From: an uncultured Mediterranea sp.
Lineage (GTDB): Bacteria > Bacteroidota > Bacteroidia > Bacteroidales > Bacteroidaceae
Length of the DNA stretch: 64,000 bases
Assembly (NCBI GenBank): GCA_945879145.1
Contig: CAMCUZ010000001.1
Span: forward strand, 49,170 to 113,169
Reading direction: 5' to 3'
In this document: piece by piece, positions 1-64,000 of the stretch
Position numbering within the stretch: position 1 is the first letter of the stretch
How the letters are laid out: every line of letters starts with the position of its first letter
Notes under the pieces: model-generated
Told to the model about the DNA's origin: nothing
Databases searched by the model: none
Seen by the model: only the letters and a program-made list of their open reading frames with translations
Made by a program: the position numbers and the translations under genes

Positions 1-344
1 CAACCTCCAGAGCTGTAGCGTGGTTTTACATTATAGAGGCAGTCATACCAGAACCAGCCACTACCCGAACCGTTCATGATATGGTCTTCACCCATCACGT
101 CGGCCATCAGGACATAAGCTGAGATACCGTAGCATTGGTGGGTGTTAGCCGTAGTGGACCATCCGGCCGTGTACATGGAACGGTAGATACCATTCAGAGG
201 AACCAATGCAGCATTGGCGTTGGTCATCAGACCGTCGCCCGACATCGAGTCGGTGGGGCTGGTCTCCAAGGCATCATCCGAGCAGGCCGAAAGCATGCCG
301 CAAGCCAGCAGACCGACAAACATATAGTTGAATATCTTTTTCAT
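1..344 (-). CDS. SusD-family surface lipoprotein (3' part beyond window edge)
   Basis: Only the first ~114 codons are inside the window; the gene runs off base 1. The N-terminus is a lipoprotein signal (MKKIFNYMFVGLLACGMLSAC) with lipobox LSAC and Cys21 as the probable lipidated residue. The following region (ETSPTDSMSGDGLMTNANAA, then LNGIYRSMY) is typical of SusD-like glycan- or peptide-binding lipoproteins, where the first TPR helix follows an N-terminal proline-rich stretch. It starts 37 bases after the stop of the minus-strand susC and is the usual SusD partner of it. Because that susC has no promoter in this orientation, this gene is probably not expressed either. Family assignment rests on the N-terminus and the susC neighbour. 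Confidence 0.85.
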   Translation of the reverse strand, partial: MKKIFNYMFVGLLACGMLSACSDDALETSPTDSMSGDGLMTNANAALVPLNGIYRSMYTAGWSTTANTHQCYGISAYVLMADVMGEDHIMNGSGSGWFWYDCLYNVKPRYSSGG

Positions 345-381
345 ACGTCTAATTTTCTGTTAATAGTTAATGGGTTTTCGT

Positions 382-3345
382 TTAGAAGTTCACCTCTACA
401 CCCACGGTCCAGGTCTTGTTGGGGGTGTAGCTGTAGTCTGTTGAACCGCTGAAATTGTATTGCGGGTCCATACCTTCCAGGTGGGAGAACAGGGCCAGAT
501 TGTCAACCGATGCAAATACGCGTACGGAGTTCATCTTGGCACTGCGCATCCAGCTCTGGGGCAGCTTGTAGCCCAGGGTGATGTTCTTGATGGCGAAGTA
601 TGAACCGTCCACCAGGTAGCGGTCGTTGGTAGTCGTCTTACCAGCCACCTCAATACGAGGTACGTCGGTTACGTCACCCGGCTTCTGCCAACGGCGCAGG
701 GCGTGCTTGTTCCAGTTATTGTTGTAGTACATGTTGTTCATCGAACCATTGTACAGACCGTCATACACCTTACCTCCGATAGAGTAGGTGGTCAGGATAG
801 AGAGGTCGAAGCCTTTCCAAGAGAAGTCGGTGCCGAGGCTACCATAGAGGTCGGGGATGCGGCTACCTAGGTAGTACTTGCTGGTAGAGGCCTTGCTGTA
901 GTCGCTGCTGATGCGTTCGTTGGTGATGTTGCCGTTTTCGTCCTTGTCATACACCCAGTAGAGCTGAGCACCGGTAGCGGGATCTACACCGGCCGACTTG
1001 GCCATGTAGAAGGTGTTGATAGGCATACCTTCCTTTATACTGTAGATACCGTTGATGATCTCAGGAGACTCGTTGGTGAGCTTCAGCACCTTGTTGCTTA
1101 CGGTAGAACCCATCCAGGTTACGTTCCAGGTGAAGTCTTTTGTCTTGACGGGTGTACCTCGCAATTCGAATTCCCAACCCGTGTTGCGCATATCACCCAC
1201 GTTGTCGTTGTAACCGCTAAAGCCTGTCGAAAGGGCCATGGGGTAGTTCAGCAGCATGTCGGTGGTCTTCTTGTTGTAGTACTCCACGTTCAGGTTCAAG
1301 CGCTGGTCGAAGAGGCTGGCTTCAATACCTACGTTGAGGTTGCCGTTCTTTTCCCAAGACACTTTCGTGTTCTCCAGCGTGCTTACCAAGCCACCAATTT
1401 GGTTGGAGTTGGCCCAGCTGAGGCTATAGAGACTCTGCCATGCATAGAGGCGGCCCAGTGAGTCGTTACCCTGCTCACCGTAGCTCAGCTTCAGTGAGAG
1501 GTTGTTTAGCCACTCCAGGTCAGCCAGGAAGGCTTCCTTAGAGATACGCCAGTTGGCACCTACCGACCAGAAGGAACCCCAGCGGTAATCCTTGTGGAAA
1601 CGAGAAGAACCGTCGCGACGGAACGAAGCGTCGAAGTAGTACTTCTCATCGTAGTTGTAGTTCACGCGGCCCAGCCAAGACTCAATGCGGTAGTTGTTGG
1701 TGTACGAGTCGGCATCATAGAGCGTTGTACCGGGGCGCAGTTCCAGGATACCATCTACCAGGTTGGTCTTACCTGCACTCAGGTATTCATATTTATAGGC
1801 ATAGAATTCATGACCAGCCAGCACGTTCACGCTGTGCTTGCCGAACGAGCGGTCGTAGGTAAGCAGTTGGTTGAAGGTGTAGCTCTGCATGCGGGTGTTG
1901 TACTTCATCAGCAGACCGCCTGCGTTGGCCTGGTTGCCATGGTACATGTTCATGTAGCTCTTCTGAAGCTGATTGCGATAATCCAGACCGAAGTTGAGGT
2001 TCAGCTTCAGGCCTTTGAAGATACCGAACTTGTCGGAGTCAGAGCCAAATACCATACCGGTACGTACGCTGGCAGCGTCATTCTTCACGTCTGCCTTATC
2101 GTCGAGCAGGCCACCCAGCGGGTTGAAGTCGTTGTAGCTACCCGGACGGCCTCCTTCACCATAGTCCAGCTGAGGCTGACCGCTGGCGTTCAGCAGGTTG
2201 TTGCCGTTCGCATCCTTGACGTAAACGGGGAACAGGGGAGATACGAACTGGGCTGAATACCATACATTCGACGTAGATGAGCCATCGTAGTCGCTGAAGT
2301 TCTGCATGGAGTGAGAGAGTGATACGTTCAGGTTGCCGCTGAACCATTCGTTTACCTTGGTATTCACGTTGGCACGTGCATTGTAGCGTTGGAAGGCGGT
2401 AGTCACCAGGATACCGTCTTCATTCAAGTAGCCTAAAGAGAACATATACTTGGTCTTTTCGTTACCACCGCTTACTGACAGCTGATGCTCGTGGCGCAGG
2501 GCATTATCGCGCAGCAGGGCATCAAGCCACTGCTCATCCCATGCTGACTGGGCGTCGGGACGTACATAGCCTGTCGTGGGGTCAATAATGTTATCCCATG
2601 TGTAGTTCTTGAAGGGATTGTATTGCTCACCGCCCAACGTGCTGCCTAAAGAAGCGCGTGCAGCAGCTTCGGCGTCGCTCCAGGCATAACCTGAGTTGAA
2701 GACGTAGTCATTACGCAAGGCTTCGTAGGAGAGCTGAACAAATTCTTTCTGGTCCAGCATGTCGTACGGGTCGAGTGCACGCGAAGCCCAACCTACTGTA
2801 GAACGCCACTGTACACTGGTCTTACCTTCTTTACCCTTCTTCGTCGTAATCATCACCACGCCGTTGGCACCACGTGAACCGTAAAGAGCACCTGCAGAGG
2901 CATCCTTCAGAATGGTCATCGACTCAATATCAGAGGGGTTGATGGAGCTGAGGCTACCGTCAAAGGGTACACCGTCAACCACATAGAGCGGGGTGCTCGA
3001 AGCGTTGATGGAGCCGTAGCCGCGGATGATGACGGATGAGCCAGATCCCGGCTGACCAGAACCAGATGTTGTCAATACGCCCGTGGCCTGACCTTCCAGA
3101 CCCTTCGTCACGTTGGTGATGGGGCGCGACTCCAGTTTCTTGTTGTCAATTGTAGAGGCTGAACCGGTAAACGACGACTTCTTCGCCGTACCGTAGGCAA
3201 CTACCATTACTTCATCAAGCAGCTCAGCATCAGGCTTCAGCATCACTCTCATATTGGCCTTAATAGCCACTTCAGCCTTCTGCATACCCACGAACGAAAC
3301 GACTAGAGTCTTCGCCGAACTTGGTATGGTACGATTGGAGTTGAT
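382..3345 (-). CDS. SusC-family TonB-dependent transporter, silent copy without 5' end
   Basis: The frame is open from an in-frame stop (TAA, complement of 3346-3348) to the stop at 382. It encodes the end of a carboxypeptidase-regulatory-like domain (PSSAKTLVVSFVGMQKAEV), the Ton-box region (LDEVMVVAYG), the plug (VDGVPFDG, LYGSRGANGVVMITTKKG) and the beta-barrel ending in aromatic ...VNF. The signal peptide and first ~66 residues found in the plus-strand susC are absent, and no promoter lies directly upstream. A weak GTG start is possible at 3291, but that product would have no export signal. Homology to the plus-strand susC begins abruptly at base 3326 and is in frame. I infer a silent phase-variable cassette that becomes a full 1046-residue transporter after inversion of 3327-7370. 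The alternative is a simple truncated pseudogene, but the otherwise intact frame argues against decay. Confidence 0.85.
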   Translation of the reverse strand: MNSNRTIPSSAKTLVVSFVGMQKAEVAIKANMRVMLKPDAELLDEVMVVAYGTAKKSSFTGSASTIDNKKLESRPITNVTKGLEGQATGVLTTSGSGQPGSGSSVIIRGYGSINASSTPLYVVDGVPFDGSLSSINPSDIESMTILKDASAGALYGSRGANGVVMITTKKGKEGKTSVQWRSTVGWASRALDPYDMLDQKEFVQLSYEALRNDYVFNSGYAWSDAEAAARASLGSTLGGEQYNPFKNYTWDNIIDPTTGYVRPDAQSAWDEQWLDALLRDNALRHEHQLSVSGGNEKTKYMFSLGYLNEDGILVTTAFQRYNARANVNTKVNEWFSGNLNVSLSHSMQNFSDYDGSSTSNVWYSAQFVSPLFPVYVKDANGNNLLNASGQPQLDYGEGGRPGSYNDFNPLGGLLDDKADVKNDAASVRTGMVFGSDSDKFGIFKGLKLNLNFGLDYRNQLQKSYMNMYHGNQANAGGLLMKYNTRMQSYTFNQLLTYDRSFGKHSVNVLAGHEFYAYKYEYLSAGKTNLVDGILELRPGTTLYDADSYTNNYRIESWLGRVNYNYDEKYYFDASFRRDGSSRFHKDYRWGSFWSVGANWRISKEAFLADLEWLNNLSLKLSYGEQGNDSLGRLYAWQSLYSLSWANSNQIGGLVSTLENTKVSWEKNGNLNVGIEASLFDQRLNLNVEYYNKKTTDMLLNYPMALSTGFSGYNDNVGDMRNTGWEFELRGTPVKTKDFTWNVTWMGSTVSNKVLKLTNESPEIINGIYSIKEGMPINTFYMAKSAGVDPATGAQLYWVYDKDENGNITNERISSDYSKASTSKYYLGSRIPDLYGSLGTDFSWKGFDLSILTTYSIGGKVYDGLYNGSMNNMYYNNNWNKHALRRWQKPGDVTDVPRIEVAGKTTTNDRYLVDGSYFAIKNITLGYKLPQSWMRSAKMNSVRVFASVDNLALFSHLEGMDPQYNFSGSTDYSYTPNKTWTVGVEVNF
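3311..3326 (-). repeat. Inverted repeat, left copy (likely crossover site)
   Basis: On the minus strand this reads TACCAAGTTCGGCGAA, identical to 7371-7386 on the plus strand. Toward 3345 there is no alignable homology with the other susC; away from it the two genes stay similar. A second identical 17-bp stretch, GTGGGTATGCAGAAGGC, lies 19 bases further into each gene (3275-3291 here), so the crossover could also fall there; both keep the reading frame. Confidence 0.8.
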
Positions 3346-3348
3346 TTA

Positions 3349-3745
3349 TAGTGAGATAGATTAATATCGCTTCGGGTCCGAGGAACTATGTTCCCCCGCG
3401 TCAGAAGTACCTCTCGCAAGGGGTAAGGCTATTTATTGTTACCCATTATGCTCTATTATTTGATGTCTAATTGACTTGTAATCAGTGTTTAACGTGGTAA
3501 GTTGCGTCCGAATTATACTACCCATTTGCACCCATTGTTTGAATTCCTGGTAACGTGTCAATCGAATTTACTGCTCTATATTCGATAAGAGTTCCAAGGA
3601 TTGGTAAACAAACGAAAGTATGATGACTTTTGACTCTACAATATTTGTGTAAGTTTATGGATAAATTCAAGAGAATAGTCCTCAAACTCTTGCTCTATAC
3701 GCTAAAATACCATGTAGATTATAAAATAATAGTGAATACAGCATT
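3349..3745. other. Non-coding DNA behind the silent susC
   Basis: About 400 bases without a convincing gene between the in-frame stop of the silent susC and the ATPase promoter region. It is AT-rich. A short inverted repeat GGGTAA/TTACCC lies at 3421-3444, and GGAAC/GTTCC near 3384-3396. In the opposite orientation of the invertible segment this DNA would sit just upstream of the plus-strand susC, where its stop codons and lack of a clear promoter would keep that copy off. Confidence 0.5.
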
Positions 3746-3834
3746 ATTATTGGCTATTATTACATGTTGATATAGCCAATAATGCGAATTAAAATTAATT
3801 ATTGGCTATTTTATTGGCATGATTGAACCAATAA
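3746..3834. promoter_or_regulatory. Cluster of ATTATTGGCTAT palindromic elements
   Basis: ATTATTGGCTAT at 3746-3757 is repeated in inverted form (ATAGCCAATAAT) at 3772-3783. It recurs as a 13-bp direct repeat at 3798-3810, and is followed by ATTGG (3813-3817) and an inverted CCAATAAT (3828-3835). Four related half-sites sit immediately upstream of the ATPase -7 box. They look like an operator array for a dimeric or oligomeric DNA-binding protein; the regulator is unknown. Confidence 0.6.
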
Positions 3835-3856
3835 TCAACAATTATATCTATCTTTG
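3823..3856 (+). promoter_or_regulatory. Candidate Bacteroidetes promoter for the ATPase gene
   Basis: A -7 box TATCTTTG (3849-3856) fits the Bacteroidetes TAnnTTTG consensus. A TTG at 3823-3825 lies 23 bases upstream, slightly far from the usual 19-21. The box overlaps a TTG codon at 3854 that would otherwise be taken as the gene start, so translation more likely begins at ATG 3884. Confidence 0.6.
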
Positions 3857-3883
3857 CAGAAGGAAATTTCAATTCGTAAGGGT

Positions 3884-5308
3884 ATGAAAGGAAACATCAT
3901 TGGACGTGAAATAGAGATAGAACTCTTATCCCGAATATATAGTTCAGGACAAGCGGAGTTTGTGGCTGTCTATGGTCGGCGGCGTGTAGGGAAGACCTTT
4001 TTGATACGTGAATACTTTGAGGGCAATCTTATTTTCCAAACGTCAGGTTTAGCAAATGCCAACACCGGTGAACAACTGAAGAATTTCTACTACACAATTA
4101 AGCGTTACGACCAGACGGTGAGCCGAGAGCCGGCCGACTGGTTAGAGGCGTTTGAAATGCTCATCAGTTATCTCACTTCGTTAGGTGAAGGGCGGAAAGT
4201 GCTGTTTTTTGACGAATTGCCATGGATGGATACCCAAGGTGCCAATTTTGTATCTGCCTTGGAACACTTTTGGAACGGCTGGGCATCAGCTCGCCGAGAT
4301 ATTGTATTGATTGTATGCGGTTCTGCTACATCGTGGATGATGAACAAACTGATCAACAACCATGGAGGTTTATATGGCAGGCTCACACGCAGAATCTCTC
4401 TCTCACCTTTCACGCTTGGCGAGGCCTCACAGTTCCTCGCTTCGCGGGGAATCATGTTTTCACCCTACGAAATCGCGGAGACCTATATGATTATGGGAGG
4501 GATTCCCTATTACTTGCAAATGCTTGATGCCAGGCTCAGCCTTGCCCAGAACGTGGACCGGCTCTTGTTTAATCCCAACGGAGAACTTTATGATGAGTTT
4601 GCCATACTCTACCGTTCTCTTTTTAATGACTCCGACTTGTACGTCAAGGTTGTGGATTGCCTGCACCGTAAGGGATATGGTATGACTCGCAATGAAATCT
4701 CGGCCGCCTCAGGAATCAAGTCAGGCAAGACAATGACCACCATACTTGAAAATCTTGTAGCCTGTGGATTTGTGAGAAAATACGTGAACTATGGTTGCAC
4801 AGAGCGGAAATCTTTATTTCAGCTCATTGACTTCTTTACCTTGTTCCATTTCCGATTCATGCGTGAGAGCTCCTTCCGCAACCTTAGTTTTTGGACCGGG
4901 CTTCAGCGGACACCTCGTTTTTATACCTGGGCAGGCATCTCTTTTGAGATACTTGTTACCACCCATGTGTCCCAAATCAAACAAAAGTTAGGCATTGCCG
5001 GAGTAGCCACCAGCGAATATGCTTGGCGAAGCCGAAAGGATCAAGATAGCGATGGAGCACAGATTGATCTGATTATCGAGAGAGCGGATAATACTTTGAA
5101 TATCTGTGAAATGAAATTCTCAGAGGGAGAATACGCCATCACTAAGGAGTATGAGAAATCTCTCCGACAGAAGGTCTCTACATTCATCGCTCAAACAAAG
5201 ACGAGAAAGTCCGTTCAGTTGACGTTGATATCAACCTACGGCATGAAACGAACTATATACTCTGGATGCATTCAGAACGAGGTCACGTTGGATGATCTGT
5301 TTGATTGA
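3884..5308 (+). CDS. AAA ATPase with C-terminal DUF234/PD-(D/E)XK-like domain
   Basis: A 474-residue protein of the archaeal-type ATPase (PF01637-like) group common in Bacteroidales. Walker A is GRRRVGKT (residues 31-38) and Walker B VLFFDE (106-111), followed by a winged-helix-like middle region. A C-terminal module has IDLII...NICEMKF, matching the D...ExK core of PD-(D/E)XK folds and the DUF234 region. ATG 3884 is chosen because the TTG ten codons earlier lies inside the promoter box. The cellular role of this family is not established. It sits alone inside the putative invertible segment, convergent with the recombinase, and its base composition looks lower in G+C than the neighbouring core genes. 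It may be passenger cargo, a defence or toxin-like factor, or unrelated to inversion. Confidence 0.85.
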   Translation: MKGNIIGREIEIELLSRIYSSGQAEFVAVYGRRRVGKTFLIREYFEGNLIFQTSGLANANTGEQLKNFYYTIKRYDQTVSREPADWLEAFEMLISYLTSLGEGRKVLFFDELPWMDTQGANFVSALEHFWNGWASARRDIVLIVCGSATSWMMNKLINNHGGLYGRLTRRISLSPFTLGEASQFLASRGIMFSPYEIAETYMIMGGIPYYLQMLDARLSLAQNVDRLLFNPNGELYDEFAILYRSLFNDSDLYVKVVDCLHRKGYGMTRNEISAASGIKSGKTMTTILENLVACGFVRKYVNYGCTERKSLFQLIDFFTLFHFRFMRESSFRNLSFWTGLQRTPRFYTWAGISFEILVTTHVSQIKQKLGIAGVATSEYAWRSRKDQDSDGAQIDLIIERADNTLNICEMKFSEGEYAITKEYEKSLRQKVSTFIAQTKTRKSVQLTLISTYGMKRTIYSGCIQNEVTLDDLFD

Positions 5309-5364
5309 AGTCTATTCTCGTTTGTCGTAGCCATTACCGCTGTATTACAGCGTCATACCCTTCA

Positions 5365-5410
5365 TTTCCCTTAGCGTACTAAGAGGATACTAAGAGGATG
5401 CTAAGGGAAA
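5365..5410. repeat. 11-bp perfect inverted repeat enclosing an 11-bp tandem repeat
   Basis: TTTCCCTTAGC (5365-5375) pairs with GCTAAGGGAAA (5400-5410). The 24-base interior holds ACTAAGAGGAT twice in tandem (5378-5388, 5389-5399). It lies between the 3' ends of the ATPase and the recombinase genes. It could be a transcription-termination hairpin or a protein-binding site such as an accessory recombinase site. Confidence 0.6.
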
Positions 5411-5445
5411 ACTATCTAAAAATGATAATTACTTTTAGATAGTTT
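5409..5445. terminator. Hairpin between convergent ATPase and recombinase genes
   Basis: AAACTATCTAAAA (5409-5421) and TTTTAGATAGTTT (5433-5445) form a perfect 13-bp stem with an 11-base loop. There is no long T-run after it, so it is only a candidate bidirectional terminator. It overlaps the end of the preceding palindrome by two bases. Confidence 0.45.
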
Positions 5446-5544
5446 AAGAGTAAAGGCAGACTCCGTCCGTTCTCTGTCGATTGTTCGCTCCGGAGGTGGG
5501 GCTAAGCGAAGGAAAAGCGGAGGAACAACGGAGGAAGGGTCTTC

Positions 5545-6732
5545 TCAGCGTGGTTGTTGCGGCATGCCGTGACTCTCCAAGTCTTGCACAATGGTTCGAT
5601 CCATCACTTCGGCGTAGATCTGCGTGGTGCGAACGCTGCGATGGCCCAGCAGACGCTGAACCGTAGTGATGTTGACACCGCTGTAGAGCAACAACGTGGC
5701 ATGCGTATGGCGGGCAGTGTGGAAGGAGATGTGTTTCTCTATACCCGCCAGCCGTGCCAGCCGAGAGAGCTGTTTATTAGCGTTCGAGTTGTTCTTTAGC
5801 TGGAAAAACAGCTTTTCATGGCCTGCGTAATCCACCAAAATCGTCACCGCCTTGCCGCCAAAGAGCAGATGAAGCGGACTCCGCACCGCGGTAGCAGTCT
5901 TCACCGAACGGTAACTGAGCCACCACTCATCGCCCCGATGCACTACGTTTTCCGCCGTCAAACTGCAAAAGTCGGAGTATCGCAACCCCGTGTAGCAACA
6001 GAAGAGGAAAGCATCCAGCGTATGACGCATCTCCTCTCGCAGTGGCTCCCGTCGGAGCTGTTCCATCGCATCAAGCTCCTCTGGCGAGAGGTAGGAGTGG
6101 TGAGTGGCTGTCATCTTGATCTGAAATTCGCGGAAGGGATTATCAGCAAACGGTATAAAGCGGCGCTTGACGGCCAAATTGACGTAGCGCATCAGGTGCT
6201 TCAAGTGCTTGGCAATCGTATTGGTGTGGTAACGACGTGAAACCAGGAAGGATTCAAAGCTCCGCAGATACTCCAGCGTCACATCATGAAACTGCACCGC
6301 TGGGCGGAAAGCCTTCAGCAACTGCCACGTGCTCTCATGGTTCACCCGTGTAGAGTGTCTGATTTCGGCCGTTTGTAGCTCCGACAGATAGATATCCATA
6401 AACGAATGAGGCAGCTTAGATCTCCTTATCGACGAGCGTAGCAGCTGGAGAGTCACTTGAAATCCATGCCGCCAGAGGGCCATCTCCATGCGCTCAATTT
6501 CCAGCAACTGCTCTTTCAGTTTCCAGTTCAGTTCCTTGGCCAAAGGATGATACACCACCCGTTGTTTCCTCTCATTCCATTGCGCAGGTTTCAGATAGAT
6601 GTGCGTAGAGAAGTAGCAACGCCTGCCGTAATGCAGAGCCTCGATTTGAACCAGAGCTTCGTCTTTGGCATTTAATCTATTTTTTCGGTTATAGACCAAC
6701 CTGTAAACAATTTTGTGTGTAAAAGCGTTCAT
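5545..6732 (-). CDS. Tyrosine recombinase (probable SusC-switch invertase)
   Basis: A 395-residue integrase of the Bacteroidetes type. It has an N-terminal Arm-binding region (about 1-100), a SAM-like core-binding domain (about 105-205) and a catalytic domain. The full catalytic set is visible: Arg251 (TGLRYSDF), Lys278 (RSVKTAT), His338 and Arg341 (HTARH), His364 (LLGHRS) and Tyr373 (QIYAEV). No transposon genes, excisionase or tRNA target accompany it. Instead it lies between two divergent susC genes with matching inverted repeats, the arrangement expected for a dedicated site-specific invertase. Such recombinases are known to invert SusC/SusD loci in B. fragilis; that this one does so here is inference. 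A role as a relic integrase of a lost element is the alternative. Confidence 0.9.
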   Translation of the reverse strand: MNAFTHKIVYRLVYNRKNRLNAKDEALVQIEALHYGRRCYFSTHIYLKPAQWNERKQRVVYHPLAKELNWKLKEQLLEIERMEMALWRHGFQVTLQLLRSSIRRSKLPHSFMDIYLSELQTAEIRHSTRVNHESTWQLLKAFRPAVQFHDVTLEYLRSFESFLVSRRYHTNTIAKHLKHLMRYVNLAVKRRFIPFADNPFREFQIKMTATHHSYLSPEELDAMEQLRREPLREEMRHTLDAFLFCCYTGLRYSDFCSLTAENVVHRGDEWWLSYRSVKTATAVRSPLHLLFGGKAVTILVDYAGHEKLFFQLKNNSNANKQLSRLARLAGIEKHISFHTARHTHATLLLYSGVNITTVQRLLGHRSVRTTQIYAEVMDRTIVQDLESHGMPQQPR

Positions 6733-7088
6733 ATAAATAAGATTTAGAGATTTGTATTATCATCCAAATAGGTTGTAAGGGATTAAACGCACCTATCCCT
6801 GCCAGAACAGGGAGCCATGCATCTCTACAAGCCACACAAGATAAAGCGCAAATTAGCAATATTGTGGGGTAAATAGCACAAATCGAGTCATTGGACCCCG
6901 ATTTATTTAACAATTTTGATTTAAAAAATGTGCAAATTCAGAATTGCATTATCGCTATATGACGTACAATTAGATATAAAAAGGAGATAAAATCGGAGCG
7001 ACTTGTCATAAAACAGATGTTTTGTAACATAAAACACGACATTTATATATCAAAATGGCATATTTTGAGGGTTTTTACGAAAAAGGCA
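6733..7088. other. Non-coding region between recombinase and susC
   Basis: AT-rich intergenic DNA of about 350 bases upstream of both the minus-strand recombinase and the plus-strand susC. A short hairpin TCCCTG/CAGGGA is at 6796-6813. No convincing gene is seen. It probably holds the recombinase promoter and any regulatory sites for the switch, but no clear -7 box was found for the recombinase. Confidence 0.5.
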
Positions 7089-7118
7089 TTGCGATATTTA
7101 TATTTATTAATATATTTG
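7089..7118 (+). promoter_or_regulatory. Promoter of the active susC operon
   Basis: TTG (7089-7091), a 19-base spacer, then TATATTTG (7111-7118) match the Bacteroidetes -33/-7 consensus very well. The start codon is 56 bases past the box. The promoter lies inside the putative invertible segment, so it would be delivered to the other susC after inversion. Confidence 0.8.
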
Positions 7119-7174
7119 CATTTCGTTAGAGTAAAGAGACAATTAATGTAAAGTTTAACTTTAAGAGAGAATTT

Positions 7175-10100
7175 ATGAAAAGAAAATTAATGCTGTTATT
7201 GGCCTGTCTTTTTGTAGGAATAGGCCTTGTAACTGCCCAGACTCAGAGAGTTACAGGTGTTGTAATTTCTGAAGAAGATGGGCAACCAGTGATCGGCGCT
7301 TCTGTATTGGTAAAGGGTACACAGCTGGGTACCATTACCGGTGTAGATGGTGATTTTACGTTACCCAATGTACCAAGTTCGGCGAAAACTATCATCGTTT
7401 CTTTTGTGGGTATGCAGAAGGCGGAAGTAGCCATCTCAGCTCGTATGAAGGTGAGCTTGAAGCCTGACGCTGAGCTTCTTGACGAAGTAATGGTGGTGGC
7501 TTTCGGTACGGCCAAGAAGTCGGCCTTCACCGGTTCGGCCAAAGTGCTGGGCAATGAGAAGCTGGAACAATCGCAGGTGTCGAGCGTGACCAATGCATTG
7601 GCTGGTGCTGTGCCGGGCGTAACCCTGACCTCTTCTAATGGTGCTCCGGGTGCCTCTTCTTCTATCCAGATCCGTGGTTTCGGTTCACTGAACGCTGGCA
7701 ACAGCCCGCTGATTATTGTGGATGGTGCTCCTTACTCTGGTGACATCAGCAACCTGAACCCCAACGACGTAGAGTCAATGACGGTGCTGAAGGATGCTGC
7801 TTCTAACGCCCTGTATGGTGCGCGTGGTGCCAACGGTGTGGTTATCATCACGACTAAGAAGGCTAAGAGTGGTGACGCTGTGGTATCGTTTGATGCCAAG
7901 TGGGGTGCCAACAGCAACGCCCTGAAGCGTTACAACGTGATTAAGGATCCCGCTCAGTACTACGAAATGCACTACGGTGCCTTGAACCGTTATTATATGG
8001 ATAATGGCTCCTCTGCAGAAGAGGCTTGGCAGAAGGCTAACGCCAACCTGTTCGGTCCTGCCGGTAGCGGTGGTGTAGGTTACAATGTATATACTATTCC
8101 CGAAGGTGAAGTGCTGATTGGTCTGAACGGTAAGCTGAACCCCAACGCTACGCTGGGTCGCACCGTAACTTACAAGGGTCAGGACTACTACGTTACTCCT
8201 GATGATTGGGATGAAATCGGTACGCGCACGGGGCTCCGTCAGGAGTACAACTTCTCTGTAAGTGCTGCCAACGACCGCTCTTCGTTCTATGCTTCTCTCG
8301 GTTACCTGGAGAACGAAGGTATCACCGAGAATTCTGACCACAAGCGTCTGACGGCTCGTCTGCGTGCTGACTATCAAGCCAAGAAGTGGATGAAGATTGG
8401 TGGTAACATGTCATACGCTCGCTTCGATTTCAACTCGCTGAGCAACAACGGTTCTAGCACCTCATCAGGTAACATCTGGGCCTTCACTACCCAGCTGGCT
8501 CCTATCTACCCCGCTTACATCCGTACGGCAGATGGTAACGTCATGGTGGATGCTAACGGTATCAATGTGATGGACTATGGTAACGGCAAGAACGCCGGTA
8601 TGTCTCGCCCCTGGATTTCGGACGCTAACCCCATCCAGGACGTGAAGCTGAACACCAACAACTCTGAGGGTAACGCCTTCTACGGTAATGGTTTCGTTAA
8701 CTTCAACTTTGTGGAGGGTCTGACCATCACGTTGAATGGTACTTACAACCTCGATGAGACCCGTGAGACCTACGTCTATAACCCCTACTACGGTCAGTTT
8801 GACAGCACGGGTGGTACGGTCAGCAAGGGTCACTACCGCACGTACGAATACAACCTGCAGCAGTTGATCAACTACTCACGTACTTTTGGTAAGCACAATG
8901 TAGATGTCATGTTGGGTCACGAATATTCAGATTATCGTTACTATGCACTCTCTGCCAGCAAGAGCAAGATGTTCTCGCAGAGCAACAAGGAGTTGAATGG
9001 TGCTGTGGTTGACGGTCAGAGCGCTGGTTCTTACAAGAGCCGTACCAACTGGGAAGGTTACTTCGGTCGCTTGCAGTATAACTACGATGAAAAGTACTTC
9101 GCTTCGGCTTCTCTGCGTCGCGATGCCTCTTCGAAGTTCCACCCCGATTACCGTTGGGGTACCTTCTGGTCAGTAGGTGGTGCTTGGTTGATGAACAAGG
9201 AAAACTGGTTCAATGTAGATTGGATCCAGGAACTGAAGCTCAAGGCTTCTTACGGTATCCAGGGTAACGATAACATCGGTACCTACCGCTATACAGACGT
9301 ATTTGACATCGTGAACTCAGCAGGTAACGTAGGTACTTCGTTCGCTGCTAAGGGTACGAAGGATATCACGTGGGAAACCAACGGTAACTTCAACGTAGGT
9401 GCTGAATTCCAGCTCTTCAAGCGCATCAGCGGTAGCTTGGAATACTATTACCGCAAGACCACTGACATGCTCTTCAGCTTCTCGGTTGCTCCCTCGCTGG
9501 GTTACTCCAGCTACTACGACAACATCGGTGACATGTACAACACTGGTTTCGAATTGGATATGAACGTCAACATCTTGAAGCAGAAGAACCTGCAGTGGGA
9601 TGTGAACTTCAACATCTCTACGCTGAAGAACAAGATTACCAAGCTGCACCCTGACAAGATGGTGGCTACGCAATATACAGCCGATGGCACGGAATACAAG
9701 GGTTACAATAGCGGTAGCTTCTTCATCTCGGAAGACCTCTCTATTTACTCTTGGTATCTGAAGGAATTTGCCGGTGTAGATGCAGAGACTGGTGAATCAA
9801 TGTGGTATAAGAACATCAAGGACGAAAAGGGTAACATCACGGGTCGTGAAACGACTAAGACCTACGCTGATGCTGACTACTACATTACGGAGGAGACGAC
9901 CCTGCCTGATGCATTCGGTGGATTCGGTACGAAGATCAATGCTTACGGCTTCGACTTCGCCATCAACTTCACCTATCAGCTCGGTGGTAAGCAGTACGAT
10001 AACACCTATGCTACCTTCATGTCATCACCCACGAGCTCTGCCGGTTACAACTTCCATGCTGACCTGCTCAACTCTTGGACTGAAGAGAACCGCAACAGCA

Positions 10101-10393
10101 ACATTCCTCGCTTCCAGTGGGGTGACACCTACAGTGCAGGTGGCTCAACTCGTTTCTTGACTAGCTCAAGCTACCTCAACATTCAGAACATCAACTTCGG
10201 TTACACTCTGCCTTCTCGTCTGACCAAGAAGCTCGACATCAATAGTGTACGCGTTTACCTCACTGCAGAGAACGTGTTCTACTGGTCAAAGCGTCAGGGC
10301 TTCGACCCCCGTCAGTCGTTCAGCGGCGGTGCTAACGCTACCAATTACGCTCCGATGCGCACCATCTCAGGCGGTATCTCACTGAAGTTCTAA
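7175..10393 (+). CDS. SusC-family TonB-dependent outer-membrane transporter (expressed copy)
   Basis: A complete 1072-residue transporter. The signal peptide is MKRKLMLLLACLFVGIGLVTAQ. A carboxypeptidase-regulatory-like domain covers about residues 26-100 (VTGVVISEEDGQPVIGASV). The Ton-box region LDEVMVVA is near 102-109. The plug follows (IIVDGAPYSG, ALYGARGANGVVIITTKKA), then a long barrel ending in GGISLKF with the terminal Phe used in outer-membrane assembly. With SusD it should form a lidded pore importing oligomeric nutrients, driven by TonB. The substrate is unknown, though a peptidase downstream hints at peptides or glycoprotein. The putative crossover repeat falls at codon 66, inside the regulatory-like domain, so the secretion signal and promoter are separable from the specificity-determining barrel. 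Confidence 0.97.
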   Translation: MKRKLMLLLACLFVGIGLVTAQTQRVTGVVISEEDGQPVIGASVLVKGTQLGTITGVDGDFTLPNVPSSAKTIIVSFVGMQKAEVAISARMKVSLKPDAELLDEVMVVAFGTAKKSAFTGSAKVLGNEKLEQSQVSSVTNALAGAVPGVTLTSSNGAPGASSSIQIRGFGSLNAGNSPLIIVDGAPYSGDISNLNPNDVESMTVLKDAASNALYGARGANGVVIITTKKAKSGDAVVSFDAKWGANSNALKRYNVIKDPAQYYEMHYGALNRYYMDNGSSAEEAWQKANANLFGPAGSGGVGYNVYTIPEGEVLIGLNGKLNPNATLGRTVTYKGQDYYVTPDDWDEIGTRTGLRQEYNFSVSAANDRSSFYASLGYLENEGITENSDHKRLTARLRADYQAKKWMKIGGNMSYARFDFNSLSNNGSSTSSGNIWAFTTQLAPIYPAYIRTADGNVMVDANGINVMDYGNGKNAGMSRPWISDANPIQDVKLNTNNSEGNAFYGNGFVNFNFVEGLTITLNGTYNLDETRETYVYNPYYGQFDSTGGTVSKGHYRTYEYNLQQLINYSRTFGKHNVDVMLGHEYSDYRYYALSASKSKMFSQSNKELNGAVVDGQSAGSYKSRTNWEGYFGRLQYNYDEKYFASASLRRDASSKFHPDYRWGTFWSVGGAWLMNKENWFNVDWIQELKLKASYGIQGNDNIGTYRYTDVFDIVNSAGNVGTSFAAKGTKDITWETNGNFNVGAEFQLFKRISGSLEYYYRKTTDMLFSFSVAPSLGYSSYYDNIGDMYNTGFELDMNVNILKQKNLQWDVNFNISTLKNKITKLHPDKMVATQYTADGTEYKGYNSGSFFISEDLSIYSWYLKEFAGVDAETGESMWYKNIKDEKGNITGRETTKTYADADYYITEETTLPDAFGGFGTKINAYGFDFAINFTYQLGGKQYDNTYATFMSSPTSSAGYNFHADLLNSWTEENRNSNIPRFQWGDTYSAGGSTRFLTSSSYLNIQNINFGYTLPSRLTKKLDINSVRVYLTAENVFYWSKRQGFDPRQSFSGGANATNYAPMRTISGGISLKF
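7371..7386 (+). repeat. Inverted repeat, right copy (likely crossover site)
   Basis: TACCAAGTTCGGCGAA, identical in inverted orientation to 3311-3326. It covers the end of codon 66 to codon 71 of the active susC. The second shared 17-bp block is at 7406-7422. Confidence 0.8.
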
Positions 10394-10420
10394 TCTATAA
10401 CAGTTAAAGGAAAAAGCATT

Positions 10421-12055
10421 ATGAAAAAAGCATTGAAAATATTCTCCCTTTTTGCAGCTACGGCCTTGCTGGCCAGCAGCTGTATCGAAGAGACGTTCCC
10501 TGAATCGGGTAGCGCTACCTCCGAGCAGGTGGGTGCTTCTTCTACGGCACTCGAAGCTGCATTGAACGGTATTCCCTCGCAGATGGCACAGGGTTACTAT
10601 GTGTATGGTAGCCAGACGCACGAAACCGACATGGCCTATCCCATGTACATGATTGCTCTGACCGAAATGCTGGGTGATATGTATCCCCTGGGTTCCAACT
10701 CCGGTTACGACTGGTACCGCAACTACAATACGTGCGACCGTGAATTCGGTGAAAAGAGCTACTTCGCTTACCTCCCCTGGTTCACTCTCTACCGTTTCAT
10801 CAAGGCAGCCAACGACGTGATTGCTGCTGTAGATTTCGAGACGGCTCCCGATAACCTGAAGGGCCTGGCCTCTGTGGCCTACGCTTGCCGCGCTTTCGAC
10901 TACTACATGCTGATGGTGCTCTTTGAACCCGTAGAAACCGGTTATACCGATATCTCGGCTGTGAAGGGGTTGACTGTACCTATTGTAACTGAGGCTACTA
11001 CGGGTGACGATGCCAAGCAGAATGCCCGTGCTACGCACGAAGAGATGGTGAAGTTCATCCTCTCTGACCTCGACAAGGCCGAAGCGGGTCTGGCTAACTA
11101 TACGCCTTCTTCCAAGAACTTCCCCGACCTTGCTGTAGTGTATGGTATCAAGGCCAAAGTTTATCTGTGGGACGAGGATTATGCTAAGGCTGCTGAATAT
11201 GCTGCTAAGGCTATTGAGACCGCTAAGGCCGACAAGGCCGTGCCTATGACCAAGGCTCAGCTGACTGACCTAAAGACCGGCTTTAACACGGCTACTGCAG
11301 GTTGGATGTGGTACATCCACTACAGCGCTGAGACGATGGGTAACCTCTGCAACTTCACCGGCTGGATGAGTGGTGAGGCTGACTGGGGTTACAGCTCGCT
11401 GACCCTCCCTGGTATCGACCGTGCCCTCTACGAGAAGATGTCAGACACCGACTACCGCAAGCCTCAGTTCCTGGATCCCATGAAGTATGGTTTCTACGAC
11501 TACCAGACGGTTCGTGACCAGGCTTACATTGAGGAAGCTCCTGCCTATCTCTCGCTGAAGTTCCGCTGCGTAAACGGTGACTGGGAAACCTACTCAGTAG
11601 GTGCTGCCTGCGACGTTCCCGTGATGCGTATAGAAGAGATGTACCTCATCGAGGCTGAGGCTGTAGGTGCTTCACAGGGCGTAGCTGCCGGTGTAGAGAA
11701 ACTGAACAGCTTCATGAAGAACTACCGCGACCCTGCTTACAATTACGCAGGTTCTGACCTCCGTGAGTTCCAGCTCGAAGTGTTGACCCAGATGCGAATC
11801 GAGTTCTGGGGTGAGGGTAATGCCTTCCCCTCGGCTAAGCGTCTGCGTCCCGCAATCTACCAGAACTACGCCGGTACGAATGCACCTGAGACCATCTTCA
11901 AGATTAACTTCCCGCAGGGTAAACCCAACTGGAACCTGGTGATTCCTACCTTCGAGACCCAGTCGAATCCTGTTCTGGCTGCTCAGAACAACCCCAACCC
12001 CACGGGTACCTTCAAGGCTCCTGCTGAAGAAGGCAAGTTCTGCGAGAAGAAATAA
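10421..12055 (+). CDS. SusD/RagB-family nutrient-binding lipoprotein
   Basis: A 544-residue lipoprotein starting 27 bases after susC. The signal ends at lipobox LASSC with Cys21. The body has the helical SusD architecture: early TPR segments (TALEAALNGIPSQMAQGYY, WFTLYRFIKAANDVIAAVDF, YACRAFDYYMLMVLFEP) and the late motif MRIEEMYLIEAEA...MRIEFWGEGNAFPSAKRLRP, characteristic of the family's C-terminal region. It should cap the SusC pore at the cell surface and bind the incoming substrate. It is part of the active operon and would be switched off if the segment inverts. Confidence 0.95.
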   Translation: MKKALKIFSLFAATALLASSCIEETFPESGSATSEQVGASSTALEAALNGIPSQMAQGYYVYGSQTHETDMAYPMYMIALTEMLGDMYPLGSNSGYDWYRNYNTCDREFGEKSYFAYLPWFTLYRFIKAANDVIAAVDFETAPDNLKGLASVAYACRAFDYYMLMVLFEPVETGYTDISAVKGLTVPIVTEATTGDDAKQNARATHEEMVKFILSDLDKAEAGLANYTPSSKNFPDLAVVYGIKAKVYLWDEDYAKAAEYAAKAIETAKADKAVPMTKAQLTDLKTGFNTATAGWMWYIHYSAETMGNLCNFTGWMSGEADWGYSSLTLPGIDRALYEKMSDTDYRKPQFLDPMKYGFYDYQTVRDQAYIEEAPAYLSLKFRCVNGDWETYSVGAACDVPVMRIEEMYLIEAEAVGASQGVAAGVEKLNSFMKNYRDPAYNYAGSDLREFQLEVLTQMRIEFWGEGNAFPSAKRLRPAIYQNYAGTNAPETIFKINFPQGKPNWNLVIPTFETQSNPVLAAQNNPNPTGTFKAPAEEGKFCEKK

Positions 12056-12086
12056 TATCATTCACAACCTTTATACATTATAAGAT

Positions 12087-14114
12087 ATGAAATCATTCAA
12101 GCATATATGGGGATTGGCCGTAGCCATGCTTGCTGCTACCACCCTTTATTCCTGCTCTGAGGATGAGCCTACCTATACCCCGGCTGACCCTGAAGGCGTT
12201 AAGGCTCATATCACCTTTGCAGGTAGTGAGTCGGAGACCTTCGAAGTTGAACCTGGTACTACAGGCTTCTCTCTCACGCTCCAACGTCCTGAGGACGAAG
12301 CTGCCAACGCTGAAACTGTTACCCTCACTGTAACGGGCAACCAGGGTAATGTATTCAATTGCCCCGCTACTGTAGATTTCGCTGCCGGTGAGACTACCAA
12401 GAGTTTCAATGTAACCGTCAGTGGTGCTGAAGAAGGTGTTTATTATGCCTTAAACGTGGTAGCCAATGGCAACCAGAGCGATTACACCCAAGGTCTTCGC
12501 CAGAAGAATGTATCGTTTGCTGTCATGAAGTGGGAGAGCATCGGTATGGGTTACTGGGTGGACAACATCATGTGTACTCCTTTCAGTGTAGATAAGCTGA
12601 CGCTTGCTGTAGAAGTAGAAAAGGCTGTAACTTCCACTTCTACCCGTTTCCGCTTCACGAGTCCTTATGAATCAGTGAATACCGATGTAGTACTGATTGG
12701 TGGTAAGGAGGAATATCCTGCCTATGTCGGCTATCCGTACAACGGGCCCGATGATATCTGCTCTACCGGCAACATGTTCGTGATTATCTGCGATGCTAAG
12801 GGCAATGCTAACTTGCAGGATGTAGAAATCGGTCTCGACTGGGGCCATGGTAAGGTGATTGCTGGTATGATCAAGGACGGTCAATCTTTGGGTAATGTAA
12901 GCGACGCCAAGGCTAAGGCTGGTACCTATAGTGCAGCTAAAGGTACTGTTTCATTCCCCGTTTTGACCATGTTTATGAGCATGCCTTCATGGAACACCGT
13001 AGCTTGTACTTCTGCAGCTACCCTGTATCTAGGTGATGATGCTTTCCTGAATGCTCAGGTGAAGGAAGTGGATTATGTGAACGACTTCCAGTGGAACAGC
13101 GTAGAAGGCGCTCTCGGTACCTTTGTATCTACAGCTGCTGACGACTCTTGGATTCAAGATGTAGAGGCAGCGGTTCGCGTTTCAGATGGTGGAGTAGAAG
13201 AGGGTCTCTATCGCTTCCCCGACCTGTTCGTTGAGGGTTATCCTATCGTCTTCAATATGACGCTGGATAATGGCGCCTATATGATTTCTACTCCCAAGGT
13301 TCAGCCTACTGGTATCGTTGCTTTGGGCGGCGATATGATTTACACCGAAATCAAGAGCGGTAAGTGTGGTGAAGACATGCAGATGACGCTCAACATGGCT
13401 TTCTATACCATGGATGACAAGGGCAATAAGAAGGTGGACTTCGGCACGATGGCCGAAGAGTTCCAGTGGGGTGTAACTGGTCTGTCGGTAAATGATCTGA
13501 TTGGACAGAACATGGCCAACTATGTGGGTATCTGGAAGGCTCCTTTCATTAACCTGAAGGATGGTTCTGCAGGCAATAGCTACGTTCGAGTTACTCCGTC
13601 GGCTGATTATGAAGGTTGCCTGGTTATCGAAGGACTCTCGGCACTGGATGGTTACAATGATGCTGTAATTGCTGAGTGGAGTAATCAAACTGGTCTGGTT
13701 ACTTTGGGCGCTCAGTGGGCAGAAGACCTGTCTGGTTACAACATGATCTTCATGGGCTATAATCCTTTCGAAGGCTATTACACGACAAAGAGCACGATGA
13801 TAGGTGGTTTGACAAAGGACGGTATTTTTGCTTTCCTGAATAATCCAGAGAATGAAGATCCCATCCAAACCATGCGTTATTTCGCTTATCAAGATGGTGC
13901 TGTAGCAGGTGCCTTCTCTAGCTACGTTCCCTATCCGATGGAGTGGGAGTATGCTCAGGCTGCTGGTGCTCAGGGTCTCAAGGTTTCTGCTGAATTCAGC
14001 GCTGAGGTGAATGGTGTAATTAAGAAGGTTAATCGTCAGCTTAAGTCCTCCATCAAGGGACAAGCGGTTGCTCCCCGTCAGTTGATTGGTAGCAATGTGG
14101 AAATGGTCTATTAA
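12087..14114 (+). CDS. Uncharacterised surface lipoprotein of the susCD operon
   Basis: A 675-residue protein with lipobox LYSC (Cys23). Residues about 38-145 look like a beta-sandwich of the Calx-beta or similar type (ITFAGSESETFEVEPG...VTLTVTGNQG...VDFAAGETTKSFNVTV). The rest is rich in beta-strand-like, aromatic and Gly-containing segments with no catalytic motif that I recognise. It follows susD by 31 bases and ends before a good terminator, so it belongs to the same transcript. Proteins at this position are often surface substrate-binding proteins (SusE/F-like or SGBP-like). That role is inferred from position only. Confidence 0.85.
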   Translation: MKSFKHIWGLAVAMLAATTLYSCSEDEPTYTPADPEGVKAHITFAGSESETFEVEPGTTGFSLTLQRPEDEAANAETVTLTVTGNQGNVFNCPATVDFAAGETTKSFNVTVSGAEEGVYYALNVVANGNQSDYTQGLRQKNVSFAVMKWESIGMGYWVDNIMCTPFSVDKLTLAVEVEKAVTSTSTRFRFTSPYESVNTDVVLIGGKEEYPAYVGYPYNGPDDICSTGNMFVIICDAKGNANLQDVEIGLDWGHGKVIAGMIKDGQSLGNVSDAKAKAGTYSAAKGTVSFPVLTMFMSMPSWNTVACTSAATLYLGDDAFLNAQVKEVDYVNDFQWNSVEGALGTFVSTAADDSWIQDVEAAVRVSDGGVEEGLYRFPDLFVEGYPIVFNMTLDNGAYMISTPKVQPTGIVALGGDMIYTEIKSGKCGEDMQMTLNMAFYTMDDKGNKKVDFGTMAEEFQWGVTGLSVNDLIGQNMANYVGIWKAPFINLKDGSAGNSYVRVTPSADYEGCLVIEGLSALDGYNDAVIAEWSNQTGLVTLGAQWAEDLSGYNMIFMGYNPFEGYYTTKSTMIGGLTKDGIFAFLNNPENEDPIQTMRYFAYQDGAVAGAFSSYVPYPMEWEYAQAAGAQGLKVSAEFSAEVNGVIKKVNRQLKSSIKGQAVAPRQLIGSNVEMVY

Positions 14115-14124
14115 TGATACCTAT

Positions 14125-14204
14125 ATCAGCTAATAGCTGATTGAATGAAATAAGAAAAGCGTGTGGCTTTGTTGCCCTTTGGGTATGAAGCTACACGCTT
14201 TTTC
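14125..14204 (+). terminator. Terminator after the susCD-lipoprotein operon
   Basis: AAAAGCGTGTGGCTT (14155-14169) pairs with AAGCTACACGCTTTT (14188-14202), followed by more T. A smaller palindrome ATCAGCTAATAGCTGAT (14125-14141) precedes it. The peptidase gene downstream therefore may be transcribed separately or by read-through. Confidence 0.8.
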
Positions 14205-14242
14205 GCTCTATACCTTATTATATATAATACATTTTACCACTT

Positions 14243-16015
14243 ATGATGAAACAAAAACTATTCCTCTGTATGCTGGCGGTGATGGCATGCTTCACGGCCT
14301 GCTCCAGTGATGACCCTACCATCACCCTATTGACGAACGATGCTTCGGGTGCGCCGGTTACACAGATTGATCTTGGTCCTAACAAGGACTCAAAGGGCAG
14401 TATCGTCTTTGAGAGCTCTGACGAATGGGAGGCCAAGGCTACGCTGAGTGATGGTTCGGTGTGCGACTGGCTTACCGTAAGCCCTGCACAGGGTAAGGCT
14501 GGTAAAGTCTCTGTCTCTTTCAAGGCCAACTCATCGAACATGACGGGTGATCCCCGTACCGCTACCTTGACCCTCTATGGCGCTGGCAAGGCATTGCAGA
14601 ACCTGCATGTAACCCAGGCTAAGATGGACTTCATCGAACTGGATAAGACGGAGTATTCCATTTCCGCAGAGGGGGGCGATGTCGATATCCTTTTTACCGG
14701 TAGCCTTCCTGCAAACGGGAGGGTGGGAGCTGCTTACTCCACCTCGCTGACCGGATGGGCTCAACTGGGCTGGTTGCCTACCACCCGCGGTCTGCAACAT
14801 GGTGGATTGCGCGTCAAGGTGGATGCCAATCAGTTCCTTCACGAACGTCAGGCGCAGCTGCAGCTGGTTATTCTTGATGCTAACGAGCAAGTGATCATGG
14901 AGACGGATTTCATTAACCTGACGCAAGCGGCTGGTCAGGAACTCACTTCAACTGACATGAGTAAGGATGGTGAGGTGAAGGTGCTCCAGACGCACACCAA
15001 AGGTAATGCTGGCATTCCGCTGGTTATCCTTGGTGATGGCTTTGTGGATACACAGGTCGCTTCGGGTTATTATGACGAGTGCATCCAACGCGGTATAGAT
15101 AATTTCTTCAGCGAAGAGCCCTACGCTTCGCTGCGTGAATACTTCGATGTGTGGCAGGTTACGGCAGTTTCTCCTTCAAATGTGATGGATGGTACGCACG
15201 CAACGGCCATTTCATCCTATCCTACGGGAGAGGGTACGTTGATTGTAGGGGATGATAAGAAGGCACAGGCCTACGCCCAGCAGGTCACTGAACTAAAATC
15301 TATGGATAGACTTGCTGAAGCGACTATCCTGGTGGTGATGAATACGGATGCCTACGCCGGAACCTGTTATTTCGGCTTCTCAACCGATGGGAAAACCTTC
15401 GTTGACCTGGCCATCGGTTATGCCCCGATGATTTATGGTCCGCGCCACGAGGAGTGCCGCCAAGTCATGGTACACGAAAATGCGGGTCATGGTTTCGCTA
15501 AACTGGGTGATGAGTATGGTTACGCCAGCAACGGCAAGGCTTCTCAGTCGGATATTGATGAGCTGCTTTTCTTTCAAGAAATGGGTTGGATGATCAATGT
15601 CTCTTCTACCAGTAACCCTGAACTGGTGCCTTGGAGTCACTTCCTTAAGGACAGTCGCTATGCCAACGATGGAAACGGCTATCCGCTCTCTGTCATCGAA
15701 GGGGGATATACCTTCACGCAGGGTATCTGGAAACCCACGGAAGAGAGTATGATGAACAGCAATCAAAACGGCTTCAACGCACCAAGCCGCGAGGCGATTT
15801 ACAAGCGTATCATGAGCATGGCCAACGGTTCTCCCTGGCAGTACGACTACGAAGAGTTTGTGAAGTTCGACCTGGCTCACCTGCCTGTGAACAGCGCGAA
15901 GACCCGTGCACTGCAGATGAAGCAAGATGGCTTTGGCATCCTTGACAAGGAGGAACTGAAGAAGCGTCCCCGCTTCCACGAGCCCGTCTTTGTGAACCTG
16001 CAGCTAAACAGATAA
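14243..16015 (+). CDS. M64-family (IgA-peptidase-like) zinc metallopeptidase lipoprotein
   Basis: A 590-residue lipoprotein (lipobox FTAC, Cys20). Residues about 30-130 resemble a BACON-type beta domain (WEAKATLSDGSVCDWLTVSPAQGKAG). The C-terminal half is the catalytic domain: VHENAGHGFAKLGDEY (His411, Glu412, His416) fits the HExxxHxxxxLxDEY zinc signature of family M64, preceded by the family's LVILGDGF-like and ECIQRGIDNFFSEEPY segments. M64 members cleave proteins including IgA in Clostridium, and surface-anchored relatives are common in gut Bacteroidetes. Its place after the susCD-lipoprotein genes suggests it releases peptides or trims glycoproteins for import. Either of two adjacent ATGs (14243, 14246) may be the start. 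Confidence 0.9.
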   Translation: MMKQKLFLCMLAVMACFTACSSDDPTITLLTNDASGAPVTQIDLGPNKDSKGSIVFESSDEWEAKATLSDGSVCDWLTVSPAQGKAGKVSVSFKANSSNMTGDPRTATLTLYGAGKALQNLHVTQAKMDFIELDKTEYSISAEGGDVDILFTGSLPANGRVGAAYSTSLTGWAQLGWLPTTRGLQHGGLRVKVDANQFLHERQAQLQLVILDANEQVIMETDFINLTQAAGQELTSTDMSKDGEVKVLQTHTKGNAGIPLVILGDGFVDTQVASGYYDECIQRGIDNFFSEEPYASLREYFDVWQVTAVSPSNVMDGTHATAISSYPTGEGTLIVGDDKKAQAYAQQVTELKSMDRLAEATILVVMNTDAYAGTCYFGFSTDGKTFVDLAIGYAPMIYGPRHEECRQVMVHENAGHGFAKLGDEYGYASNGKASQSDIDELLFFQEMGWMINVSSTSNPELVPWSHFLKDSRYANDGNGYPLSVIEGGYTFTQGIWKPTEESMMNSNQNGFNAPSREAIYKRIMSMANGSPWQYDYEEFVKFDLAHLPVNSAKTRALQMKQDGFGILDKEELKKRPRFHEPVFVNLQLNR

Positions 16016-16039
16016 GCCTCTCTACGCTTTATTCCTACA

Positions 16040-16081
16040 CCCCGCCAAAGGTTGGCTACACAGCATCCCCTTTTGGCGGGG
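16040..16081. terminator. Terminator after the M64 peptidase gene
   Basis: CCCCGCCAAA at 16040-16049 pairs with TTTGGCGGGG at 16072-16081. It is a strong GC-rich stem but lacks a clean T-run. Confidence 0.6.
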
Positions 16082-16090
16082 CTTGTTCAT

Positions 16091-16124
16091 TTGTAGGGGC
16101 GCAATATGTTGCGCCCTGTATGCC
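16091..16124. repeat. Palindromic intergenic repeat, copy 1
   Basis: TTGTAGGGGCGCAATATGTTGCGCCCTGTATGCCG. The core GGGCGCAA/TTGCGCCC is a perfect 8-bp palindrome. A near-identical copy lies at 33208-33243. It looks like a dispersed REP-like element. Confidence 0.7.
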
Positions 16125-16216
16125 GTAATGAAATGAGCCATGCAGATGACCATTGTAGGTGTGAATGGGCGGTAGGTAGGCGGCGCTTTGGAAAAGCAAA
16201 AATAGGTAAGCTTTCT

Positions 16217-16248
16217 TTTGCTTTTTCTCTCAGCTTGCACTATCTTTG
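16217..16248 (+). promoter_or_regulatory. Promoter of hflX
   Basis: TTTG (16217-16220), a 20-base spacer and TATCTTTG (16241-16248). The TTG inside the box (16246) is in frame with hflX but is not a plausible start. Confidence 0.75.
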
Positions 16249-16281
16249 TCCCCAATAATTTGGAATAGAAAGGCTAACAAT

Positions 16282-17541
16282 ATGGCAATGAAAGAATTTG
16301 TGATCTCTGAGGTGCAGGCTGAAACGGCGGTGCTGGTGGGATTGATTACGCAGACGCAGGACGAGAGGAAAACCAATGAATACCTGGATGAACTGGCTTT
16401 TCTGGCTGAAACGGCTGGGGCCGTGGTGGTAAAACGCTTTACCCAACGGCTTGACCAAGCCAATTCGGTGACCTACGTGGGCAAGGGTAAGCTGGAGGAA
16501 ATCCGCGATTACATCCGTGCCGAGGAGGAGAATGAACGTGAAGTGGGGATGGTCATCTTTGATGATGAACTCTCTGCGAAGCAGATACGCAACATCGAAG
16601 CGGAACTGAAGGTGAAGATTCTGGACCGTACATCGCTCATTCTGGATATCTTTGCCATGCGCGCGCAGACAGCTAACGCCAAGACGCAGGTGGAACTGGC
16701 GCAATACCGCTATATGTTGCCCCGGCTGCAACGCCTCTGGACCCACTTGGAACGTCAGGGTGGTGGCTCAGGCGCTGGTGGCGGTAAGGGCTCGGTAGGC
16801 TTGCGTGGCCCGGGTGAAACGCAGCTGGAGATGGACCGCCGTATCATCTTGAACCGCATGTCGCTGCTCAAGGAGCGACTGGCTGAGATTGACAAGCAGA
16901 AGGCTACGCAGCGCAAAAACCGCGGACGGCTAATCCGTGTGGCGCTCGTGGGTTATACCAACGTGGGCAAGAGCACACTGATGAATCTCCTGGCCAAGAG
17001 CGAGGTATTTGCCGAAAACAAGCTCTTTGCTACGCTCGATACCACGGTGCGGAAGGTCATCATCGAAAACCTCCCTTTCTTGCTCAGTGATACAGTAGGT
17101 TTCATCCGTAAGCTGCCCACTGACCTGGTAGATTCCTTTAAATCCACCCTCGATGAGGTGCGCGAGGCTGACCTTTTGCTTCATGTGGTGGATATCTCAC
17201 ATCCCGATTTTGAAGAGCAAATTGAGGTGGTCAACAAGACTTTGGCAGATATCGGTGCCGGTGGAAAGCCGATGATGATTCTCTTCAATAAGATTGATGC
17301 CTATACCTATATTAAAAAGGAGGAGGACGACCTCACGCCACGCACCAAGGCCAACTGGACCCTGGAGGAGTTGATGCGCACCTGGATGGCAAAGATGGAG
17401 GACAACTGCCTTTTTATCTCCGCACGCGAAAAGACTAATCTGGAGCAGCTGAAGGAGGTGGTCTATGCCAGAGTAAAGGAACTCCACGTACAGAAATACC
17501 CCTACAACGACTTCCTCTATCAACAATACACTGAAGAATAA
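16282..17541 (+). CDS. hflX: GTPase HflX
   Basis: A 419-residue ribosome-associated GTPase. The N-terminal glycine-rich domain includes TYVGKGKLEEI and the GSVGLRGPGETQLEMDRR signature that defines HflX. The G domain has GYTNVGKST (G1), DTTVR (G2 region), SDTVGFI (G3) and FNKID (G4). HflX splits stalled ribosomes under stress. The start is placed at ATG 16282 because the upstream in-frame TTG lies in the promoter. DUF4954 follows after 25 bases and is probably co-transcribed. Confidence 0.96.
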   Translation: MAMKEFVISEVQAETAVLVGLITQTQDERKTNEYLDELAFLAETAGAVVVKRFTQRLDQANSVTYVGKGKLEEIRDYIRAEEENEREVGMVIFDDELSAKQIRNIEAELKVKILDRTSLILDIFAMRAQTANAKTQVELAQYRYMLPRLQRLWTHLERQGGGSGAGGGKGSVGLRGPGETQLEMDRRIILNRMSLLKERLAEIDKQKATQRKNRGRLIRVALVGYTNVGKSTLMNLLAKSEVFAENKLFATLDTTVRKVIIENLPFLLSDTVGFIRKLPTDLVDSFKSTLDEVREADLLLHVVDISHPDFEEQIEVVNKTLADIGAGGKPMMILFNKIDAYTYIKKEEDDLTPRTKANWTLEELMRTWMAKMEDNCLFISAREKTNLEQLKEVVYARVKELHVQKYPYNDFLYQQYTEE

Positions 17542-17566
17542 TCAGTAACCACTAATCACTAAACAA

Positions 17567-19573
17567 ATGAACTACAGACGATTGAATGAGGCTGAACTGC
17601 AGCAGCTTAAGGCACAAATGTGTTCTGCAGAGGATTGGAACCAGGTATGGGTAGCTGAAGCCTTCCGACCTGACTATGTTCATCATGTACACTTCAGCGG
17701 CGAGGTACGTCTCGGTGTGATGAACGAAACCTTCACCCTGCCTGGAGGCGTGAAGAAGCACGCAGGAATCCGTCATGCCACTCTCCATAACGTCACTGTA
17801 GGTGATGATTGCTGCATTGAGCACGTGGAGAACTACATTGCCAACTACGATATTGGTGCTCATACGCGCATTGAGCATGTGGATGTGCTGTTGGTGGATG
17901 GTCTCTCCCGTTTTGGCAATGGGGTAGAGGTGGCTGTGCTGAATGAAACAGGTGGGCGTGAAGTGACCATCAACGATAAACTCTCTGCGCATCAGGCTTA
18001 TATCATGGCTCTCTATCGCCACCGTCCGGAGTTGACGGCACGGATGAAGGAGATTGCCGACTATTATAGCAACAAGCATGCCGCTGATCGTGGTACCCTT
18101 GGGGATCATGTCACTATGGTAAATTGCGGCACCATCAAGAATGTGCGTATGCGTGATTATACCACCATCTCGGGTGTCTGTCGCTTGACCAACGGCAGTA
18201 TCAACAGCTGTCAGGAGGCACCGGTCTATATCGGCCACGGGGTCATCTGCGATAACTTCATCATCTCCAGTGGTACGCATATCGACGATGGTGTGATGCT
18301 CAACCGCTGCTTTGTAGGACAGGCCTGCAAACTGGGCCACAACTACTCGGCGAGCGACTCCCTCTTCTTCAGTAACTGCCAGGGAGAGAATGGCGAGGCC
18401 TGCGCCATCTTTGCCGGTCCGTTTACCGTAACTCACCACAAGAGCACCCTGCTTATCGCCGGCATGTTCTCCTTCATGAATGCCGGTTCGGGGTCGAATC
18501 AGAGTAACCACATGTATAAGTTAGGTCCCATACATCAGGGCACCCTAGAGCGCGGAGCAAAGACCACTTCGGATTCCTACATCCTTTGGCCAGCCCGTGT
18601 GGGGGCCTTCTCGCTTGTCATGGGGCGTCATACGGGTCATGCTGACACCAGCAATCTCCCTTTCTCCTATCTGATTGAGCAGCAGAACACCACCTATCTG
18701 GTGCCGGGCGTGAACCTGCGTAGCGTGGGGACCATTCGCGATGCGCAGAAGTGGCCTAAACGCGACGGACGGACCGACCCTAACAAACTGGACTATATCA
18801 ACTACAACCTGCTGAGTCCCTACACCGTACAGAAGATGTTTAAGGGGGTGGAGATTCTGCAGAACCTGCGTCATGCCAGCGGGGAACTGTCGGACATCTA
18901 CTCTTACCATAGTGCCAAGATACGCAATTCCTCACTTAACAAGGGTATCCGTTTCTACCGTACGGCCATCCACAAGTTCCTGGGCAATTCGGTCATCAAG
19001 CGTTTGGAAGGTATCGACTTTGCCAATGATGACGAGATTCGTGCCCGTCTGCGCCCCGATACTGAGATTGGTCGTGGCGAATGGGTGGATATCTCTGGAT
19101 TGATTGCTCCGAAGAGTGAGATTGATGCCTTGGTAGATGGCATCGAACAAGGGAGTGTGAACCGGCTGAAGTGCATCAACGCTGAGTTTGAACGGATGCA
19201 TCTCAATTACTATACCTACGAGTGGACCTGGGCCTACGACAAGCTGGAGGAGTTCTACGGCGTGCATCCCGAACAGATGACGGCTGCTGACATCATCCGC
19301 ATCGTGGAGCAATGGAAAGAGGCGGTGATTGGACTCGACCGCATGCTCTATGAGGATGCCAAGAAGGAGTTCTCACTGGCCTCGATGACTGGCTTCGGTG
19401 CCGATGGCTCACGTCTGGAGAAGGAGCTCGACTTTGAGCAGGTGCGAGGTGACTTTGAGAGCAATCCTTTTGTGACCGCTGTGCTTCACCACATCGACGT
19501 GAAGAGTGCATTGGGCGATGAGCTGATTGGCCGTATGCGCCAAACCGAGGAATTACAGCAGAAATCACGTTAA
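17567..19573 (+). CDS. DUF4954 family protein with hexapeptide-repeat helix
   Basis: A 668-residue cytoplasmic protein starting MNYRRLNEAELQQLKAQMCSAEDW, the N-terminus typical of DUF4954 in Bacteroidetes. The first ~420 residues contain many [IV]-G/x-x-x-x hexapeptide-like turns (VTVGDDCCIEHVENYIANYDIGAHTRIE; GHGVICDNFIISSGTHIDD), pointing to a left-handed beta-helix like that of sugar-nucleotide acyl- or uridylyltransferases. No reaction has been established for the family to my knowledge. A nucleotide-sugar or acyl-transfer role is only a structural guess. Confidence 0.9.
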   Translation: MNYRRLNEAELQQLKAQMCSAEDWNQVWVAEAFRPDYVHHVHFSGEVRLGVMNETFTLPGGVKKHAGIRHATLHNVTVGDDCCIEHVENYIANYDIGAHTRIEHVDVLLVDGLSRFGNGVEVAVLNETGGREVTINDKLSAHQAYIMALYRHRPELTARMKEIADYYSNKHAADRGTLGDHVTMVNCGTIKNVRMRDYTTISGVCRLTNGSINSCQEAPVYIGHGVICDNFIISSGTHIDDGVMLNRCFVGQACKLGHNYSASDSLFFSNCQGENGEACAIFAGPFTVTHHKSTLLIAGMFSFMNAGSGSNQSNHMYKLGPIHQGTLERGAKTTSDSYILWPARVGAFSLVMGRHTGHADTSNLPFSYLIEQQNTTYLVPGVNLRSVGTIRDAQKWPKRDGRTDPNKLDYINYNLLSPYTVQKMFKGVEILQNLRHASGELSDIYSYHSAKIRNSSLNKGIRFYRTAIHKFLGNSVIKRLEGIDFANDDEIRARLRPDTEIGRGEWVDISGLIAPKSEIDALVDGIEQGSVNRLKCINAEFERMHLNYYTYEWTWAYDKLEEFYGVHPEQMTAADIIRIVEQWKEAVIGLDRMLYEDAKKEFSLASMTGFGADGSRLEKELDFEQVRGDFESNPFVTAVLHHIDVKSALGDELIGRMRQTEELQQKSR

Positions 19574-19610
19574 TTTTTATAAAGAATCCGGTTTGCTTTT
19601 AAATAGTTCG

Positions 19611-19618
19611 TAACTTTG
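19611..19618 (+). promoter_or_regulatory. -7 box upstream of fumarase
   Basis: TAACTTTG fits TAnnTTTG, 41 bases before the ATG. A TTTG at 19592-19595 is a somewhat close -33 element (15-base spacer). Confidence 0.6.
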
Positions 19619-19658
19619 TACAAACTAAAAACCTCATAAACTTAAAAACAAAAATATT

Positions 19659-21287
19659 ATGGCAAATCCTCCGTTCCACTATCAACCCATGTTTGAGCAT
19701 GGTGAGGACAAAACTGAGTACTATCTGCTGACCAAAGACTACGTGTCGGTGAGCGAGTTTGAAGGTAAACCCATCCTGAAGATTGAGAAGGAGGGTCTGA
19801 CCGCGATGGCCAATGCGGCATTCCGCGACGTATCGTTCCTTCTGCGCCGTGCACACAACGAACAGGTGGCCAAGATTCTGAGCGATCCTGAAGCCAGTGA
19901 CAACGACAAGTATGTGGCACTTACCTTCCTGCGTAATGCCGAGGTGGCTGCCAAGGGTAAGCTGCCCCTCTGCCAGGATACGGGTACGGCCATTATCCAC
20001 GGCGAAAAGGGCCAGCAGGTTTGGACCGGCTATTGCGACGAAGAGGCCCTCTCGCTCGGCGTTTACAAGACCTATACTGAGGAGAACCTGCGTTACTCTC
20101 AGAATGCTCCGCTGAATATGTACGATGAGGTGAACACCCGTTGCAACCTGCCTGCTCAGATTGACCTGGAGGCTACCGAAGGCATGGAGTATCGCTTCCT
20201 TTGTGTGACGAAGGGTGGTGGTTCGGCCAACAAGAGCTACCTCTATCAGGAGACGAAGGCGGTGCTCAACCCTGCGACCCTTGTTCCTTTCCTCGTAGAG
20301 AAGATGAAGACCCTTGGAACAGCTGCTTGCCCTCCTTATCATATCGCTTTCGTCATTGGCGGTACGTCGGCTGAGAAGAACCTGCTTACTGTGAAGCTGG
20401 CTTCTACCCACTACTACGATGAACTGCCCACAACGGGTAATGAGTACGGACGTGCTTTCCGCGACGTAGAGCTGGAGAAGCAGGTGCTGGAAGAGGCTCA
20501 TAAGATTGGTCTCGGTGCCCAGTTTGGCGGTAAGTACATGGCTCACGACGTGCGTATCATCCGTCTGCCTCGTCACGGTGCCTCTTGTCCCATCGGCTTG
20601 GGCGTCTCTTGCTCGGCCGACCGCAATATCAAGTGTAAAATCAATGCCGATGGTATCTGGATTGAGAAGATGGACGACAACCCCGGTTCACTGATTCCTG
20701 AAGCACTGCGTCAGGCTGGCGAGGGCGACGTGGTTCGCATCAACCTCAATCAGCCCATGGCCGACGTGCTGAAGGAGCTCACCAAGTATCCTGTGGCTAC
20801 CCGTTTGTCGCTTAATGGTACCATCATTGTAGGCCGCGACATTGCTCACGCCAAGTTGAAAGAACGCCTCGATCGTGGCGAAGAGCTTCCGCAATACATT
20901 AAGGATCATCCCATCTACTATGCCGGTCCGGCAAAGACACCTGCCGGAATGGCGTGTGGCTCGATGGGCCCCACGACGGCCGGACGTATGGACCCCTACG
21001 TAGATCTCTTCCAGAGCCATGGCGGCAGCATGATTATGTTGGCCAAGGGTAACCGCAGCCAGGCTGTGACTGATGCCTGCAAGAAGCATGGTGGCTTCTA
21101 CCTCGGCTCGATTGGCGGACCTGCAGCCATCTTGGCACAGAACAACATCAAGAGCATTGAGTGCGTAGAGTATCCCGAACTCGGTATGGAGGCTATCTGG
21201 AAGATTGAAGTAGAAGACTTCCCCGCCTTCATCCTTGTAGATGATAAGGGCAACGACTTCTTCAAGCAGCTCAAGCCCCGCAAGTAA
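19659..21287 (+). CDS. fumA: Class I (Fe-S) fumarate hydratase
   Basis: A 542-residue class I fumarase converting fumarate and malate in the reductive or oxidative TCA arm, the oxygen-sensitive 4Fe-4S type. Cluster ligand Cys105 is seen in [10 protein letters not shown], with further cysteines in [21 protein letters not shown] and [19 protein letters not shown]. The C-terminal beta domain includes [11 protein letters not shown] and SIGGPAA. Length and both domains match single-chain FumA-type enzymes rather than split alpha/beta forms. It is flanked by its own promoter and a terminator, so it is probably monocistronic. In Bacteroidetes it serves succinate formation during fermentation. Confidence 0.95.
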
Positions 21288-21319
21288 GAACCCATTCAGA
21301 TTGTAAACCGATAACCTAG

Positions 21320-21356
21320 AAGCCTCAGGCTGCGTTTCTGCAGTTTGGGGCTTTGC
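21320..21356 (+). terminator. Terminator after fumarase
   Basis: AAGCCTCAGGCTGC (21320-21333) pairs imperfectly with GCAGTTTGGGGCTTT (21340-21353), with a short loop. Confidence 0.55.
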
Positions 21357-21508
21357 CATAAGGATACGATAGGATTCACTATGCGATGTGGACATGACAC
21401 CAGAAGACCTTGTGGATAATATCCAGTCAATTCTTCAGGATTATTCGATAAAAGGATGCCTTTTTGTTATAATAGGTAGCAAAGGGTTAGGTTATCATCT
21501 TTTTTTTG

Positions 21509-21516
21509 TATTTTTG
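21509..21516 (+). promoter_or_regulatory. -7 box upstream of the GH92 gene
   Basis: TATTTTTG, only 7 bases before ATG 21524, so the transcript would have almost no leader. No clear -33 TTG was found at the expected distance. Confidence 0.45.
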
Positions 21517-21523
21517 TAGCGAT

Positions 21524-23806
21524 ATGAATAAGAAATTACTCTCTTTTGTTACTCTCTTTTTGCTTGGCTATGTTGCGCTTCTTGCGCAGAAGCAGCCAGT
21601 GGATTACGTCAATCCGTTGATGGGGACAGATTCCAAAATTTCCCTCTCCAACGGTAACACGTATCCCGCCATCGCTCTACCTTGGGGTATGAACTTTTGG
21701 ATGCCTCAGACAGGGAAGATGGGGGATGGGTGGGCGTACACTTACGCCTCAGATAAGATCCGAGGTTTCAAGCAGACTCACCAACCCAGCCCGTGGATCA
21801 ATGATTATGGACAGTTCTCCATCATGCCCTTGACTGGAAGGCTGAAGATTGACCAGGATAGTCGGGCCTCTTGGTTCTCCCACAAGGCGGAGAAAGCGAC
21901 ACCTTATTATTATAAGGTCTATCTTTCGGAGTATGACTTGACCACTGAGATTACACCGACTGAGCGCTGTGCCTTCTTTCGTTTCACCTTCCCTGAGACG
22001 ATAGATGCCTACGTGGTTATCGATGCTTTTGATAGGGGGTCATACATCAAGATTATTCCTGAACAAAACAAAATTGTAGGCTATACCACACGTAACAGCG
22101 GTGGGGTACCTCGTAACTTCAAGAACTACTTTGTGATAGAGTTTGACAAGCCTTTCACGTTCAACAAGGTATGGGCTGACTATCACACGGTAGAACAACA
22201 CCTGGAATTGCAATCCAATCATGTGGGTGCTGCTATCGGTTTTGCTACTCGCAAGGGGGAGCAGGTGCATGCCCGGGTGGCCTCCTCGTTCATCAGCCTG
22301 GAACAGGCTGAGTTGAACCTCAAGGAGATAGGCCGGCAATCTTTTGAGCAGACCATGACAGCAGCTCGCCAGCGTTGGAACGATGTGCTGGGACGTATTC
22401 GTATTGAAGATTCAGATGAAAACCGCATCCGCACGTTCTACTCTTGTCTCTATCGCTCGGTGCTCTTCCCCCGTATGTTCCATGAAGTAAATGCCAGCGG
22501 TAAGACCGTTCACTACAGCCCCTACAACGGTGAGGTGTTGCCAGGTTATCTCTTTACCGACACGGGCTTTTGGGACACCTTCCGGTGCCTTTTCCCGCTA
22601 GTTAATCTCGTGTATCCTTCGATGGGAGAACAGATGCAGGAGGGTTTGCTCAATACCTATCTGGAAAGCGGATTCTTCCCTGAATGGGCTAGTCCCGGAC
22701 ATCGCGGTTGTATGGTGGGCAATAATTCCGCTTCTGTTGTGGCAGATGCTTTCTTGAAAGGGGTGACCAAGGCAGATGCCCAAAAGATGTACGAGGGCCT
22801 GCTAAGCGGTGCTAACAGTGTACATCCTAGGGTCTCTTCAACGGGCCGGTTGGGCTATGATTATTACAATAAACTGGGGTATGTGCCATACGACGTGAAC
22901 ATCAATGAGAGCGCTGCCCGCACCCTGGAGTATGCGTACGATGACTGGTGCATCTACCGGATGGGACAGCAGTTAGGCCGTCCGGAAGAGGAGCTGGATG
23001 TGTACAAAAAGCGTGCGTTGAACTATCGTAACCTTTTCGATGCGGAGACGAAGTTGATGCGTGGCAAGCGGGCTGATGGCACATTCCAAAGCCCCTTTAA
23101 CCCCTTCAAGTGGGGCGATGCTTTTACCGAGGGGAACAGCTGGCACTATACCTGGTCGGTGTTTCATGATCCTCAGGGGTTAATCGACCTGATGGGCGGA
23201 AAACAATGCTTTACAGCGATGCTTGACTCGGTGTTCACTCTTCCGCCTATCTTTGATGACAGCTACTATGGCGGTGTTATTCACGAGATTCGTGAGATGG
23301 AGATAGCAGGTATGGGCAATTATGCACATGGTAACCAGCCTATCCAACACATGATTTATCTCTACAATTATGCGGGTGAGCCTTGGAAGGCCCAGTATTG
23401 GCTGCGCGAGACGATGAATCGCCTCTATTTACCTACTCCTGATGGCTATTGTGGTGACGAGGATAATGGGCAGACCTCTGCTTGGTATGTATTTACCGCT
23501 CTTGGTTTCTACCCCGTTTGTCCGGGCAGTAACGAGTATGTGCTTGGTGCCCCTTATTTTAAAAAGGCGGTTCTCCATCTCGAGAATGGGAAACAGCTGG
23601 AAATCAGTGCTCCTGCTAATAGCGACAACAATCGCTATGTGCGTGCACTCCATTACAATGGCAGAGGCTACACCAAGAATTTCTTAAATCACTATGACCT
23701 GTTGCGGGGCGGACGGCTGAAATTCGAAATGGGTAGTCAGCCTAACCGAACAAGAGGAACGAAAGAGAGTGATTTGCCCTATTCGTTCTCTCGTGAGGGT
23801 AGGTAG
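21524..23806 (+). CDS. GH92-family alpha-mannosidase
   Basis: A 760-residue secreted or periplasmic glycosidase. It has the signal peptide MNKKLLSFVTLFLLGYVALLAQ and then the GH92 opening VDYVNPLMGTDSK. An N-terminal beta-sandwich (about 25-270) is followed by the (alpha/alpha)6 catalytic domain with GFWDTFRCLFPL, HEIREM (probable acid Glu), HGNQPIQHMIYLYNYAG and GDEDNGQTSAWYV (probable base Asp). GH92 enzymes are calcium-dependent exo-alpha-mannosidases acting on N-glycan or yeast mannan linkages. It stands alone, without a nearby susCD pair, so it is probably for trimming host or yeast mannose. The exact linkage cannot be told from sequence. ATG 21524 is chosen since the upstream TTG falls in the promoter. 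Confidence 0.95.
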   Translation: MNKKLLSFVTLFLLGYVALLAQKQPVDYVNPLMGTDSKISLSNGNTYPAIALPWGMNFWMPQTGKMGDGWAYTYASDKIRGFKQTHQPSPWINDYGQFSIMPLTGRLKIDQDSRASWFSHKAEKATPYYYKVYLSEYDLTTEITPTERCAFFRFTFPETIDAYVVIDAFDRGSYIKIIPEQNKIVGYTTRNSGGVPRNFKNYFVIEFDKPFTFNKVWADYHTVEQHLELQSNHVGAAIGFATRKGEQVHARVASSFISLEQAELNLKEIGRQSFEQTMTAARQRWNDVLGRIRIEDSDENRIRTFYSCLYRSVLFPRMFHEVNASGKTVHYSPYNGEVLPGYLFTDTGFWDTFRCLFPLVNLVYPSMGEQMQEGLLNTYLESGFFPEWASPGHRGCMVGNNSASVVADAFLKGVTKADAQKMYEGLLSGANSVHPRVSSTGRLGYDYYNKLGYVPYDVNINESAARTLEYAYDDWCIYRMGQQLGRPEEELDVYKKRALNYRNLFDAETKLMRGKRADGTFQSPFNPFKWGDAFTEGNSWHYTWSVFHDPQGLIDLMGGKQCFTAMLDSVFTLPPIFDDSYYGGVIHEIREMEIAGMGNYAHGNQPIQHMIYLYNYAGEPWKAQYWLRETMNRLYLPTPDGYCGDEDNGQTSAWYVFTALGFYPVCPGSNEYVLGAPYFKKAVLHLENGKQLEISAPANSDNNRYVRALHYNGRGYTKNFLNHYDLLRGGRLKFEMGSQPNRTRGTKESDLPYSFSREGR

Positions 23807-23908
23807 CCAGTGGATGCTATGGACACTTTTCTAATCGGGCTCAGCTCACAGCGACGCAGCGGGTAGGCATACATCAATAGACTTTCTGAAGCATCTCAAA
23901 CTCTATCG

Positions 23909-25594
23909 TCAGTCGGCGTCAGCCGATCTCCACTCGGCAGACTGTGGGCTTCGCTGCTGCTTACTTATACGCCAGAGGTAGAAGGCCGTATGCCCGAAGG
24001 CAAAGAGGAAGGAGAGGACGAGCAGGGTCTTATCCTCCTCCCAGCCTACCGTCTGCTGGTGCCACAGGCCGGTAATGACACAGAGAATAGAGAGGCAGAG
24101 ACCCGTGAAGTGGAGGGCTGTCTGTCCTTTGCGCAGGTTCCCTCCAGGTTCCAATTTGCTGTGTTTCATTCCATAAGCTATGTAGATGTCGAGCCCTATC
24201 AGCATCCAGAGCACTAGTCTGATCCAGGTGTCTGCCGGTAGGAAAAGCATCATGCAGAGGCAAGTAAGGATGCCGAGGATGGGTACTAAGGGGACGAAGG
24301 GAGTTTTGAAGGCACGAGGGGCATTGGGCATGGTGCGGCGTACTACGAGTACGGCTGCACAAACCAAAGTGAAGGCCATGAGTGTGCCAATACTGGTCAT
24401 CTCACCTGCTACACGGGCAGGAACTATGGCTGCCAGTATGCCGACTATGACCATGAAGAGGGCGTTGCTCCGGGCAGGCGTGCGGAACTTCTCATGGATA
24501 TGGCTAAAGAATGGGGGCAGGAGGCCGTCGTGGCTCATGCTGAGGAAGACGCGGCTTTGGCCCAGCAACGTCACCATGATGACGGAGCAATAACCGAAGA
24601 GAATGGCTAGCACAATGGCGCGATTGAGCCAGGGATAGTCGGGATGGATGAGTCCCTCGGCATTGGCTTGCCCCATTTGCTCAATGGCGATGGCTACGGG
24701 GGCAATGCCCTGTTGACCGCTGAAATGGGTGTAGTGGGCCACACCGGTCATGACATGGGCAAAGAGCATATAGAGGACGGTACATACCAGCAGCGACATA
24801 AGGATACCGATGGGCATGTTGCGGCGTGGGTTCTTGGTCTCCTGTGCAGCGGTGCTGACCGCATCAAATCCCAAGAAGGCGAAGAAGACGATGGCGGCTC
24901 CGCGCAGGATGCCGGAGAAACCGAATTCGCCCAGCGTACCGGTATTGGCGGGGATGTAGGGGATGTAGTTGTCCGTACGGATGTATCTCCATCCTAAAAT
25001 GATGAAGATGAGGATGACGCTTACCTTGAGGAATACGATGAAACCGTTGAGCAGGGAACTGCCCTGTGTACCCCGAATCAGAAAGAGGCTCATCACCACT
25101 ACAATCAGAGCGGCAGGAATATTGACGATACCTCCATCCCAGGGGCAAGCGGTAAGGGCATGGGGTAATTCGATGCCCAATCCTTGAAGAAAGACGACCA
25201 AATACCTGCTCCAGCTGATGCTCACCGTAGTGGCCGCTACCGTATATTCCAGCACCAGGTCCCAACCGATAATCCAGGCAATCAGTTCGCCCATGGTGGC
25301 GTAGGAGTAGGTGTAGGCGCTACCTGCTACGGGAATCATCGAGGCAAATTCAGCATAGCAGAGTCCAGCAAAGCAACAGCCCAAGGCGGCAATGGCAAAG
25401 GAGATGGTGATGGCAGGTCCGGTATAGCTGGCAGCTACGGTACCTGTAATGGAAAAGAGTCCGGCACCGATGATGACCCCGACTCCCAAGGCTATCAGGC
25501 TCCAGGGGCCCAGTACTCGTTTCAGTGTTTTGTTGCCTGTGGCATTGGCTTCGGCCAACAGCTCTTCTAGTGGTTTCTTCGTAAATAGGCTCAT
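23909..25594 (-). CDS. APC-superfamily amino-acid permease
   Basis: A 561-residue inner-membrane protein with about 12-14 hydrophobic segments. It has the cationic amino-acid transporter-like start (KRVLGPWSLIALGVGVIIGAGLFSITG) and the FFAFLGFDAVSTAAQETKNPRRNMPIGI motif of APC permeases. The length and C-terminal extra helices match the YfnA/CAT subgroup. It probably imports amino acids by proton symport or exchange; the substrate is not evident. It lies 69 bases downstream of rsgA on the same strand and may be the last gene of that run. Confidence 0.92.
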   Translation of the reverse strand: MSLFTKKPLEELLAEANATGNKTLKRVLGPWSLIALGVGVIIGAGLFSITGTVAASYTGPAITISFAIAALGCCFAGLCYAEFASMIPVAGSAYTYSYATMGELIAWIIGWDLVLEYTVAATTVSISWSRYLVVFLQGLGIELPHALTACPWDGGIVNIPAALIVVVMSLFLIRGTQGSSLLNGFIVFLKVSVILIFIILGWRYIRTDNYIPYIPANTGTLGEFGFSGILRGAAIVFFAFLGFDAVSTAAQETKNPRRNMPIGILMSLLVCTVLYMLFAHVMTGVAHYTHFSGQQGIAPVAIAIEQMGQANAEGLIHPDYPWLNRAIVLAILFGYCSVIMVTLLGQSRVFLSMSHDGLLPPFFSHIHEKFRTPARSNALFMVIVGILAAIVPARVAGEMTSIGTLMAFTLVCAAVLVVRRTMPNAPRAFKTPFVPLVPILGILTCLCMMLFLPADTWIRLVLWMLIGLDIYIAYGMKHSKLEPGGNLRKGQTALHFTGLCLSILCVITGLWHQQTVGWEEDKTLLVLSFLFAFGHTAFYLWRISKQQRSPQSAEWRSADAD

Positions 25595-25663
25595 GACTAT
25601 GGGTATTACTTTGTTAGTTTCTTTTAGTATGCTCTCTATCTATTGATTTCCCCGAGAGGGAAA

Positions 25664-26596
25664 TCAATATCCGCTGCGGTATTTCCCCTCTTCCTTATCG
25701 TCGAGCATGCTGAGGTAGGAGTTGTAGCGCGAGGTGCTGATGTAGTGCTCCTCTACCGCTTTGCGCACGGCGCAGCCGGGCTCTTGGCGGTGGGTGCAGT
25801 TACCATACTTGCAGTCGGCCGAGGTGCGGAAGATTTCAGGGAAGTAGTGGCCAATCTCCTCCACCTCCATGTCGAAGGTGCCAAAGCCTTTGATGCCCGG
25901 GGTATCTATCAGGTAGCCACCATCGGGTAGGGGAAACATCTCGCTGAAGGTGGTGGTATGCATGCCTTTGTTGTGTACGGAAGAGATTTCGCCGGTGCGG
26001 GCTTCGGCTTGGGGAAGCAAGGCGTTGATGAGGGTCGATTTGCCGGTGCCCGAGTTGCCCGAGAGTAGGGTGACCTTGCCTTGCAGTTCGTGGCGAAGGG
26101 CATCGATGCCCTGTTCATGAAGGGCCGAGATGCGGTAACAGGGGTAGCCGATGGTGGTGTAGAGGGTGATGAGGCTCTCTAGATAGTGCAGTTCATCGGT
26201 ATCGTAGCGGTCGGTCTTATTAAAGACGAGCAGGGTAGGCACGCGGTAGGCTTCGGAAGTTGCTAGAAAGCGGTCGATGAAGGTGGTAGAGGTCTCGGGG
26301 TAGTTCACGGTCACGAGGAGCAGGCATTGGTCCAGGTTGGAGGCCAGGATGTGGCTCTGCTTGGAGAGGTTGGAGGCGCGTCGGATGATGTAGTTCTTGC
26401 GCTCTTCGATTTCGTGGATGAAGGCCGTGCCCTCAGCGTTGCAGACAATCTGCACGCGATCGCCCACGGCTACGGGATTGGTACTGCGGATGCCTTTCAG
26501 CCTGAAGTTGCCCTTTACTTTGCACTCCACGCAGTGGCCGTCGTCGGTCTTGACCAGGTACCAGCTGCCGGTATTCTTGATGACTAATCCTGTCAC
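25664..26596 (-). CDS. rsgA: Ribosome small-subunit GTPase RsgA
   Basis: A 310-residue circularly permuted GTPase acting in 30S maturation. It has an N-terminal OB-fold ([11 protein letters not shown]...GDRVQI), then G4 FNKTD ahead of G1 GNSGTGKST and G3 DTPGIKGF, the hallmark permuted order. A zinc-binding C-terminus has CKYGNCTH...CAV. It is encoded downstream of frr by 89 bases in a translation-related cluster. Confidence 0.96.
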
Positions 26597-26685
26597 GCTC
26601 TTCTGTCTGGGGGGATAATGCCGAAAGCAGGTGCCGTTCGCTGGCGTAAGGCCTACGGGCGGAACCTGCTTTGCGGTAGGGGTGA

Positions 26686-27246
26686 TTATACGGTCATGAT
26701 CTCTTTGTCCTTGGCCGCCAGCATGTCATCAATCTGCTTGATGTACTTGTCGTGCAGCTTTTGTAACTTCTCTTCGCCTCCTTTTTGTGCATCTTCGGCC
26801 AACCCCTCCTTTACGGACTTCTTCAGTTGGTCGATGGCATCACGGCGGGCGTTGCGCACGCTTACCTTGGCCGTCTCGCCTTCTCCCTTGCACTGCTTGG
26901 CCAGCTGGCGACGGCGCTCCTCGGTGAGGGGTGGAATACCAATGCGGATAATTTCACCATTGTTCTCAGGCATGATGCCCAGAGGGGAGTCGATGATGGC
27001 TTTCTCGATGATGCGAAACATGCTCTTGTCCCAGGGCTTGATGGCGATGCTGCGGGCATCGGGAGTGGTGACAGCGGCTACGTTGTTGATGGGTACCATG
27101 CTGCCGTAGGAATCCACGCGGATGCCGTCCAGCAGACGGACGTCAGCCTTGCCGGCACGGATGTGAGCCAGGGCATCTTCCAGGTACATGCAGGCCATAT
27201 CCATTTTCTCTTGAGCGTCGCTCAGAATTTCTTTAACCTCTTTCAT
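26686..27246 (-). CDS. frr: Ribosome recycling factor
   Basis: A 186-residue tRNA-shaped protein that splits post-termination ribosomes with EF-G. Typical sequence includes [35 protein letters not shown] and [36 protein letters not shown]. Length matches the family (about 185). It follows pyrH by 38 bases, the conserved pyrH-frr order. Confidence 0.97.
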
Positions 27247-27284
27247 ATTGTTCTTGTTTAAGTATAGTTTGCTTGGGGGATGAA

Positions 27285-27995
27285 TCAGTTGTGTACCAAG
27301 GTTCCAATCTCTTCGCCGGCCATGACGCGCTTCAGGTTACCCACCGTATCCATGTCGAAGACGATGATGGGCAGGTTGTTCTCTTTGCACATGCAGGTGG
27401 CGGTCAGGTCCATCACTTTGAGGCCACGCTTCAGCACCTCGTCGTAGGTGATGTCGTGGAACTTGGTAGCGGTGGGGTCTTTTTCGGGGTCGGCGGTGTA
27501 GATGCCATCCACACGGGTGCCCTTCAGCATTACGTCGGCCTCAATCTCGATGCCGCGCAGGCTCGAGCCGGTGTCGGTCGTAAAGAAGGGGTTGCCTGTG
27601 CCAGCCGACATGATGACCACCTCGCCGGCTTCCATGCACTCAATGGCGCGCCACTTGTTGTAGAACTCACCGATAGGCTCCATTCGAACGGCCGTCAGCA
27701 CACGGGCCTTGACGCCGGCCGAGACGAGGGCCGAGCTGAGGGCCAAGCTGTTGATGACGGTGGCCAGCATACCCATCTGGTCGCCCTTCACGCGGTCAAA
27801 TCCTTTACCGGCTCCGCTCAATCCGCGGAAGATGTTGCCTCCGCCAATCACGATGCCTATCTGTACGCCCATGGCATGAACCTCTTTAATCTGTGCTGCA
27901 TATTCGGCCAGACGCTTCTCGTCAATGCCGTACTGCTTTTCGCCCATCAGGCTCTCGCCGCTGAGCTTGAGTAATATCCGTTTGTAGTTGGCCAT
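27285..27995 (-). CDS. pyrH: Uridylate kinase
   Basis: A 236-residue bacterial UMP kinase of the amino-acid-kinase fold (UMP + ATP to UDP). [22 protein letters not shown] and the late [16 protein letters not shown] are diagnostic. It is first gene of a minus-strand run with frr, rsgA and the permease. A -7 box (TAACTTTG on the minus strand, complement of 28036-28043) lies 41 bases upstream. Confidence 0.97.
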
Positions 27996-28035
27996 ATTGT
28001 GTATCTCTTTTTGGTGATAATGGTTAATTTCTAGG

Positions 28036-28043
28036 CAAAGTTA
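28036..28043 (-). promoter_or_regulatory. -7 box upstream of pyrH
   Basis: Reads TAACTTTG on the minus strand; no good -33 element at the usual spacing. Confidence 0.5.
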
Positions 28044-28110
28044 GACATTTATTCTGAAAAATTGCATTTTTCTTCCTTTTTTTATGCAAGAAGATAAAAA
28101 AACGGGGACT

Positions 28111-29442
28111 TCAGCTCAATTTTTGATAGAGGCTCTTGCGGAGCAGGGTCTGCATGAGGCCTCGCTGCAGCAGGTAAGCCAGGAAGGCGAGCCAGAGGGC
28201 ATGGTTGCCCCAGATCGTGTGGAGCGCGGCATAGAGCAGGAAGAAGGTAAGGGTGGCTATGGCCATGGAGAGCAGCATGCCGCGGGTGGCCGTGGCGCCG
28301 ATATAGATGCCATCCCAAATGAAGGCGGCCAGCCCGCAGAGGGGAATCAGGAGAGCCCAGAGGAAATAGGTGGCCGAGGCTGCAATGACCTCTTCTTCGG
28401 AGGTGAGCAGTTGCAGGAACGATGCGCCCCCCAGAGCGTAGGTCAGCGTGAAGAGCAGGGATATCAGGGTTCCCCAGCCGAAGAGGCGACGCACCGTGCT
28501 GAAGAAGGCTTCGGCATGACGAGCCCCGATGTAGCGACCGCTCAATGCCTCACCTGCAAAGGCAAAGCCATCCATGATGTAGGAGTAGAGGGTAAAGAGC
28601 TGCATCAGCAGGGTGTTGACGGCCAGGATGACTTCACCCTGCGCTGCACCGGCTGAGGTGAAGAAGAGGGTGACGGTGACCAGGCAGAGGGTGCGCAGGA
28701 AGATGTTACGGTTTACGCTGAAGAAGCGAGCCATGGCCGTGCGGTTCCAAAGGGTGTGCAGAGCTTTGGCGGAGAACAAGCGCTCAGGCAGGTAGCGCAT
28801 CAGCCTGCGGTAATGGCGCATCAAGAGGAAGAGGGCCGTGAGAAATCCGGCATACTGGGCGATCAGTGTGCCCAGGGCCACACCGTCCACCTTCAGCCCG
28901 AAGCCATAGACCAGCAGCAGGCTGCAGAGGATGTTGACTACATTCTGCACGATGGCCACCCACATCGGGGAGCGAGAGTTCTGCATGCCCAGGAACCACC
29001 CCGTCACTCCATAGAGACCCAGCATGGCTGGTGCACCGTAGATGCAGATATTGAAGTAGGTACGCGTGAGTTGAGCCACCTCGGCTGTGGGTGGTGCGAT
29101 GAGATAGAGTGCCAGTTCGCGCAGGGGGTGTTGCAACAGGATAAAGAGGACTCCGAGTCCTATGCCCAGCAGGACCGACCGCAGTAGCAGACGCATCACC
29201 TCCTCCAGGTTGCGTGCTCCGAAGGCTTGCGAGGTCATCCCCCCTGTGCCCATGCGGAGAAAGGCGAAAAGCCAGTAGATGATGTTGAAGAGCATGCCTC
29301 CCACGGCAATGGCACCGATGTAGGCGGCGGCACCCAGGTGACCTACGATGGATACGTCAACCAGGCCCAGCAGGGGTACCGTGATGTTGGATACGATGCT
29401 TGGCAGGGCAATCTTTAGGATTTGGCGGTCTCTTGGGTGCAT
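28111..29442 (-). CDS. MATE-family efflux transporter
   Basis: A 443-residue inner-membrane exporter with about 12 helices in two MatE halves. ILKIALPSIVSNITVPLLGLVDVSIVGHLG opens the first half and FFSVNRNIFLRTLCLVTVTLFFTSAGAAQG the second. The DinF-like subgroup is suggested by the start. Such proteins export cationic drugs or metabolites using Na+ or H+. The gene is 18 bases downstream of the biotin ligase, in a four-gene minus-strand run. Confidence 0.93.
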   Translation of the reverse strand: MHPRDRQILKIALPSIVSNITVPLLGLVDVSIVGHLGAAAYIGAIAVGGMLFNIIYWLFAFLRMGTGGMTSQAFGARNLEEVMRLLLRSVLLGIGLGVLFILLQHPLRELALYLIAPPTAEVAQLTRTYFNICIYGAPAMLGLYGVTGWFLGMQNSRSPMWVAIVQNVVNILCSLLLVYGFGLKVDGVALGTLIAQYAGFLTALFLLMRHYRRLMRYLPERLFSAKALHTLWNRTAMARFFSVNRNIFLRTLCLVTVTLFFTSAGAAQGEVILAVNTLLMQLFTLYSYIMDGFAFAGEALSGRYIGARHAEAFFSTVRRLFGWGTLISLLFTLTYALGGASFLQLLTSEEEVIAASATYFLWALLIPLCGLAAFIWDGIYIGATATRGMLLSMAIATLTFFLLYAALHTIWGNHALWLAFLAYLLQRGLMQTLLRKSLYQKLS

Positions 29443-29460
29443 AGCTGGGGTATGGGTGGA

Positions 29461-30225
29461 CTAAAGCAGGTACTGCACTTCCTTGAACAGGTAACTGCGC
29501 TCTTGGCCCGACTCATCTTCGAGTACAAAGCGTCCATCCGGCTCCACGCGCAGCACACGGGCTCGGAAGACCCCGCGAGCATCTTCGTAGGGGTGATAGC
29601 CGCGGCGGCGGAATAGGGAGCGGCCATAGCGCACGGCAATCTCTTCTGAAAAGGTGGGATAGGGCTCCTCTTCGGCCCGTTGAAAATAGGCCATCATGCG
29701 CTTCATGATATCCATGAGCAGGAGTTGGCGGTCGTGCTCCTTGCCCGTGATTTGCAGGAGCGATATGGGGTTGGGAGCATCGCTCACAAAGGCGGATTGG
29801 TTCACGTTCAGGCCGATGCCGCAGATGCAGCGGCCAATGCGGCTTCCGCTCAGTTCATTCTCAATCAGGATGCCGCAGACTTTCTTTTCCCGCCAGTAGA
29901 TGTCGTTGGGCCACTTGATGCAGAAGTCATCGCTCCAGCAGCTGAGCGCCTCCTTGATAGCCAGCGAGACCATCTGCGAGAGCAGAAACTGATGACGTGC
30001 TTCGAGGAAGGAGGGATAGACCACAAAGCTGAAGAGCAGGTTCTTCCCTTCGGCCGACTCCCACGAGTTGCCTCGTTGCCCCTTACCTGCCCGTTGGTAT
30101 TCTGCACTCACTGTAGTAAAGGGGGCCAATTGGGCTCCTTCGCGTTCGCAGAGTTCACTCAGGTAGAGGTTGGTGGATTCTGTGGCCTCCAGTGCAATCA
30201 GAGGAAATGTAGTTTCAGTAGTCAT
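29461..30225 (-). CDS. birA: Biotin-[acetyl-CoA-carboxylase] ligase, monofunctional
   Basis: A 254-residue biotin protein ligase that attaches biotin to carboxylase or decarboxylase carrier lysines. Motifs are AGKGQRGNSWESAEGKNLLFSF and CIKWPNDIYW, with the central VCGILIENELSG and the CICGIGLNVN segment. No N-terminal winged helix is present, so unlike E. coli BirA it should not repress biotin genes. The start lies just before a tandem CTYGTAG repeat. Confidence 0.93.
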   Translation of the reverse strand: MTTETTFPLIALEATESTNLYLSELCEREGAQLAPFTTVSAEYQRAGKGQRGNSWESAEGKNLLFSFVVYPSFLEARHQFLLSQMVSLAIKEALSCWSDDFCIKWPNDIYWREKKVCGILIENELSGSRIGRCICGIGLNVNQSAFVSDAPNPISLLQITGKEHDRQLLLMDIMKRMMAYFQRAEEEPYPTFSEEIAVRYGRSLFRRRGYHPYEDARGVFRARVLRVEPDGRFVLEDESGQERSYLFKEVQYLL

Positions 30226-30247
30226 GATAAAGTAGCATTACTTATAA

Positions 30248-30303
30248 CTTGTAGCTTGTAGCTCGTAGCTCGTAGCTCGTAGCTTGTAGCTCGTAGCTTG
30301 TAG
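30248..30303. repeat. Tandem heptamer repeat CTYGTAG x8
   Basis: Eight uninterrupted copies of CTTGTAG or CTCGTAG between the YraN-like gene and the biotin ligase. The same heptamer in reverse complement (CTACGAG) occurs three times at 45351-45371. It does not code for anything visible. Confidence 0.9.
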
Positions 30304-30305
30304 CT

Positions 30306-30671
30306 TTAAAACCTCGGTGGATAGAAGGCATCCTGTAGATGCTCAATGTGGAAGTTTCCTGGCTCTCCCACCAGGGTGATGATGTCGAAGCGGAGGGGGA
30401 GGGTAAGTTGGAAATACTTCACGTAGGTGTCGGCGGCGATGACCAGCCGGCGAATCTTCTGGGGAGTCACAGCCTCTTCTGGGGTGGTGAAATCGGTGTT
30501 GCTTCTTGTCTTTACCTCCACCACCACCAACTCTTCACCGTTGGTGGCTACGATGTCCAGTTCCAGGTGGCTTTTGTGCCAGTTGCGGTGGCGTATGGTG
30601 TAGCCTTGCTCCTCGAGGTAAGCCACAGCCGCCTCCTCACCGGCTTTGCCCAGTTGGTTATGTCCAGCCAT
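30306..30671 (-). CDS. YraN-like (UPF0102) nuclease-fold protein
   Basis: A 121-residue protein of the UPF0102 family. NQLGKAGEEAAVAYLEEQGY, HLELDIVA and ELVVVEVKTRS give the restriction-endonuclease-like E...D...ExK core. The biological function is not settled. It is 10 bases downstream of the S41 peptidase, apparently co-transcribed. Confidence 0.93.
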   Translation of the reverse strand: MAGHNQLGKAGEEAAVAYLEEQGYTIRHRNWHKSHLELDIVATNGEELVVVEVKTRSNTDFTTPEEAVTPQKIRRLVIAADTYVKYFQLTLPLRFDIITLVGEPGNFHIEHLQDAFYPPRF

Positions 30672-30681
30672 AGGGTTCCGC

Positions 30682-32262
30682 TTATTCTTCCCAGCGGGTC
30701 ACCATTCCTCGTTCGCTCCGTGCGGGCGGGGGGAGGGGCATCCACTGCTCCATCGTCAACGACGCGATGCCGCGGGTAGATGCTGATGGCCGTTTGATAA
30801 TAGTTTCACCCGTGATCTGCTCCAGGGCAAAGGCGTAGAGATACTCCTTCTGCGTGCCTAACGGCTTATAGATGCGGAGGACGTTTTCTTCGTTGAAGGG
30901 GCTGATTTCGTCCACCTCCATGTTGGGAACAAAGCCCTTTTCGTAGTCGCCAAACCCCTTGGCATTGTAGGTCTGGAAGGTGATGGGGGCTATCTGATAC
31001 TTCTTCTCCAGGTCGTTGCCCTTAACCTCTCCCTTGCCCACGGTGATAACCTCCATGCCTACGTTCTTCCCCATTGTCGGGGTACCTATTAGGAAGAGGT
31101 CCAGGTTGATGCCTTCCAGGGCGTTGATCACCAACTCGCTGGCAGAGGCGGTTTCATCACTTACAATCACGTAGAGGCGGCTGAGGTTGAGCTGACAGTC
31201 GGCTAACTGACTCTTGAGCGCGTCGTCCGAGAGTTTCTCGCCAAAGAGTTCCACTTTTCGCTTGTTGCCGAGTGCTTTCATGCGGGTGTCGTTGAAGCGG
31301 TACTCAACAAACGCTTTCCCCTCGCAGGCTGAGCCGGCGATGCAGGTGGCGAGCAGGTTGGCCGACACGACATGCCCACCCAGGTTATAGCGCAGGTCAA
31401 GGACCAGGTCGGTGATGCCCTCCTGCTTGAATTTCTTCAATTCGTCGAGCAGCTCTTGGTCGTAGCCTCCATCGAATCGGGTGTAGAATAGGTAGCCCAC
31501 ATTATGGCCGCTCACCGTCTCTACCTGTGCCTTGAGGACAGGGTTGAGCTCGAGGGGGGCGCAGGTCATTGTTTTGGTCGTAGGGTTGCTCAAGGTGTTG
31601 TCGCTGTTCACGTAGCAGCTCTCTACGGTGTGGGTGGCTGCTGTGGTGGGGTACATCATGGCGTTCCATATCTCTTGCCAATTACTGATGCGAATATCTT
31701 TTCCATCCCATTTCTGGATAAAGTCACCTCTAGTGAGTCCCGCTTTATCGGCGGGCGAGCCGGGATAGACGCCACGAATCATGAAGCGTACGTAGTTGTT
31801 GCCGTCAGAAGCTGTCTTGTAGGTATATGGTAAGAAGCCAATCAGTCCGAAGCTCATCTCCTTTTCCTTCTTGTAGAGGTCGCTACTTGTGGCGCGTGTC
31901 GAGCTGTAGTCAGGCACCTCTTTGATGTAGGAGAAGAGGTGATATTGCTTGTCGGCTTCGTTGTAGCGGCGGTCCAAGGTGTTGGTCTTTAGACTCAATA
32001 GTCCATCCTCGAAAAACTGCTGGTACGCTTTGGAGAAGTCCAAGGTCTGCGCTTTGTACTCGTCGTTCCAGAGGTAGTAGTCGCTCAAGAAGTCATAGAC
32101 GATTTGGTTGAGTTTCTCGTCCTCGGTGGAAGTGGTCTCTTCCGGAGTGTTGTTGTCTTCATTGTCCGGAATCTCATCCTCATGGTGGCTGCTGCATGCA
32201 GGTAGCAGGGTCAGGCAGCTCACGATGCCCAGCAAGGAAAGTAAGGTATGGAAGTGTCTCAT
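30682..32262 (-). CDS. S41-family (C-terminal-processing-like) peptidase lipoprotein
   Basis: A 526-residue lipoprotein (lipobox LPAC, Cys23) with an acidic Glu/Asp/Thr linker. A PDZ domain is at about 150-205 (GVYPGSPADKAGLTRGDFIQKWDG) and a tail-specific protease domain follows. The catalytic Ser is in SDETASASELVINAL and the Lys in TPTMGKNVGME; LVLDLRYNLGGHV is the conserved preceding block. It is a Bacteroidetes surface or periplasmic relative of Ctp/Tsp, cleaving proteins from the C-terminus. It begins a run with yraN, birA and the MATE gene. A -7 box (complement of 32298-32305) lies 36 bases upstream. Confidence 0.93.
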   Translation of the reverse strand: MRHFHTLLSLLGIVSCLTLLPACSSHHEDEIPDNEDNNTPEETTSTEDEKLNQIVYDFLSDYYLWNDEYKAQTLDFSKAYQQFFEDGLLSLKTNTLDRRYNEADKQYHLFSYIKEVPDYSSTRATSSDLYKKEKEMSFGLIGFLPYTYKTASDGNNYVRFMIRGVYPGSPADKAGLTRGDFIQKWDGKDIRISNWQEIWNAMMYPTTAATHTVESCYVNSDNTLSNPTTKTMTCAPLELNPVLKAQVETVSGHNVGYLFYTRFDGGYDQELLDELKKFKQEGITDLVLDLRYNLGGHVVSANLLATCIAGSACEGKAFVEYRFNDTRMKALGNKRKVELFGEKLSDDALKSQLADCQLNLSRLYVIVSDETASASELVINALEGINLDLFLIGTPTMGKNVGMEVITVGKGEVKGNDLEKKYQIAPITFQTYNAKGFGDYEKGFVPNMEVDEISPFNEENVLRIYKPLGTQKEYLYAFALEQITGETIIKRPSASTRGIASLTMEQWMPLPPPARSERGMVTRWEE

Positions 32263-32297
32263 TGTTCCATTTGATTAAAGGGTTCGTAAATCAAGGG

Positions 32298-32305
32298 CAA
32301 AAATA
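32298..32305 (-). promoter_or_regulatory. -7 box upstream of the S41 peptidase gene
   Basis: Reads TATTTTTG on the minus strand, matching TAnnTTTG. Confidence 0.5.
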
Positions 32306-32407
32306 TCGATTTATTTTGCTTTGCGCAACTTTTGCTTTAAAATAGCCCGCTTTTTCTGCAAAAAGCGCCTCTTTTGACGGATGAAAAGAAAAAAAAAGGT
32401 GTTTTCG

Positions 32408-32438
32408 TTGGCGGATTGCTGCAGTAGGTGTAATTTTG
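32408..32438 (+). promoter_or_regulatory. Promoter of the small basic protein and tadA
   Basis: TTG (32408-32410), 20-base spacer, TAATTTTG (32431-32438); start codon 35 bases downstream. Confidence 0.7.
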
Positions 32439-32472
32439 CAGCAGAATCTAACCTGCAAATGCTGCCGTACGT

Positions 32473-32706
32473 ATGAAAAAGAAGAGTTCCCTTTCCGCGC
32501 GTGGTTGTCACGACGAGCCCAAGCGTCCTCATCGCATGATTTGCCTGATGAGTGAGGAGGAGTACCGCTTGGTGAATCGCTATCTGAAGCGGTACAAGAT
32601 TACCAACAAGTCACGCTGGATGCGCGAGAACCTGCTTCACTTTATCCACCGCAACATGGAGGAGGATTACCCCACGCTTTTTGAGGAACACGAGATGCGC
32701 CGTTAA
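32473..32706 (+). CDS. Small basic protein, ribbon-helix-helix-like (hypothetical)
   Basis: A 77-residue protein, Lys/Arg-rich at the start (MKKKSSLSARG) with RPHRMICLMSEEEYRLVNRYLKRYKITNKSRWMRENLL, which resembles the beta-helix-helix pattern of ribbon-helix-helix DNA-binding proteins. It has its own promoter and ends 6 bases before tadA, so the two are surely co-transcribed. Function is not known; a DNA- or RNA-binding role is inferred from charge and pattern. Confidence 0.8.
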   Translation: MKKKSSLSARGCHDEPKRPHRMICLMSEEEYRLVNRYLKRYKITNKSRWMRENLLHFIHRNMEEDYPTLFEEHEMRR

Positions 32707-32712
32707 TCAGTG

Positions 32713-33144
32713 ATGGATGATACTTATTATATGAAACAGGCCCTGGCTGAGGCACGCGAGGCGGCACGCCGGGGCGAGGTACCCGTAGGGGCGGTAGTGG
32801 TCTGCCGAGACCGCATCATTGCCCGTGGGCACAACCTGACAGAGACCTTGATTGACGTGACGGCCCATGCCGAGATGCAGGCCCTGACGGCTGCAGCCTC
32901 TTCACTGGGGGGGAAGTACTTGGCCGATTGCACGCTTTACGTCACCGTGGAGCCCTGCGTGATGTGTGCAGGAGCCATTGGCTGGTCGCAACTCGGACGG
33001 CTGGTCTATGGAGCACCGGATGAGAAGCGGGGTTATCGCCGTTATGCCCCCGAGGCGTTGCATCCCAAGACGGTGGTGCTGAGTGGCGTGCTCCAGGAGG
33101 AGTGTGCCGAGCTGATGAAGCGCTTCTTTCAGTCGCGCAGGTAA
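32713..33144 (+). CDS. tadA: tRNA-specific adenosine deaminase / nucleoside deaminase
   Basis: A 143-residue zinc deaminase. HAE at residues 52-54 and PCVMC (Cys82, Cys85) form the zinc site; MKQALAEAREAARRGEVPVGAVVV is the classic TadA start. It should convert A34 to inosine in tRNA-Arg(ACG). Guanine deaminase-like relatives share the fold, but length and motifs favour TadA. ATG 32713 is preferred over the GTG three bases earlier. Confidence 0.93.
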   Translation: MDDTYYMKQALAEAREAARRGEVPVGAVVVCRDRIIARGHNLTETLIDVTAHAEMQALTAAASSLGGKYLADCTLYVTVEPCVMCAGAIGWSQLGRLVYGAPDEKRGYRRYAPEALHPKTVVLSGVLQEECAELMKRFFQSRR

Positions 33145-33161
33145 TGGAGGTGTGTGTCATC

Positions 33162-33181
33162 GGGCGGAAAATATTCCGCCC
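33162..33181. repeat. Palindrome GGGCGGAA/TTCCGCCC
   Basis: Perfect 8-bp arms around AATA in the convergent tadA/pssA interval, followed by CCTACAG. It is a variant of the GGGGCGCAA element 30 bases on and may act as a bidirectional terminator. Confidence 0.65.
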
Positions 33182-33207
33182 CTACAGTTATGATGGTAGA
33201 TGCTTAC

Positions 33208-33243
33208 TTGTAGGGGCGCAATATTTTGCGCCCTGCATACCGC
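33208..33243. repeat. Palindromic intergenic repeat, copy 2
   Basis: TTGTAGGGGCGCAATATTTTGCGCCCTGCATACCG, nearly identical to 16091-16124. Both copies sit in short intergenic regions just past gene ends. Confidence 0.75.
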
Positions 33244-33280
33244 AACGCATGCCGCAATAGGGGGTGTGAACTTGCTTTTG

Positions 33281-33979
33281 TTACGCCTTCTGCTTGGTGC
33301 GCACTAGTGAGAGCAGAATGTACCATATAATAATAGGTACGAAGGCTTTCATCGTGAAGAGGGCCAACAGGGGGAGGCAACCAATGAAGAAGAAGGGAAT
33401 GCGGCGGTCGCCCTTTAGCTTTTTGAGTGAGAACATGGGGATTTCGCTCACCAGTAGCCAGGAGAAGAGCAACGCAAGGGCTACCGACAAGAGTACCAGC
33501 GGGAAGGCTCCTTGCTGCAGCAGTTCGGGAACATCCTGCAGCATCAGCACGTACGAAGCCCAGAAGAGGGCATTAGCCGGCACAGGCAGACCGATGAACG
33601 AGGTGGTCTGACGGGTGTCGTTATTGAACTTTGCCAGTCGAAGCGCCGAGAAAACAGCAATCACGAAGGCCACGTAAGGCAGGAGAGCCCGTGCACCACT
33701 CCAGCCGTTGGCTTCGGCTATCTGTACCAAGAGGCAGAAGAGCATGGAGGCAGGAGCTACGCCAAAGCTCACGTCGTCGGCCAGCGAGTCCAGGTCCTTG
33801 CCAATGGGTGAATGGGCATTCAGGGCACGTGCCGCCAGTCCGTCGAAGAAGTCAAACAATGCGCTGAGCAGGATAAAGCCAAAGGCCGCACGATAGTCGT
33901 GGTTGAAAGCCATCACCACCGACAGACAGCCGCTGAAGAGGTTCAGGCAGGTCAACGTATTGGGAATATGACGTTTCAT
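33281..33979 (-). CDS. pssA: CDP-diacylglycerol-serine O-phosphatidyltransferase
   Basis: A 232-residue inner-membrane CDP-alcohol phosphotransferase making phosphatidylserine. The signature DG(x)2AR(x)8G(x)3D(x)3D is seen as DGLAARALNAHSPIGKDLDSLAD. Six or so hydrophobic helices follow. It is encoded 30 bases after psd, giving the two-step route to phosphatidylethanolamine in one unit. Confidence 0.96.
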   Translation of the reverse strand: MKRHIPNTLTCLNLFSGCLSVVMAFNHDYRAAFGFILLSALFDFFDGLAARALNAHSPIGKDLDSLADDVSFGVAPASMLFCLLVQIAEANGWSGARALLPYVAFVIAVFSALRLAKFNNDTRQTTSFIGLPVPANALFWASYVLMLQDVPELLQQGAFPLVLLSVALALLFSWLLVSEIPMFSLKKLKGDRRIPFFFIGCLPLLALFTMKAFVPIIIWYILLSLVRTKQKA

Positions 33980-34009
33980 GACAATGAATCAATTGAAAAT
34001 CAAAAGAGG

Positions 34010-34696
34010 TTATTTCAGTTTGGCAATCACGGTTTGGTTTCCCGTAGTGAGCTGCCCCATTTTCACCATCACCTCGGTACCCAACGGCAGATAGACATCC
34101 ACGCGTGAGCCGAACTTGATGAATCCCATGTGCTCGTCGATGAAGCACTCCTCGCCCGGTTCGGCGTAGGTCACAATGCGGCGTGCCATGGCTCCGGCTA
34201 TCTGACGAGCCATCACCTCCACTCCCTCGGGTGTCTCGATAATGACGGCCGACCGCTCGTTGTCGGTGCTTGCCTTGGGCAACCACGCCTTCATGAAGCG
34301 GCCATTTTGGTGCCACACTTTCTTGACTACGCCATCCACGGGGTACCAGTTGGCATGCACGTTCACCAGGCTCATGAAGATGGAGATCATTAACCTGCGG
34401 TCGTGGAAGTATTCGTTCTCGTCCACCTCTTCAATCACCACCACTTTGCCATCGGCAGGGGCTACGACCACCTTCTCCGTATCCTGCTCAAACAGGCGGA
34501 TGGGGCAGCGGAAGAAGTTCACCATGATACCATATACAATCAGACTGACAGTGGCAATGCAGTAGAATGGAATCTTGTTTTCGATACCAAAATAGAGGGC
34601 GCTGTTTATTGCCAGCAAAAGCAGCAACCCACCCCAAAGGGTGTGTGTGCCTTCACGGTGTAGTCTTATCTTTTTTAGTCTTTTTAATCTACTCAT
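34010..34696 (-). CDS. psd: Phosphatidylserine decarboxylase proenzyme
   Basis: A 228-residue proenzyme, the usual length of the short Bacteroidetes form. Self-cleavage should occur in [13 protein letters not shown] between Gly and Ser, making the pyruvoyl alpha chain. N-terminal hydrophobic helices anchor it. The start [16 protein letters not shown] is chosen over an upstream TTG that lies in the -7 box (complement of 34733-34740). It converts phosphatidylserine from PssA into phosphatidylethanolamine. Confidence 0.95.
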
Positions 34697-34732
34697 TGAG
34701 GTTGGTTCTTTTGGTGGGTATAAAATTATCTG

Positions 34733-34740
34733 CAAAAATA
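34733..34740 (-). promoter_or_regulatory. -7 box upstream of psd-pssA
   Basis: TATTTTTG on the minus strand, 36 bases before the psd start. Confidence 0.55.
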
Positions 34741-34874
34741 GGTTTTTTTTGATGAATCGGCAAACATTTTTGCATCGAATTGCATCGAAGCATTATTTTT
34801 TCTTGTTTTTGTTGCCTGTTTGCAGGGGAGAGTGTATCTTTATGCGCTCAAAACTGTCCAAAATCGACTTAAAG

Positions 34875-37800
34875 ATGCAAGATTTTATTCACTTACATGT
34901 TCATACCCAATACTCCCTGCTCGACGGGCAGGCCAGCGTAGCCCGTCTGGTGGACAAGGCCATGAAGGATGGCATGCGTGGCATTGCCGTGACCGACCAT
35001 GGAAATATGTTCGGCATCAAGGAATTCACCAATTATGTCAACAAGAAGAACAGTGGCCCTAAGGGGGAGATCAAGGAGCTCAAGAAGCGCATCGCAGCCC
35101 TGGAGAGCGGCGATGAGGCTGCCGATGATCCGCAGGCCGCCATCGCTGCCTGTCGTACCCAGCTGGCCGAGGCCGAGGCGCGCATCTTCAAGCCGATTAT
35201 CGGCTGTGAGATGTATGTGGCGCGCCGCTCCATGGAGCTTCGCGAGGGTAAGCAGGACCAGAGTGGCTACCACCTGGTGGTGCTGGCCAAGAACGAGAAG
35301 GGCTATCACAACCTCATCAAGCTCGTGTCGCGCGCCTGGACCAAGGGCTACTACATGCGCCCGCGTACCGACCGGAGCGAGCTGGAGAAGTACCACGAGG
35401 GGCTGATTGTCTGCTCGGCCTGCATCGCCGGCGAGGTGCCCCGTGCGCTCATCAACGACCAGCTCGACAAGGCCGAGGAGGCCATCCAGTGGTACAAGAA
35501 CCTCTTTGGCGACGACTACTATCTGGAGCTGCAGCGCCACGAGGTGACCAACCCCACCATCCATGCCAACCGCGAAGCCTTCCCCCTGGAGCAGAAGGCC
35601 AACGCCCAGATGCTGGAGCTGGCCAAGAAATACCACATCAAGGTCATCTGCACCAACGACGTTCACTTTGTCGATGAGGAGAATGCCGAGGCCCACGACC
35701 GGCTGATCTGCCTCAGCACGGGCAAGGACCTCGACGACCCCAACCGCATGGTCTATACCAAGCAGGAGTGGATGAAGACCAAGGCCGAGATGAACGCCAT
35801 CTTTGCCGATATCCCCGAAGCACTCAGCAACACGCTCGAGATACTCGATAAGGTGGAGATGTACTCCATCGACCATCCCCCCATCATGCCCACCTTTGCC
35901 ATTCCCGAGGAGTTTGGCACCGAGGTGGAATACCGTCAACGCCTCACTGAAAAGGACCTTTTCGACGAGTTCACTCAGGATGAAAACGGCCGGGTGGTGC
36001 TCAGCGAGGAGGCGGCCAACGCCAAGATCAAGCGCCTGGGCGGCTACGAGAAGCTCTACCGCATCAAGCTCGAGGCCGACTACCTGGCCAAGCTGGCCTT
36101 CGACGGCGCTAAGCAGCGCTATGGCGATCCCCTGAGCGAGGAGGTGAAGGAGCGGCTCAAGTTCGAGCTCTACATCATGAAGACCATGGGCTTCCCCGGC
36201 TACTTCCTCATCGTGCAGGACTTCATCAACGCGGCCCGCACGCAGCTCGGCGTCTCGGTGGGACCGGGCCGTGGCTCGGCGGCCGGCTCGGCTGTGGCCT
36301 ACTGCCTCGGCATCACCAAGATAGACCCTATTCAGTACGACCTGCTGTTTGAGCGCTTCCTTAACCCCGACCGTATCTCCCTGCCCGATATCGACGTGGA
36401 TTTCGACGATGATGGCCGCGGCGAGGTGCTCCGCTGGGTGACCGAGAAGTATGGCCAGGAGAAGGTGGCCCACATCATCACCTACGGCACCATGGCTACG
36501 AAGATGGCCATCAAGGATGTGGCCCGCGTGCAGAAGCTCCCCCTCTCGGAGAGCGACCGCCTCTGCAAGCTCGTGCCCGACAAAATACCCGATAAGAAGC
36601 TCAACCTGCCCAACGCCATCGCCTACGTGCCCGAGCTGCAGGCTGCCGAGGCCTCGCCCGACCCCTTGGTACGCGACACGATGAAGTATGCCAAGATGCT
36701 CGAGGGCAACGTGCGGGGCACGGGAGTACATGCCTGTGGCACCATCATCTGCCGCGACGACATCACCGACTGGGTGCCCGTGAGCACGGCCGACGACAAG
36801 GAGACGGGCGAAAAGATGCTCGTCACCCAGTATGAAGGCAGTGTGATTGAAGATACGGGACTCATCAAGATGGACTTCCTGGGCCTGAAGACCCTCTCCA
36901 TCATCAAGGAGGCGGTGGAGAATGTCCGCCTCCACACCGGAAAGGTCATCGACATAGACACCATCGCCATCGACGACCCTGCCACCTACAAGCTCTACTG
37001 CGAGGGGCGCACCATCGGCACGTTCCAGTTCGAGTCGGCCGGTATGCAGAAGTACCTGCGCGAGCTGCAGCCCAGCACCTTCGAGGACCTCATCGCCATG
37101 AATGCCCTCTACCGACCGGGACCTATGGACTACATCCCCGACTTCATCGACCGCAAATGGGGCCGCAAGCCCATTGAGTATGATATCCCCATCATGGAGA
37201 AGTACCTCAAGGACACCTACGGCATCACGGTCTATCAGGAGCAGGTCATGCTCCTCTCGCGACTGCTGGCCGACTTTACCCGTGGTGAGAGCGATGCCCT
37301 GCGTAAGGCCATGGGAAAGAAGCTGCGCGACAAACTGGACCACATGAAACCCAAGTTCATCGCTGGTGGACAGAAGAATGGGCACGACCCCAAAGTGCTT
37401 GAAAAGATCTGGGCCGACTGGGAGAAATTTGCTTCGTACGCCTTCAACAAGAGCCACGCCACCTGCTACTCCTGGGTGGCCTACCAGACGGCCTACCTCA
37501 AGGCCAACTTCCCCTCGGAGTACATGGCCGCGGTGATGAGCCGAAGCCTCTCCGACATCAACACCATCACCAAGCTGATGGACGAGTGCAAGTCGATGGG
37601 CATCAAGGTGCTTGGCCCCGATGTGAATGAGAGTAACCTGAAGTTTACCGTCAACCACGAAGGCAACATCCGCTTCGGCCTGGGTGCCGTGAAGGGGGTG
37701 GGCGAGGGGGCTGTGCAGAGCATCGTGAACGAGCGCGAGAAGAACGGTCCCTACAAGAACATCTTCGACTTCACGCAGCGCGTCAACCTCTCGGCATGCA

Positions 37801-38678
37801 ACCGGAAAAACTTTGAGTGCCTGGCCTTGGCTGGTGGATTCGACAGCTTCAGCGAGATTAAGCGCGAGCAGTTCTTCGCCACCAATGCGCGCGGAGAGAA
37901 TTTTCTCGACACCCTGTTGCGCTACGGCAACCGCTATCAGGCCGATCAGGCTGCAGCCCTCAACTCCCTCTTTGGCGGTGAGAACATGGTCGAGATTGCC
38001 ACTCCCGAGATTCCCGCAGCCGAGCGCTGGAGCGACCTGGAGCGGCTCAACAAGGAGCGCGACCTGGTGGGCATCTACCTGTCGGCTCATCCCCTCGACG
38101 AGTATGCCGTGGTGCTGGAGCATGTCTGCAATACCCACATGGCCGAACTCGAGAACAAGGAGCAGCTGGCCAACCGCGACATCACCATGGGAGGCATCGT
38201 CACCGCGGTGCGCAAGGGTACGGCCAAGAATGGCAACCCCTACGGCATCGCCAAGATTGAGGATTACTCCGGCTCGGCCGAGATACCTTTCTTCGGGGCC
38301 GACTGGGTCACCTGGCAGGGCTATCTGGGTGAACGTACCTTTCTCTATATCAAGGCACGCTGCCAGCCTAAGCAGTGGCGGCCCAACGAGCTGGAGCTGA
38401 AAATCACCTCGATGGAGCTGCTGCCCGACGTCAAGGAGAAGCTGATTGAGAAGATGACCATCCAGATTCCTCTGGGCAGTCTGGATGGGGTACTGATCAA
38501 CGACCTGGCTGAGCTCTCACGTCAGCATCCCGGCACCACGCTGCTGCAGTTCCGCGTAGTGGATAAGGAGGAGAAATTCCACCTCGACTTCGTGTCGCGT
38601 CAAGTCAAGGTCTCCGTGGGGCGCGAGTTTGTGGACTACCTCAAGAGCCGTCCTGAGCTGGCGTTTAAGATTAATTAG
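34875..38678 (+). CDS. dnaE: DNA polymerase III alpha subunit
   Basis: A 1267-residue replicative polymerase. The PHP domain starts at once (HLHVHTQYSLLDG, His6/8/10), followed by a Bacteroidetes-type insertion with a charged coiled segment (KELKKRIAALESGDEA). The polymerase core has GPGRGSAAGS and the catalytic PDIDVDFDDDGRGEV. The tau/beta-binding and OB-fold parts lie at the end (IVTAVRKGTAKNGNPYGIAKIEDYSG). The frame stays open 78 codons further upstream, but ATG 34875 gives the standard N-terminus. The gene is more GC-rich and more strongly biased in codon use than its neighbours. Confidence 0.97.
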   Translation: MQDFIHLHVHTQYSLLDGQASVARLVDKAMKDGMRGIAVTDHGNMFGIKEFTNYVNKKNSGPKGEIKELKKRIAALESGDEAADDPQAAIAACRTQLAEAEARIFKPIIGCEMYVARRSMELREGKQDQSGYHLVVLAKNEKGYHNLIKLVSRAWTKGYYMRPRTDRSELEKYHEGLIVCSACIAGEVPRALINDQLDKAEEAIQWYKNLFGDDYYLELQRHEVTNPTIHANREAFPLEQKANAQMLELAKKYHIKVICTNDVHFVDEENAEAHDRLICLSTGKDLDDPNRMVYTKQEWMKTKAEMNAIFADIPEALSNTLEILDKVEMYSIDHPPIMPTFAIPEEFGTEVEYRQRLTEKDLFDEFTQDENGRVVLSEEAANAKIKRLGGYEKLYRIKLEADYLAKLAFDGAKQRYGDPLSEEVKERLKFELYIMKTMGFPGYFLIVQDFINAARTQLGVSVGPGRGSAAGSAVAYCLGITKIDPIQYDLLFERFLNPDRISLPDIDVDFDDDGRGEVLRWVTEKYGQEKVAHIITYGTMATKMAIKDVARVQKLPLSESDRLCKLVPDKIPDKKLNLPNAIAYVPELQAAEASPDPLVRDTMKYAKMLEGNVRGTGVHACGTIICRDDITDWVPVSTADDKETGEKMLVTQYEGSVIEDTGLIKMDFLGLKTLSIIKEAVENVRLHTGKVIDIDTIAIDDPATYKLYCEGRTIGTFQFESAGMQKYLRELQPSTFEDLIAMNALYRPGPMDYIPDFIDRKWGRKPIEYDIPIMEKYLKDTYGITVYQEQVMLLSRLLADFTRGESDALRKAMGKKLRDKLDHMKPKFIAGGQKNGHDPKVLEKIWADWEKFASYAFNKSHATCYSWVAYQTAYLKANFPSEYMAAVMSRSLSDINTITKLMDECKSMGIKVLGPDVNESNLKFTVNHEGNIRFGLGAVKGVGEGAVQSIVNEREKNGPYKNIFDFTQRVNLSACNRKNFECLALAGGFDSFSEIKREQFFATNARGENFLDTLLRYGNRYQADQAAALNSLFGGENMVEIATPEIPAAERWSDLERLNKERDLVGIYLSAHPLDEYAVVLEHVCNTHMAELENKEQLANRDITMGGIVTAVRKGTAKNGNPYGIAKIEDYSGSAEIPFFGADWVTWQGYLGERTFLYIKARCQPKQWRPNELELKITSMELLPDVKEKLIEKMTIQIPLGSLDGVLINDLAELSRQHPGTTLLQFRVVDKEEKFHLDFVSRQVKVSVGREFVDYLKSRPELAFKIN

Positions 38679-38778
38679 CGACGATTGCTATCATACGTCC
38701 CCGTATGGGGAATTTTAGCAAATTTGTTGAACTTGGAATGGATTGCCAGAATTGAGCCAAAAATATCATGGCTTTTTC

Positions 38779-38809
38779 TTGGGAAGTTTCTAATCAAACA
38801 CTATCTTTG
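38779..38809 (+). promoter_or_regulatory. Promoter of trxA
   Basis: TTG (38779-38781), 20-base spacer, TATCTTTG (38802-38809), an excellent match to the Bacteroidetes consensus. Confidence 0.8.
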
Positions 38810-38845
38810 CCCCCGTAAACAGACCACTTAAAAACTTAAAATAGT

Positions 38846-39163
38846 ATGGCATTACAAATTACAGACAGCAATTTCAAAGAGATTCTGGCTCAAGGCAAGC
38901 CGGTAGTAATGGACTTTTGGGCTCCCTGGTGCGGCCCCTGCAAGATGGTGAGCCCTATCATCGACGAGCTGGCCGAGGCTTACGAAGGCCGTGTCATCAT
39001 CGGCAAGTGCGATGTGGATGAGAACAACGACGTAGCTATGGAGTTTGGTATCCGCAACATCCCCACCGTCCTCTTCTTCAAGGATGGCGTGCAGGTGGAC
39101 AAGCAGGTAGGCTCAGCCCCCAAACCGCAGTACGTGGCCAAGATTGAGGCGCTGCTCAAGTAA
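38846..39163 (+). CDS. trxA: Thioredoxin
   Basis: A 105-residue cytoplasmic thioredoxin with active site WCGPC (Cys29, Cys32), the cis-proline in IPT and no signal peptide. It reduces disulfides in ribonucleotide reductase and other proteins. It has its own promoter and is followed after 36 bases by a small acidic protein gene before a terminator. Confidence 0.97.
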   Translation: MALQITDSNFKEILAQGKPVVMDFWAPWCGPCKMVSPIIDELAEAYEGRVIIGKCDVDENNDVAMEFGIRNIPTVLFFKDGVQVDKQVGSAPKPQYVAKIEALLK

Positions 39164-39199
39164 TCCTTTTCGCGTCTAAACCCCTAATGTACTACCCCT

Positions 39200-39523
39200 A
39201 TGGCTGACCAGGAATTCCTCAATGAAGACCTTGATGACGAGAAGACCATCCTCTTCATCAAGAACTACCTGCCCCAGGAGCTGAAGGATAAGTTCTCCGA
39301 CGACGAACTCTACTACTTCCTCGACCTGATTGACGAGTACTATACCGAGAGTGGCGTGCTCGATGCCCAGCCCGATGCTGACGGCTGCGTGGAGATTGAC
39401 CTCGACAAGGTGGCCGAATTCATCGTCAAGGAGGCCCGCAAGGACGAGATGGGTGACTACAACCCCGAAGAGATTTTCTTCGTCGTGCAGGGCGAGATGG
39501 AGTATGCCGAGAGCCTCGGCTGA
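39200..39523 (+). CDS. Small acidic protein co-transcribed with trxA (hypothetical)
   Basis: A 107-residue, strongly acidic cytoplasmic protein (EDLDDEKTILFIKNYLPQELKDKFSDDELYYFLDLIDEYY). No cysteines or catalytic motif are seen. It lies between trxA and a strong terminator, so it shares the trxA transcript. I do not know its function. Confidence 0.85.
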   Translation: MADQEFLNEDLDDEKTILFIKNYLPQELKDKFSDDELYYFLDLIDEYYTESGVLDAQPDADGCVEIDLDKVAEFIVKEARKDEMGDYNPEEIFFVVQGEMEYAESLG

Positions 39524-39552
39524 TTTCACTTGCCGCTGAATAAACAAACAGG

Positions 39553-39595
39553 CTGCCCCTGTTGCGATATCCCATCGCAGCAGGGGCAGTTTCTT
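39553..39595 (+). terminator. Terminator after the trxA unit
   Basis: CTGCCCCTG (39553-39561), GCGAT and ATCGC arms, then CAGGGGCAG (39581-39589) followed by TTTCTT. Confidence 0.85.
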
Positions 39596-39692
39596 ATACG
39601 CTCGGCCAAAGAGAGTATAATGGTTTACGTAATTATGACTAACTAATTCATCTGTTCTGGCTGCAAAAGTAAGGCTTTTTCGTAGGGCATGC

Positions 39693-39712
39693 AATACCCA
39701 TAAGTGGGTATT
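39693..39712. repeat. 8-bp palindrome AATACCCA/TGGGTATT
   Basis: Perfect stem with a TAAG loop in the gene-poor stretch, followed by CCCCAAGGGGG. Confidence 0.6.
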
Positions 39713-39752
39713 CTTCCCCAAGGGGGTGTTTCAAGCAAGCGTATTCCGCAAA

Positions 39753-39880
39753 ATGCCAAAAGTGACAAAAGTGCCAAAGTGCCAAAAGACACTATCCATA
39801 GAAAAGTAGAGAAAATACCCTTTTTTGATGTTTTGGAAGAGAAAATGACACTTGGCACTTTGTCACTTTTGGCACTTTCA
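39753..39880. repeat. Long inverted repeat built from AGTGCCAAA / TTTGGCACT units
   Basis: The left arm (about 39753-39788) is a run of TGCCAAAAGTGACAAAAGTGCCA-like units. The right arm (about 39848-39881) carries the reverse complement, TGGCACTTTGTCACTTTTGGCACTTTC. The arms are nearly identical over about 25 bases with about 65 bases between. It could be a transcribed hairpin or the remnant of a small non-autonomous element. Confidence 0.65.
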
Positions 39881-40266
39881 AAGCAGAGAGAGCCTAGTGA
39901 AATACCATGCCGACTACTCGTTTGAGTCAATGATTTACCCTGATTATATCCCGTGGATTGTAAACTATTCTGCAGACATCAGCTCCTAAGGTTTAGCTGA
40001 AAATTTACAATAATCTGTAGGGTTCCGTTATGGATAGTGAAAATGGTAGAGGAAATGCTTTGTTTGTTAAATAAAACGAAAAATAGCCCTCGATAGCACG
40101 AAACGTATCACAACGCACGCAACTCCTCATTAACCCCCAAAAAAGCCCTATCTTTGCATTGTGAAAAGGTCGGGACGCCGACTGGTGAGTAGGTAGTAAG
40201 TCTAAGGTAAGTCTAAAGTAACTCAATACCTACGCTAAGGTAACACTAATCCAGCTCTAATCTGGA

Positions 40267-40318
40267 ATTAGAGTTTGATTAGAGTTTGATTAGAGAATGA
40301 TTAGAGTTTGATTAGAGC
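40267..40318. repeat. 11-bp tandem repeat ATTAGAGTTTG x4.7
   Basis: Units at 40267, 40278, 40289 (one changed to ATTAGAGAATG), 40300, and a partial unit at 40311. Confidence 0.9.
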
Positions 40319-40384
40319 TTCGGCTGACCTGCGACGGACTCACCTCACGGCGTTTGTTGACTTCTTTCTTTTTTTTATGAACAA

Positions 40385-40417
40385 TCCCGACTCGAAGCGC
40401 TGGGCTTCGGGCCGGGA
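40385..40417. terminator. Candidate hairpin downstream of asd
   Basis: TCCCGACTCGAAGC pairs with GCTTCGGGCCGGGA with two mismatches around a 5-base loop. On the asd strand it lacks a T-run, so rho-independent termination is uncertain. Confidence 0.4.
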
Positions 40418-40448
40418 TGGAATGTTGTCGGTTTGTTTTCTGCTCGAT

Positions 40449-41459
40449 TTACTTCACGTTGCCTACCTTGATCAGGTACTCGGCAATCTGCACGGCATTG
40501 AGCGCGGCACCCTTCTTGATCTGGTCGCCCACAATCCAGAAGGTGAGGCCGTTGTCGTTGCTCAGGTCCTTGCGGATACGGCCCACATAGACGGGGTCCT
40601 TGCCAGCCAGGAAGAGGGGCATGGGGTACTCCTTCTCGGCGGGATTATCCATCAGCACCAATCCTTCGCCTTTGGCAAAGGCCTCACGGGCCTCTTCGGG
40701 GCTGATGGGGCGCTCGGTCTCCACCCAGATGCTCTCTGAGTGAGAGCGCAGGGCCGGCACGCGAACGCAGGTGGCGCTTACGCGTACGTCGCTATGCATG
40801 ATTTTGCGTGTCTCGTTGTACATCTTCATCTCCTCCTTGGTGTAACCGTTGTCGGTGAAGACATCGATTTGAGGGATGAGGTTGAAGGCCAGCTGGTAGG
40901 CAAACTTCTCTACAGTGACCGGTTCGCCGGCCAGCACCTGGCGGTACTGCTCGTAGAGCTCGGCCATGGCGGCAGCACCGGCTCCGCTGGCGGCCTGGTA
41001 GGTAGAGACGTGTACGGTCTTGATGTGGCTCAGCTGTTCGATAGCCTTGAGGGCAACCACCATCTGGATGGTGGTGCAGTTGGGGTTGGCGATGATGCCG
41101 CGGGGGCGCTCCAGGGCGTCGGCGGCATTGACCTCGGGCACTACCAAGGGCACATCGGCATCCATGCGGAAGGCGCTGCTGTTGTCAATCATCACGGCAC
41201 CATACTTCGTGATGGTCTCGGCAAACTCCTTCGAAGTACCTGCGCCTGCGGAAGTGAAGGCGATATCTACTCCTTTAAAATCATCGTTGTGCTGCAAGAG
41301 TTTGACCTCGATCTCTTTACCGCGGAAGGTGTATTTAGTGCCTGCGCTGCGTTTCGATCCAAACAATACTAACTCGTCCACGGGGAAATTTCTTTCATCG
41401 AGCACTCGCAGGAATTCTTGTCCTACGGCTCCGCTTGCTCCAACAATTGCTACTTTCAT
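40449..41459 (-). CDS. asd: Aspartate-semialdehyde dehydrogenase
   Basis: A 336-residue enzyme reducing aspartyl phosphate to the semialdehyde for Lys, Thr, Met and diaminopimelate. It has the NADP-binding start [14 protein letters not shown] and the catalytic Cys128 in [27 protein letters not shown] is the typical C-terminal block. It is monocistronic by layout. Two candidate -7 boxes on its strand lie upstream (complements of 41508-41515 and 41550-41557). Confidence 0.97.
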
Positions 41460-41507
41460 TTTTAGTTTTAAATAATAGGTTGTGATTAATAAACTGTTTT
41501 CTCAGAC

Positions 41508-41557
41508 CAAAATTAGGGGGCTTGAATAAGCTTTCTTCAAAAACGGGTGCAAATTTA
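41508..41557 (-). promoter_or_regulatory. Candidate promoter region of asd
   Basis: TAATTTTG (complement of 41508-41515) and TAAATTTG (complement of 41550-41557) both match TAnnTTTG; which one is used is unclear. Confidence 0.45.
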
Positions 41558-41634
41558 TAACAAATTGCTTGATTTTAGTGCAATAAGTGAAATATTTTTC
41601 GTTATTTTGCAGCAAAAATCGTTTTTTAGTGCCT

Positions 41635-43719
41635 ATGCCCTGGTTATTAAGTAGCTTGAAACTGCCCATTACCGACCCCACGTGGATCTTTTTCCTCGTG
41701 CTGGTGATGATTCTTTTTGCTCCTATGCTGCTCAGCCGGCTGCGCATTCCCCACATCATCGGACTGATCGTGGCGGGGGTGCTGGTGGGGGAGTATGGCT
41801 TCAACCTGCTGGAGCGCGACAGCAGCTTTGAACTCTTTGGCAAGGTGGGCATCTACTACATCATGTTCCTGGCCGGTCTGGAGATGGATATGGGCCACTT
41901 TGCGCGCCATGGGCGCCGGGGGCTCTTCTTTGGTTGGATGACCTTCAGCGTGCCGTTTGCCCTCGGGCTACTGGCGGGGCGCTTCGTGCTTCACTACTCC
42001 TGGCTGACCTCGCTGTTGCTGGCCTGTATCTTTGCTTCGCATACGCTGGTGGCCTATCCCATCGTGGGGCGCTATGGCATGGGCAAGCAGGTGAGCGTGG
42101 TCCTCTCGGTGGTGGCTACGGCCTTTGCAGCCTTTGTCTCGCTGCTGATTCTGGCCGGCATCGTGGGTGCGCAGACGGAGGGTGGCAACGGCTGGTTCTG
42201 GCTCCTCTTCTGCCTGAAGTTTGTCTGTTATGGGGCCTTTGTCATCTGGGCTTTCCCCCGCATAGGGCGCGCCTTCTTCCGCCGCTACAACGACAGCGTG
42301 ATGCAGTATATCTTTGTGCTGGCTCTGGTCTTTCTGAGTGCAGCCCTGGCCGAACTGGCTGGCCTGGAGGGGCTGCTGGGCGCTTTCTTGGCCGGACTGG
42401 TCATCAATCGGCTGGTGCCCAAGGTGTCACCCCTGATGAACCGCATCGAGTTTGTGGGCAATGCCCTCTTCATCCCTTACTTCTTGATTGGTGTAGGCAT
42501 GCTGATCAACGTGCGGGTGCTCTTTGCGGGCTGGGAGACGCTGAACGTGGTGCTCGTGATGGTGCTGACGGCGGTGCTCAGCAAGTGGCTCGCCGCCTGG
42601 CTCACGCAGAAGTTGCTCCGCATGGACCGGCTGCAGCGTAAGATGATGTTCGGCCTGACCAACGCCCATGCTGCCGGTGCGCTGGCCATGGTGATGATCG
42701 GCACGAAGCTGGAGATTGCACCGGGCGTCTGCCTGATGGATGACGTGGTGCTCAACGGTACGGTGATGGTGATACTGGTATCCTGCATCATCAGCTCCCT
42801 GGCCACGGAGAGTGCCGCTCGGGAGATGGCCATGGCCGAGGCCTCGCTGGAAGGCAACCGGGGCAGTAACCACGGGCGCTGCCTGATTACCTACTCCAAC
42901 CCGATGACGGTAGATATGCTGACCGAGTTTGCCATCATGATACGCAATCCGCAGATTCCCGACGGGCTGCTGGGACTGACGGTGTCGTATGACGACGACC
43001 GCGACAACCGCAAGCGGCAACAGGGCCGGGTGAACCTGGAGCGCGCCGTAAGCATCGCCCTGGCTGCCGACGTGAAGATGAAGACCATGAACCGCGTGAG
43101 CAACAACGTGGCTTCGGGCATCATCCATACCATGCGCGAGCAGGAGGTGGGCGAAGTGGTCATTGGTTTGCACCACCAGACGAATATCGCCGACAAATTC
43201 TTCGGTCTGATTGGAGAGAACCTGCTGAAGGGAACCTACCGCGAGGTGATGATCCTGCGCAGCTTGATGCCTCCCAACACCTGGCGCAAGGTGGTGCTGG
43301 CCATCCCCCCGAAGGCAGAATACGAGGTGGGCTTCTACAAGTGGCTGGAGCACATCTGTCGCATGGGCGAGCAGCTAGGGTGCCGCATGGAGTTCTATGC
43401 CCACAGTGAGACGGGCCACTACATCGAAAGCTACATCCGCACCAAGCACGATAGCCTGCGCGCCGAATATGCTGTAATGGACGACTGGGGCGACCTGCTG
43501 ATGCTCACGGCCCACGTGGATTACGACCATCTCCTGGTGGTGGTCAGTGCACGCCGAGGGTTCATCTCCTATTCGCCCCTGTTCGAGCGGCTACCCGAAC
43601 AGATATCGCACAACTTCAACAACAACAGCGTGCTGCTGCTCTATCCTGACCAGTATGGCGACCCGCAGGAGAATGTCTCGCTCTTTGCACCCGGAGGCCA
43701 TCAAGCAGGGGTGGTGTGA
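41635..43719 (+). CDS. CPA2-type cation:proton antiporter with C-terminal cytoplasmic tail
   Basis: A 694-residue protein. About 12 membrane segments (residues about 10-400) form a Na+/H+ exchanger domain (PMLLSRLRIPHIIGLIVAGVLVGEYG, ALAELAGLEGLLGAFLAGLVINR). A ~280-residue soluble tail contains RCLITYSNPMTVDMLTEFAIMI and a second repeat-like part (RKVVLAIPPKAEYEVGFYKWLEHI), suggestive of two universal-stress-protein-like modules. It probably exchanges Na+ or K+ for H+, gated by its tail. The frame extends upstream to a GTG, but ATG 41635 gives a sensible N-terminus. Confidence 0.9.
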   Translation: MPWLLSSLKLPITDPTWIFFLVLVMILFAPMLLSRLRIPHIIGLIVAGVLVGEYGFNLLERDSSFELFGKVGIYYIMFLAGLEMDMGHFARHGRRGLFFGWMTFSVPFALGLLAGRFVLHYSWLTSLLLACIFASHTLVAYPIVGRYGMGKQVSVVLSVVATAFAAFVSLLILAGIVGAQTEGGNGWFWLLFCLKFVCYGAFVIWAFPRIGRAFFRRYNDSVMQYIFVLALVFLSAALAELAGLEGLLGAFLAGLVINRLVPKVSPLMNRIEFVGNALFIPYFLIGVGMLINVRVLFAGWETLNVVLVMVLTAVLSKWLAAWLTQKLLRMDRLQRKMMFGLTNAHAAGALAMVMIGTKLEIAPGVCLMDDVVLNGTVMVILVSCIISSLATESAAREMAMAEASLEGNRGSNHGRCLITYSNPMTVDMLTEFAIMIRNPQIPDGLLGLTVSYDDDRDNRKRQQGRVNLERAVSIALAADVKMKTMNRVSNNVASGIIHTMREQEVGEVVIGLHHQTNIADKFFGLIGENLLKGTYREVMILRSLMPPNTWRKVVLAIPPKAEYEVGFYKWLEHICRMGEQLGCRMEFYAHSETGHYIESYIRTKHDSLRAEYAVMDDWGDLLMLTAHVDYDHLLVVVSARRGFISYSPLFERLPEQISHNFNNNSVLLLYPDQYGDPQENVSLFAPGGHQAGVV

Positions 43720-43758
43720 ATGCCTCCTCTTTTACCTTATTTAATTTATGTATAGCTT

Positions 43759-44415
43759 ATGATGATTGAATTACAAGGCATAACGAAGAGCTTCGGAGCG
43801 CTGCAGGTGCTCAAGGGGGTGGATTTGCAGGTGGAACAGGGCGAAGTGGTGAGCATCATCGGCCCGAGTGGCGCAGGAAAGACCACTCTGCTGCAGATTA
43901 TGGGTACGCTCGACCGCCCCGACAGCGGACGCGTCACAATCGGTGGGGTGGCCGTGGAGCAGCTCAAGGAGCGTGAACTGGCCTCCTTTCGCAACCGACA
44001 CATCGGGTTTGTGTTTCAGTTTCACCAGCTGTTGCCCGAGTTTACGGCCCTGGAGAACGTGATGATTCCAGCCTTTATCGCAGGCCGGACGCGAAAGGAG
44101 AGTGAGGTGGAGGCACGCAAACTGCTCGACTTTATGGGGCTGACCGAGCGGGCACAGCACAAGCCCAAGGAGCTCTCAGGGGGCGAGAAGCAGCGGGTGG
44201 CCGTGGCGCGCGCGTTGATTAACCGACCAGATGTCATACTGGCCGACGAGCCCTCGGGAAGCCTCGACACACGCAACAAGGAGGAACTCTACCACCTCTT
44301 CTTCGACCTGAGACAGCAGCTGGGACAGACCTTCGTCATCGTGACCCACGATGAGGGATTGGCGCAGATGACCGACCGCACCATCCATATCGTGGATGGC
44401 GTTATTCAAAACTGA
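43759..44415 (+). CDS. ABC transporter ATP-binding protein, LolD/MacB-like
   Basis: A 218-residue ATPase. Walker A is GPSGAGKTT, signature [15 protein letters not shown] and Walker [10 protein letters not shown]. The length and start resemble LolD, the ATPase for lipoprotein release, or MacB-type systems. No permease gene is adjacent, so its membrane partner must be encoded elsewhere. Its 3' end overlaps the convergent helix-hairpin-helix gene by 14 bases. Confidence 0.92.
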
Positions 44416-45331
44416 GATAGGGGGCAACGCGCTGCAACTCGTTGGCTGTAAACTCTTCCCATCCCTTCATTACCTCGATGGAGGGTAGTGGGCCGTGGCG
44501 CTCGCGGTACTGCATGATGGCGCGCGACTGCCGGTAGTTGAGGTAGGGGTGGGCCAGCAGTTGCTTCATGGGGAGCTGATTCACCTGCAGCGGTGTAACC
44601 GCCGTACTATCCAGGGTGAACCAGGGTGCCAGTACCTCCTCGTCGAGCCGGATTTCACGGAGTTGCTTTAGACGGATAAATCCTCCTAACCGCTCGCGGT
44701 AACTCACGATGCGCCGGGCGGTATAGCTGCCGATACCTGGAATCTTCTTCAGCTGGTTGGTGTCACAGCGGTTCAGCTCAATCTGTGTTCCCTCAGGGTA
44801 TTTCTCCATGCATCTATAGAGGCTATCGGAGCGGGAGAGATAGACCGATGGGCGCTCTTTCGCTGCTTTAGGCTGATCTACTGCGGCACGGTCTGGTTGC
44901 GATAAGGCGATGGTAACGTAGGGCGCGATGCGGGTGTAGAGGGAGTCCGTCATGCCGTAGAGCTTGCGGAGATCGTCTGTCTGGCGGAAACGACCGCCCT
45001 TGGCACGGTACTTCAGCAAGTTGCGGGCCATCCAGGGGGGAAAGCCTAAGCGTACCAGCGAAGTTGAATCGCACCGGTTGGGGTCGAAGGCGAAGAGCGT
45101 ATCGCCCGCGACTTGACGTCTGGTGGTGTGCTTGTTGCCGTATCGCTTCGGATGGGATGGCGCTGGTGCCTGGAGTGAATCCACTGCCTCTGACAGCAAC
45201 GAGCCGCTGAAACCATCTACAGGTTGTCGCACCCGATGATGTTGCCACCACCACCCTCCAGCTGCGGTCAGGGTGATGAGTAGCAGCAACAACAGCAGGC
45301 TTCTGCATTCAGTGGGCGTTAGGCGCATCAT
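44402..45331 (-). CDS. Helix-hairpin-helix protein, ComEA-like, membrane-anchored
   Basis: A 309-residue protein with one N-terminal membrane helix ([19 protein letters not shown]). It has helix-hairpin-helix repeats, clearest at [34 protein letters not shown], with similar units before ([28 protein letters not shown]) and after ([30 protein letters not shown]). Relatives bind double-stranded DNA outside the membrane in competence. In Bacteroidetes the role is unproven. Confidence 0.88.
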
Positions 45332-45350
45332 GTAGAGTACGTTTTTCCGG

Positions 45351-45371
45351 CTACGAGCTACGAGCTACGAG
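45351..45371. repeat. Heptamer repeat CTACGAG x3
   Basis: Reverse complement of the CTCGTAG unit found eight times at 30248-30303, here upstream of the helix-hairpin-helix gene. Confidence 0.8.
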
Positions 45372-45424
45372 TGACAAGTTTTGAACTACTACGCTTCTGT
45401 TTGGGGTGGATGGTGCAATCTGTC

Positions 45425-46792
45425 TTAGCCAAAGACGTTGAACTGGTCTAGGAAGACCAGTATGATACTGATGGGGGCTACGTACTTCAGGCCGATGAAC
45501 AGCAACCTGTAGATATGCACTTTCAGGGTGCCGCGGTTGCTGATCTCCTCCCAGATAATCTGCTTGTCGAGGTACCAGCCGGCAAAAAGGGCGATGAACA
45601 GACCGCCAACAGGTAACATGATCTTGGCCGTGACAAAGTCAAACAGGTCGAATAGCGTCATGCCAAATAGCTTGAACTGGCTGCCTACTCCTAAAGAGAG
45701 CGAGCAGAGCATACCCAGCAAGATGCAACCGATGGTGACCAATGTGGCCGCTTTTTTGCGGTTCAGGTTGAACTCCTCGTGCATGTAAGCCGTGGACACC
45801 TCGTGGAGCGAGATGGTGGAAGTGAGGGCTGCCAACGCCAGCAGCACGTAGAAGAGCAGCGAGAGCAGCAGGGCCAGCAGGGGAATGTTGCCAAAGGCCT
45901 GCTGGAATACGTTGGGCAGGGTGATGAAGAGTAGGCTAGGGCCTGAGTCGGGGCGGATGCCTACAGAGAAAGCGGCGGGGAAGATGATAAAACCAGCCAG
46001 TATGGCTACCAGGGTGTCAATCAAGGCTACGTTGAAGGCTGTGCGGGGTAGCTTGGTGTCGTTGCGGAAGTACGAGGCGTAGGTGCAGAGGCACCCCATG
46101 CCGAGTGAGAGGGAGAAGAATGCTTGACCCATGGCCCCCAGTAGCACCTTACTATTCACCTTGCTGAAGTCGGGCTGCAGCAAGAAGCGGATGCCTTCGC
46201 TGGCATTGGGCAGCGAGATGGAGCAGCAGGCCAGCACGAACAGTAAGATGAAGAGCATCGGCATCAGGATCTTGGAGGAACGCTCAATGCCCTTCTCTAC
46301 ACCCCGCGTGATGATGAAGTGGGTCATCAGTACAAAGAGAACGGACCAGACAACGGGTCGCCACGGGCTGCTGACAAAGCTGTTGAAGGTGTTGATGAAC
46401 CCCTCAGCCGTCTGTCCGTTGAGGCCTCCGCTCACAGCCTGGAGGATGTACTCCAGTGTCCAGCCTGCCACTACGCTGTAGAAGCTATAGATCAAGAAGC
46501 CAGTGAGTACTCCCAGGCGACCCACCCATTTCCATTGGGTACCGGGGGAGAGCTGGCGGTAGGCTCCAGCCGTATTGGCTCGCGAGCGTCGTCCAATCAA
46601 AAATTCGGCCATCATGATGGGGATGCCAAGGGCCAACACACAGCCTATATAGATCAGGATAAAGGCTGCACCACCGTGGTTGCCTGTCTCAAAGGGAAAT
46701 CTCCAGATGTTGCCCAGCCCTACAGCTGATCCTGCTGCTGCAAGGATGGCACCTATTTTACTGCCAAAGTTGGCTCTGTCGTTTTTCGTCAT
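45425..46792 (-). CDS. Sodium-dependent transporter, NSS (LeuT-like) family
   Basis: A 455-residue inner-membrane symporter of about 11-12 helices. KIGAILAAAGSAVGLGNIWRFPFETGNHGGAAF is the classical NSS TM1 with the Na+/substrate-binding GNIWRFP. It probably imports an amino acid with Na+. A -7 box on its strand lies 30 bases upstream, back to back with that of the VanZ-like gene. Confidence 0.95.
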   Translation of the reverse strand: MTKNDRANFGSKIGAILAAAGSAVGLGNIWRFPFETGNHGGAAFILIYIGCVLALGIPIMMAEFLIGRRSRANTAGAYRQLSPGTQWKWVGRLGVLTGFLIYSFYSVVAGWTLEYILQAVSGGLNGQTAEGFINTFNSFVSSPWRPVVWSVLFVLMTHFIITRGVEKGIERSSKILMPMLFILLFVLACCSISLPNASEGIRFLLQPDFSKVNSKVLLGAMGQAFFSLSLGMGCLCTYASYFRNDTKLPRTAFNVALIDTLVAILAGFIIFPAAFSVGIRPDSGPSLLFITLPNVFQQAFGNIPLLALLLSLLFYVLLALAALTSTISLHEVSTAYMHEEFNLNRKKAATLVTIGCILLGMLCSLSLGVGSQFKLFGMTLFDLFDFVTAKIMLPVGGLFIALFAGWYLDKQIIWEEISNRGTLKVHIYRLLFIGLKYVAPISIILVFLDQFNVFG

Positions 46793-46821
46793 AATTAGGA
46801 TGTTTTAATCACAAATCGATG

Positions 46822-46849
46822 CAAAGTTAGATATTATTCTTTATTTTTG
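46822..46849. promoter_or_regulatory. Back-to-back -7 boxes between the NSS and VanZ-like genes
   Basis: TAACTTTG on the minus strand (complement of 46822-46829) faces away from TATTTTTG on the plus strand (46842-46849), 12 bases apart, so the two genes probably use overlapping divergent promoters. Confidence 0.55.
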
Positions 46850-46898
46850 CAGCCAAATTAGGAGAAAAACTTTGTTTGTTTTACTTTTTAGGTGTCGT

Positions 46899-47312
46899 AT
46901 GCGCTATTTTATCCGTAAATACCCCTTTTCGCTAACTATTATTTTGGTTGTAATCTACCTCTCGTTCTTCAAACCACCCTCGATGGAGGATGAGCCGTTT
47001 TTCCAATGGCCTTACCTTGACAAGGTGGTGCATGGGTGCATGTACTTCGGTATGTCGGGCATGCTCTGGCTGGAGTTTGTACGTGCTCACCGCAGGCAGC
47101 AGGCTCCCTTGTGGCACGCCTGGATAGGGGCGGTGGCTTGCCCCGTGCTCTTCAGTGGAGTGGGGGAGGTGCTGCAGTCCTATTGCACCCCCTATCGCGG
47201 TGGCGACTGGCTCGACTTTGTTGCCAACAGTGTAGGAGTCTGCCTGGCTACCCTATTGGCCCTCTGTTCTATTCATCATCAGGGGGGCGTAGGTCGTAGT
47301 GAGCAGGAGTAA
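46899..47312 (+). CDS. VanZ-like membrane protein
   Basis: A 137-residue protein with about four hydrophobic segments and the VanZ-family pattern: WPYLDKVVHGCMYFGMSGML, then GVGEVLQSYCTPYRGGDWLDFVANSVGVCLA. Related VanZ proteins give low-level teicoplanin resistance; most members are of unknown function. ATG 46899 is preferred to an upstream in-frame TTG. Confidence 0.88.
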   Translation: MRYFIRKYPFSLTIILVVIYLSFFKPPSMEDEPFFQWPYLDKVVHGCMYFGMSGMLWLEFVRAHRRQQAPLWHAWIGAVACPVLFSGVGEVLQSYCTPYRGGDWLDFVANSVGVCLATLLALCSIHHQGGVGRSEQE

Positions 47313-47353
47313 CCCCTGCGCACTGCATCTCGGGTTGGGGTCGTGCTGACCGA

Positions 47354-48661
47354 TTAGAGCAACTCGATGATGCGGTTGAGGTGGATGCCGTTGGAACCTT
47401 TGATGAGGATAGTGGCTCCTTGGGGTTGGTGGAGTGTCAGCTCCTCTTTGAGCGCCTCTACATCGGGGTAGGTGGGGTAGGCGTGGTGGGCGGCGGCAAA
47501 CTCGCTTCCTACGAGCACTACTTGGCTGAAATCGCAGCGGCTGAGGTAGTCGGCGATGCGTTGATGCTCGGCCGCACTCTCGGCTCCCAGTTCGCGCATA
47601 TCGCCCAAGATCACCATCTTCTGAGCAGCCTGCATGTGCTCGAAGTTGTTCAGGGCTGCCATCATGCTGGTGGGGTTGGCGTTGTAGGCATCGATAATCA
47701 AGGTGTTGTGAGCCGTCTGCATCAGCTGCGAACGATTGTTGGTGGGGATATAGGTGGTGAGGGCGGTGTCAATCTCCTGGTGCTCGATGCCGAAGTAACA
47801 TCCTATAGCAATGGCTGCCAGGACGTTGCAGAAATTGTATTCGCCAATCAGATGGGTCTGCACGGAATGCTCTTCTTCGTGGCCTGCTGCGCGCCAGCTC
47901 AGGGCGAGGAAGGGGGAGTTGCCCGTGATACGTCCGCTGACAGCGACTCCTTCGTCTCCTTCGCGGCCATACTCTACGCGTCGCATCCCTTGGGCAATGG
48001 CTTGCAGGTAGGGGTTGTCGTGGTCGATGAAGAGGGTGGCCTCTCCTTTAGCACGCAGAAAGTCGTAGAGCTCGCCTTTGGTGCGAATCACCCCCTCCAG
48101 CGAACCGAAGCCCTGTAGATGGGCCTTGCCTACATTGGTAATCAGACCATAGTCGGGTTCTGCGATGTCCACCAGCTCTTTAATGTCGCCAGGGTGGCTG
48201 GCGCCCATCTCCACCACAGCCAGCTCATGCTCCGGCTTGAGGCGGAGCAGCGTGAGGGGCACGCCGATGGCGTTGTTCAGGTTGCCTTCGGTGTAGAGAA
48301 TGTGGCGTTGGCGCTTCAGTACGGCGGCAATCAACTCCTTGGTCGTGGTCTTGCCATTGGTGCCCGTGATGCCGATGATGGGGGTAGCCAGCTGCCTGCG
48401 GTGGTAGTTGGCCAGCTGTTGCAGCGCTTGCAGGCAGTCGGGCACCAGCAGGTAGCGTGCATCGCCTTCGGGCAGGTAAGCGGGCTCATCGATTACGGCG
48501 TAGCGGCTACCGGCTTCGATAGCCTGGGCGGCAAAGGCGTTGCCGTTGAACGAGGCTCCTTTGAGGGCGATAAACAGGGAGTTGGGAGGACAGTTGCGGC
48601 TGTCTGTGGTTACGCAGTCGCAAGATAAAAAGCAGCGGTAAAGCGTTTCAATATCACTCAT
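47354..48661 (-). CDS. murF: UDP-MurNAc-tripeptide-D-Ala-D-Ala ligase
   Basis: A 435-residue Mur ligase adding D-Ala-D-Ala to the peptidoglycan precursor. N-terminal DSRNCPPNSLFIALKG, the ATP loop GITGTNGKTTTKELI, and the C-terminal domain entry IIDAYNANPTSM are diagnostic of MurF. It stands away from any dcw cluster. A -7 box on its strand lies upstream at 48689-48696 (TACTTTTG). Confidence 0.96.
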   Translation of the reverse strand: MSDIETLYRCFLSCDCVTTDSRNCPPNSLFIALKGASFNGNAFAAQAIEAGSRYAVIDEPAYLPEGDARYLLVPDCLQALQQLANYHRRQLATPIIGITGTNGKTTTKELIAAVLKRQRHILYTEGNLNNAIGVPLTLLRLKPEHELAVVEMGASHPGDIKELVDIAEPDYGLITNVGKAHLQGFGSLEGVIRTKGELYDFLRAKGEATLFIDHDNPYLQAIAQGMRRVEYGREGDEGVAVSGRITGNSPFLALSWRAAGHEEEHSVQTHLIGEYNFCNVLAAIAIGCYFGIEHQEIDTALTTYIPTNNRSQLMQTAHNTLIIDAYNANPTSMMAALNNFEHMQAAQKMVILGDMRELGAESAAEHQRIADYLSRCDFSQVVLVGSEFAAAHHAYPTYPDVEALKEELTLHQPQGATILIKGSNGIHLNRIIELL

Positions 48662-48688
48662 GGGTCGATGATTCGTTTATTGTTAGCG

Positions 48689-48696
48689 CAAAAGTA
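48689..48696 (-). promoter_or_regulatory. -7 box upstream of murF
   Basis: Reads TACTTTTG on the minus strand; no clear -33 element. Confidence 0.45.
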
Positions 48697-48714
48697 GCAC
48701 AATCTTTTGAAACG

Positions 48715-48748
48715 TTGTCTATTTTCTTCCGTTTTTTTTGTAAGTTTG
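48715..48748 (+). promoter_or_regulatory. Candidate promoter of folP-cdaA-tldD-tldE
   Basis: TTG (48715-48717), 23-base spacer, TAAGTTTG (48741-48748); ATG 27 bases downstream. Confidence 0.55.
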
Positions 48749-48775
48749 CAGGCTGAAATTTGAATTTGAACGAAA

Positions 48776-49633
48776 ATGACTGCACTACTACATCATTATA
48801 TCAACGTGAATGGCCGTTTGATGGACCTTTCACGGCCGCGGGTGATGGGCATTCTGAACGTCACGCCCGACTCGTTTTATGCCGAGAGCCGCATGCAAAC
48901 AGCCCAGGCGGTGGAGGCACAGGTGATCCGGCTGCTGGCCGATGGGGTCGACATCATTGACATGGGTGCCTACTCGTCGCGACCCCATGCCGACCACGTC
49001 TCGGCCGAGGAGGAGATGAGGCGCCTGCGCAGCGGACTCGAGGTGCTGCGCCGTGTGGCTCCCGAGGCGGTGGTTTCGGTGGATACCTTCCGTGCCGACG
49101 TGGCCCGCATGTGTGTGGAGGAGTATGGCGTGGCCATCATCAACGACATTGCTGCCGGCGAGATGGACCAAGCGATGTTCCCCATGGTGGCTCGTTTAGG
49201 GGTGCCCTATGTGATGATGCACATGCAGGGTACGCCACAGGACATGCAGCTCAACCCTCACTACGAGAACCTGATGAAGGAGGTGATGCAATACTTTGCT
49301 GCGAAGGTGGACCGCTTGCGTCAGCTCGGTGTGAAGGATATCGTGCTCGACCCAGGCTTTGGGTTTGGCAAGACGCTCGACCATAACTACGAACTGCTCG
49401 CCCAAATGGAGGAGTTCGCCTGCTTCGGGCTCCCTCTGCTGGTGGGCATCTCGCGCAAGTCGATGATTTATCGTCTGCTGGATTCCACTCCACAGGAGTC
49501 GCTCAACGGTACTACGGTGCTCAATACCATCGCCTTACTGAAGGGGGCACATATCCTGCGGGTACATGATGTGCGACCTGCGGTGGAAGCGGTGAAGATT
49601 GTGGAGAAGATGCGGCAAGCAGCGCCGAAATGA
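48776..49633 (+). CDS. folP: Dihydropteroate synthase
   Basis: A 285-residue TIM-barrel enzyme joining p-aminobenzoate to the pterin pyrophosphate in folate synthesis, the sulfonamide target. RPRVMGILNVTPDSFY, DIIDMGAYSSRP, VSVDTFRADVA and DIVLDPGFGFGKTLDHNYELL are the family motifs. It begins a plus-strand run with cdaA, tldD and tldE at 31-41-base gaps. Confidence 0.96.
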   Translation: MTALLHHYINVNGRLMDLSRPRVMGILNVTPDSFYAESRMQTAQAVEAQVIRLLADGVDIIDMGAYSSRPHADHVSAEEEMRRLRSGLEVLRRVAPEAVVSVDTFRADVARMCVEEYGVAIINDIAAGEMDQAMFPMVARLGVPYVMMHMQGTPQDMQLNPHYENLMKEVMQYFAAKVDRLRQLGVKDIVLDPGFGFGKTLDHNYELLAQMEEFACFGLPLLVGISRKSMIYRLLDSTPQESLNGTTVLNTIALLKGAHILRVHDVRPAVEAVKIVEKMRQAAPK

Positions 49634-49664
49634 TGAACAAAACAACCTGTTTATAGCTCATATT

Positions 49665-50426
49665 ATGTTTATAGACTTCAGTATAAAGGACTTTATTGAT
49701 ATCCTTTCCGTAGCCTTCCTGCTCTACTACAGCTACAAGCTGATGAAGGCCTCCGGTTCAATCAATGTGTTTACCGGCATTCTGGTCTTCATCCTGTTGT
49801 GGCTCGTGGTGTCGCAGGTGCTTGAGATGCGCCTGCTCGGATCCATCTTTGATAAGCTGGTCAGTGTGGGAGTGATTGCCTTGATTGTGCTGTTTCAGGA
49901 GGAAATCAGACGGTTCCTACTGACGCTGGGCTCGCATCAGCATGCCAGTGCTTTGGTGCGATTCCTGACAGGTGCTAAAAAGGAAGAGCTGAAGCACAAC
50001 GACATACTGCCCATCGTGATGGCTTGCCTGAATATGGGCCGGCAGAAGGTGGGTGCCCTGATTGTGATTGAGCACAACATGCCGCTGGATGACATTGTGC
50101 GCACGGGCGATGTCATCAATGCCGACATCAATCAGCGCCTCATTGAAAATATCTTTTTCAAGAACAGCCCGCTGCACGATGGGGCTATGGTGATCAGCAA
50201 GAAGCGCATCAAGGCGGCGGGGTGCATCCTCCCCGTATCTCATAACCTCGACATTCCAAAAGATTTGGGCCTGCGCCACCGGGCGGCCATGGGCATCTCG
50301 CAGGCCAGTGATGCCCACGCTATCATCGTCAGCGAAGAGACGGGTGCCATCTCCGTGGCCTACAAGGGGCAGTTCTATCTCCGGCTGAATGCCGAAGAAC
50401 TGGAAAGTCTCCTCATTAATGATTAA
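49665..50426 (+). CDS. cdaA: Diadenylate cyclase CdaA (c-di-AMP synthase)
   Basis: A 253-residue membrane enzyme making c-di-AMP from two ATP. Three N-terminal hydrophobic segments (about 10-75) precede the DAC domain with DGA (172-174) in SPLHDGAMVI and RHR (204-206) in LGLRHRAAMG. The start is set at ATG 49665; an upstream in-frame GTG would overlap the end of folP. No CdaR partner is adjacent, unlike in Firmicutes; folP-cdaA adjacency is the recurrent Bacteroidetes arrangement. Confidence 0.95.
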   Translation: MFIDFSIKDFIDILSVAFLLYYSYKLMKASGSINVFTGILVFILLWLVVSQVLEMRLLGSIFDKLVSVGVIALIVLFQEEIRRFLLTLGSHQHASALVRFLTGAKKEELKHNDILPIVMACLNMGRQKVGALIVIEHNMPLDDIVRTGDVINADINQRLIENIFFKNSPLHDGAMVISKKRIKAAGCILPVSHNLDIPKDLGLRHRAAMGISQASDAHAIIVSEETGAISVAYKGQFYLRLNAEELESLLIND

Positions 50427-50458
50427 CTTTATACCTTGTCAATTTAAAATTCTGTCAG

Positions 50459-51883
50459 ATGTTCTCATCCACCCTACAAGCCATGAATCATTTCGGCGTG
50501 ACGGAGGAATTGTTGCGCCGTGTGCTGGCTGCTGCCCTGGAGATGGGTGGCGACTATGCCGATCTCTACTTTGAACACACCTTCAATAATCTGGTAGGAT
50601 TAATGGACGGTCAGGTCAACAATTGCAGCTCGAATATCGACTTTGGCGTGGGAGTTCGCGTCATTGCTGGTGAACAGACAGGATATGCCTACGTGGAGGG
50701 GGTAACCCCAGAGGAGCTGCTGCGTGCGGCTCATACGGCTGCCCGTATCGCCTCATCTGGACCGATCCGTCCAGTAGCTGAACGTATTGAACTGTATCGT
50801 TCACGCGATTGCTACCTCATCGACCAACCCTGGGAGGAGGTGGAGTTGAAAAGTAAAATTCCCTTCTTGGAAAAAATCAACAGCCGGATCTTCGAACTGG
50901 ATTCACGCGTGATGAAGGTGCAGGCCACGCTGGCTGATACGACGTCGCACATCTTCTTCTGCAACAGTGAGGGGGTGAGTTACTACGATTATCGTCCTAT
51001 GGGAGCCTTCTCGGTGGTCTGCGTCATGCAGCAAGAGGGCATGGTGGAGAATGGTTATGCAGCACGTGCCTTCCGCAGGGGCTTCGAGATGATGAACGAT
51101 GAACTGGTGGAGACGCTGGCCCACGAGGTGGTGGACCATACGGCCATCCTCTTTGATGCGGTCAAACCCAAGGGGGGCGAGATGCCGGTGGTGATGGGGG
51201 CTGGAGGATCGGGTATCCTGCTCCATGAGGCCATTGGTCATGCCTTCGAGGCCGATTTCAACCGCAAGCGGACCTCTATCTTCTGCGACCAGCTGGGTAA
51301 GAAAATCTGTAATGAGCAGATTCAGGTGGTGGACGATGCTACGATCCCCTACAACCGTGGCTCCATCCACTTCGACGATGAGGGCGTGGAGGGGCAGAAA
51401 ACCTACCTGGTAAAGGATGGTGTATTAGCCAGCTACCTTCACGACCGCATCAGCGCCCGCTACTACGGCGTGCAACCCACTGGTAATGGCCGGCGCGACA
51501 CGTTTCGTAACGTACCCCTTCCTCGCATGAGGGCCACCTATATGGAGTCGGGCTCGATGGATGAACAGGAGATCATTGCCTCGGTCAAGCAGGGAGTCTA
51601 TGTGGACAACTTCGTCAACGGGCAGGTGCAGATTGGTGCCGGCGACTTCACTTTCTATGTCAAGTCGGGCTATCTGATTGAGAATGGACGACTCACCGCT
51701 CCGCTCAAGGATATCAATATCATCGGCAACGGTCCCCAGGCCCTGGCCGACATCACCCTGGTAGGCAACAACAGCATGATTGATAATGGTACATGGACCT
51801 GCGGGAAGGAGGGGCAATCCTGCCCCGTGACCTGCGGGATGCCTTCGGTGCTGGTCAGCAAACTGACCGTGGGAGGGGAATAA
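50459..51883 (+). CDS. tldD: Metalloprotease TldD
   Basis: A 474-residue subunit of the TldD/TldE protease that cleaves unfolded short peptides. The zinc motif HEAIGH (residues 256-261) in GILLHEAIGHAFEADFNRK is intact, so this is the catalytic subunit. The C-terminal RMRATYMESGSMDEQEIIASVKQGVYV is typical. A second ATG at 50483 could also be the start. TldE follows after 41 bases. Confidence 0.95.
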   Translation: MFSSTLQAMNHFGVTEELLRRVLAAALEMGGDYADLYFEHTFNNLVGLMDGQVNNCSSNIDFGVGVRVIAGEQTGYAYVEGVTPEELLRAAHTAARIASSGPIRPVAERIELYRSRDCYLIDQPWEEVELKSKIPFLEKINSRIFELDSRVMKVQATLADTTSHIFFCNSEGVSYYDYRPMGAFSVVCVMQQEGMVENGYAARAFRRGFEMMNDELVETLAHEVVDHTAILFDAVKPKGGEMPVVMGAGGSGILLHEAIGHAFEADFNRKRTSIFCDQLGKKICNEQIQVVDDATIPYNRGSIHFDDEGVEGQKTYLVKDGVLASYLHDRISARYYGVQPTGNGRRDTFRNVPLPRMRATYMESGSMDEQEIIASVKQGVYVDNFVNGQVQIGAGDFTFYVKSGYLIENGRLTAPLKDINIIGNGPQALADITLVGNNSMIDNGTWTCGKEGQSCPVTCGMPSVLVSKLTVGGE

Positions 51884-51924
51884 GCCGCATGGAGGAGTAA
51901 ACAGATCACAGCAAATTCAAGACC

Positions 51925-53244
51925 ATGATTACGGAAGAAAATAAGAAACTGGCCCAGTGGGCTATGGACTATGCACTACACCATGGGGCACAACATGCGC
52001 GCCTCGTACTCTATACCGAGAGCTCTACCTCGTTTGACTTGCGGGATGGCCGTATCGATCGGTTGCAGCAGGCTGCTGAGAGCGGACTGGGCATCTCCCT
52101 CTTTGTGGATGGACGCTACGGCACCTACTCCACCAACCGCCTTCATCAGGAGGAACTGAAGCGTTTCCTGCAGCACGGCATTGACCATACCCGCTATCTG
52201 GCACCCGACCCCTGTCGGCAGCTACCCGATGCCTCGCGCTATTACCAGGGCGGAATGCCCGATTTGCAGCAGTTTGATGCCTGCTTCTATACCTACGACC
52301 CTGATGTGAAGGTGGCCCTGGCACGAACAGTAGCTGAGGAGGTGATGGGATTGGATGAACGCATCATCTCTGTGGAAACCTCCTATAGTGATGGGGAAAG
52401 CGGCTCTTACCGCATAGCCAGCAACGGCTTTGAGGGTGAACGGCGGGGAACCTGCTTTGCCTTGTCGGCCAGTGTGGCCCTGCGTGGAGAGGGGGAGGCT
52501 CGACCTTCGGGTTATAGCTACATCTCTTCGTTGCGCTACGACCAGCTACCTACGGAGGGGTATGGCCAGCTGGCCTACCAGCGTGCTCTGCGCAAAATTG
52601 GACAACGGAAAGCACCCTCAGGACGATACACCTTGGTGGTGGATAGCCGCTGCGTACGTCAACTGTTGAATCCGATGGTGAACGCCCTTTACGGGCCGGC
52701 CCTTCATCAGCAGAATTCCTTCTTGCTCGACCGCTTAGGCAAACAGGTGGGTTCATCACGCTTTACCTTGCTTGATGAACCTCATCTCATCGGGGCCAAT
52801 GGAGCCCGTTACTTTGATGGCGAAGGGGTGGCTACACGCCCTATGACCGTGTTTGATGCAGGAACCCTGCGTACCTATTATATAGATACCTATTGCGCCC
52901 GTAAGATGGAGGTGGAGCCGACGATTGCTTCGCCCTCGTTGCTCGTGTTGGCACCGGGCGCCCAGACGCAGGAGGAGCTGATTGCGGAGGTGACGCATGG
53001 ACTTTTTGTGACGGGCTTCAACGGGGGGAACTGCAACAGCTCCACGGGTGACTTCTCCTACGGTATTGAGGGCTTTCTGATTGAACATGGGCAGCTTACG
53101 CAGCCTGTCAATGAGATGGTGGTGACAGGCAATATGATTGATCTGTGGCAGCACCTTGCTGCGGTGGGCAACGATGCCCGTATGGAGTCCAACTGGCGCA
53201 TCCCTACGCTCACTTTCGAGGGGGTCACGGCCAGTGGATGCTAA
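51925..53244 (+). CDS. tldE: TldE/PmbA-like partner subunit
   Basis: A 439-residue PmbA/TldE-family protein, homologous to TldD but without the HExxxH zinc motif, as expected for the non-catalytic partner. Family features are YTESSTSFDLRDGRIDRLQQAAESGLGISLFVDGRYGT and the C-terminal GFNGGNCNSSTGDFSYGIEGFLIE. Its end overlaps the convergent acyltransferase gene by 4 bases. Confidence 0.94.
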   Translation: MITEENKKLAQWAMDYALHHGAQHARLVLYTESSTSFDLRDGRIDRLQQAAESGLGISLFVDGRYGTYSTNRLHQEELKRFLQHGIDHTRYLAPDPCRQLPDASRYYQGGMPDLQQFDACFYTYDPDVKVALARTVAEEVMGLDERIISVETSYSDGESGSYRIASNGFEGERRGTCFALSASVALRGEGEARPSGYSYISSLRYDQLPTEGYGQLAYQRALRKIGQRKAPSGRYTLVVDSRCVRQLLNPMVNALYGPALHQQNSFLLDRLGKQVGSSRFTLLDEPHLIGANGARYFDGEGVATRPMTVFDAGTLRTYYIDTYCARKMEVEPTIASPSLLVLAPGAQTQEELIAEVTHGLFVTGFNGGNCNSSTGDFSYGIEGFLIEHGQLTQPVNEMVVTGNMIDLWQHLAAVGNDARMESNWRIPTLTFEGVTASGC

Positions 53245-54281
53245 TCCATCATCAGGGTCATGTAGCCGGGCTCTATGGAGAAGAGCTTACGGCTATATTC
53301 AGCAATATCATACACCTTGATGGAGGCACTCTCTTCGGGAGGGACAGGGCAGGGTTGGAAATGGCAGCAGTTTCCTGTCATGCGGTAGAGGCCGTTGTTC
53401 TCGAGGATGAGATCGTCTTTGATGTAGAAAACGTCTTCGGACTTTATCCTGGAATCGTGTGCAAAGGCTCTCAATAACCTGGGCATGTTCACGATGCGGG
53501 CAGCACCGAAATAGGGGTCTCCGCTACTTGGGAGCGTATCTATCCATACAGGAAGGGATGTGGCTTGGCTTAACAGGTAGCATAAGTTCTGGTAGGAGGC
53601 GGGTTGACTGCACACGAGATCTCGTACGCGGAGGGCGAAATCGTTGCGCTCCACGACGGCAGCGGCTGCCAGCTTTTCATGCTCATCCAGCAGCACGGCA
53701 TTGAATCCACCGGTTAGCCGATTGGCTTCGAGCGCACACTGAAGATCACGCTGGGTATGCCACATGTGGCCTGACTTTCGATTGTTGATGCAGTCGCCCA
53801 ACCATATCTGGAGCATTTTGTCCATACCGTTGTCGAAGAGGTGCATTTCGTCAAGGGGTTGGTCTGGGAGGGGCTCTTTGTCCCAACGCTGACAGCCTCT
53901 CTTGAAAGCAGGTACGAATCCAAACCGGCCATAGTACTGAAAGAGTGACTCGGAGGCGGGGATGGTGACGCAGAGCGGAATCCGCTTCTCGTGCAGCAAG
54001 TGGAGTGTGCGGACGATGAGCTGGCTCATGAGCCCCTTTCCTTGATGCTCGGGCGCAGTGCAGGCAGCATAGATGTAGGAGGTGCGAAGCGGCTTGTCGA
54101 AGAAGACGTATTGATAGGTGTCGATGTGGTGCAGCATGGCGATTACCTCGTCGCCCTCTTCAATGGTAAGGTGATGACAGGGATGGCCATAGTAGGCATA
54201 GAAGTGATTGACTAAGGCTTCATTGTCTTCGGGAAAGCATCGGAGCCAGAGGGCTCGCATGGATTTCAGTTTTGGATTCAT
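53241..54281 (-). CDS. GNAT-family N-acetyltransferase, Eis-like length
   Basis: A 346-residue protein. The N-terminal GNAT fold has YIYAACTAPEHQGKGLMSQLIVRTLHLLHEKRIP, with the acetyl-CoA loop at QGKGLM. The C-terminal ~200 residues have a second GNAT-like or SCP-like part, as in Eis-type acetyltransferases. The substrate is unknown. It is 33 bases after the DUF2156 gene on the same strand, suggesting a shared job such as modification of a lipid or amine. Confidence 0.88.
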   Translation of the reverse strand: MNPKLKSMRALWLRCFPEDNEALVNHFYAYYGHPCHHLTIEEGDEVIAMLHHIDTYQYVFFDKPLRTSYIYAACTAPEHQGKGLMSQLIVRTLHLLHEKRIPLCVTIPASESLFQYYGRFGFVPAFKRGCQRWDKEPLPDQPLDEMHLFDNGMDKMLQIWLGDCINNRKSGHMWHTQRDLQCALEANRLTGGFNAVLLDEHEKLAAAAVVERNDFALRVRDLVCSQPASYQNLCYLLSQATSLPVWIDTLPSSGDPYFGAARIVNMPRLLRAFAHDSRIKSEDVFYIKDDLILENNGLYRMTGNCCHFQPCPVPPEESASIKVYDIAEYSRKLFSIEPGYMTLMMD

Positions 54282-54314
54282 CGGTTCAGCGCTTAAGGGG
54301 ATGAAGCCATGGGG

Positions 54315-55232
54315 CTACCATTTAATATGTTCTACCGGTTCGCTCTTGAGGCAAGCGATGTATTTCTCCAGGATGATGGCCGGTTGGTAGGAGAGCTTGG
54401 CTTTGCGCAACCCCTCGATGCCAAGGTCCTCTTCCCTGTTGAGGTAGGTGTATTGTGGGGGTACGTGGTTGGCAAATTCGTAGTTGATCATGGCGTATGC
54501 TCCCTCAATGCGTGTGTCGGCCTTCTCCACATGTACTCCAAAGGTGTCCTGGTTGATGGGTGAACCGAAACTGAAGGCGGCAATCTGCCCCTCTACGTGG
54601 AGGATCCCTCCTGTCAAATGGAGCTCGTTGAAGTGCTCCAGGGCGTAGATTAATGCACGTCGTTCGTTTCCCGTACCCTCTTGCTTGTCGCAGTCGTTGG
54701 CCATGCACCACTCTTGTTCTAAGGTCAGACATTCGCGGATGTGGTCGGGGGTAATGGGGGTATAGGTATAATCGGCGTAGGTACGCTTGAACTTGTTGAC
54801 GTGGTTGCGTTTGGGCTGGAAGCGCTTGCCGCTCAAGGTGGCCAGGTCGCTACGCAGGTAGAGGTAGTCGGCATAGTCGCGATCGGCTGTGAAGCGGAAC
54901 TGCCCTGGCATGAAGGCCTCGACCTCTGAGCACATGTCGCGGCAGATGCCTAGCAGACAGAAAGGGGAGCCTTCGCGGTGGGCATCGTCAATGAGGGCAT
55001 GGAGTACGGCCCGCAAGTCGCCTTCACCAATCGGCATCATATAGACCAGTTGCCCTTCGGCTTTGAACTTGAGCAGCAGGAATCCATCCAGTTCGGCATA
55101 CTGCGTGCCGTACATGAAGCGCCAACTGCAGAGGTTGGCAAACGCCAGGTCGCAGTTGCGCCGCGGGCTACAGAGGGTGTAACGTTGGATGAGGTCGCGG
55201 TCGTTGAGGGTGATTTCCTTAAAATGTATCAT
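54315..55232 (-). CDS. DUF2156 protein (phosphatidylglycerol lysyltransferase-like acyltransferase)
   Basis: A 305-residue cytoplasmic protein related to the C-terminal catalytic domain of MprF/LPG synthases (double GNAT fold): TLCSPRRNCDLAFANLCSW, KRNHVNKFKRTYADY, and LHVEGQIAAFSFGSPINQDTFGVHVEKADTRIEGAYAMINYEFA. No membrane flippase domain is present, so it is not a full MprF. The substrate is unknown. Confidence 0.88.
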   Translation of the reverse strand: MIHFKEITLNDRDLIQRYTLCSPRRNCDLAFANLCSWRFMYGTQYAELDGFLLLKFKAEGQLVYMMPIGEGDLRAVLHALIDDAHREGSPFCLLGICRDMCSEVEAFMPGQFRFTADRDYADYLYLRSDLATLSGKRFQPKRNHVNKFKRTYADYTYTPITPDHIRECLTLEQEWCMANDCDKQEGTGNERRALIYALEHFNELHLTGGILHVEGQIAAFSFGSPINQDTFGVHVEKADTRIEGAYAMINYEFANHVPPQYTYLNREEDLGIEGLRKAKLSYQPAIILEKYIACLKSEPVEHIKW

Positions 55233-55265
55233 GGGATGATCTGGTTTACTGGGAGTGACTTCGCC

Positions 55266-55961
55266 TTAGGCCATGCCCATCAGCTCGAGGATGGTCGGGG
55301 TGAGCAGGGCGGTAAGGATGCCGTTGATGGTCAACCCCAGGCTGGCAAAGGCTCCATATTTATGGCTGATCTCCATCGCAGCGGAGGTCCCTACGGCGTG
55401 GGCTGCGGTGCCCAACGACAGTCCTTGGGCCATCGGACTCCCGATGCGGGTCAACTTCAGGGCCTTCATGCCCAGGATGCCACCCAGCAATCCGACGCAG
55501 ACCACGACTGCAGCAGTAAGTGAGGGAATGCCACCCAGGGTTTGGGTGACCTCCATGGCGATGGGGGTCGTTACTGACTTTGGAGCCATGGAATATACAA
55601 TCTCGTCTGGGGCACCCATCCAACGGGCAATAAGCACTACCGAGACGATGCCCACCACGCAACCGGCCAACTGCGAGAGCAGGAGAGGCAGCAACTGCTT
55701 CTTGATGGTTTCGAGCTGGAGATAGAGGGGTACCCCTAAGGCCACCACGGCTGGACGTAGCCAAAATTCGATGAGGCGGCCTCCTTCACTATAGCTCTCG
55801 TAGCTGACATTCGACCACTTCAATAGGATAATCAGCAGGGCAATGGTGAGCAGAATCGGATTCAGCAGCATCAGCCCGGTACGCTTCTGCAACCGCTTGG
55901 CCAGAAAGAAGAGGCCAAAGGTGATGGCGAGAAGAAAATAGGGATTGGAAAGAAAGTTCAT
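55266..55961 (-). CDS. lrgB: LrgB-family membrane protein
   Basis: A 231-residue protein with about seven hydrophobic segments and the LrgB/CidB block GILGMKALKLTRIGSPMAQGLSLGTAAHAVGTSAAMEI. In Firmicutes the LrgAB pair counters murein hydrolase release and has been linked to pyruvate transport. The start MNFLSNPYFLLAITFG is chosen; a longer frame upstream overlaps lrgA. LrgA ends 5 bases upstream. Confidence 0.93.
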   Translation of the reverse strand: MNFLSNPYFLLAITFGLFFLAKRLQKRTGLMLLNPILLTIALLIILLKWSNVSYESYSEGGRLIEFWLRPAVVALGVPLYLQLETIKKQLLPLLLSQLAGCVVGIVSVVLIARWMGAPDEIVYSMAPKSVTTPIAMEVTQTLGGIPSLTAAVVVCVGLLGGILGMKALKLTRIGSPMAQGLSLGTAAHAVGTSAAMEISHKYGAFASLGLTINGILTALLTPTILELMGMA

Positions 55962-55966
55962 GTGAA

Positions 55967-56314
55967 TCAGTTTTTGGATTTCAGTTTGCGAGTCAGTTGA
56001 TGTACCCAGCCAGTCACCACCAGTACGAGGAGGGTGCTGACTACCGAGGAGACTACGATAGGCCAAAATTGGGCCTGGATGATGTCAAAATAGAGCATCA
56101 AAGCGACACCGGGCGGCACAAAGAAGAAACCAAGATTCGCGACAAGGAAATCACTCATCCCCTGCACCCATTCCAACTTAATCCATTTCAGTTTTAAGAA
56201 CAGGGTGAGTAGCAACATTCCGATGATGCTTGAGGGTAGTTTCACTCCTGTCAGGAAGATCACCAGCTCACCTAAGGCCAAGCAGCCAAATAAAATCATG
56301 CATTGACGTATCAT
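55967..56314 (-). CDS. lrgA: LrgA/CidA-family holin-like protein
   Basis: A 115-residue, four-helix membrane protein with the LrgA motif LTGVKLPSSIIGMLLLTLFLKLKWIKLEWVQGMSDFLVANLGFFFVPPGVALM. It is encoded immediately before lrgB, the usual pair. A -7 box on its strand lies upstream (TACCTTTG, complement of 56357-56364). Its position across from pta-ackA is noteworthy since lrgAB is linked to pyruvate/acetate overflow in Firmicutes. Confidence 0.93.
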   Translation of the reverse strand: MIRQCMILFGCLALGELVIFLTGVKLPSSIIGMLLLTLFLKLKWIKLEWVQGMSDFLVANLGFFFVPPGVALMLYFDIIQAQFWPIVVSSVVSTLLVLVVTGWVHQLTRKLKSKN

Positions 56315-56356
56315 AACAACTTCATATAGGCTTTATTCTTTATCTATTTGCGGGCG

Positions 56357-56364
56357 CAAAGGTA
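56357..56364 (-). promoter_or_regulatory. -7 box upstream of lrgAB
   Basis: Reads TACCTTTG on the minus strand, 42 bases before the lrgA start. Confidence 0.5.
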
Positions 56365-56547
56365 GTGCTTTTTTGCCTTACATGGTGCTTTTGCTGTGGA
56401 AAATTTGGTTCGCTTTGGGTCTGACGTGCTACGGGTAGCGAGCCGCTACTGGGATACAAGAAGATGTCGTAGTGTTAAATAGTGTAATATTGAGCGGAGT
56501 GGACAATAAAAAGCCAATTTTTGCTATGCGAATATGGCAAATTAAAC

Positions 56548-56555
56548 TAAATTTG
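56548..56555 (+). promoter_or_regulatory. -7 box upstream of pta-ackA
   Basis: TAAATTTG, 35 bases before the pta ATG; a TTTTG ends at 56523, 24 bases upstream. Confidence 0.55.
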
Positions 56556-56590
56556 CACCCACAAGAGATTACTTATCATCACATAGTATT

Positions 56591-57604
56591 ATGCAAAAGA
56601 TTATAGACGAAATTGTTGAGCGCGCAAAAGCGAACCGCCAACGCATCGTTCTTCCTGAAGGTACAGAAGAACGCACTTTGAAGGCTGCCAACCAGATTCT
56701 GACGGACGGCGTGGCCGATTTGATTATCTTGGGTAATCCTGCTGAGATCGAAGCCTGTGCCAAGGAGTGGGGACTGGGTAACATCAGTAAGGCTACCATT
56801 ATCGACCCGATGAACCATCCCAAGAAGGAGGAGTATGCGCAGTTGCTCTGCGAGTTGCGCAAGAAGAAGGGTATGACCATCGAGGAGGCCCGCAAGCTGG
56901 TAGAAAATCCGCTTTATCTGGGCTGTCTGATCATTAAGAGTGGCGATGCGGATGGACAGTTGGCCGGTGCACGCAACACTACGGGTGATGTGCTTCGTCC
57001 TGCCCTGCAGATTATCAAGACCACTCCGGGCATCACCTGCGTATCAGGTGCCATGTTGCTCCTGACCCATGCTCCTGAGTATGGTAACAACGGTGTACTC
57101 GTGATGGGTGACGTGGCTGTGACGCCGGTACCCGATGCTGACCAGTTGGCTCAGATTGCTGTTTGCACGGCCCGTACCGCTCGTGCCGTAGCTGGATTGG
57201 ATCCCAAGGTGGCCATGCTGAGCTTCTCGACCAAGGGCTCTGCTAAGCACGAAGTAGTAGATAAGGTGGTTGAGGCGCTGGGTAAGGCCAAGTCGCTCGC
57301 TCCCGATATTGCCATTGATGGTGAATTGCAGGCTGATGCTGCCCTTGTGCCGAGTGTAGGTGCCAGCAAGGCTCCCGGTTCGGCTATCGCTGGTCATGCC
57401 AACGTATTGGTTGTTCCTTCGCTCGAAGTGGGCAACATCTCCTATAAACTCGTTCAGCGTCTGGGACATGCAGACGCTATTGGCCCGATTCTTCAGGGTA
57501 TCGCTCGTCCGGTCAACGACCTCTCTCGCGGTTGCTCTATCGAGGATGTCTATCGCATGATTGCCATCACGGCCAACCAGGCTATTGCTGCTAAACAACA
57601 ATAA
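56591..57604 (+). CDS. pta: Phosphate acetyltransferase
   Basis: A 337-residue short-form Pta (no N-terminal DRTGG domain) making acetyl phosphate from acetyl-CoA. IVLPEGTEERTLKAANQILTDGVADLIILGN, SGAMLLL and KAPGSAIAGHANVLVVPSLEVGNISYKLVQRLG are diagnostic. It is 24 bases before ackA, giving ATP by the acetate branch of fermentation. Confidence 0.97.
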   Translation: MQKIIDEIVERAKANRQRIVLPEGTEERTLKAANQILTDGVADLIILGNPAEIEACAKEWGLGNISKATIIDPMNHPKKEEYAQLLCELRKKKGMTIEEARKLVENPLYLGCLIIKSGDADGQLAGARNTTGDVLRPALQIIKTTPGITCVSGAMLLLTHAPEYGNNGVLVMGDVAVTPVPDADQLAQIAVCTARTARAVAGLDPKVAMLSFSTKGSAKHEVVDKVVEALGKAKSLAPDIAIDGELQADAALVPSVGASKAPGSAIAGHANVLVVPSLEVGNISYKLVQRLGHADAIGPILQGIARPVNDLSRGCSIEDVYRMIAITANQAIAAKQQ

Positions 57605-57628
57605 TCATCACCCATAAAAACACAACAA

Positions 57629-58825
57629 ATGAAAGTTTTAGTACTCAACTGCGGTAGCTCGTCTATCAAGTACAAGCTCTTTGACATGGAGCAGAAGTCG
57701 GTCATAGCCCAGGGTGGCATTGAAAAGATCGGCTTGAAGGATTCGTTCCTGAAGTTCACTCTCCCCTCGGGCGAGAAGAAAATCCTGGAAAAGGACATTC
57801 CCGAACATACCGTCGGCGTGGAGTTCATCCTCCAGACGTTGACCAGTCCCGAGTATGGTGCCATCAAGAGCCTGGACGAAATCAATGCCGTTGGCCACCG
57901 CATGGTGCATGGCGGTGAGAAGTTCAGCGAGTCTGTGCTCCTCACGCAGGAAGTGCTCGATGCCTTCACCGCTTGCAATGACTTGGCTCCGCTCCACAAC
58001 CCTGCTAACTTGAAGGGCGTGCGTGCCGTTGAGGCCATCTTGCCCAACGTGCCTCAGATAGGTGTATTCGACACCGCGTTCCATCAGACCATGCCCGACT
58101 ACGCTTACATGTATGCTGTGCCCTACGAACTCTATACCAAGTATGGTGTGCGCCGTTACGGCTTCCACGGGACCTCTCACCGCTATGTGTCGAAGCGCGT
58201 ATGCGAGTTCTTAGGTGTCTCTCCCGAAGGCAAGCGTATCATCACTTGTCACATTGGTAACGGAGGATCTATCTCAGCAATTAAGGACGGTAAGTGTCAG
58301 GATACCAGCATGGGTCTTACTCCGTTGGAAGGTCTTATGATGGGTACCCGTAGTGGTGACATTGACGGTGGTGCTGTCTCTTATATTATGGATAAGGAGG
58401 GACTGGACTCTGCCGGTATCTCCAACTTGCTCAACAAGAAGAGTGGCGTGCTGGGCGTATTTGGTGAGTCGAGCGACATGCGCGATCTGGAGTCGGCTGC
58501 TGCCGCTGGTAATCCCCGTGCCATCCTGGCCGAGAAGATGTACTTCTACCGCATCAAGAAGTATATCGGTGCATACGCTGCAGCTTTGGGCGGCGTAGAT
58601 ATCATCGTCTTTACTGGTGGTGTGGGCGAGAACCAAGCCTCTTGCCGTGCTGCTGCCTGCGAAGGTCTGGAGTATATGGGTATCAAACTGGATGCTGAGA
58701 AGAACAAAGTGCGCGGCGAAGAGATTGTCATCTCTACTCCCGACTCCAAAGTGCAAGTCGTAGTGATTCCTACCGACGAGGAACTGATGATTGCTTCTGA
58801 TACGGTGGCTATCTTGAGTAAGTAA
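57629..58825 (+). CDS. ackA: Acetate kinase
   Basis: A 398-residue ASKHA-fold kinase. VLVLNCGSSSIKYKLFDM, GHRMVHGGEKF, VFDTAFHQTMP, RYGFHGTSHRYV, HIGNGGSI and FTGGVGENQ are all present. It forms acetate and ATP from the Pta product. A near-perfect terminator follows. Confidence 0.98.
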   Translation: MKVLVLNCGSSSIKYKLFDMEQKSVIAQGGIEKIGLKDSFLKFTLPSGEKKILEKDIPEHTVGVEFILQTLTSPEYGAIKSLDEINAVGHRMVHGGEKFSESVLLTQEVLDAFTACNDLAPLHNPANLKGVRAVEAILPNVPQIGVFDTAFHQTMPDYAYMYAVPYELYTKYGVRRYGFHGTSHRYVSKRVCEFLGVSPEGKRIITCHIGNGGSISAIKDGKCQDTSMGLTPLEGLMMGTRSGDIDGGAVSYIMDKEGLDSAGISNLLNKKSGVLGVFGESSDMRDLESAAAAGNPRAILAEKMYFYRIKKYIGAYAAALGGVDIIVFTGGVGENQASCRAAACEGLEYMGIKLDAEKNKVRGEEIVISTPDSKVQVVVIPTDEELMIASDTVAILSK

Positions 58826-58843
58826 AGGTAAGATAAATCCCTT

Positions 58844-58880
58844 AAAAAAAGACAAAACTGGTTTGGTTTTGTCTTTTTTT
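58844..58880 (+). terminator. Terminator after pta-ackA
   Basis: A 15-bp perfect stem AAAAAAAGACAAAAC (58844-58858) / GTTTTGTCTTTTTTT (58866-58880), 7-base loop, ending in a T-run. Usable in both directions. Confidence 0.9.
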
Positions 58881-58915
58881 TGTCCCTTTTAGAATGGAGA
58901 GTGGAAGATAATTGC

Positions 58916-58923
58916 TACATTTG
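58916..58923 (+). promoter_or_regulatory. -7 box upstream of the alkaline phosphatase
   Basis: TACATTTG, 24 bases before the ATG; no clear -33 TTG. Confidence 0.45.
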
Positions 58924-58947
58924 CTCAGTTATTCTTAATTATTTGTT

Positions 58948-60351
58948 ATGAAAAGATTTGCTTATACCCTATTCTTTATTCTGCTGGCAGTCACTTTGCA
59001 TGCTCAGCAGGCTAAGTATGTGTTTTATTTTATCGGCGACGGCATGGGGCTGAACCAGGTCAACGCCACGGAGATGTTTCTTGCTGAGCAGGAGAATGGA
59101 CGCATCGGTACTTCTCCCCTTTGCTTTGCCTCTTTCCCTTATGCAGGTTACGCCACGACCTATTCCGCCACCAACTCCATTACCGATTCGTCGGCTGCTG
59201 GTACGGCCTTGGCAACAGGTGTCAAGACCTACAACGGAGCCATCGGCGTTAATCCAGATAAGGAGGTGGTAGAGAGTGTAGCCGTTAAGGCCCAACGCAG
59301 CGGTAAGCGTGTGGGTGTCACTACGAGCGTCAGCATCGATCATGCCACTCCGTCAGCCTTTTATGCTCACCAGGAGAGCAGAAGTTGGTATTACGAGATT
59401 GCCCTCGACCTACCCAAGGCTGGTTTCGATTTTTATGCGGGAAGCGGTTTCCTCAAGCCCGATCGTACGCACGACAAGAAAAAGGCTCCCAGCATCTATC
59501 CCATTTTTGCAGAGGCTGGTTATGCCCTTGCCCGTGGGGTGGAGGAGTATCAGGCCAAGCGTGCCGAGGCAGATAAGATGATCCTGATTCAACAGGAGGG
59601 AGCCGATCGGTCCAGCCTGCCTTACGCCATCGACCGCAAGGAGGGTGACCTTACTCTGAAGCAGATTACGGAGAGTGCCGTTGATTTCTTGATGAAGGAT
59701 GGTGGCAAGAAGGGCTTCTTCCTGATGGTGGAGGGAGGCAAGATAGACTGGTCTTGTCACGGCAACGATGCAGCTACCACCGTGCGCGAGGTGATGGATA
59801 TGGACGAGGCTGTCAAAGTGGCCTACGAGTTTTATAAGAAACACCCCAAAGAGACTTTGATTGTAGTGACGGCTGACCACGAAACCGGTGGCCTGGGCTT
59901 GGGATACTCGAAGTATGAGCTCCATTTGGCTAACCTGATTCATCAGCAGGAGTCGGCAGATGCTCTGTCGCGTTCGATTACTAACCTGCGTCGTCAGCGC
60001 CGTATATATACCTGGGAGGATATCAAGGAGTTCCTAGGTGAGAAGATGGGTTTCTGGAAGAGTGTGAAGATCAACTGGGAGCAGGAGAAGATGTTGCGTG
60101 ATGCCTTCGAGGATTCATTCGTGAAGAACAACGTCAAGTTCGAGGAGAGCCTCTATAGCAAGACCGAACCGCTGGCTGCCGTGGCCAAGCAGGTGATGAG
60201 TCAGGTGGCTTTGCTGGGCTGGACTACCAGCAATCACAGTGCAGGTTATGTGCCTGTCTATGCCGTAGGAGCAGGAGCTAAAGCCTTCAGCGGAAAGATG
60301 GACAACACCGACATCCCCAAGCGTATTGCTCAGGCTGCTGGATATAAATAA
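58948..60351 (+). CDS. Alkaline phosphatase
   Basis: A 467-residue periplasmic phosphomonoesterase. The signal peptide is MKRFAYTLFFILLAVTLHAQ. Metal-binding FIGDGMG, the nucleophile Ser81 in ITDSSAAGTALATG, HATPSAFYAHQ, and late metal ligands in VEGGKIDWSCHGND, VTADHETGG and TSNHSAGYVPVY are in the right order for the PhoA-like family. It probably releases phosphate from organic esters. It stands as a single gene between two terminators. Confidence 0.95.
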   Translation: MKRFAYTLFFILLAVTLHAQQAKYVFYFIGDGMGLNQVNATEMFLAEQENGRIGTSPLCFASFPYAGYATTYSATNSITDSSAAGTALATGVKTYNGAIGVNPDKEVVESVAVKAQRSGKRVGVTTSVSIDHATPSAFYAHQESRSWYYEIALDLPKAGFDFYAGSGFLKPDRTHDKKKAPSIYPIFAEAGYALARGVEEYQAKRAEADKMILIQQEGADRSSLPYAIDRKEGDLTLKQITESAVDFLMKDGGKKGFFLMVEGGKIDWSCHGNDAATTVREVMDMDEAVKVAYEFYKKHPKETLIVVTADHETGGLGLGYSKYELHLANLIHQQESADALSRSITNLRRQRRIYTWEDIKEFLGEKMGFWKSVKINWEQEKMLRDAFEDSFVKNNVKFEESLYSKTEPLAAVAKQVMSQVALLGWTTSNHSAGYVPVYAVGAGAKAFSGKMDNTDIPKRIAQAAGYK

Positions 60352-60406
60352 GGTGCCCTGCTATGTGTTGGCTTGCTGGCTCATAGATTAACCTCTGCTC
60401 ATAGTA

Positions 60407-60462
60407 TAGCCGGCTCTTTACAGTTTGCATTCAGGCAATTGTAAAGAACCGGCTATCCTTTT
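60407..60462 (+). terminator. Terminator after alkaline phosphatase
   Basis: TAGCCGGCTCTTTACA (60407-60422) pairs with TGTAAAGAACCGGCTA (60440-60455) with one mismatch, then CCTTTTTC. Confidence 0.85.
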
Positions 60463-60503
60463 TCTACGAGATTAGATTGATTTCGTTGTTTGTCAGTGGA
60501 AAG

Positions 60504-61268
60504 TTACAACTCGGTCTCGCCCTCGATAAAGTTTTCGAGGAACAGGTGTTCGCCGTCGAATACGGCGTATGTGAAGCTGTTAATCCAGTCGCCTAAAATC
60601 ATCATACGGGTCTTCGAGGTGAGTAGCAGGTCGAGCTCTATGTGGCGATGGCCGTAGATGAAGAAGTTGATGTCGGGATGGCTTTTTAGGTAGCTTTTGG
60701 TGTAGAGGACGAGTGGCTCATGCTGTTCGCCTTGATAGTCGGGCTCGCGGCCATCCACTCGCTTCAAGCGGCTCTGTTTGGCCCAACTTAGTCCCAACTC
60801 CACACTCCAGCGGGGATGGATGGCGGAGAAGAGGGTCTGTAAGGTGTGGCTGTGGAATAGGGCTCGCAGGAACTTGAACTTACGGTCGGGGTCACCCAGC
60901 CCGTCGCCATGGGCCAGGTAGAACGTCTTGCCGTAAATTTCCGTGGTGAGAGGTTGACGATGCAAGATGACTCCACACTCTTTCTCCAGGTAGTCTCCGC
61001 ACCAGATGTCGTGGTTGCCAGTGAAGAAATGCACCTCTACCCCCAGGTCTGTTAGCTCGGATAGTTTACCTAAAAAGCGGGTGTAGCCTTTAGGCACCAC
61101 CAGTCGGAATTCGTACCAGAAGTCGAACATGTCGCCCAGCAAATAAACTGCTGAGGCCTTACACTTGATGCTGTCCAGAAAGTTGACCAGTCGTCGTTCT
61201 TGTGTACGGCTGTGTGGAATGGCTCGTGAGCCCAGGTGTGCATCGGAGAGGAAATAGACATTTTTCAT
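60504..61268 (-). CDS. lpxH: UDP-2,3-diacylglucosamine diphosphatase
   Basis: A 254-residue calcineurin-type metallophosphoesterase of lipid A synthesis (hydrolyses UDP-2,3-diacylglucosamine to lipid X). The five metal motifs are SDAHLG (Asp9, His11), GDMFDFWYE, GNHDIW, LAHGDG and YGHRH. It starts 33 bases after the MIP18-type gene. Other phosphoesterases share the fold, but the length and GDMFDFW motif favour LpxH. Confidence 0.92.
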   Translation of the reverse strand: MKNVYFLSDAHLGSRAIPHSRTQERRLVNFLDSIKCKASAVYLLGDMFDFWYEFRLVVPKGYTRFLGKLSELTDLGVEVHFFTGNHDIWCGDYLEKECGVILHRQPLTTEIYGKTFYLAHGDGLGDPDRKFKFLRALFHSHTLQTLFSAIHPRWSVELGLSWAKQSRLKRVDGREPDYQGEQHEPLVLYTKSYLKSHPDINFFIYGHRHIELDLLLTSKTRMMILGDWINSFTYAVFDGEHLFLENFIEGETEL

Positions 61269-61301
61269 ACGCTGGAGAGGGATGGGGTAGTGGGTATAGG
61301 A

Positions 61302-61613
61302 CTATAGGAAACCGAGTTCGAGTTTGGCCTCATCGGTCATCATATCTTTATCCCATTCAGGTTCAAAGACCAGGTTGATGGTGGCGTTGGTTACTCCTTC
61401 AATGGATTCAATCTTCTGTCGTACATCCTCCATGATGAAGTCGGCTGCCGGGCAGTTGGGGGCGCTCAACGTCATGTCAATGGTCACGTCGCCACTATCG
61501 GCTACGTCAATTTTGTATATTAAGCCCAGGTCATAGACGTTTACCGGTATCTCAGGGTCATAAACCGTTTTGAGCATGGCTACGATTTTCTCTTCTATTT
61601 CGTATGTTGTCAT
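61302..61613 (-). CDS. MIP18/DUF59-family Fe-S assembly factor
   Basis: A 103-residue DUF59 protein: VAMLKTVYDPEIPVNVYDLGLIYKI, VTIDMTLSAPNCPAADFIMEDVRQKI and VFEPEWDKDMMTDEAKLELGFL. The cysteine in APNCP is the conserved residue of the family. Members, including SufT-like ones, help Fe-S cluster assembly. The start MTTYEIEEKIVA matches the promoter: TAGTTTTG box (complement of 61635-61642) and TTTG (complement of 61663-61666) 20 bases apart. Confidence 0.93.
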   Translation of the reverse strand: MTTYEIEEKIVAMLKTVYDPEIPVNVYDLGLIYKIDVADSGDVTIDMTLSAPNCPAADFIMEDVRQKIESIEGVTNATINLVFEPEWDKDMMTDEAKLELGFL

Positions 61614-61634
61614 AAACTTGTTTGTTTGATGGTG

Positions 61635-61666
61635 CAAAACTACAGTTTTCCTTTGAAATCACCAAA
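61635..61666 (-). promoter_or_regulatory. Promoter of the DUF59-lpxH unit
   Basis: On the minus strand TTTG, 20 bases, TAGTTTTG, a close consensus match, with the gene start 22 bases downstream. Confidence 0.7.
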
Positions 61667-61687
61667 TATATTTCTGGTGTTTATCTC

Positions 61688-62374
61688 CTACAGTAGTCCC
61701 TGGTCATTGAAACTGAAGTAAGCACCGTCGCATACGATGACGTGGTCGGTCAGGTGGATGCTCATCACTCGTCCTGCCTCTTTGATGCGTTCGGTGATGC
61801 GTCGGTCCTCTTGTGAGGGTCGTGTGTTGCCTGAAGGGTGGTTATGGACTACGACAATCTGTGTGGCCCGGGCCAGTAGTGCTTCACGCAAGATGGTGCG
61901 TACATCGGCGGTGGTCTGGTCAATGCCTCCACTGCTGATGCGCTCCTTGCCAATCACCCGGTTGGAGCGGTTGAGCAGCAGAACCCAGAACTCCTCGGTA
62001 GGCAAATCGGCCATCAAGGGGTGGAACAGCTCATAGATATCTACTGACGAGGTGATGATGGGGCGTTCCATACGCTCTTGGAGTTTGCGCCGGCGCCCCA
62101 GTTCGAGGGCGGCCATCACGGTGAGGCTCTTTGCCGGTCCCATCCCTTTAAAGCAGGCATACTCTTCCAACTGCCACTTGCTGAGTTGGTTCAGATCACC
62201 CCCACAGGTGGAGAGCATCCGTTGCGAGAGGGTCACGGCACTCTCTTCTTTGTTTCCACTGCCTATCAGGATGGCTATCAACTCAGCGTCACTCAGCGCT
62301 TCGGCGCCTTTCTGCATCATCTTTTCACGTGGCCGGTCGTCTTCAGCCAGCTGGCGTATCGTCAGTTTCTCCAC
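61688..62374 (-). CDS. radC: RadC/UPF0758 JAB-domain protein
   Basis: A 228-residue protein with an N-terminal helix-hairpin-helix-like part (ACFKGMGPAKSLTVMAALELGRR) and a C-terminal JAMM fold carrying VVHNHPSGNTRPSQED (HxHPSG...D zinc motif). Once linked to DNA repair, the family's true function is uncertain. It is 21 bases past the glycosyltransferase start-side neighbour, read in the same direction. Confidence 0.94.
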   Translation of the reverse strand: MEKLTIRQLAEDDRPREKMMQKGAEALSDAELIAILIGSGNKEESAVTLSQRMLSTCGGDLNQLSKWQLEEYACFKGMGPAKSLTVMAALELGRRRKLQERMERPIITSSVDIYELFHPLMADLPTEEFWVLLLNRSNRVIGKERISSGGIDQTTADVRTILREALLARATQIVVVHNHPSGNTRPSQEDRRITERIKEAGRVMSIHLTDHVIVCDGAYFSFNDQGLL

Positions 62375-62395
62375 TTGGTATCTCTATTTGACTGG

Positions 62396-63388
62396 TTATT
62401 GATAGAAATTCTTTTTGAAGGCCTCTACCTCCTCCTGCCGGCCCATCACGCAGCGGCTCCACCATGCGCGCAAGAACCCCGTGCCATACCCGATGAGCTG
62501 TACATAGGCGGCGGTTATGCTCAGCAGGCCGATGTAGAGGCTTTTGTTGCGTATCGTTGCATCAAGGCCCACCAGTAGGGCGTAGAGTAGCAGCGGAAGC
62601 AGGCTCCAGAGGCACCATGGGGCACACAGCAGGCAACTTGCCGTGAAGAGGGTGAAGCACATGGGCAGCAGATGGACCAGCTTCATCGAACCGGGGTGGC
62701 GCTTGTGTAGGTTGATGCGGGCCATACCTGAGTTGTGCACCTGCTTGAAGAATTTCTTCAGGTCGGTACGTCGCTTGTGCCAAACCCAAGCTTCGGGGAA
62801 GAGCCGGCAGCGGTAACCTCCCTTGAAGAGCCGGATGCTTAGGTCGATATCTTCGCCGAAGCGCATGGGTGAGAATCCCCCTAAGGCCTCATAGACATCA
62901 CGTCGTATCCCCATATTGAAACTGCGAGGGTAGAATTTATCCAGTTTCTTCTTCCCGCCGCGGATGCCGCCCGTGGTGAAGAAGGAGGTCATGCTGTAGT
63001 TGATGGCCTTCTGCATCGGGCTGAAGGAGGGGTGAGCCCGGTCTGGACCACCAAAGGCATCGGCGGGTTCGCGAAGCAGTTCCTGTTCAACAGCCTCCAG
63101 GTAGTCAGCGGGCAGCAGGCAGTCGGAGTCGAGGATAATCAGGTAGTCGCCTGTGGCGTGTGCGGCACCATAGTTCCGCGCAGGACCAGGACCTCCGTTA
63201 GTTTTGGTCAAGTAGCGTATGGGGAGTTGGTTAGCAAAGCGACAGGCTACCTCGGCGCAGGGCAGGGAAGAGCCATCCTCCACGATGATGACCTCATGGG
63301 GCATTAGTCGTTGTGTGGTGAGGCTCTGCAGCAGTTCGCTTACCTCATCAGGGCGGTTAAATACGGGAATAATCAGACTGTATCTCAT
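62396..63388 (-). CDS. Family 2 glycosyltransferase, membrane-associated
   Basis: A 330-residue GT-A enzyme. SLIIPVFNRPDEVSELLQSL opens the nucleotide-sugar domain. DSD in YLIILDSDCLLPADYLEAV is the metal-binding DXD, and GEDIDLSIRLFKGGYRCRL the acceptor/base block. Two or three hydrophobic segments lie near the C-terminus (LLPMCFTLFTASCLLCAPWCLWSLLPLLLYALLV). It probably acts on surface glycan or lipid-linked sugars; the acceptor is unknown. A -7 box lies upstream (TATTTTTG, complement of 63412-63419). Confidence 0.92.
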   Translation of the reverse strand: MRYSLIIPVFNRPDEVSELLQSLTTQRLMPHEVIIVEDGSSLPCAEVACRFANQLPIRYLTKTNGGPGPARNYGAAHATGDYLIILDSDCLLPADYLEAVEQELLREPADAFGGPDRAHPSFSPMQKAINYSMTSFFTTGGIRGGKKKLDKFYPRSFNMGIRRDVYEALGGFSPMRFGEDIDLSIRLFKGGYRCRLFPEAWVWHKRRTDLKKFFKQVHNSGMARINLHKRHPGSMKLVHLLPMCFTLFTASCLLCAPWCLWSLLPLLLYALLVGLDATIRNKSLYIGLLSITAAYVQLIGYGTGFLRAWWSRCVMGRQEEVEAFKKNFYQ

Positions 63389-63411
63389 GGCTTTGGTGAT
63401 TTCCTACGGTG

Positions 63412-63419
63412 CAAAAATA
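63412..63419 (-). promoter_or_regulatory. -7 box upstream of the glycosyltransferase-radC unit
   Basis: Reads TATTTTTG on the minus strand, 23 bases before the start codon. Confidence 0.5.
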
Positions 63420-63476
63420 GCACTATTCATTCAATAATCCTAAAGATTCGGGGCAATAATTGACCCACTTCACGTA

Positions 63477-63523
63477 AAAGAGGCTGTGTGTTACCTCGTG
63501 TTGGGTAACTACACAGCCTCTTT
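63477..63523 (-). terminator. Terminator after efp
   Basis: AAAGAGGCTGTGTGTTACC (63477-63495) pairs with GGTAACTACACAGCCTCTTT (63504-63523), nearly perfect. It lies just past the efp stop on the minus strand and ends in T on that strand. Confidence 0.85.
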
Positions 63524-63550
63524 GGATATTTACCACAAGAATGTGTCAGC

Positions 63551-64000
63551 TTATGCCTTTACGCGGCCTACGTATGAACCGTCGCGCGTGTCGATTTCGA
63601 TGGTCTCACCCTCGTTGATGAAGAGGGGAACGCGCACTTCGGCACCGCTCTCTACGGTGGCAGGCTTTAGGGTGTTGGTGGCGGTATCCCCCTTCAGACC
63701 CGGCTCGGTGTAGGTCACCTTCATCTGTACCTTGATGGGCATGTCAGCATAGAGCACGGTCTCGGTAGAGGCGTCAGAAACAACATCTACCACCTGGCCT
63801 TCGAGCAGGAAGTCCACACCGTTGATCAGGTCGTGGGCGATGGGAATCTGGTCGAACGTCTCTTGGTTCATGAACATATAGTCCTCACCCTCCTGATAGA
63901 GGTACTGGTAGGGACGACGCTCTACGCGAACGTCTTCCAGCTTCTCACCGATGTTGAAGCGGCGCTCCAGCACGTAGCCGTTCACCACGTCTTTCAGTTT
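63551..64000 (-). CDS. efp: Elongation factor P (5' part beyond window edge)
   Basis: The last ~149 codons of EF-P, running off base 64000 (the frame is open to the edge, reading KLKDVVNG before the first in-frame GTG/Met). Seen are the end of the KOW-like domain, the first OB domain ([22 protein letters not shown]) and the second OB domain with [56 protein letters not shown] rescues ribosomes stalled at polyproline. The modified loop residue lies outside the window. Confidence 0.96.

Follow-up and report, generated by a model that had tools for sequence, protein, structure and literature searches.

A predicted invertible segment between two SusC receptor genes

The segment from 3311 to 7386 of the window (the whole 64-kb stretch of DNA that was analyzed) is very probably a DNA switch, inverted by its own tyrosine recombinase at an 11-bp site within susC coding sequence. 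Two susC genes face outward from this segment, the divergence having been seen already in a first, sequence-only reading, and its contents are the recombinase, an ATPase gene, the sole promoter pattern, and the sole secretion head. The internal recombinase would invert the segment at the 11-bp core, so that the only promoter, the signal peptide, and the beginning of the N-terminal domain would leave one SusC body and join the other. We infer that this takes place in growing cells and that each cell makes a single receptor at a time, together with the matching SusD and accessory proteins; the two receptors may differ in cargo and hence in uptake specificity. Since the recombinase gene travels in one block with the head, it would remain next to the active receptor in either orientation. 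The features of the locus are as follows.

3311 to 7386, no strand: invertible segment, inverted repeats included, 4.08 kb (predicted from in-silico inversion and the public protein P0001)
3311 to 3326, minus: predicted left recombination site, TACCA plus AGTTCGGCGAA, with the 11-bp core at 3311 to 3321
7371 to 7386, plus: predicted right recombination site, with the core AGTTCGGCGAA at 7376 to 7386, in codons for SSAK
7089 to 7118, plus: promoter-like TTG-N19-TATATTTG of Bacteroides type (pattern search)
7175 to 7386, plus: mobile head, residues 1 to 70, comprising the signal peptide (judged by eye) and the first part of the N-terminal domain
7175 to 10393, plus: SusC(+), full length, presumably the receptor expressed in the present orientation (TIGR04056, 783.5 bits)
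382 to 3321, minus: SusC(-) body, headless, starting at the core (TIGR04056 from profile position 52)
5545 to 6732, minus: tyrosine recombinase, putative agent of the inversion (Phage_integrase, SAM-like, and arm-binding domains)
3854 to 5308, plus: ATPase gene of the ATPase_2 family, within the segment, with its probable start codon (ATG) at 3884 (domain search)
10421 to 12055, plus: SusD partner of SusC(+) (SusD-like_3 and SusD_RagB)
12087 to 14114, plus: protein of 675 aa in the SusC(+) operon, without a Pfam match
14243 to 16015, plus: M64 peptidase with a BACON domain, end of the SusC(+) operon (Peptidase_M64)
3 to 344, minus: start of the SusD partner of SusC(-), which continues outside the window (L037:8806-10344)
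16246 to 17541, plus: hflX-type GTPase, right flank of the locus (GTP-binding domains)

The ends of the segment are the two copies of a perfect 16-bp inverted repeat, TACCAAGTTCGGCGAA, at 3311 to 3326 (minus) and 7371 to 7386 (plus). It forms one end of a longer inverted repeat made by the two susC genes, 170 nt long and 81% matched, so that their homology begins at the 16-bp repeat, where the first reading had placed it. Allowing up to two mismatches, no other copy was found in the rest of the 64-kb window or in 100 shuffles, and the whole genome gave one additional copy, with two mismatches, on contig 58, where no SusC similarity was detected. The core begins at base 202 of the SusC(+) gene, i.e., at codon 68. 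When 3311 to 7386 was inverted in silico, the joins were in frame both ways, giving a SusC(-) of 1,046 aa and leaving SusC(+) headless.

Both genes exceed the curated TIGR04056 cut-off (368.25 bits), which places them among the SusC/RagA TonB-linked outer-membrane receptors, and SusD partners were found on both sides. The N-terminal domain of SusC(+) (PF13715) spans residues 26 to 107. The promoter and signal peptide attributed to the plus-strand gene correspond to the pattern at 7089 to 7118, the sole match to TTG-N17-22-TAnnTTTG on either strand of 3311 to 7386, and to the head at 7175 to 7386; the segment does hold one of each. The minus-strand gene was said to lack both: its open frame begins just 8 codons ahead of the core, leaving no space for a signal peptide, and the pattern had no match on the minus strand from 3301 to 3700, just upstream of it. 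Peptide uptake was considered as a possible cargo, given that RagA is the best solved-structure match of SusC(+) and that its operon encodes the M64 peptidase, and was set aside, since for SusC(-) the closest entry is 8aa4, named a “SusC homolog.”

The recombinase is complete, as originally described. Its three domains are present, the catalytic domain (PF00589, 1.6e−25) identifies it as a tyrosine recombinase, and R251, K278, H338, R341, H364, and Y373, which we take to be the Arg-Lys-His-Arg-His-Tyr catalytic set, are invariant in 20 homologs. The ATPase gene, missing from the first list of genes in the segment, was found by tblastn (1e−10) in one of 103 sequences searched, the window itself, and its absence from the other 102 ruled it out as an accessory of the switch.

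Architecture of the locus across the genus

Of 158 genomes of the genus, 95 contain the recombinase family, at 102 places (the second fragments of two broken copies uncounted), of which 101, including the window, were surveyed and one (G137:C67) was left out. Searches with the recombinase also gave two short matches in phage records and, in a contig scan, only three distant or partial loci, which were left out of the survey. SusC genes were sought within 4.5 kb of the recombinase and classified as headed or headless with cut-offs applied to the open frame ahead of the core; six SusC frames fit neither class. With headed genes counted on the recombinase's 5′ side only, 63 of the 79 loci that extend far enough in both directions (the window being one) have a headed SusC gene 5′ of the recombinase and a headless one 3′, and the reversed layout occurs in none of the 79. 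The other 16 are off-pattern within 4.5 kb: 9 without SusC, 5 with the headed gene only, and 2 with two SusC genes of another type. The promoter pattern was present ahead of 69 of 78 headed genes versus 1 of 101 headless ones, in 310-nt windows ending 210 nt before the core for the former and at the core for the latter. Identities of sites, heads, recombinases, and bodies were computed on the 63 architecture-fitting loci.

It is unlikely that the switch, while real, is inverted by another recombinase acting in trans, as Tsr0667 does in Bacteroides fragilis, with the local gene a passenger. DNA invertases acting at distant regions are known in Bacteroides, according to the available text of PMC4747536, and a search of the window's own genome with the recombinase gave five matches at E ≤ 0.001, one of which is the gene itself. 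Against this, the local gene keeps a fixed place near the head: the gap between the recombinase match and the head open frame is 411 to 415 bp at the quartiles of the 63 loci. Moreover, the only sites in SusC genes of this genome (92.9% complete) are the two of this locus; a third site, on contig 65 (L195), lies outside any SusC gene, and the reversed control also gave one match. In the six genomes with a recombinase and no adjoining SusC gene (G030, G067, G068, G070, G123, and G180), the 20-bp site with up to three mismatches gave 8 matches versus 6 for the reversed control. All 8 have three mismatches, 7 break the 11-bp core, the one on contig 90 of G068 (L187) keeps it, and none has a SusC gene in its three-kb surroundings. 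Remote receptor targets for these SusC-less recombinases are not supported by such matches, and targets of another kind are possible.

Both orientations at a conserved chromosomal address

Inversion by the resident recombinase predicts the opposite arrangement, for which the sequence-only reading had proposed a search of related genomes, regarding a single orientation in all relatives as evidence against a switch. Both orientations occur. The public protein P0001 matches the predicted inverted product at 1,034 of 1,046 residues (99%), including 72 of 72 in the head; it comes from a metagenome assembly, in which a misjoin at a repeat is possible, and the 12 residues that differ from the prediction mark it as that of a related strain. 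In the nearest relative locus (L159, genome G151), the body that is silent in the window carries the head. Positions 7 to 3326 of the window match its headed gene and the start of the neighboring gene at 89% in reverse sense, the match stopping at the left repeat (3326), and the head module (7046 to 7540) matches in direct sense.

The same was observed elsewhere in the genus. Loci L047 and L102, whose recombinases are identical in the tree alignment, share 8.4 kb at 99.0% identity that runs in the opposite sense when the switch is taken as reference, and the core's first base is the breakpoint. A headed and a headless protein, both named B. fluxus by their sources, are identical over the 979 residues of the body, and 16 of 27 body clusters (at least 90% identity, spanning several loci) contain both states.

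The locus usually lies between marC and hflX. Among the hflX matches listed, hflX and the recombinase share a contig in 65 genomes; they are within 30 kb of each other in 61 of these and farther apart in the other 4. Of 53 loci (51 genomes), 27 have the head pointing toward hflX and 26 toward marC, and the direction of the head changes 21 times on the tree versus a shuffled mean of 18, i.e., without phylogenetic signal. In most testable genomes the switch lies beside hflX and its bodies are largely unrelated, in the manner of a fixed socket whose single head takes exchangeable bodies. It is likely that the marC-hflX address across the genus Bacteroides carries a resident receptor-switching machine. 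A conserved block of recombinase, promoter, and head would there receive and exchange largely unrelated SusC/SusD bodies, in an orientation effectively random per lineage, and the site within receptor codons would make DNA site and protein constrain each other.

That the inversion belongs to the past, with the present orientation now fixed in this lineage, is improbable. Three loci (L058, L165, and L166) keep the layout with a broken recombinase, so that architecture alone is no proof of present activity, and recombinases without receptor genes exist. However, the recombinase of the window is intact with invariant catalytic residues, both 16-bp copies are still identical, a product 99% identical to the predicted one was found in the other state, and orientation shows no phylogenetic inertia.

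The proposed recombination site lies within receptor codons

In the survey, the common site of the proposed switch is an 11-bp core, AGTTCnGCnAA, inside the coding sequence. Identity between headed genes and the headless genes of their own locus jumps from 0.32 to a value of 0.98–1.00 at its first base. At wobble positions 5 and 8, all 63 of 63 own-locus pairs agree, versus fractions of 0.40 and 0.54 for shuffled pairs. Translated, the core gives Ser-Ser-Ala-Lys, so that exchange would leave the protein scarless. Of 179 genes, 177 have AGT as the first core codon, yet AGT makes up 14.2% of the serine codons in the same bodies, indicating a constraint on the DNA itself. Such precision makes ordinary gene conversion or homologous recombination of paralogous susC genes, at chance inverted homology and with no site-specific step, very improbable. 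The two genes do have 170 nt in common at 81%, repeat included; however, identity begins at the exact same base in 43 of 63 loci, and in some cases no more than 11 bp are identical, which is not enough for homologous exchange to be efficient. It is hardly credible that SusC(-) is a pseudogenized, 5′-truncated duplicate: it lacks a start region, signal peptide, and promoter, but its 969 codons are open, it scores 782.8 bits versus 783.5 for the intact gene, and the same body is headed in P0001 and L159.

Relation to known systems

Inversion driven by recombinases also moves promoters between on and off at Bacteroides capsule loci; there the promoter moves alone, unlike here, where it would travel with a coding head and one of the two genes would be on in either orientation. 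The Bacteroides thetaiotaomicron shufflon of Porter (2020), in which susC-like 5′ ends are reportedly exchanged beside a recombinase, may be of the same subtype, and part of this recombinase-switch family may thus be already described for that species. On its sequence, the locus belongs with the SusC/SusD inversion systems, in which alternative susC genes are joined to one expression signal by inversion, and it is apparently a new variant of them, resident in the genus as a switch.

In comparing the locus with B. fragilis, the first reading was right in kind; the arrangement here differs from that of the two B. fragilis systems as far as they are described in the sources at hand. Tsr0667 (Nakayama-Imaohji 2009, as summarized in parts of PMC4747536 and PMC11852207) acts on three SusC/SusD clusters and nine other regions. 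Like our locus, it combines a site-specific invertase with SusC/SusD pairs, and inversion decides, as predicted for our locus, which outer-membrane pair is expressed; unlike the several clusters served there through common sites by one invertase, there is here one locus, with two SusC-associated sites in a genome 92.9% complete and the recombinase gene inside the inverting segment. The intergenic shufflon of region EE in B. fragilis NCTC 9343 lies downstream of an invertible promoter, and inverted repeats at the front of susC/ragA homologs put alternative pairs behind one promoter, as predicted for our locus; its repeats are described as overlapping the start codon (PMC5729914, in the text available), whereas here the site is about 200 nt inside the gene (base 202, codon 68) and the moving head is coding sequence. 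The Rci invertase of plasmid R64 likewise picks between alternative coding segments, which in the account given by PMC11852207 are C-terminal, while here a common N-terminal head would move between whole receptor bodies. As predicted for our locus, the nutrient-receptor shufflons of B. thetaiotaomicron are phase variable, and a shift following phage exposure was observed according to the accessible portion of PMC12548429.

Nutrient receptors of gut Bacteroides decide a cell's food and can also be phage or immune targets. A switch at one conserved address would offer a uniform handle, with one primer scheme per species, one recombinase as a deletion target, and one 11-bp site at which to lock the switch, and the timing and cause of receptor changes in gut bacteria would become open to direct tests throughout the genus. 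The core also lets “truncated” SusC genes be annotated as silent alternative receptors rather than pseudogenes.

The predicted invertible segment and its genes

The perfect 16-bp inverted repeat noted in the sequence-only reading was confirmed at both ends of 3311-7386, and two susC genes diverge from this segment, both pointing outward. The promoter pattern of the right-hand gene, SusC(+), and its secretion head (the 5' part of susC, comprising the signal peptide and the first part of the N-terminal domain) lie inside the segment. The left-hand gene, SusC(-), was claimed to lack both. Its first 67 codons are missing, and a pattern search revealed no second promoter-pattern match on either strand of 3311-7386, in agreement with the claim that the segment holds a single promoter. 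The complete tyrosine recombinase reported between the two genes was also found. The main features are:

382-3321, minus strand, SusC(-), first 67 codons missing, rest open
3854-5308, plus strand, ATPase gene (ATPase_2 family) inside the segment, between the recombinase and the headless SusC
5545-6732, minus strand, tyrosine recombinase, complete, inside the segment
inside the segment, promoter pattern and secretion head of SusC(+)
7175-10393, plus strand, SusC(+), complete
right side, SusC(+) operon, accessory genes for a 675-aa protein and an intact M64 peptidase (590 aa)
left side, SusC(-) operon, outside the window, accessory genes for a 290-aa protein and a 127-aa M64 peptidase remnant

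SusC(-) scores as well as SusC(+) against the SusC family. The best solved match of SusC(+) was RagA, a peptide importer, and that of SusC(-) was 8aa4, named a SusC homolog. SusD and accessory genes come after each SusC. The peptidase remnant (L037:7369-7752, in the DNA left of the window) marks the end of the silent operon; the M64 peptidase has apparently been lost on one side of the switch. A search of 102 other sequences did not detect the ATPase gene of the segment, so that it looks like a recent insertion, which would flip along with the segment. Another AAA-type ATPase gene, which belongs to the same broad family, lies on the edge of the locus nearest marC (L037:6058-7272).

The opposite orientation

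When the segment was inverted by script, the head joined the SusC(-) body (the remainder of the gene) in frame and with no stop codon, and SusC(+) was left headless. The PF13715 N-terminal domain of SusC(+) spans residues 26-107, and the core, an 11-bp shared putative recombination site inside the susC coding sequence, occupies codons 68-71. Since the core falls within PF13715, the crossover splits a domain, and both SusC bodies would have to suit the same half of it. A database search with the predicted inverted product retrieved a public protein of 1046 residues (P0001) with 12 differences and an identical head (72/72 residues), which represents 26 member sequences and has one contig of 18.6 kb. 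Two other public proteins, both source-named B. fluxus, are headed (P0036) and headless (P0114) and agree at all 979 body residues.

The opposite orientation, proposed as a check among relatives, was found in genome G151, at L159, the locus whose recombinase is the closest in sequence (59% identity). There, the body that is silent in the window is headed: window 7-3326 matches at 89% in reverse and the match stops at the last base of the repeat, while the head module (window 7046-7540) matches in the direct sense. Between these two genomes, hflX is 98% identical; the switch recombinase thus seems to change, by evolution or by exchange, at a much higher rate than its flank. Inversion was also seen at base resolution between L047 and L102, whose recombinases are identical in the tree alignment and whose switches are 98.2% identical. 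A stretch of 8,424 bases at 99.0% identity runs reversed relative to the switch, with the breakpoint falling at base 1 of the core. The other receptor bodies of these loci differ, so the pair represents a flip plus a replaced body. The initial observation is confirmed, and its interpretation as a switch between two SusC/SusD systems is supported.

Proposed function and related systems

The recombinase would occasionally flip the segment, placing the single promoter and head at either of the two SusC/SusD operons. Possible gains are changed nutrient uptake, escape from phages or antibodies using the receptor, or both. Published work describes SusC/SusD shuffling and Tsr0667 in B. fragilis (PMC4747536, PMC11852207), region EE, where the repeats overlap the susC start codon (PMC5729914), and, in B. 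thetaiotaomicron, nutrient-receptor shufflons that include one with a shift following exposure to phage (PMC12548429). Others report nanopore recombination hotspots in B. xylanisolvens, many near sus-type genes (PMC8042965), and orientations near susC/susD that differ in inflammatory bowel disease (PMC10939037; see also PMC12632263 [review], PMC12118408, and PMC13114119).

Layout and evolution across genomes

A profile of 20 recombinases (threshold E 1e-60 or better) identified relatives in 95 of the 158 genomes of the genus and in 48 of 301 genomes sampled from the family, 17 of these 48 belonging to the genus. Judging by what close homologues are called, the genus is probably Bacteroides. 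We surveyed 101 loci, including the window, and sought SusC within 4.5 kb. Among the 79 with room on both sides, 63 had a headed SusC at the recombinase 5' side and a headless one at the 3' side, both pointing away, and none had the reverse layout. The remaining 16 comprised 9 without SusC within 4.5 kb, 5 with a headed gene only, and 2 whose two SusC genes belonged to another type. Where only the 5' side had room (11 loci), SusC was always present there and was headed in 9; where only the 3' side had room (also 11 loci), 8 had SusC, always headless, and 3 had none. The recombinase match and the head open frame were separated by 411-415 bp (quartiles). Two or three headless bodies occurred within the stretch examined in 23 of the 63 loci, which suggests that some family members may be multi-way. 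Possible examples are L095 (G072) and L094 (G162), with a headed SusC and two or three headless bodies. Two recombinase copies in opposite directions were seen in G098 (L114 and L115, ∼10 kb apart) and G076 (L092 and L093).

Across the 63 loci (1953 pairs, which are not independent), heads had a median identity of 0.84, recombinases of 0.63, and headed bodies of 0.32. The identity of recombinases correlated with that of heads (0.31) and showed no positive correlation with that of bodies (-0.06). Judged by these identities, head, recombinase, and bodies evolve differently. Body clusters spanning several loci contained both headed and headless members in 16 of 27 cases at ≥90% identity and in 22 of 32 at 70%.

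Chromosomal address and orientation

Marker genes place the switch of the window's genome between marC on the left (L037) and hflX on the right (window 16246-17541). Recombinase and hflX shared a contig in 65 genomes and were ≤30 kb apart in 61, the exceptions being G179, G064, G084, and G105. Among the 53 loci (51 genomes) with a headed gene and a flank marker, the head pointed toward hflX in 27 and toward marC in 26, counting L049, whose markers conflict, by majority. Orientation required 21 changes on the recombinase tree (17 of 48 inner branches weakly supported, the window's own branch long) versus 18 in shuffles, indicating no phylogenetic inertia. As a system, the locus represents a variant of an already known type; a search of the open-access literature found no description of its spread, its fixed genus-wide address, the even orientation split, or the 11-bp coding core.

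Six genomes carry the recombinase at this address with SusC absent (L048, L113, L117, L118, L119, and L153); there the switch appears to have been lost and its enzyme retained. Three further loci without SusC (L101, L103, and L167) are off this address or not placeable. A longer, 20-bp version of the site gave 8 matches with 3 mismatches in the six genomes, versus 6 in a reversed control. The core was intact in 1 of the 8 (L187 of G068), outside any SusC, and none of the 8 had a SusC beside it. These results fit a site that accompanies receptor pairs, but are no proof that the recombinase cuts it.

Putative recombination site and promoter pattern

On average, a headed gene and the headless gene of the same locus do not resemble each other until the core begins: identity was 0.32 at the preceding base and 0.98-1.00 over the following 11 bases (AGTTCnGCnAA), position 11 dropping to 0.81. 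In 43 of 63 loci, the left edge of identity fell on precisely one shared base. The two wobble positions vary between species and agreed in all 63 own-locus pairs (chance agreement of 0.40 and 0.54 in 1000 shuffled pairings). AGT encodes the first core serine in 177 of 179 genes, although it makes up 14.2% of the 14,803 serine codons of these bodies. On the headed side, conservation upstream of the core reflects coding sequence, and the headless side is little conserved there, suggesting that recognition most probably depends on the core together with the body side. The pattern TTG-N17-22-TAnnTTTG was present upstream of 69 of 78 headed genes, compared with 1 of 101 headless ones (2.3 and 1.9, respectively, in mononucleotide shuffles). 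An unannotated phage record from human stool (MT836126.1, “Bacteriophage sp.”) matches the head and core region (window 7292-7519) at 71% and may represent inverting DNA of bacterial origin that was deposited as phage.
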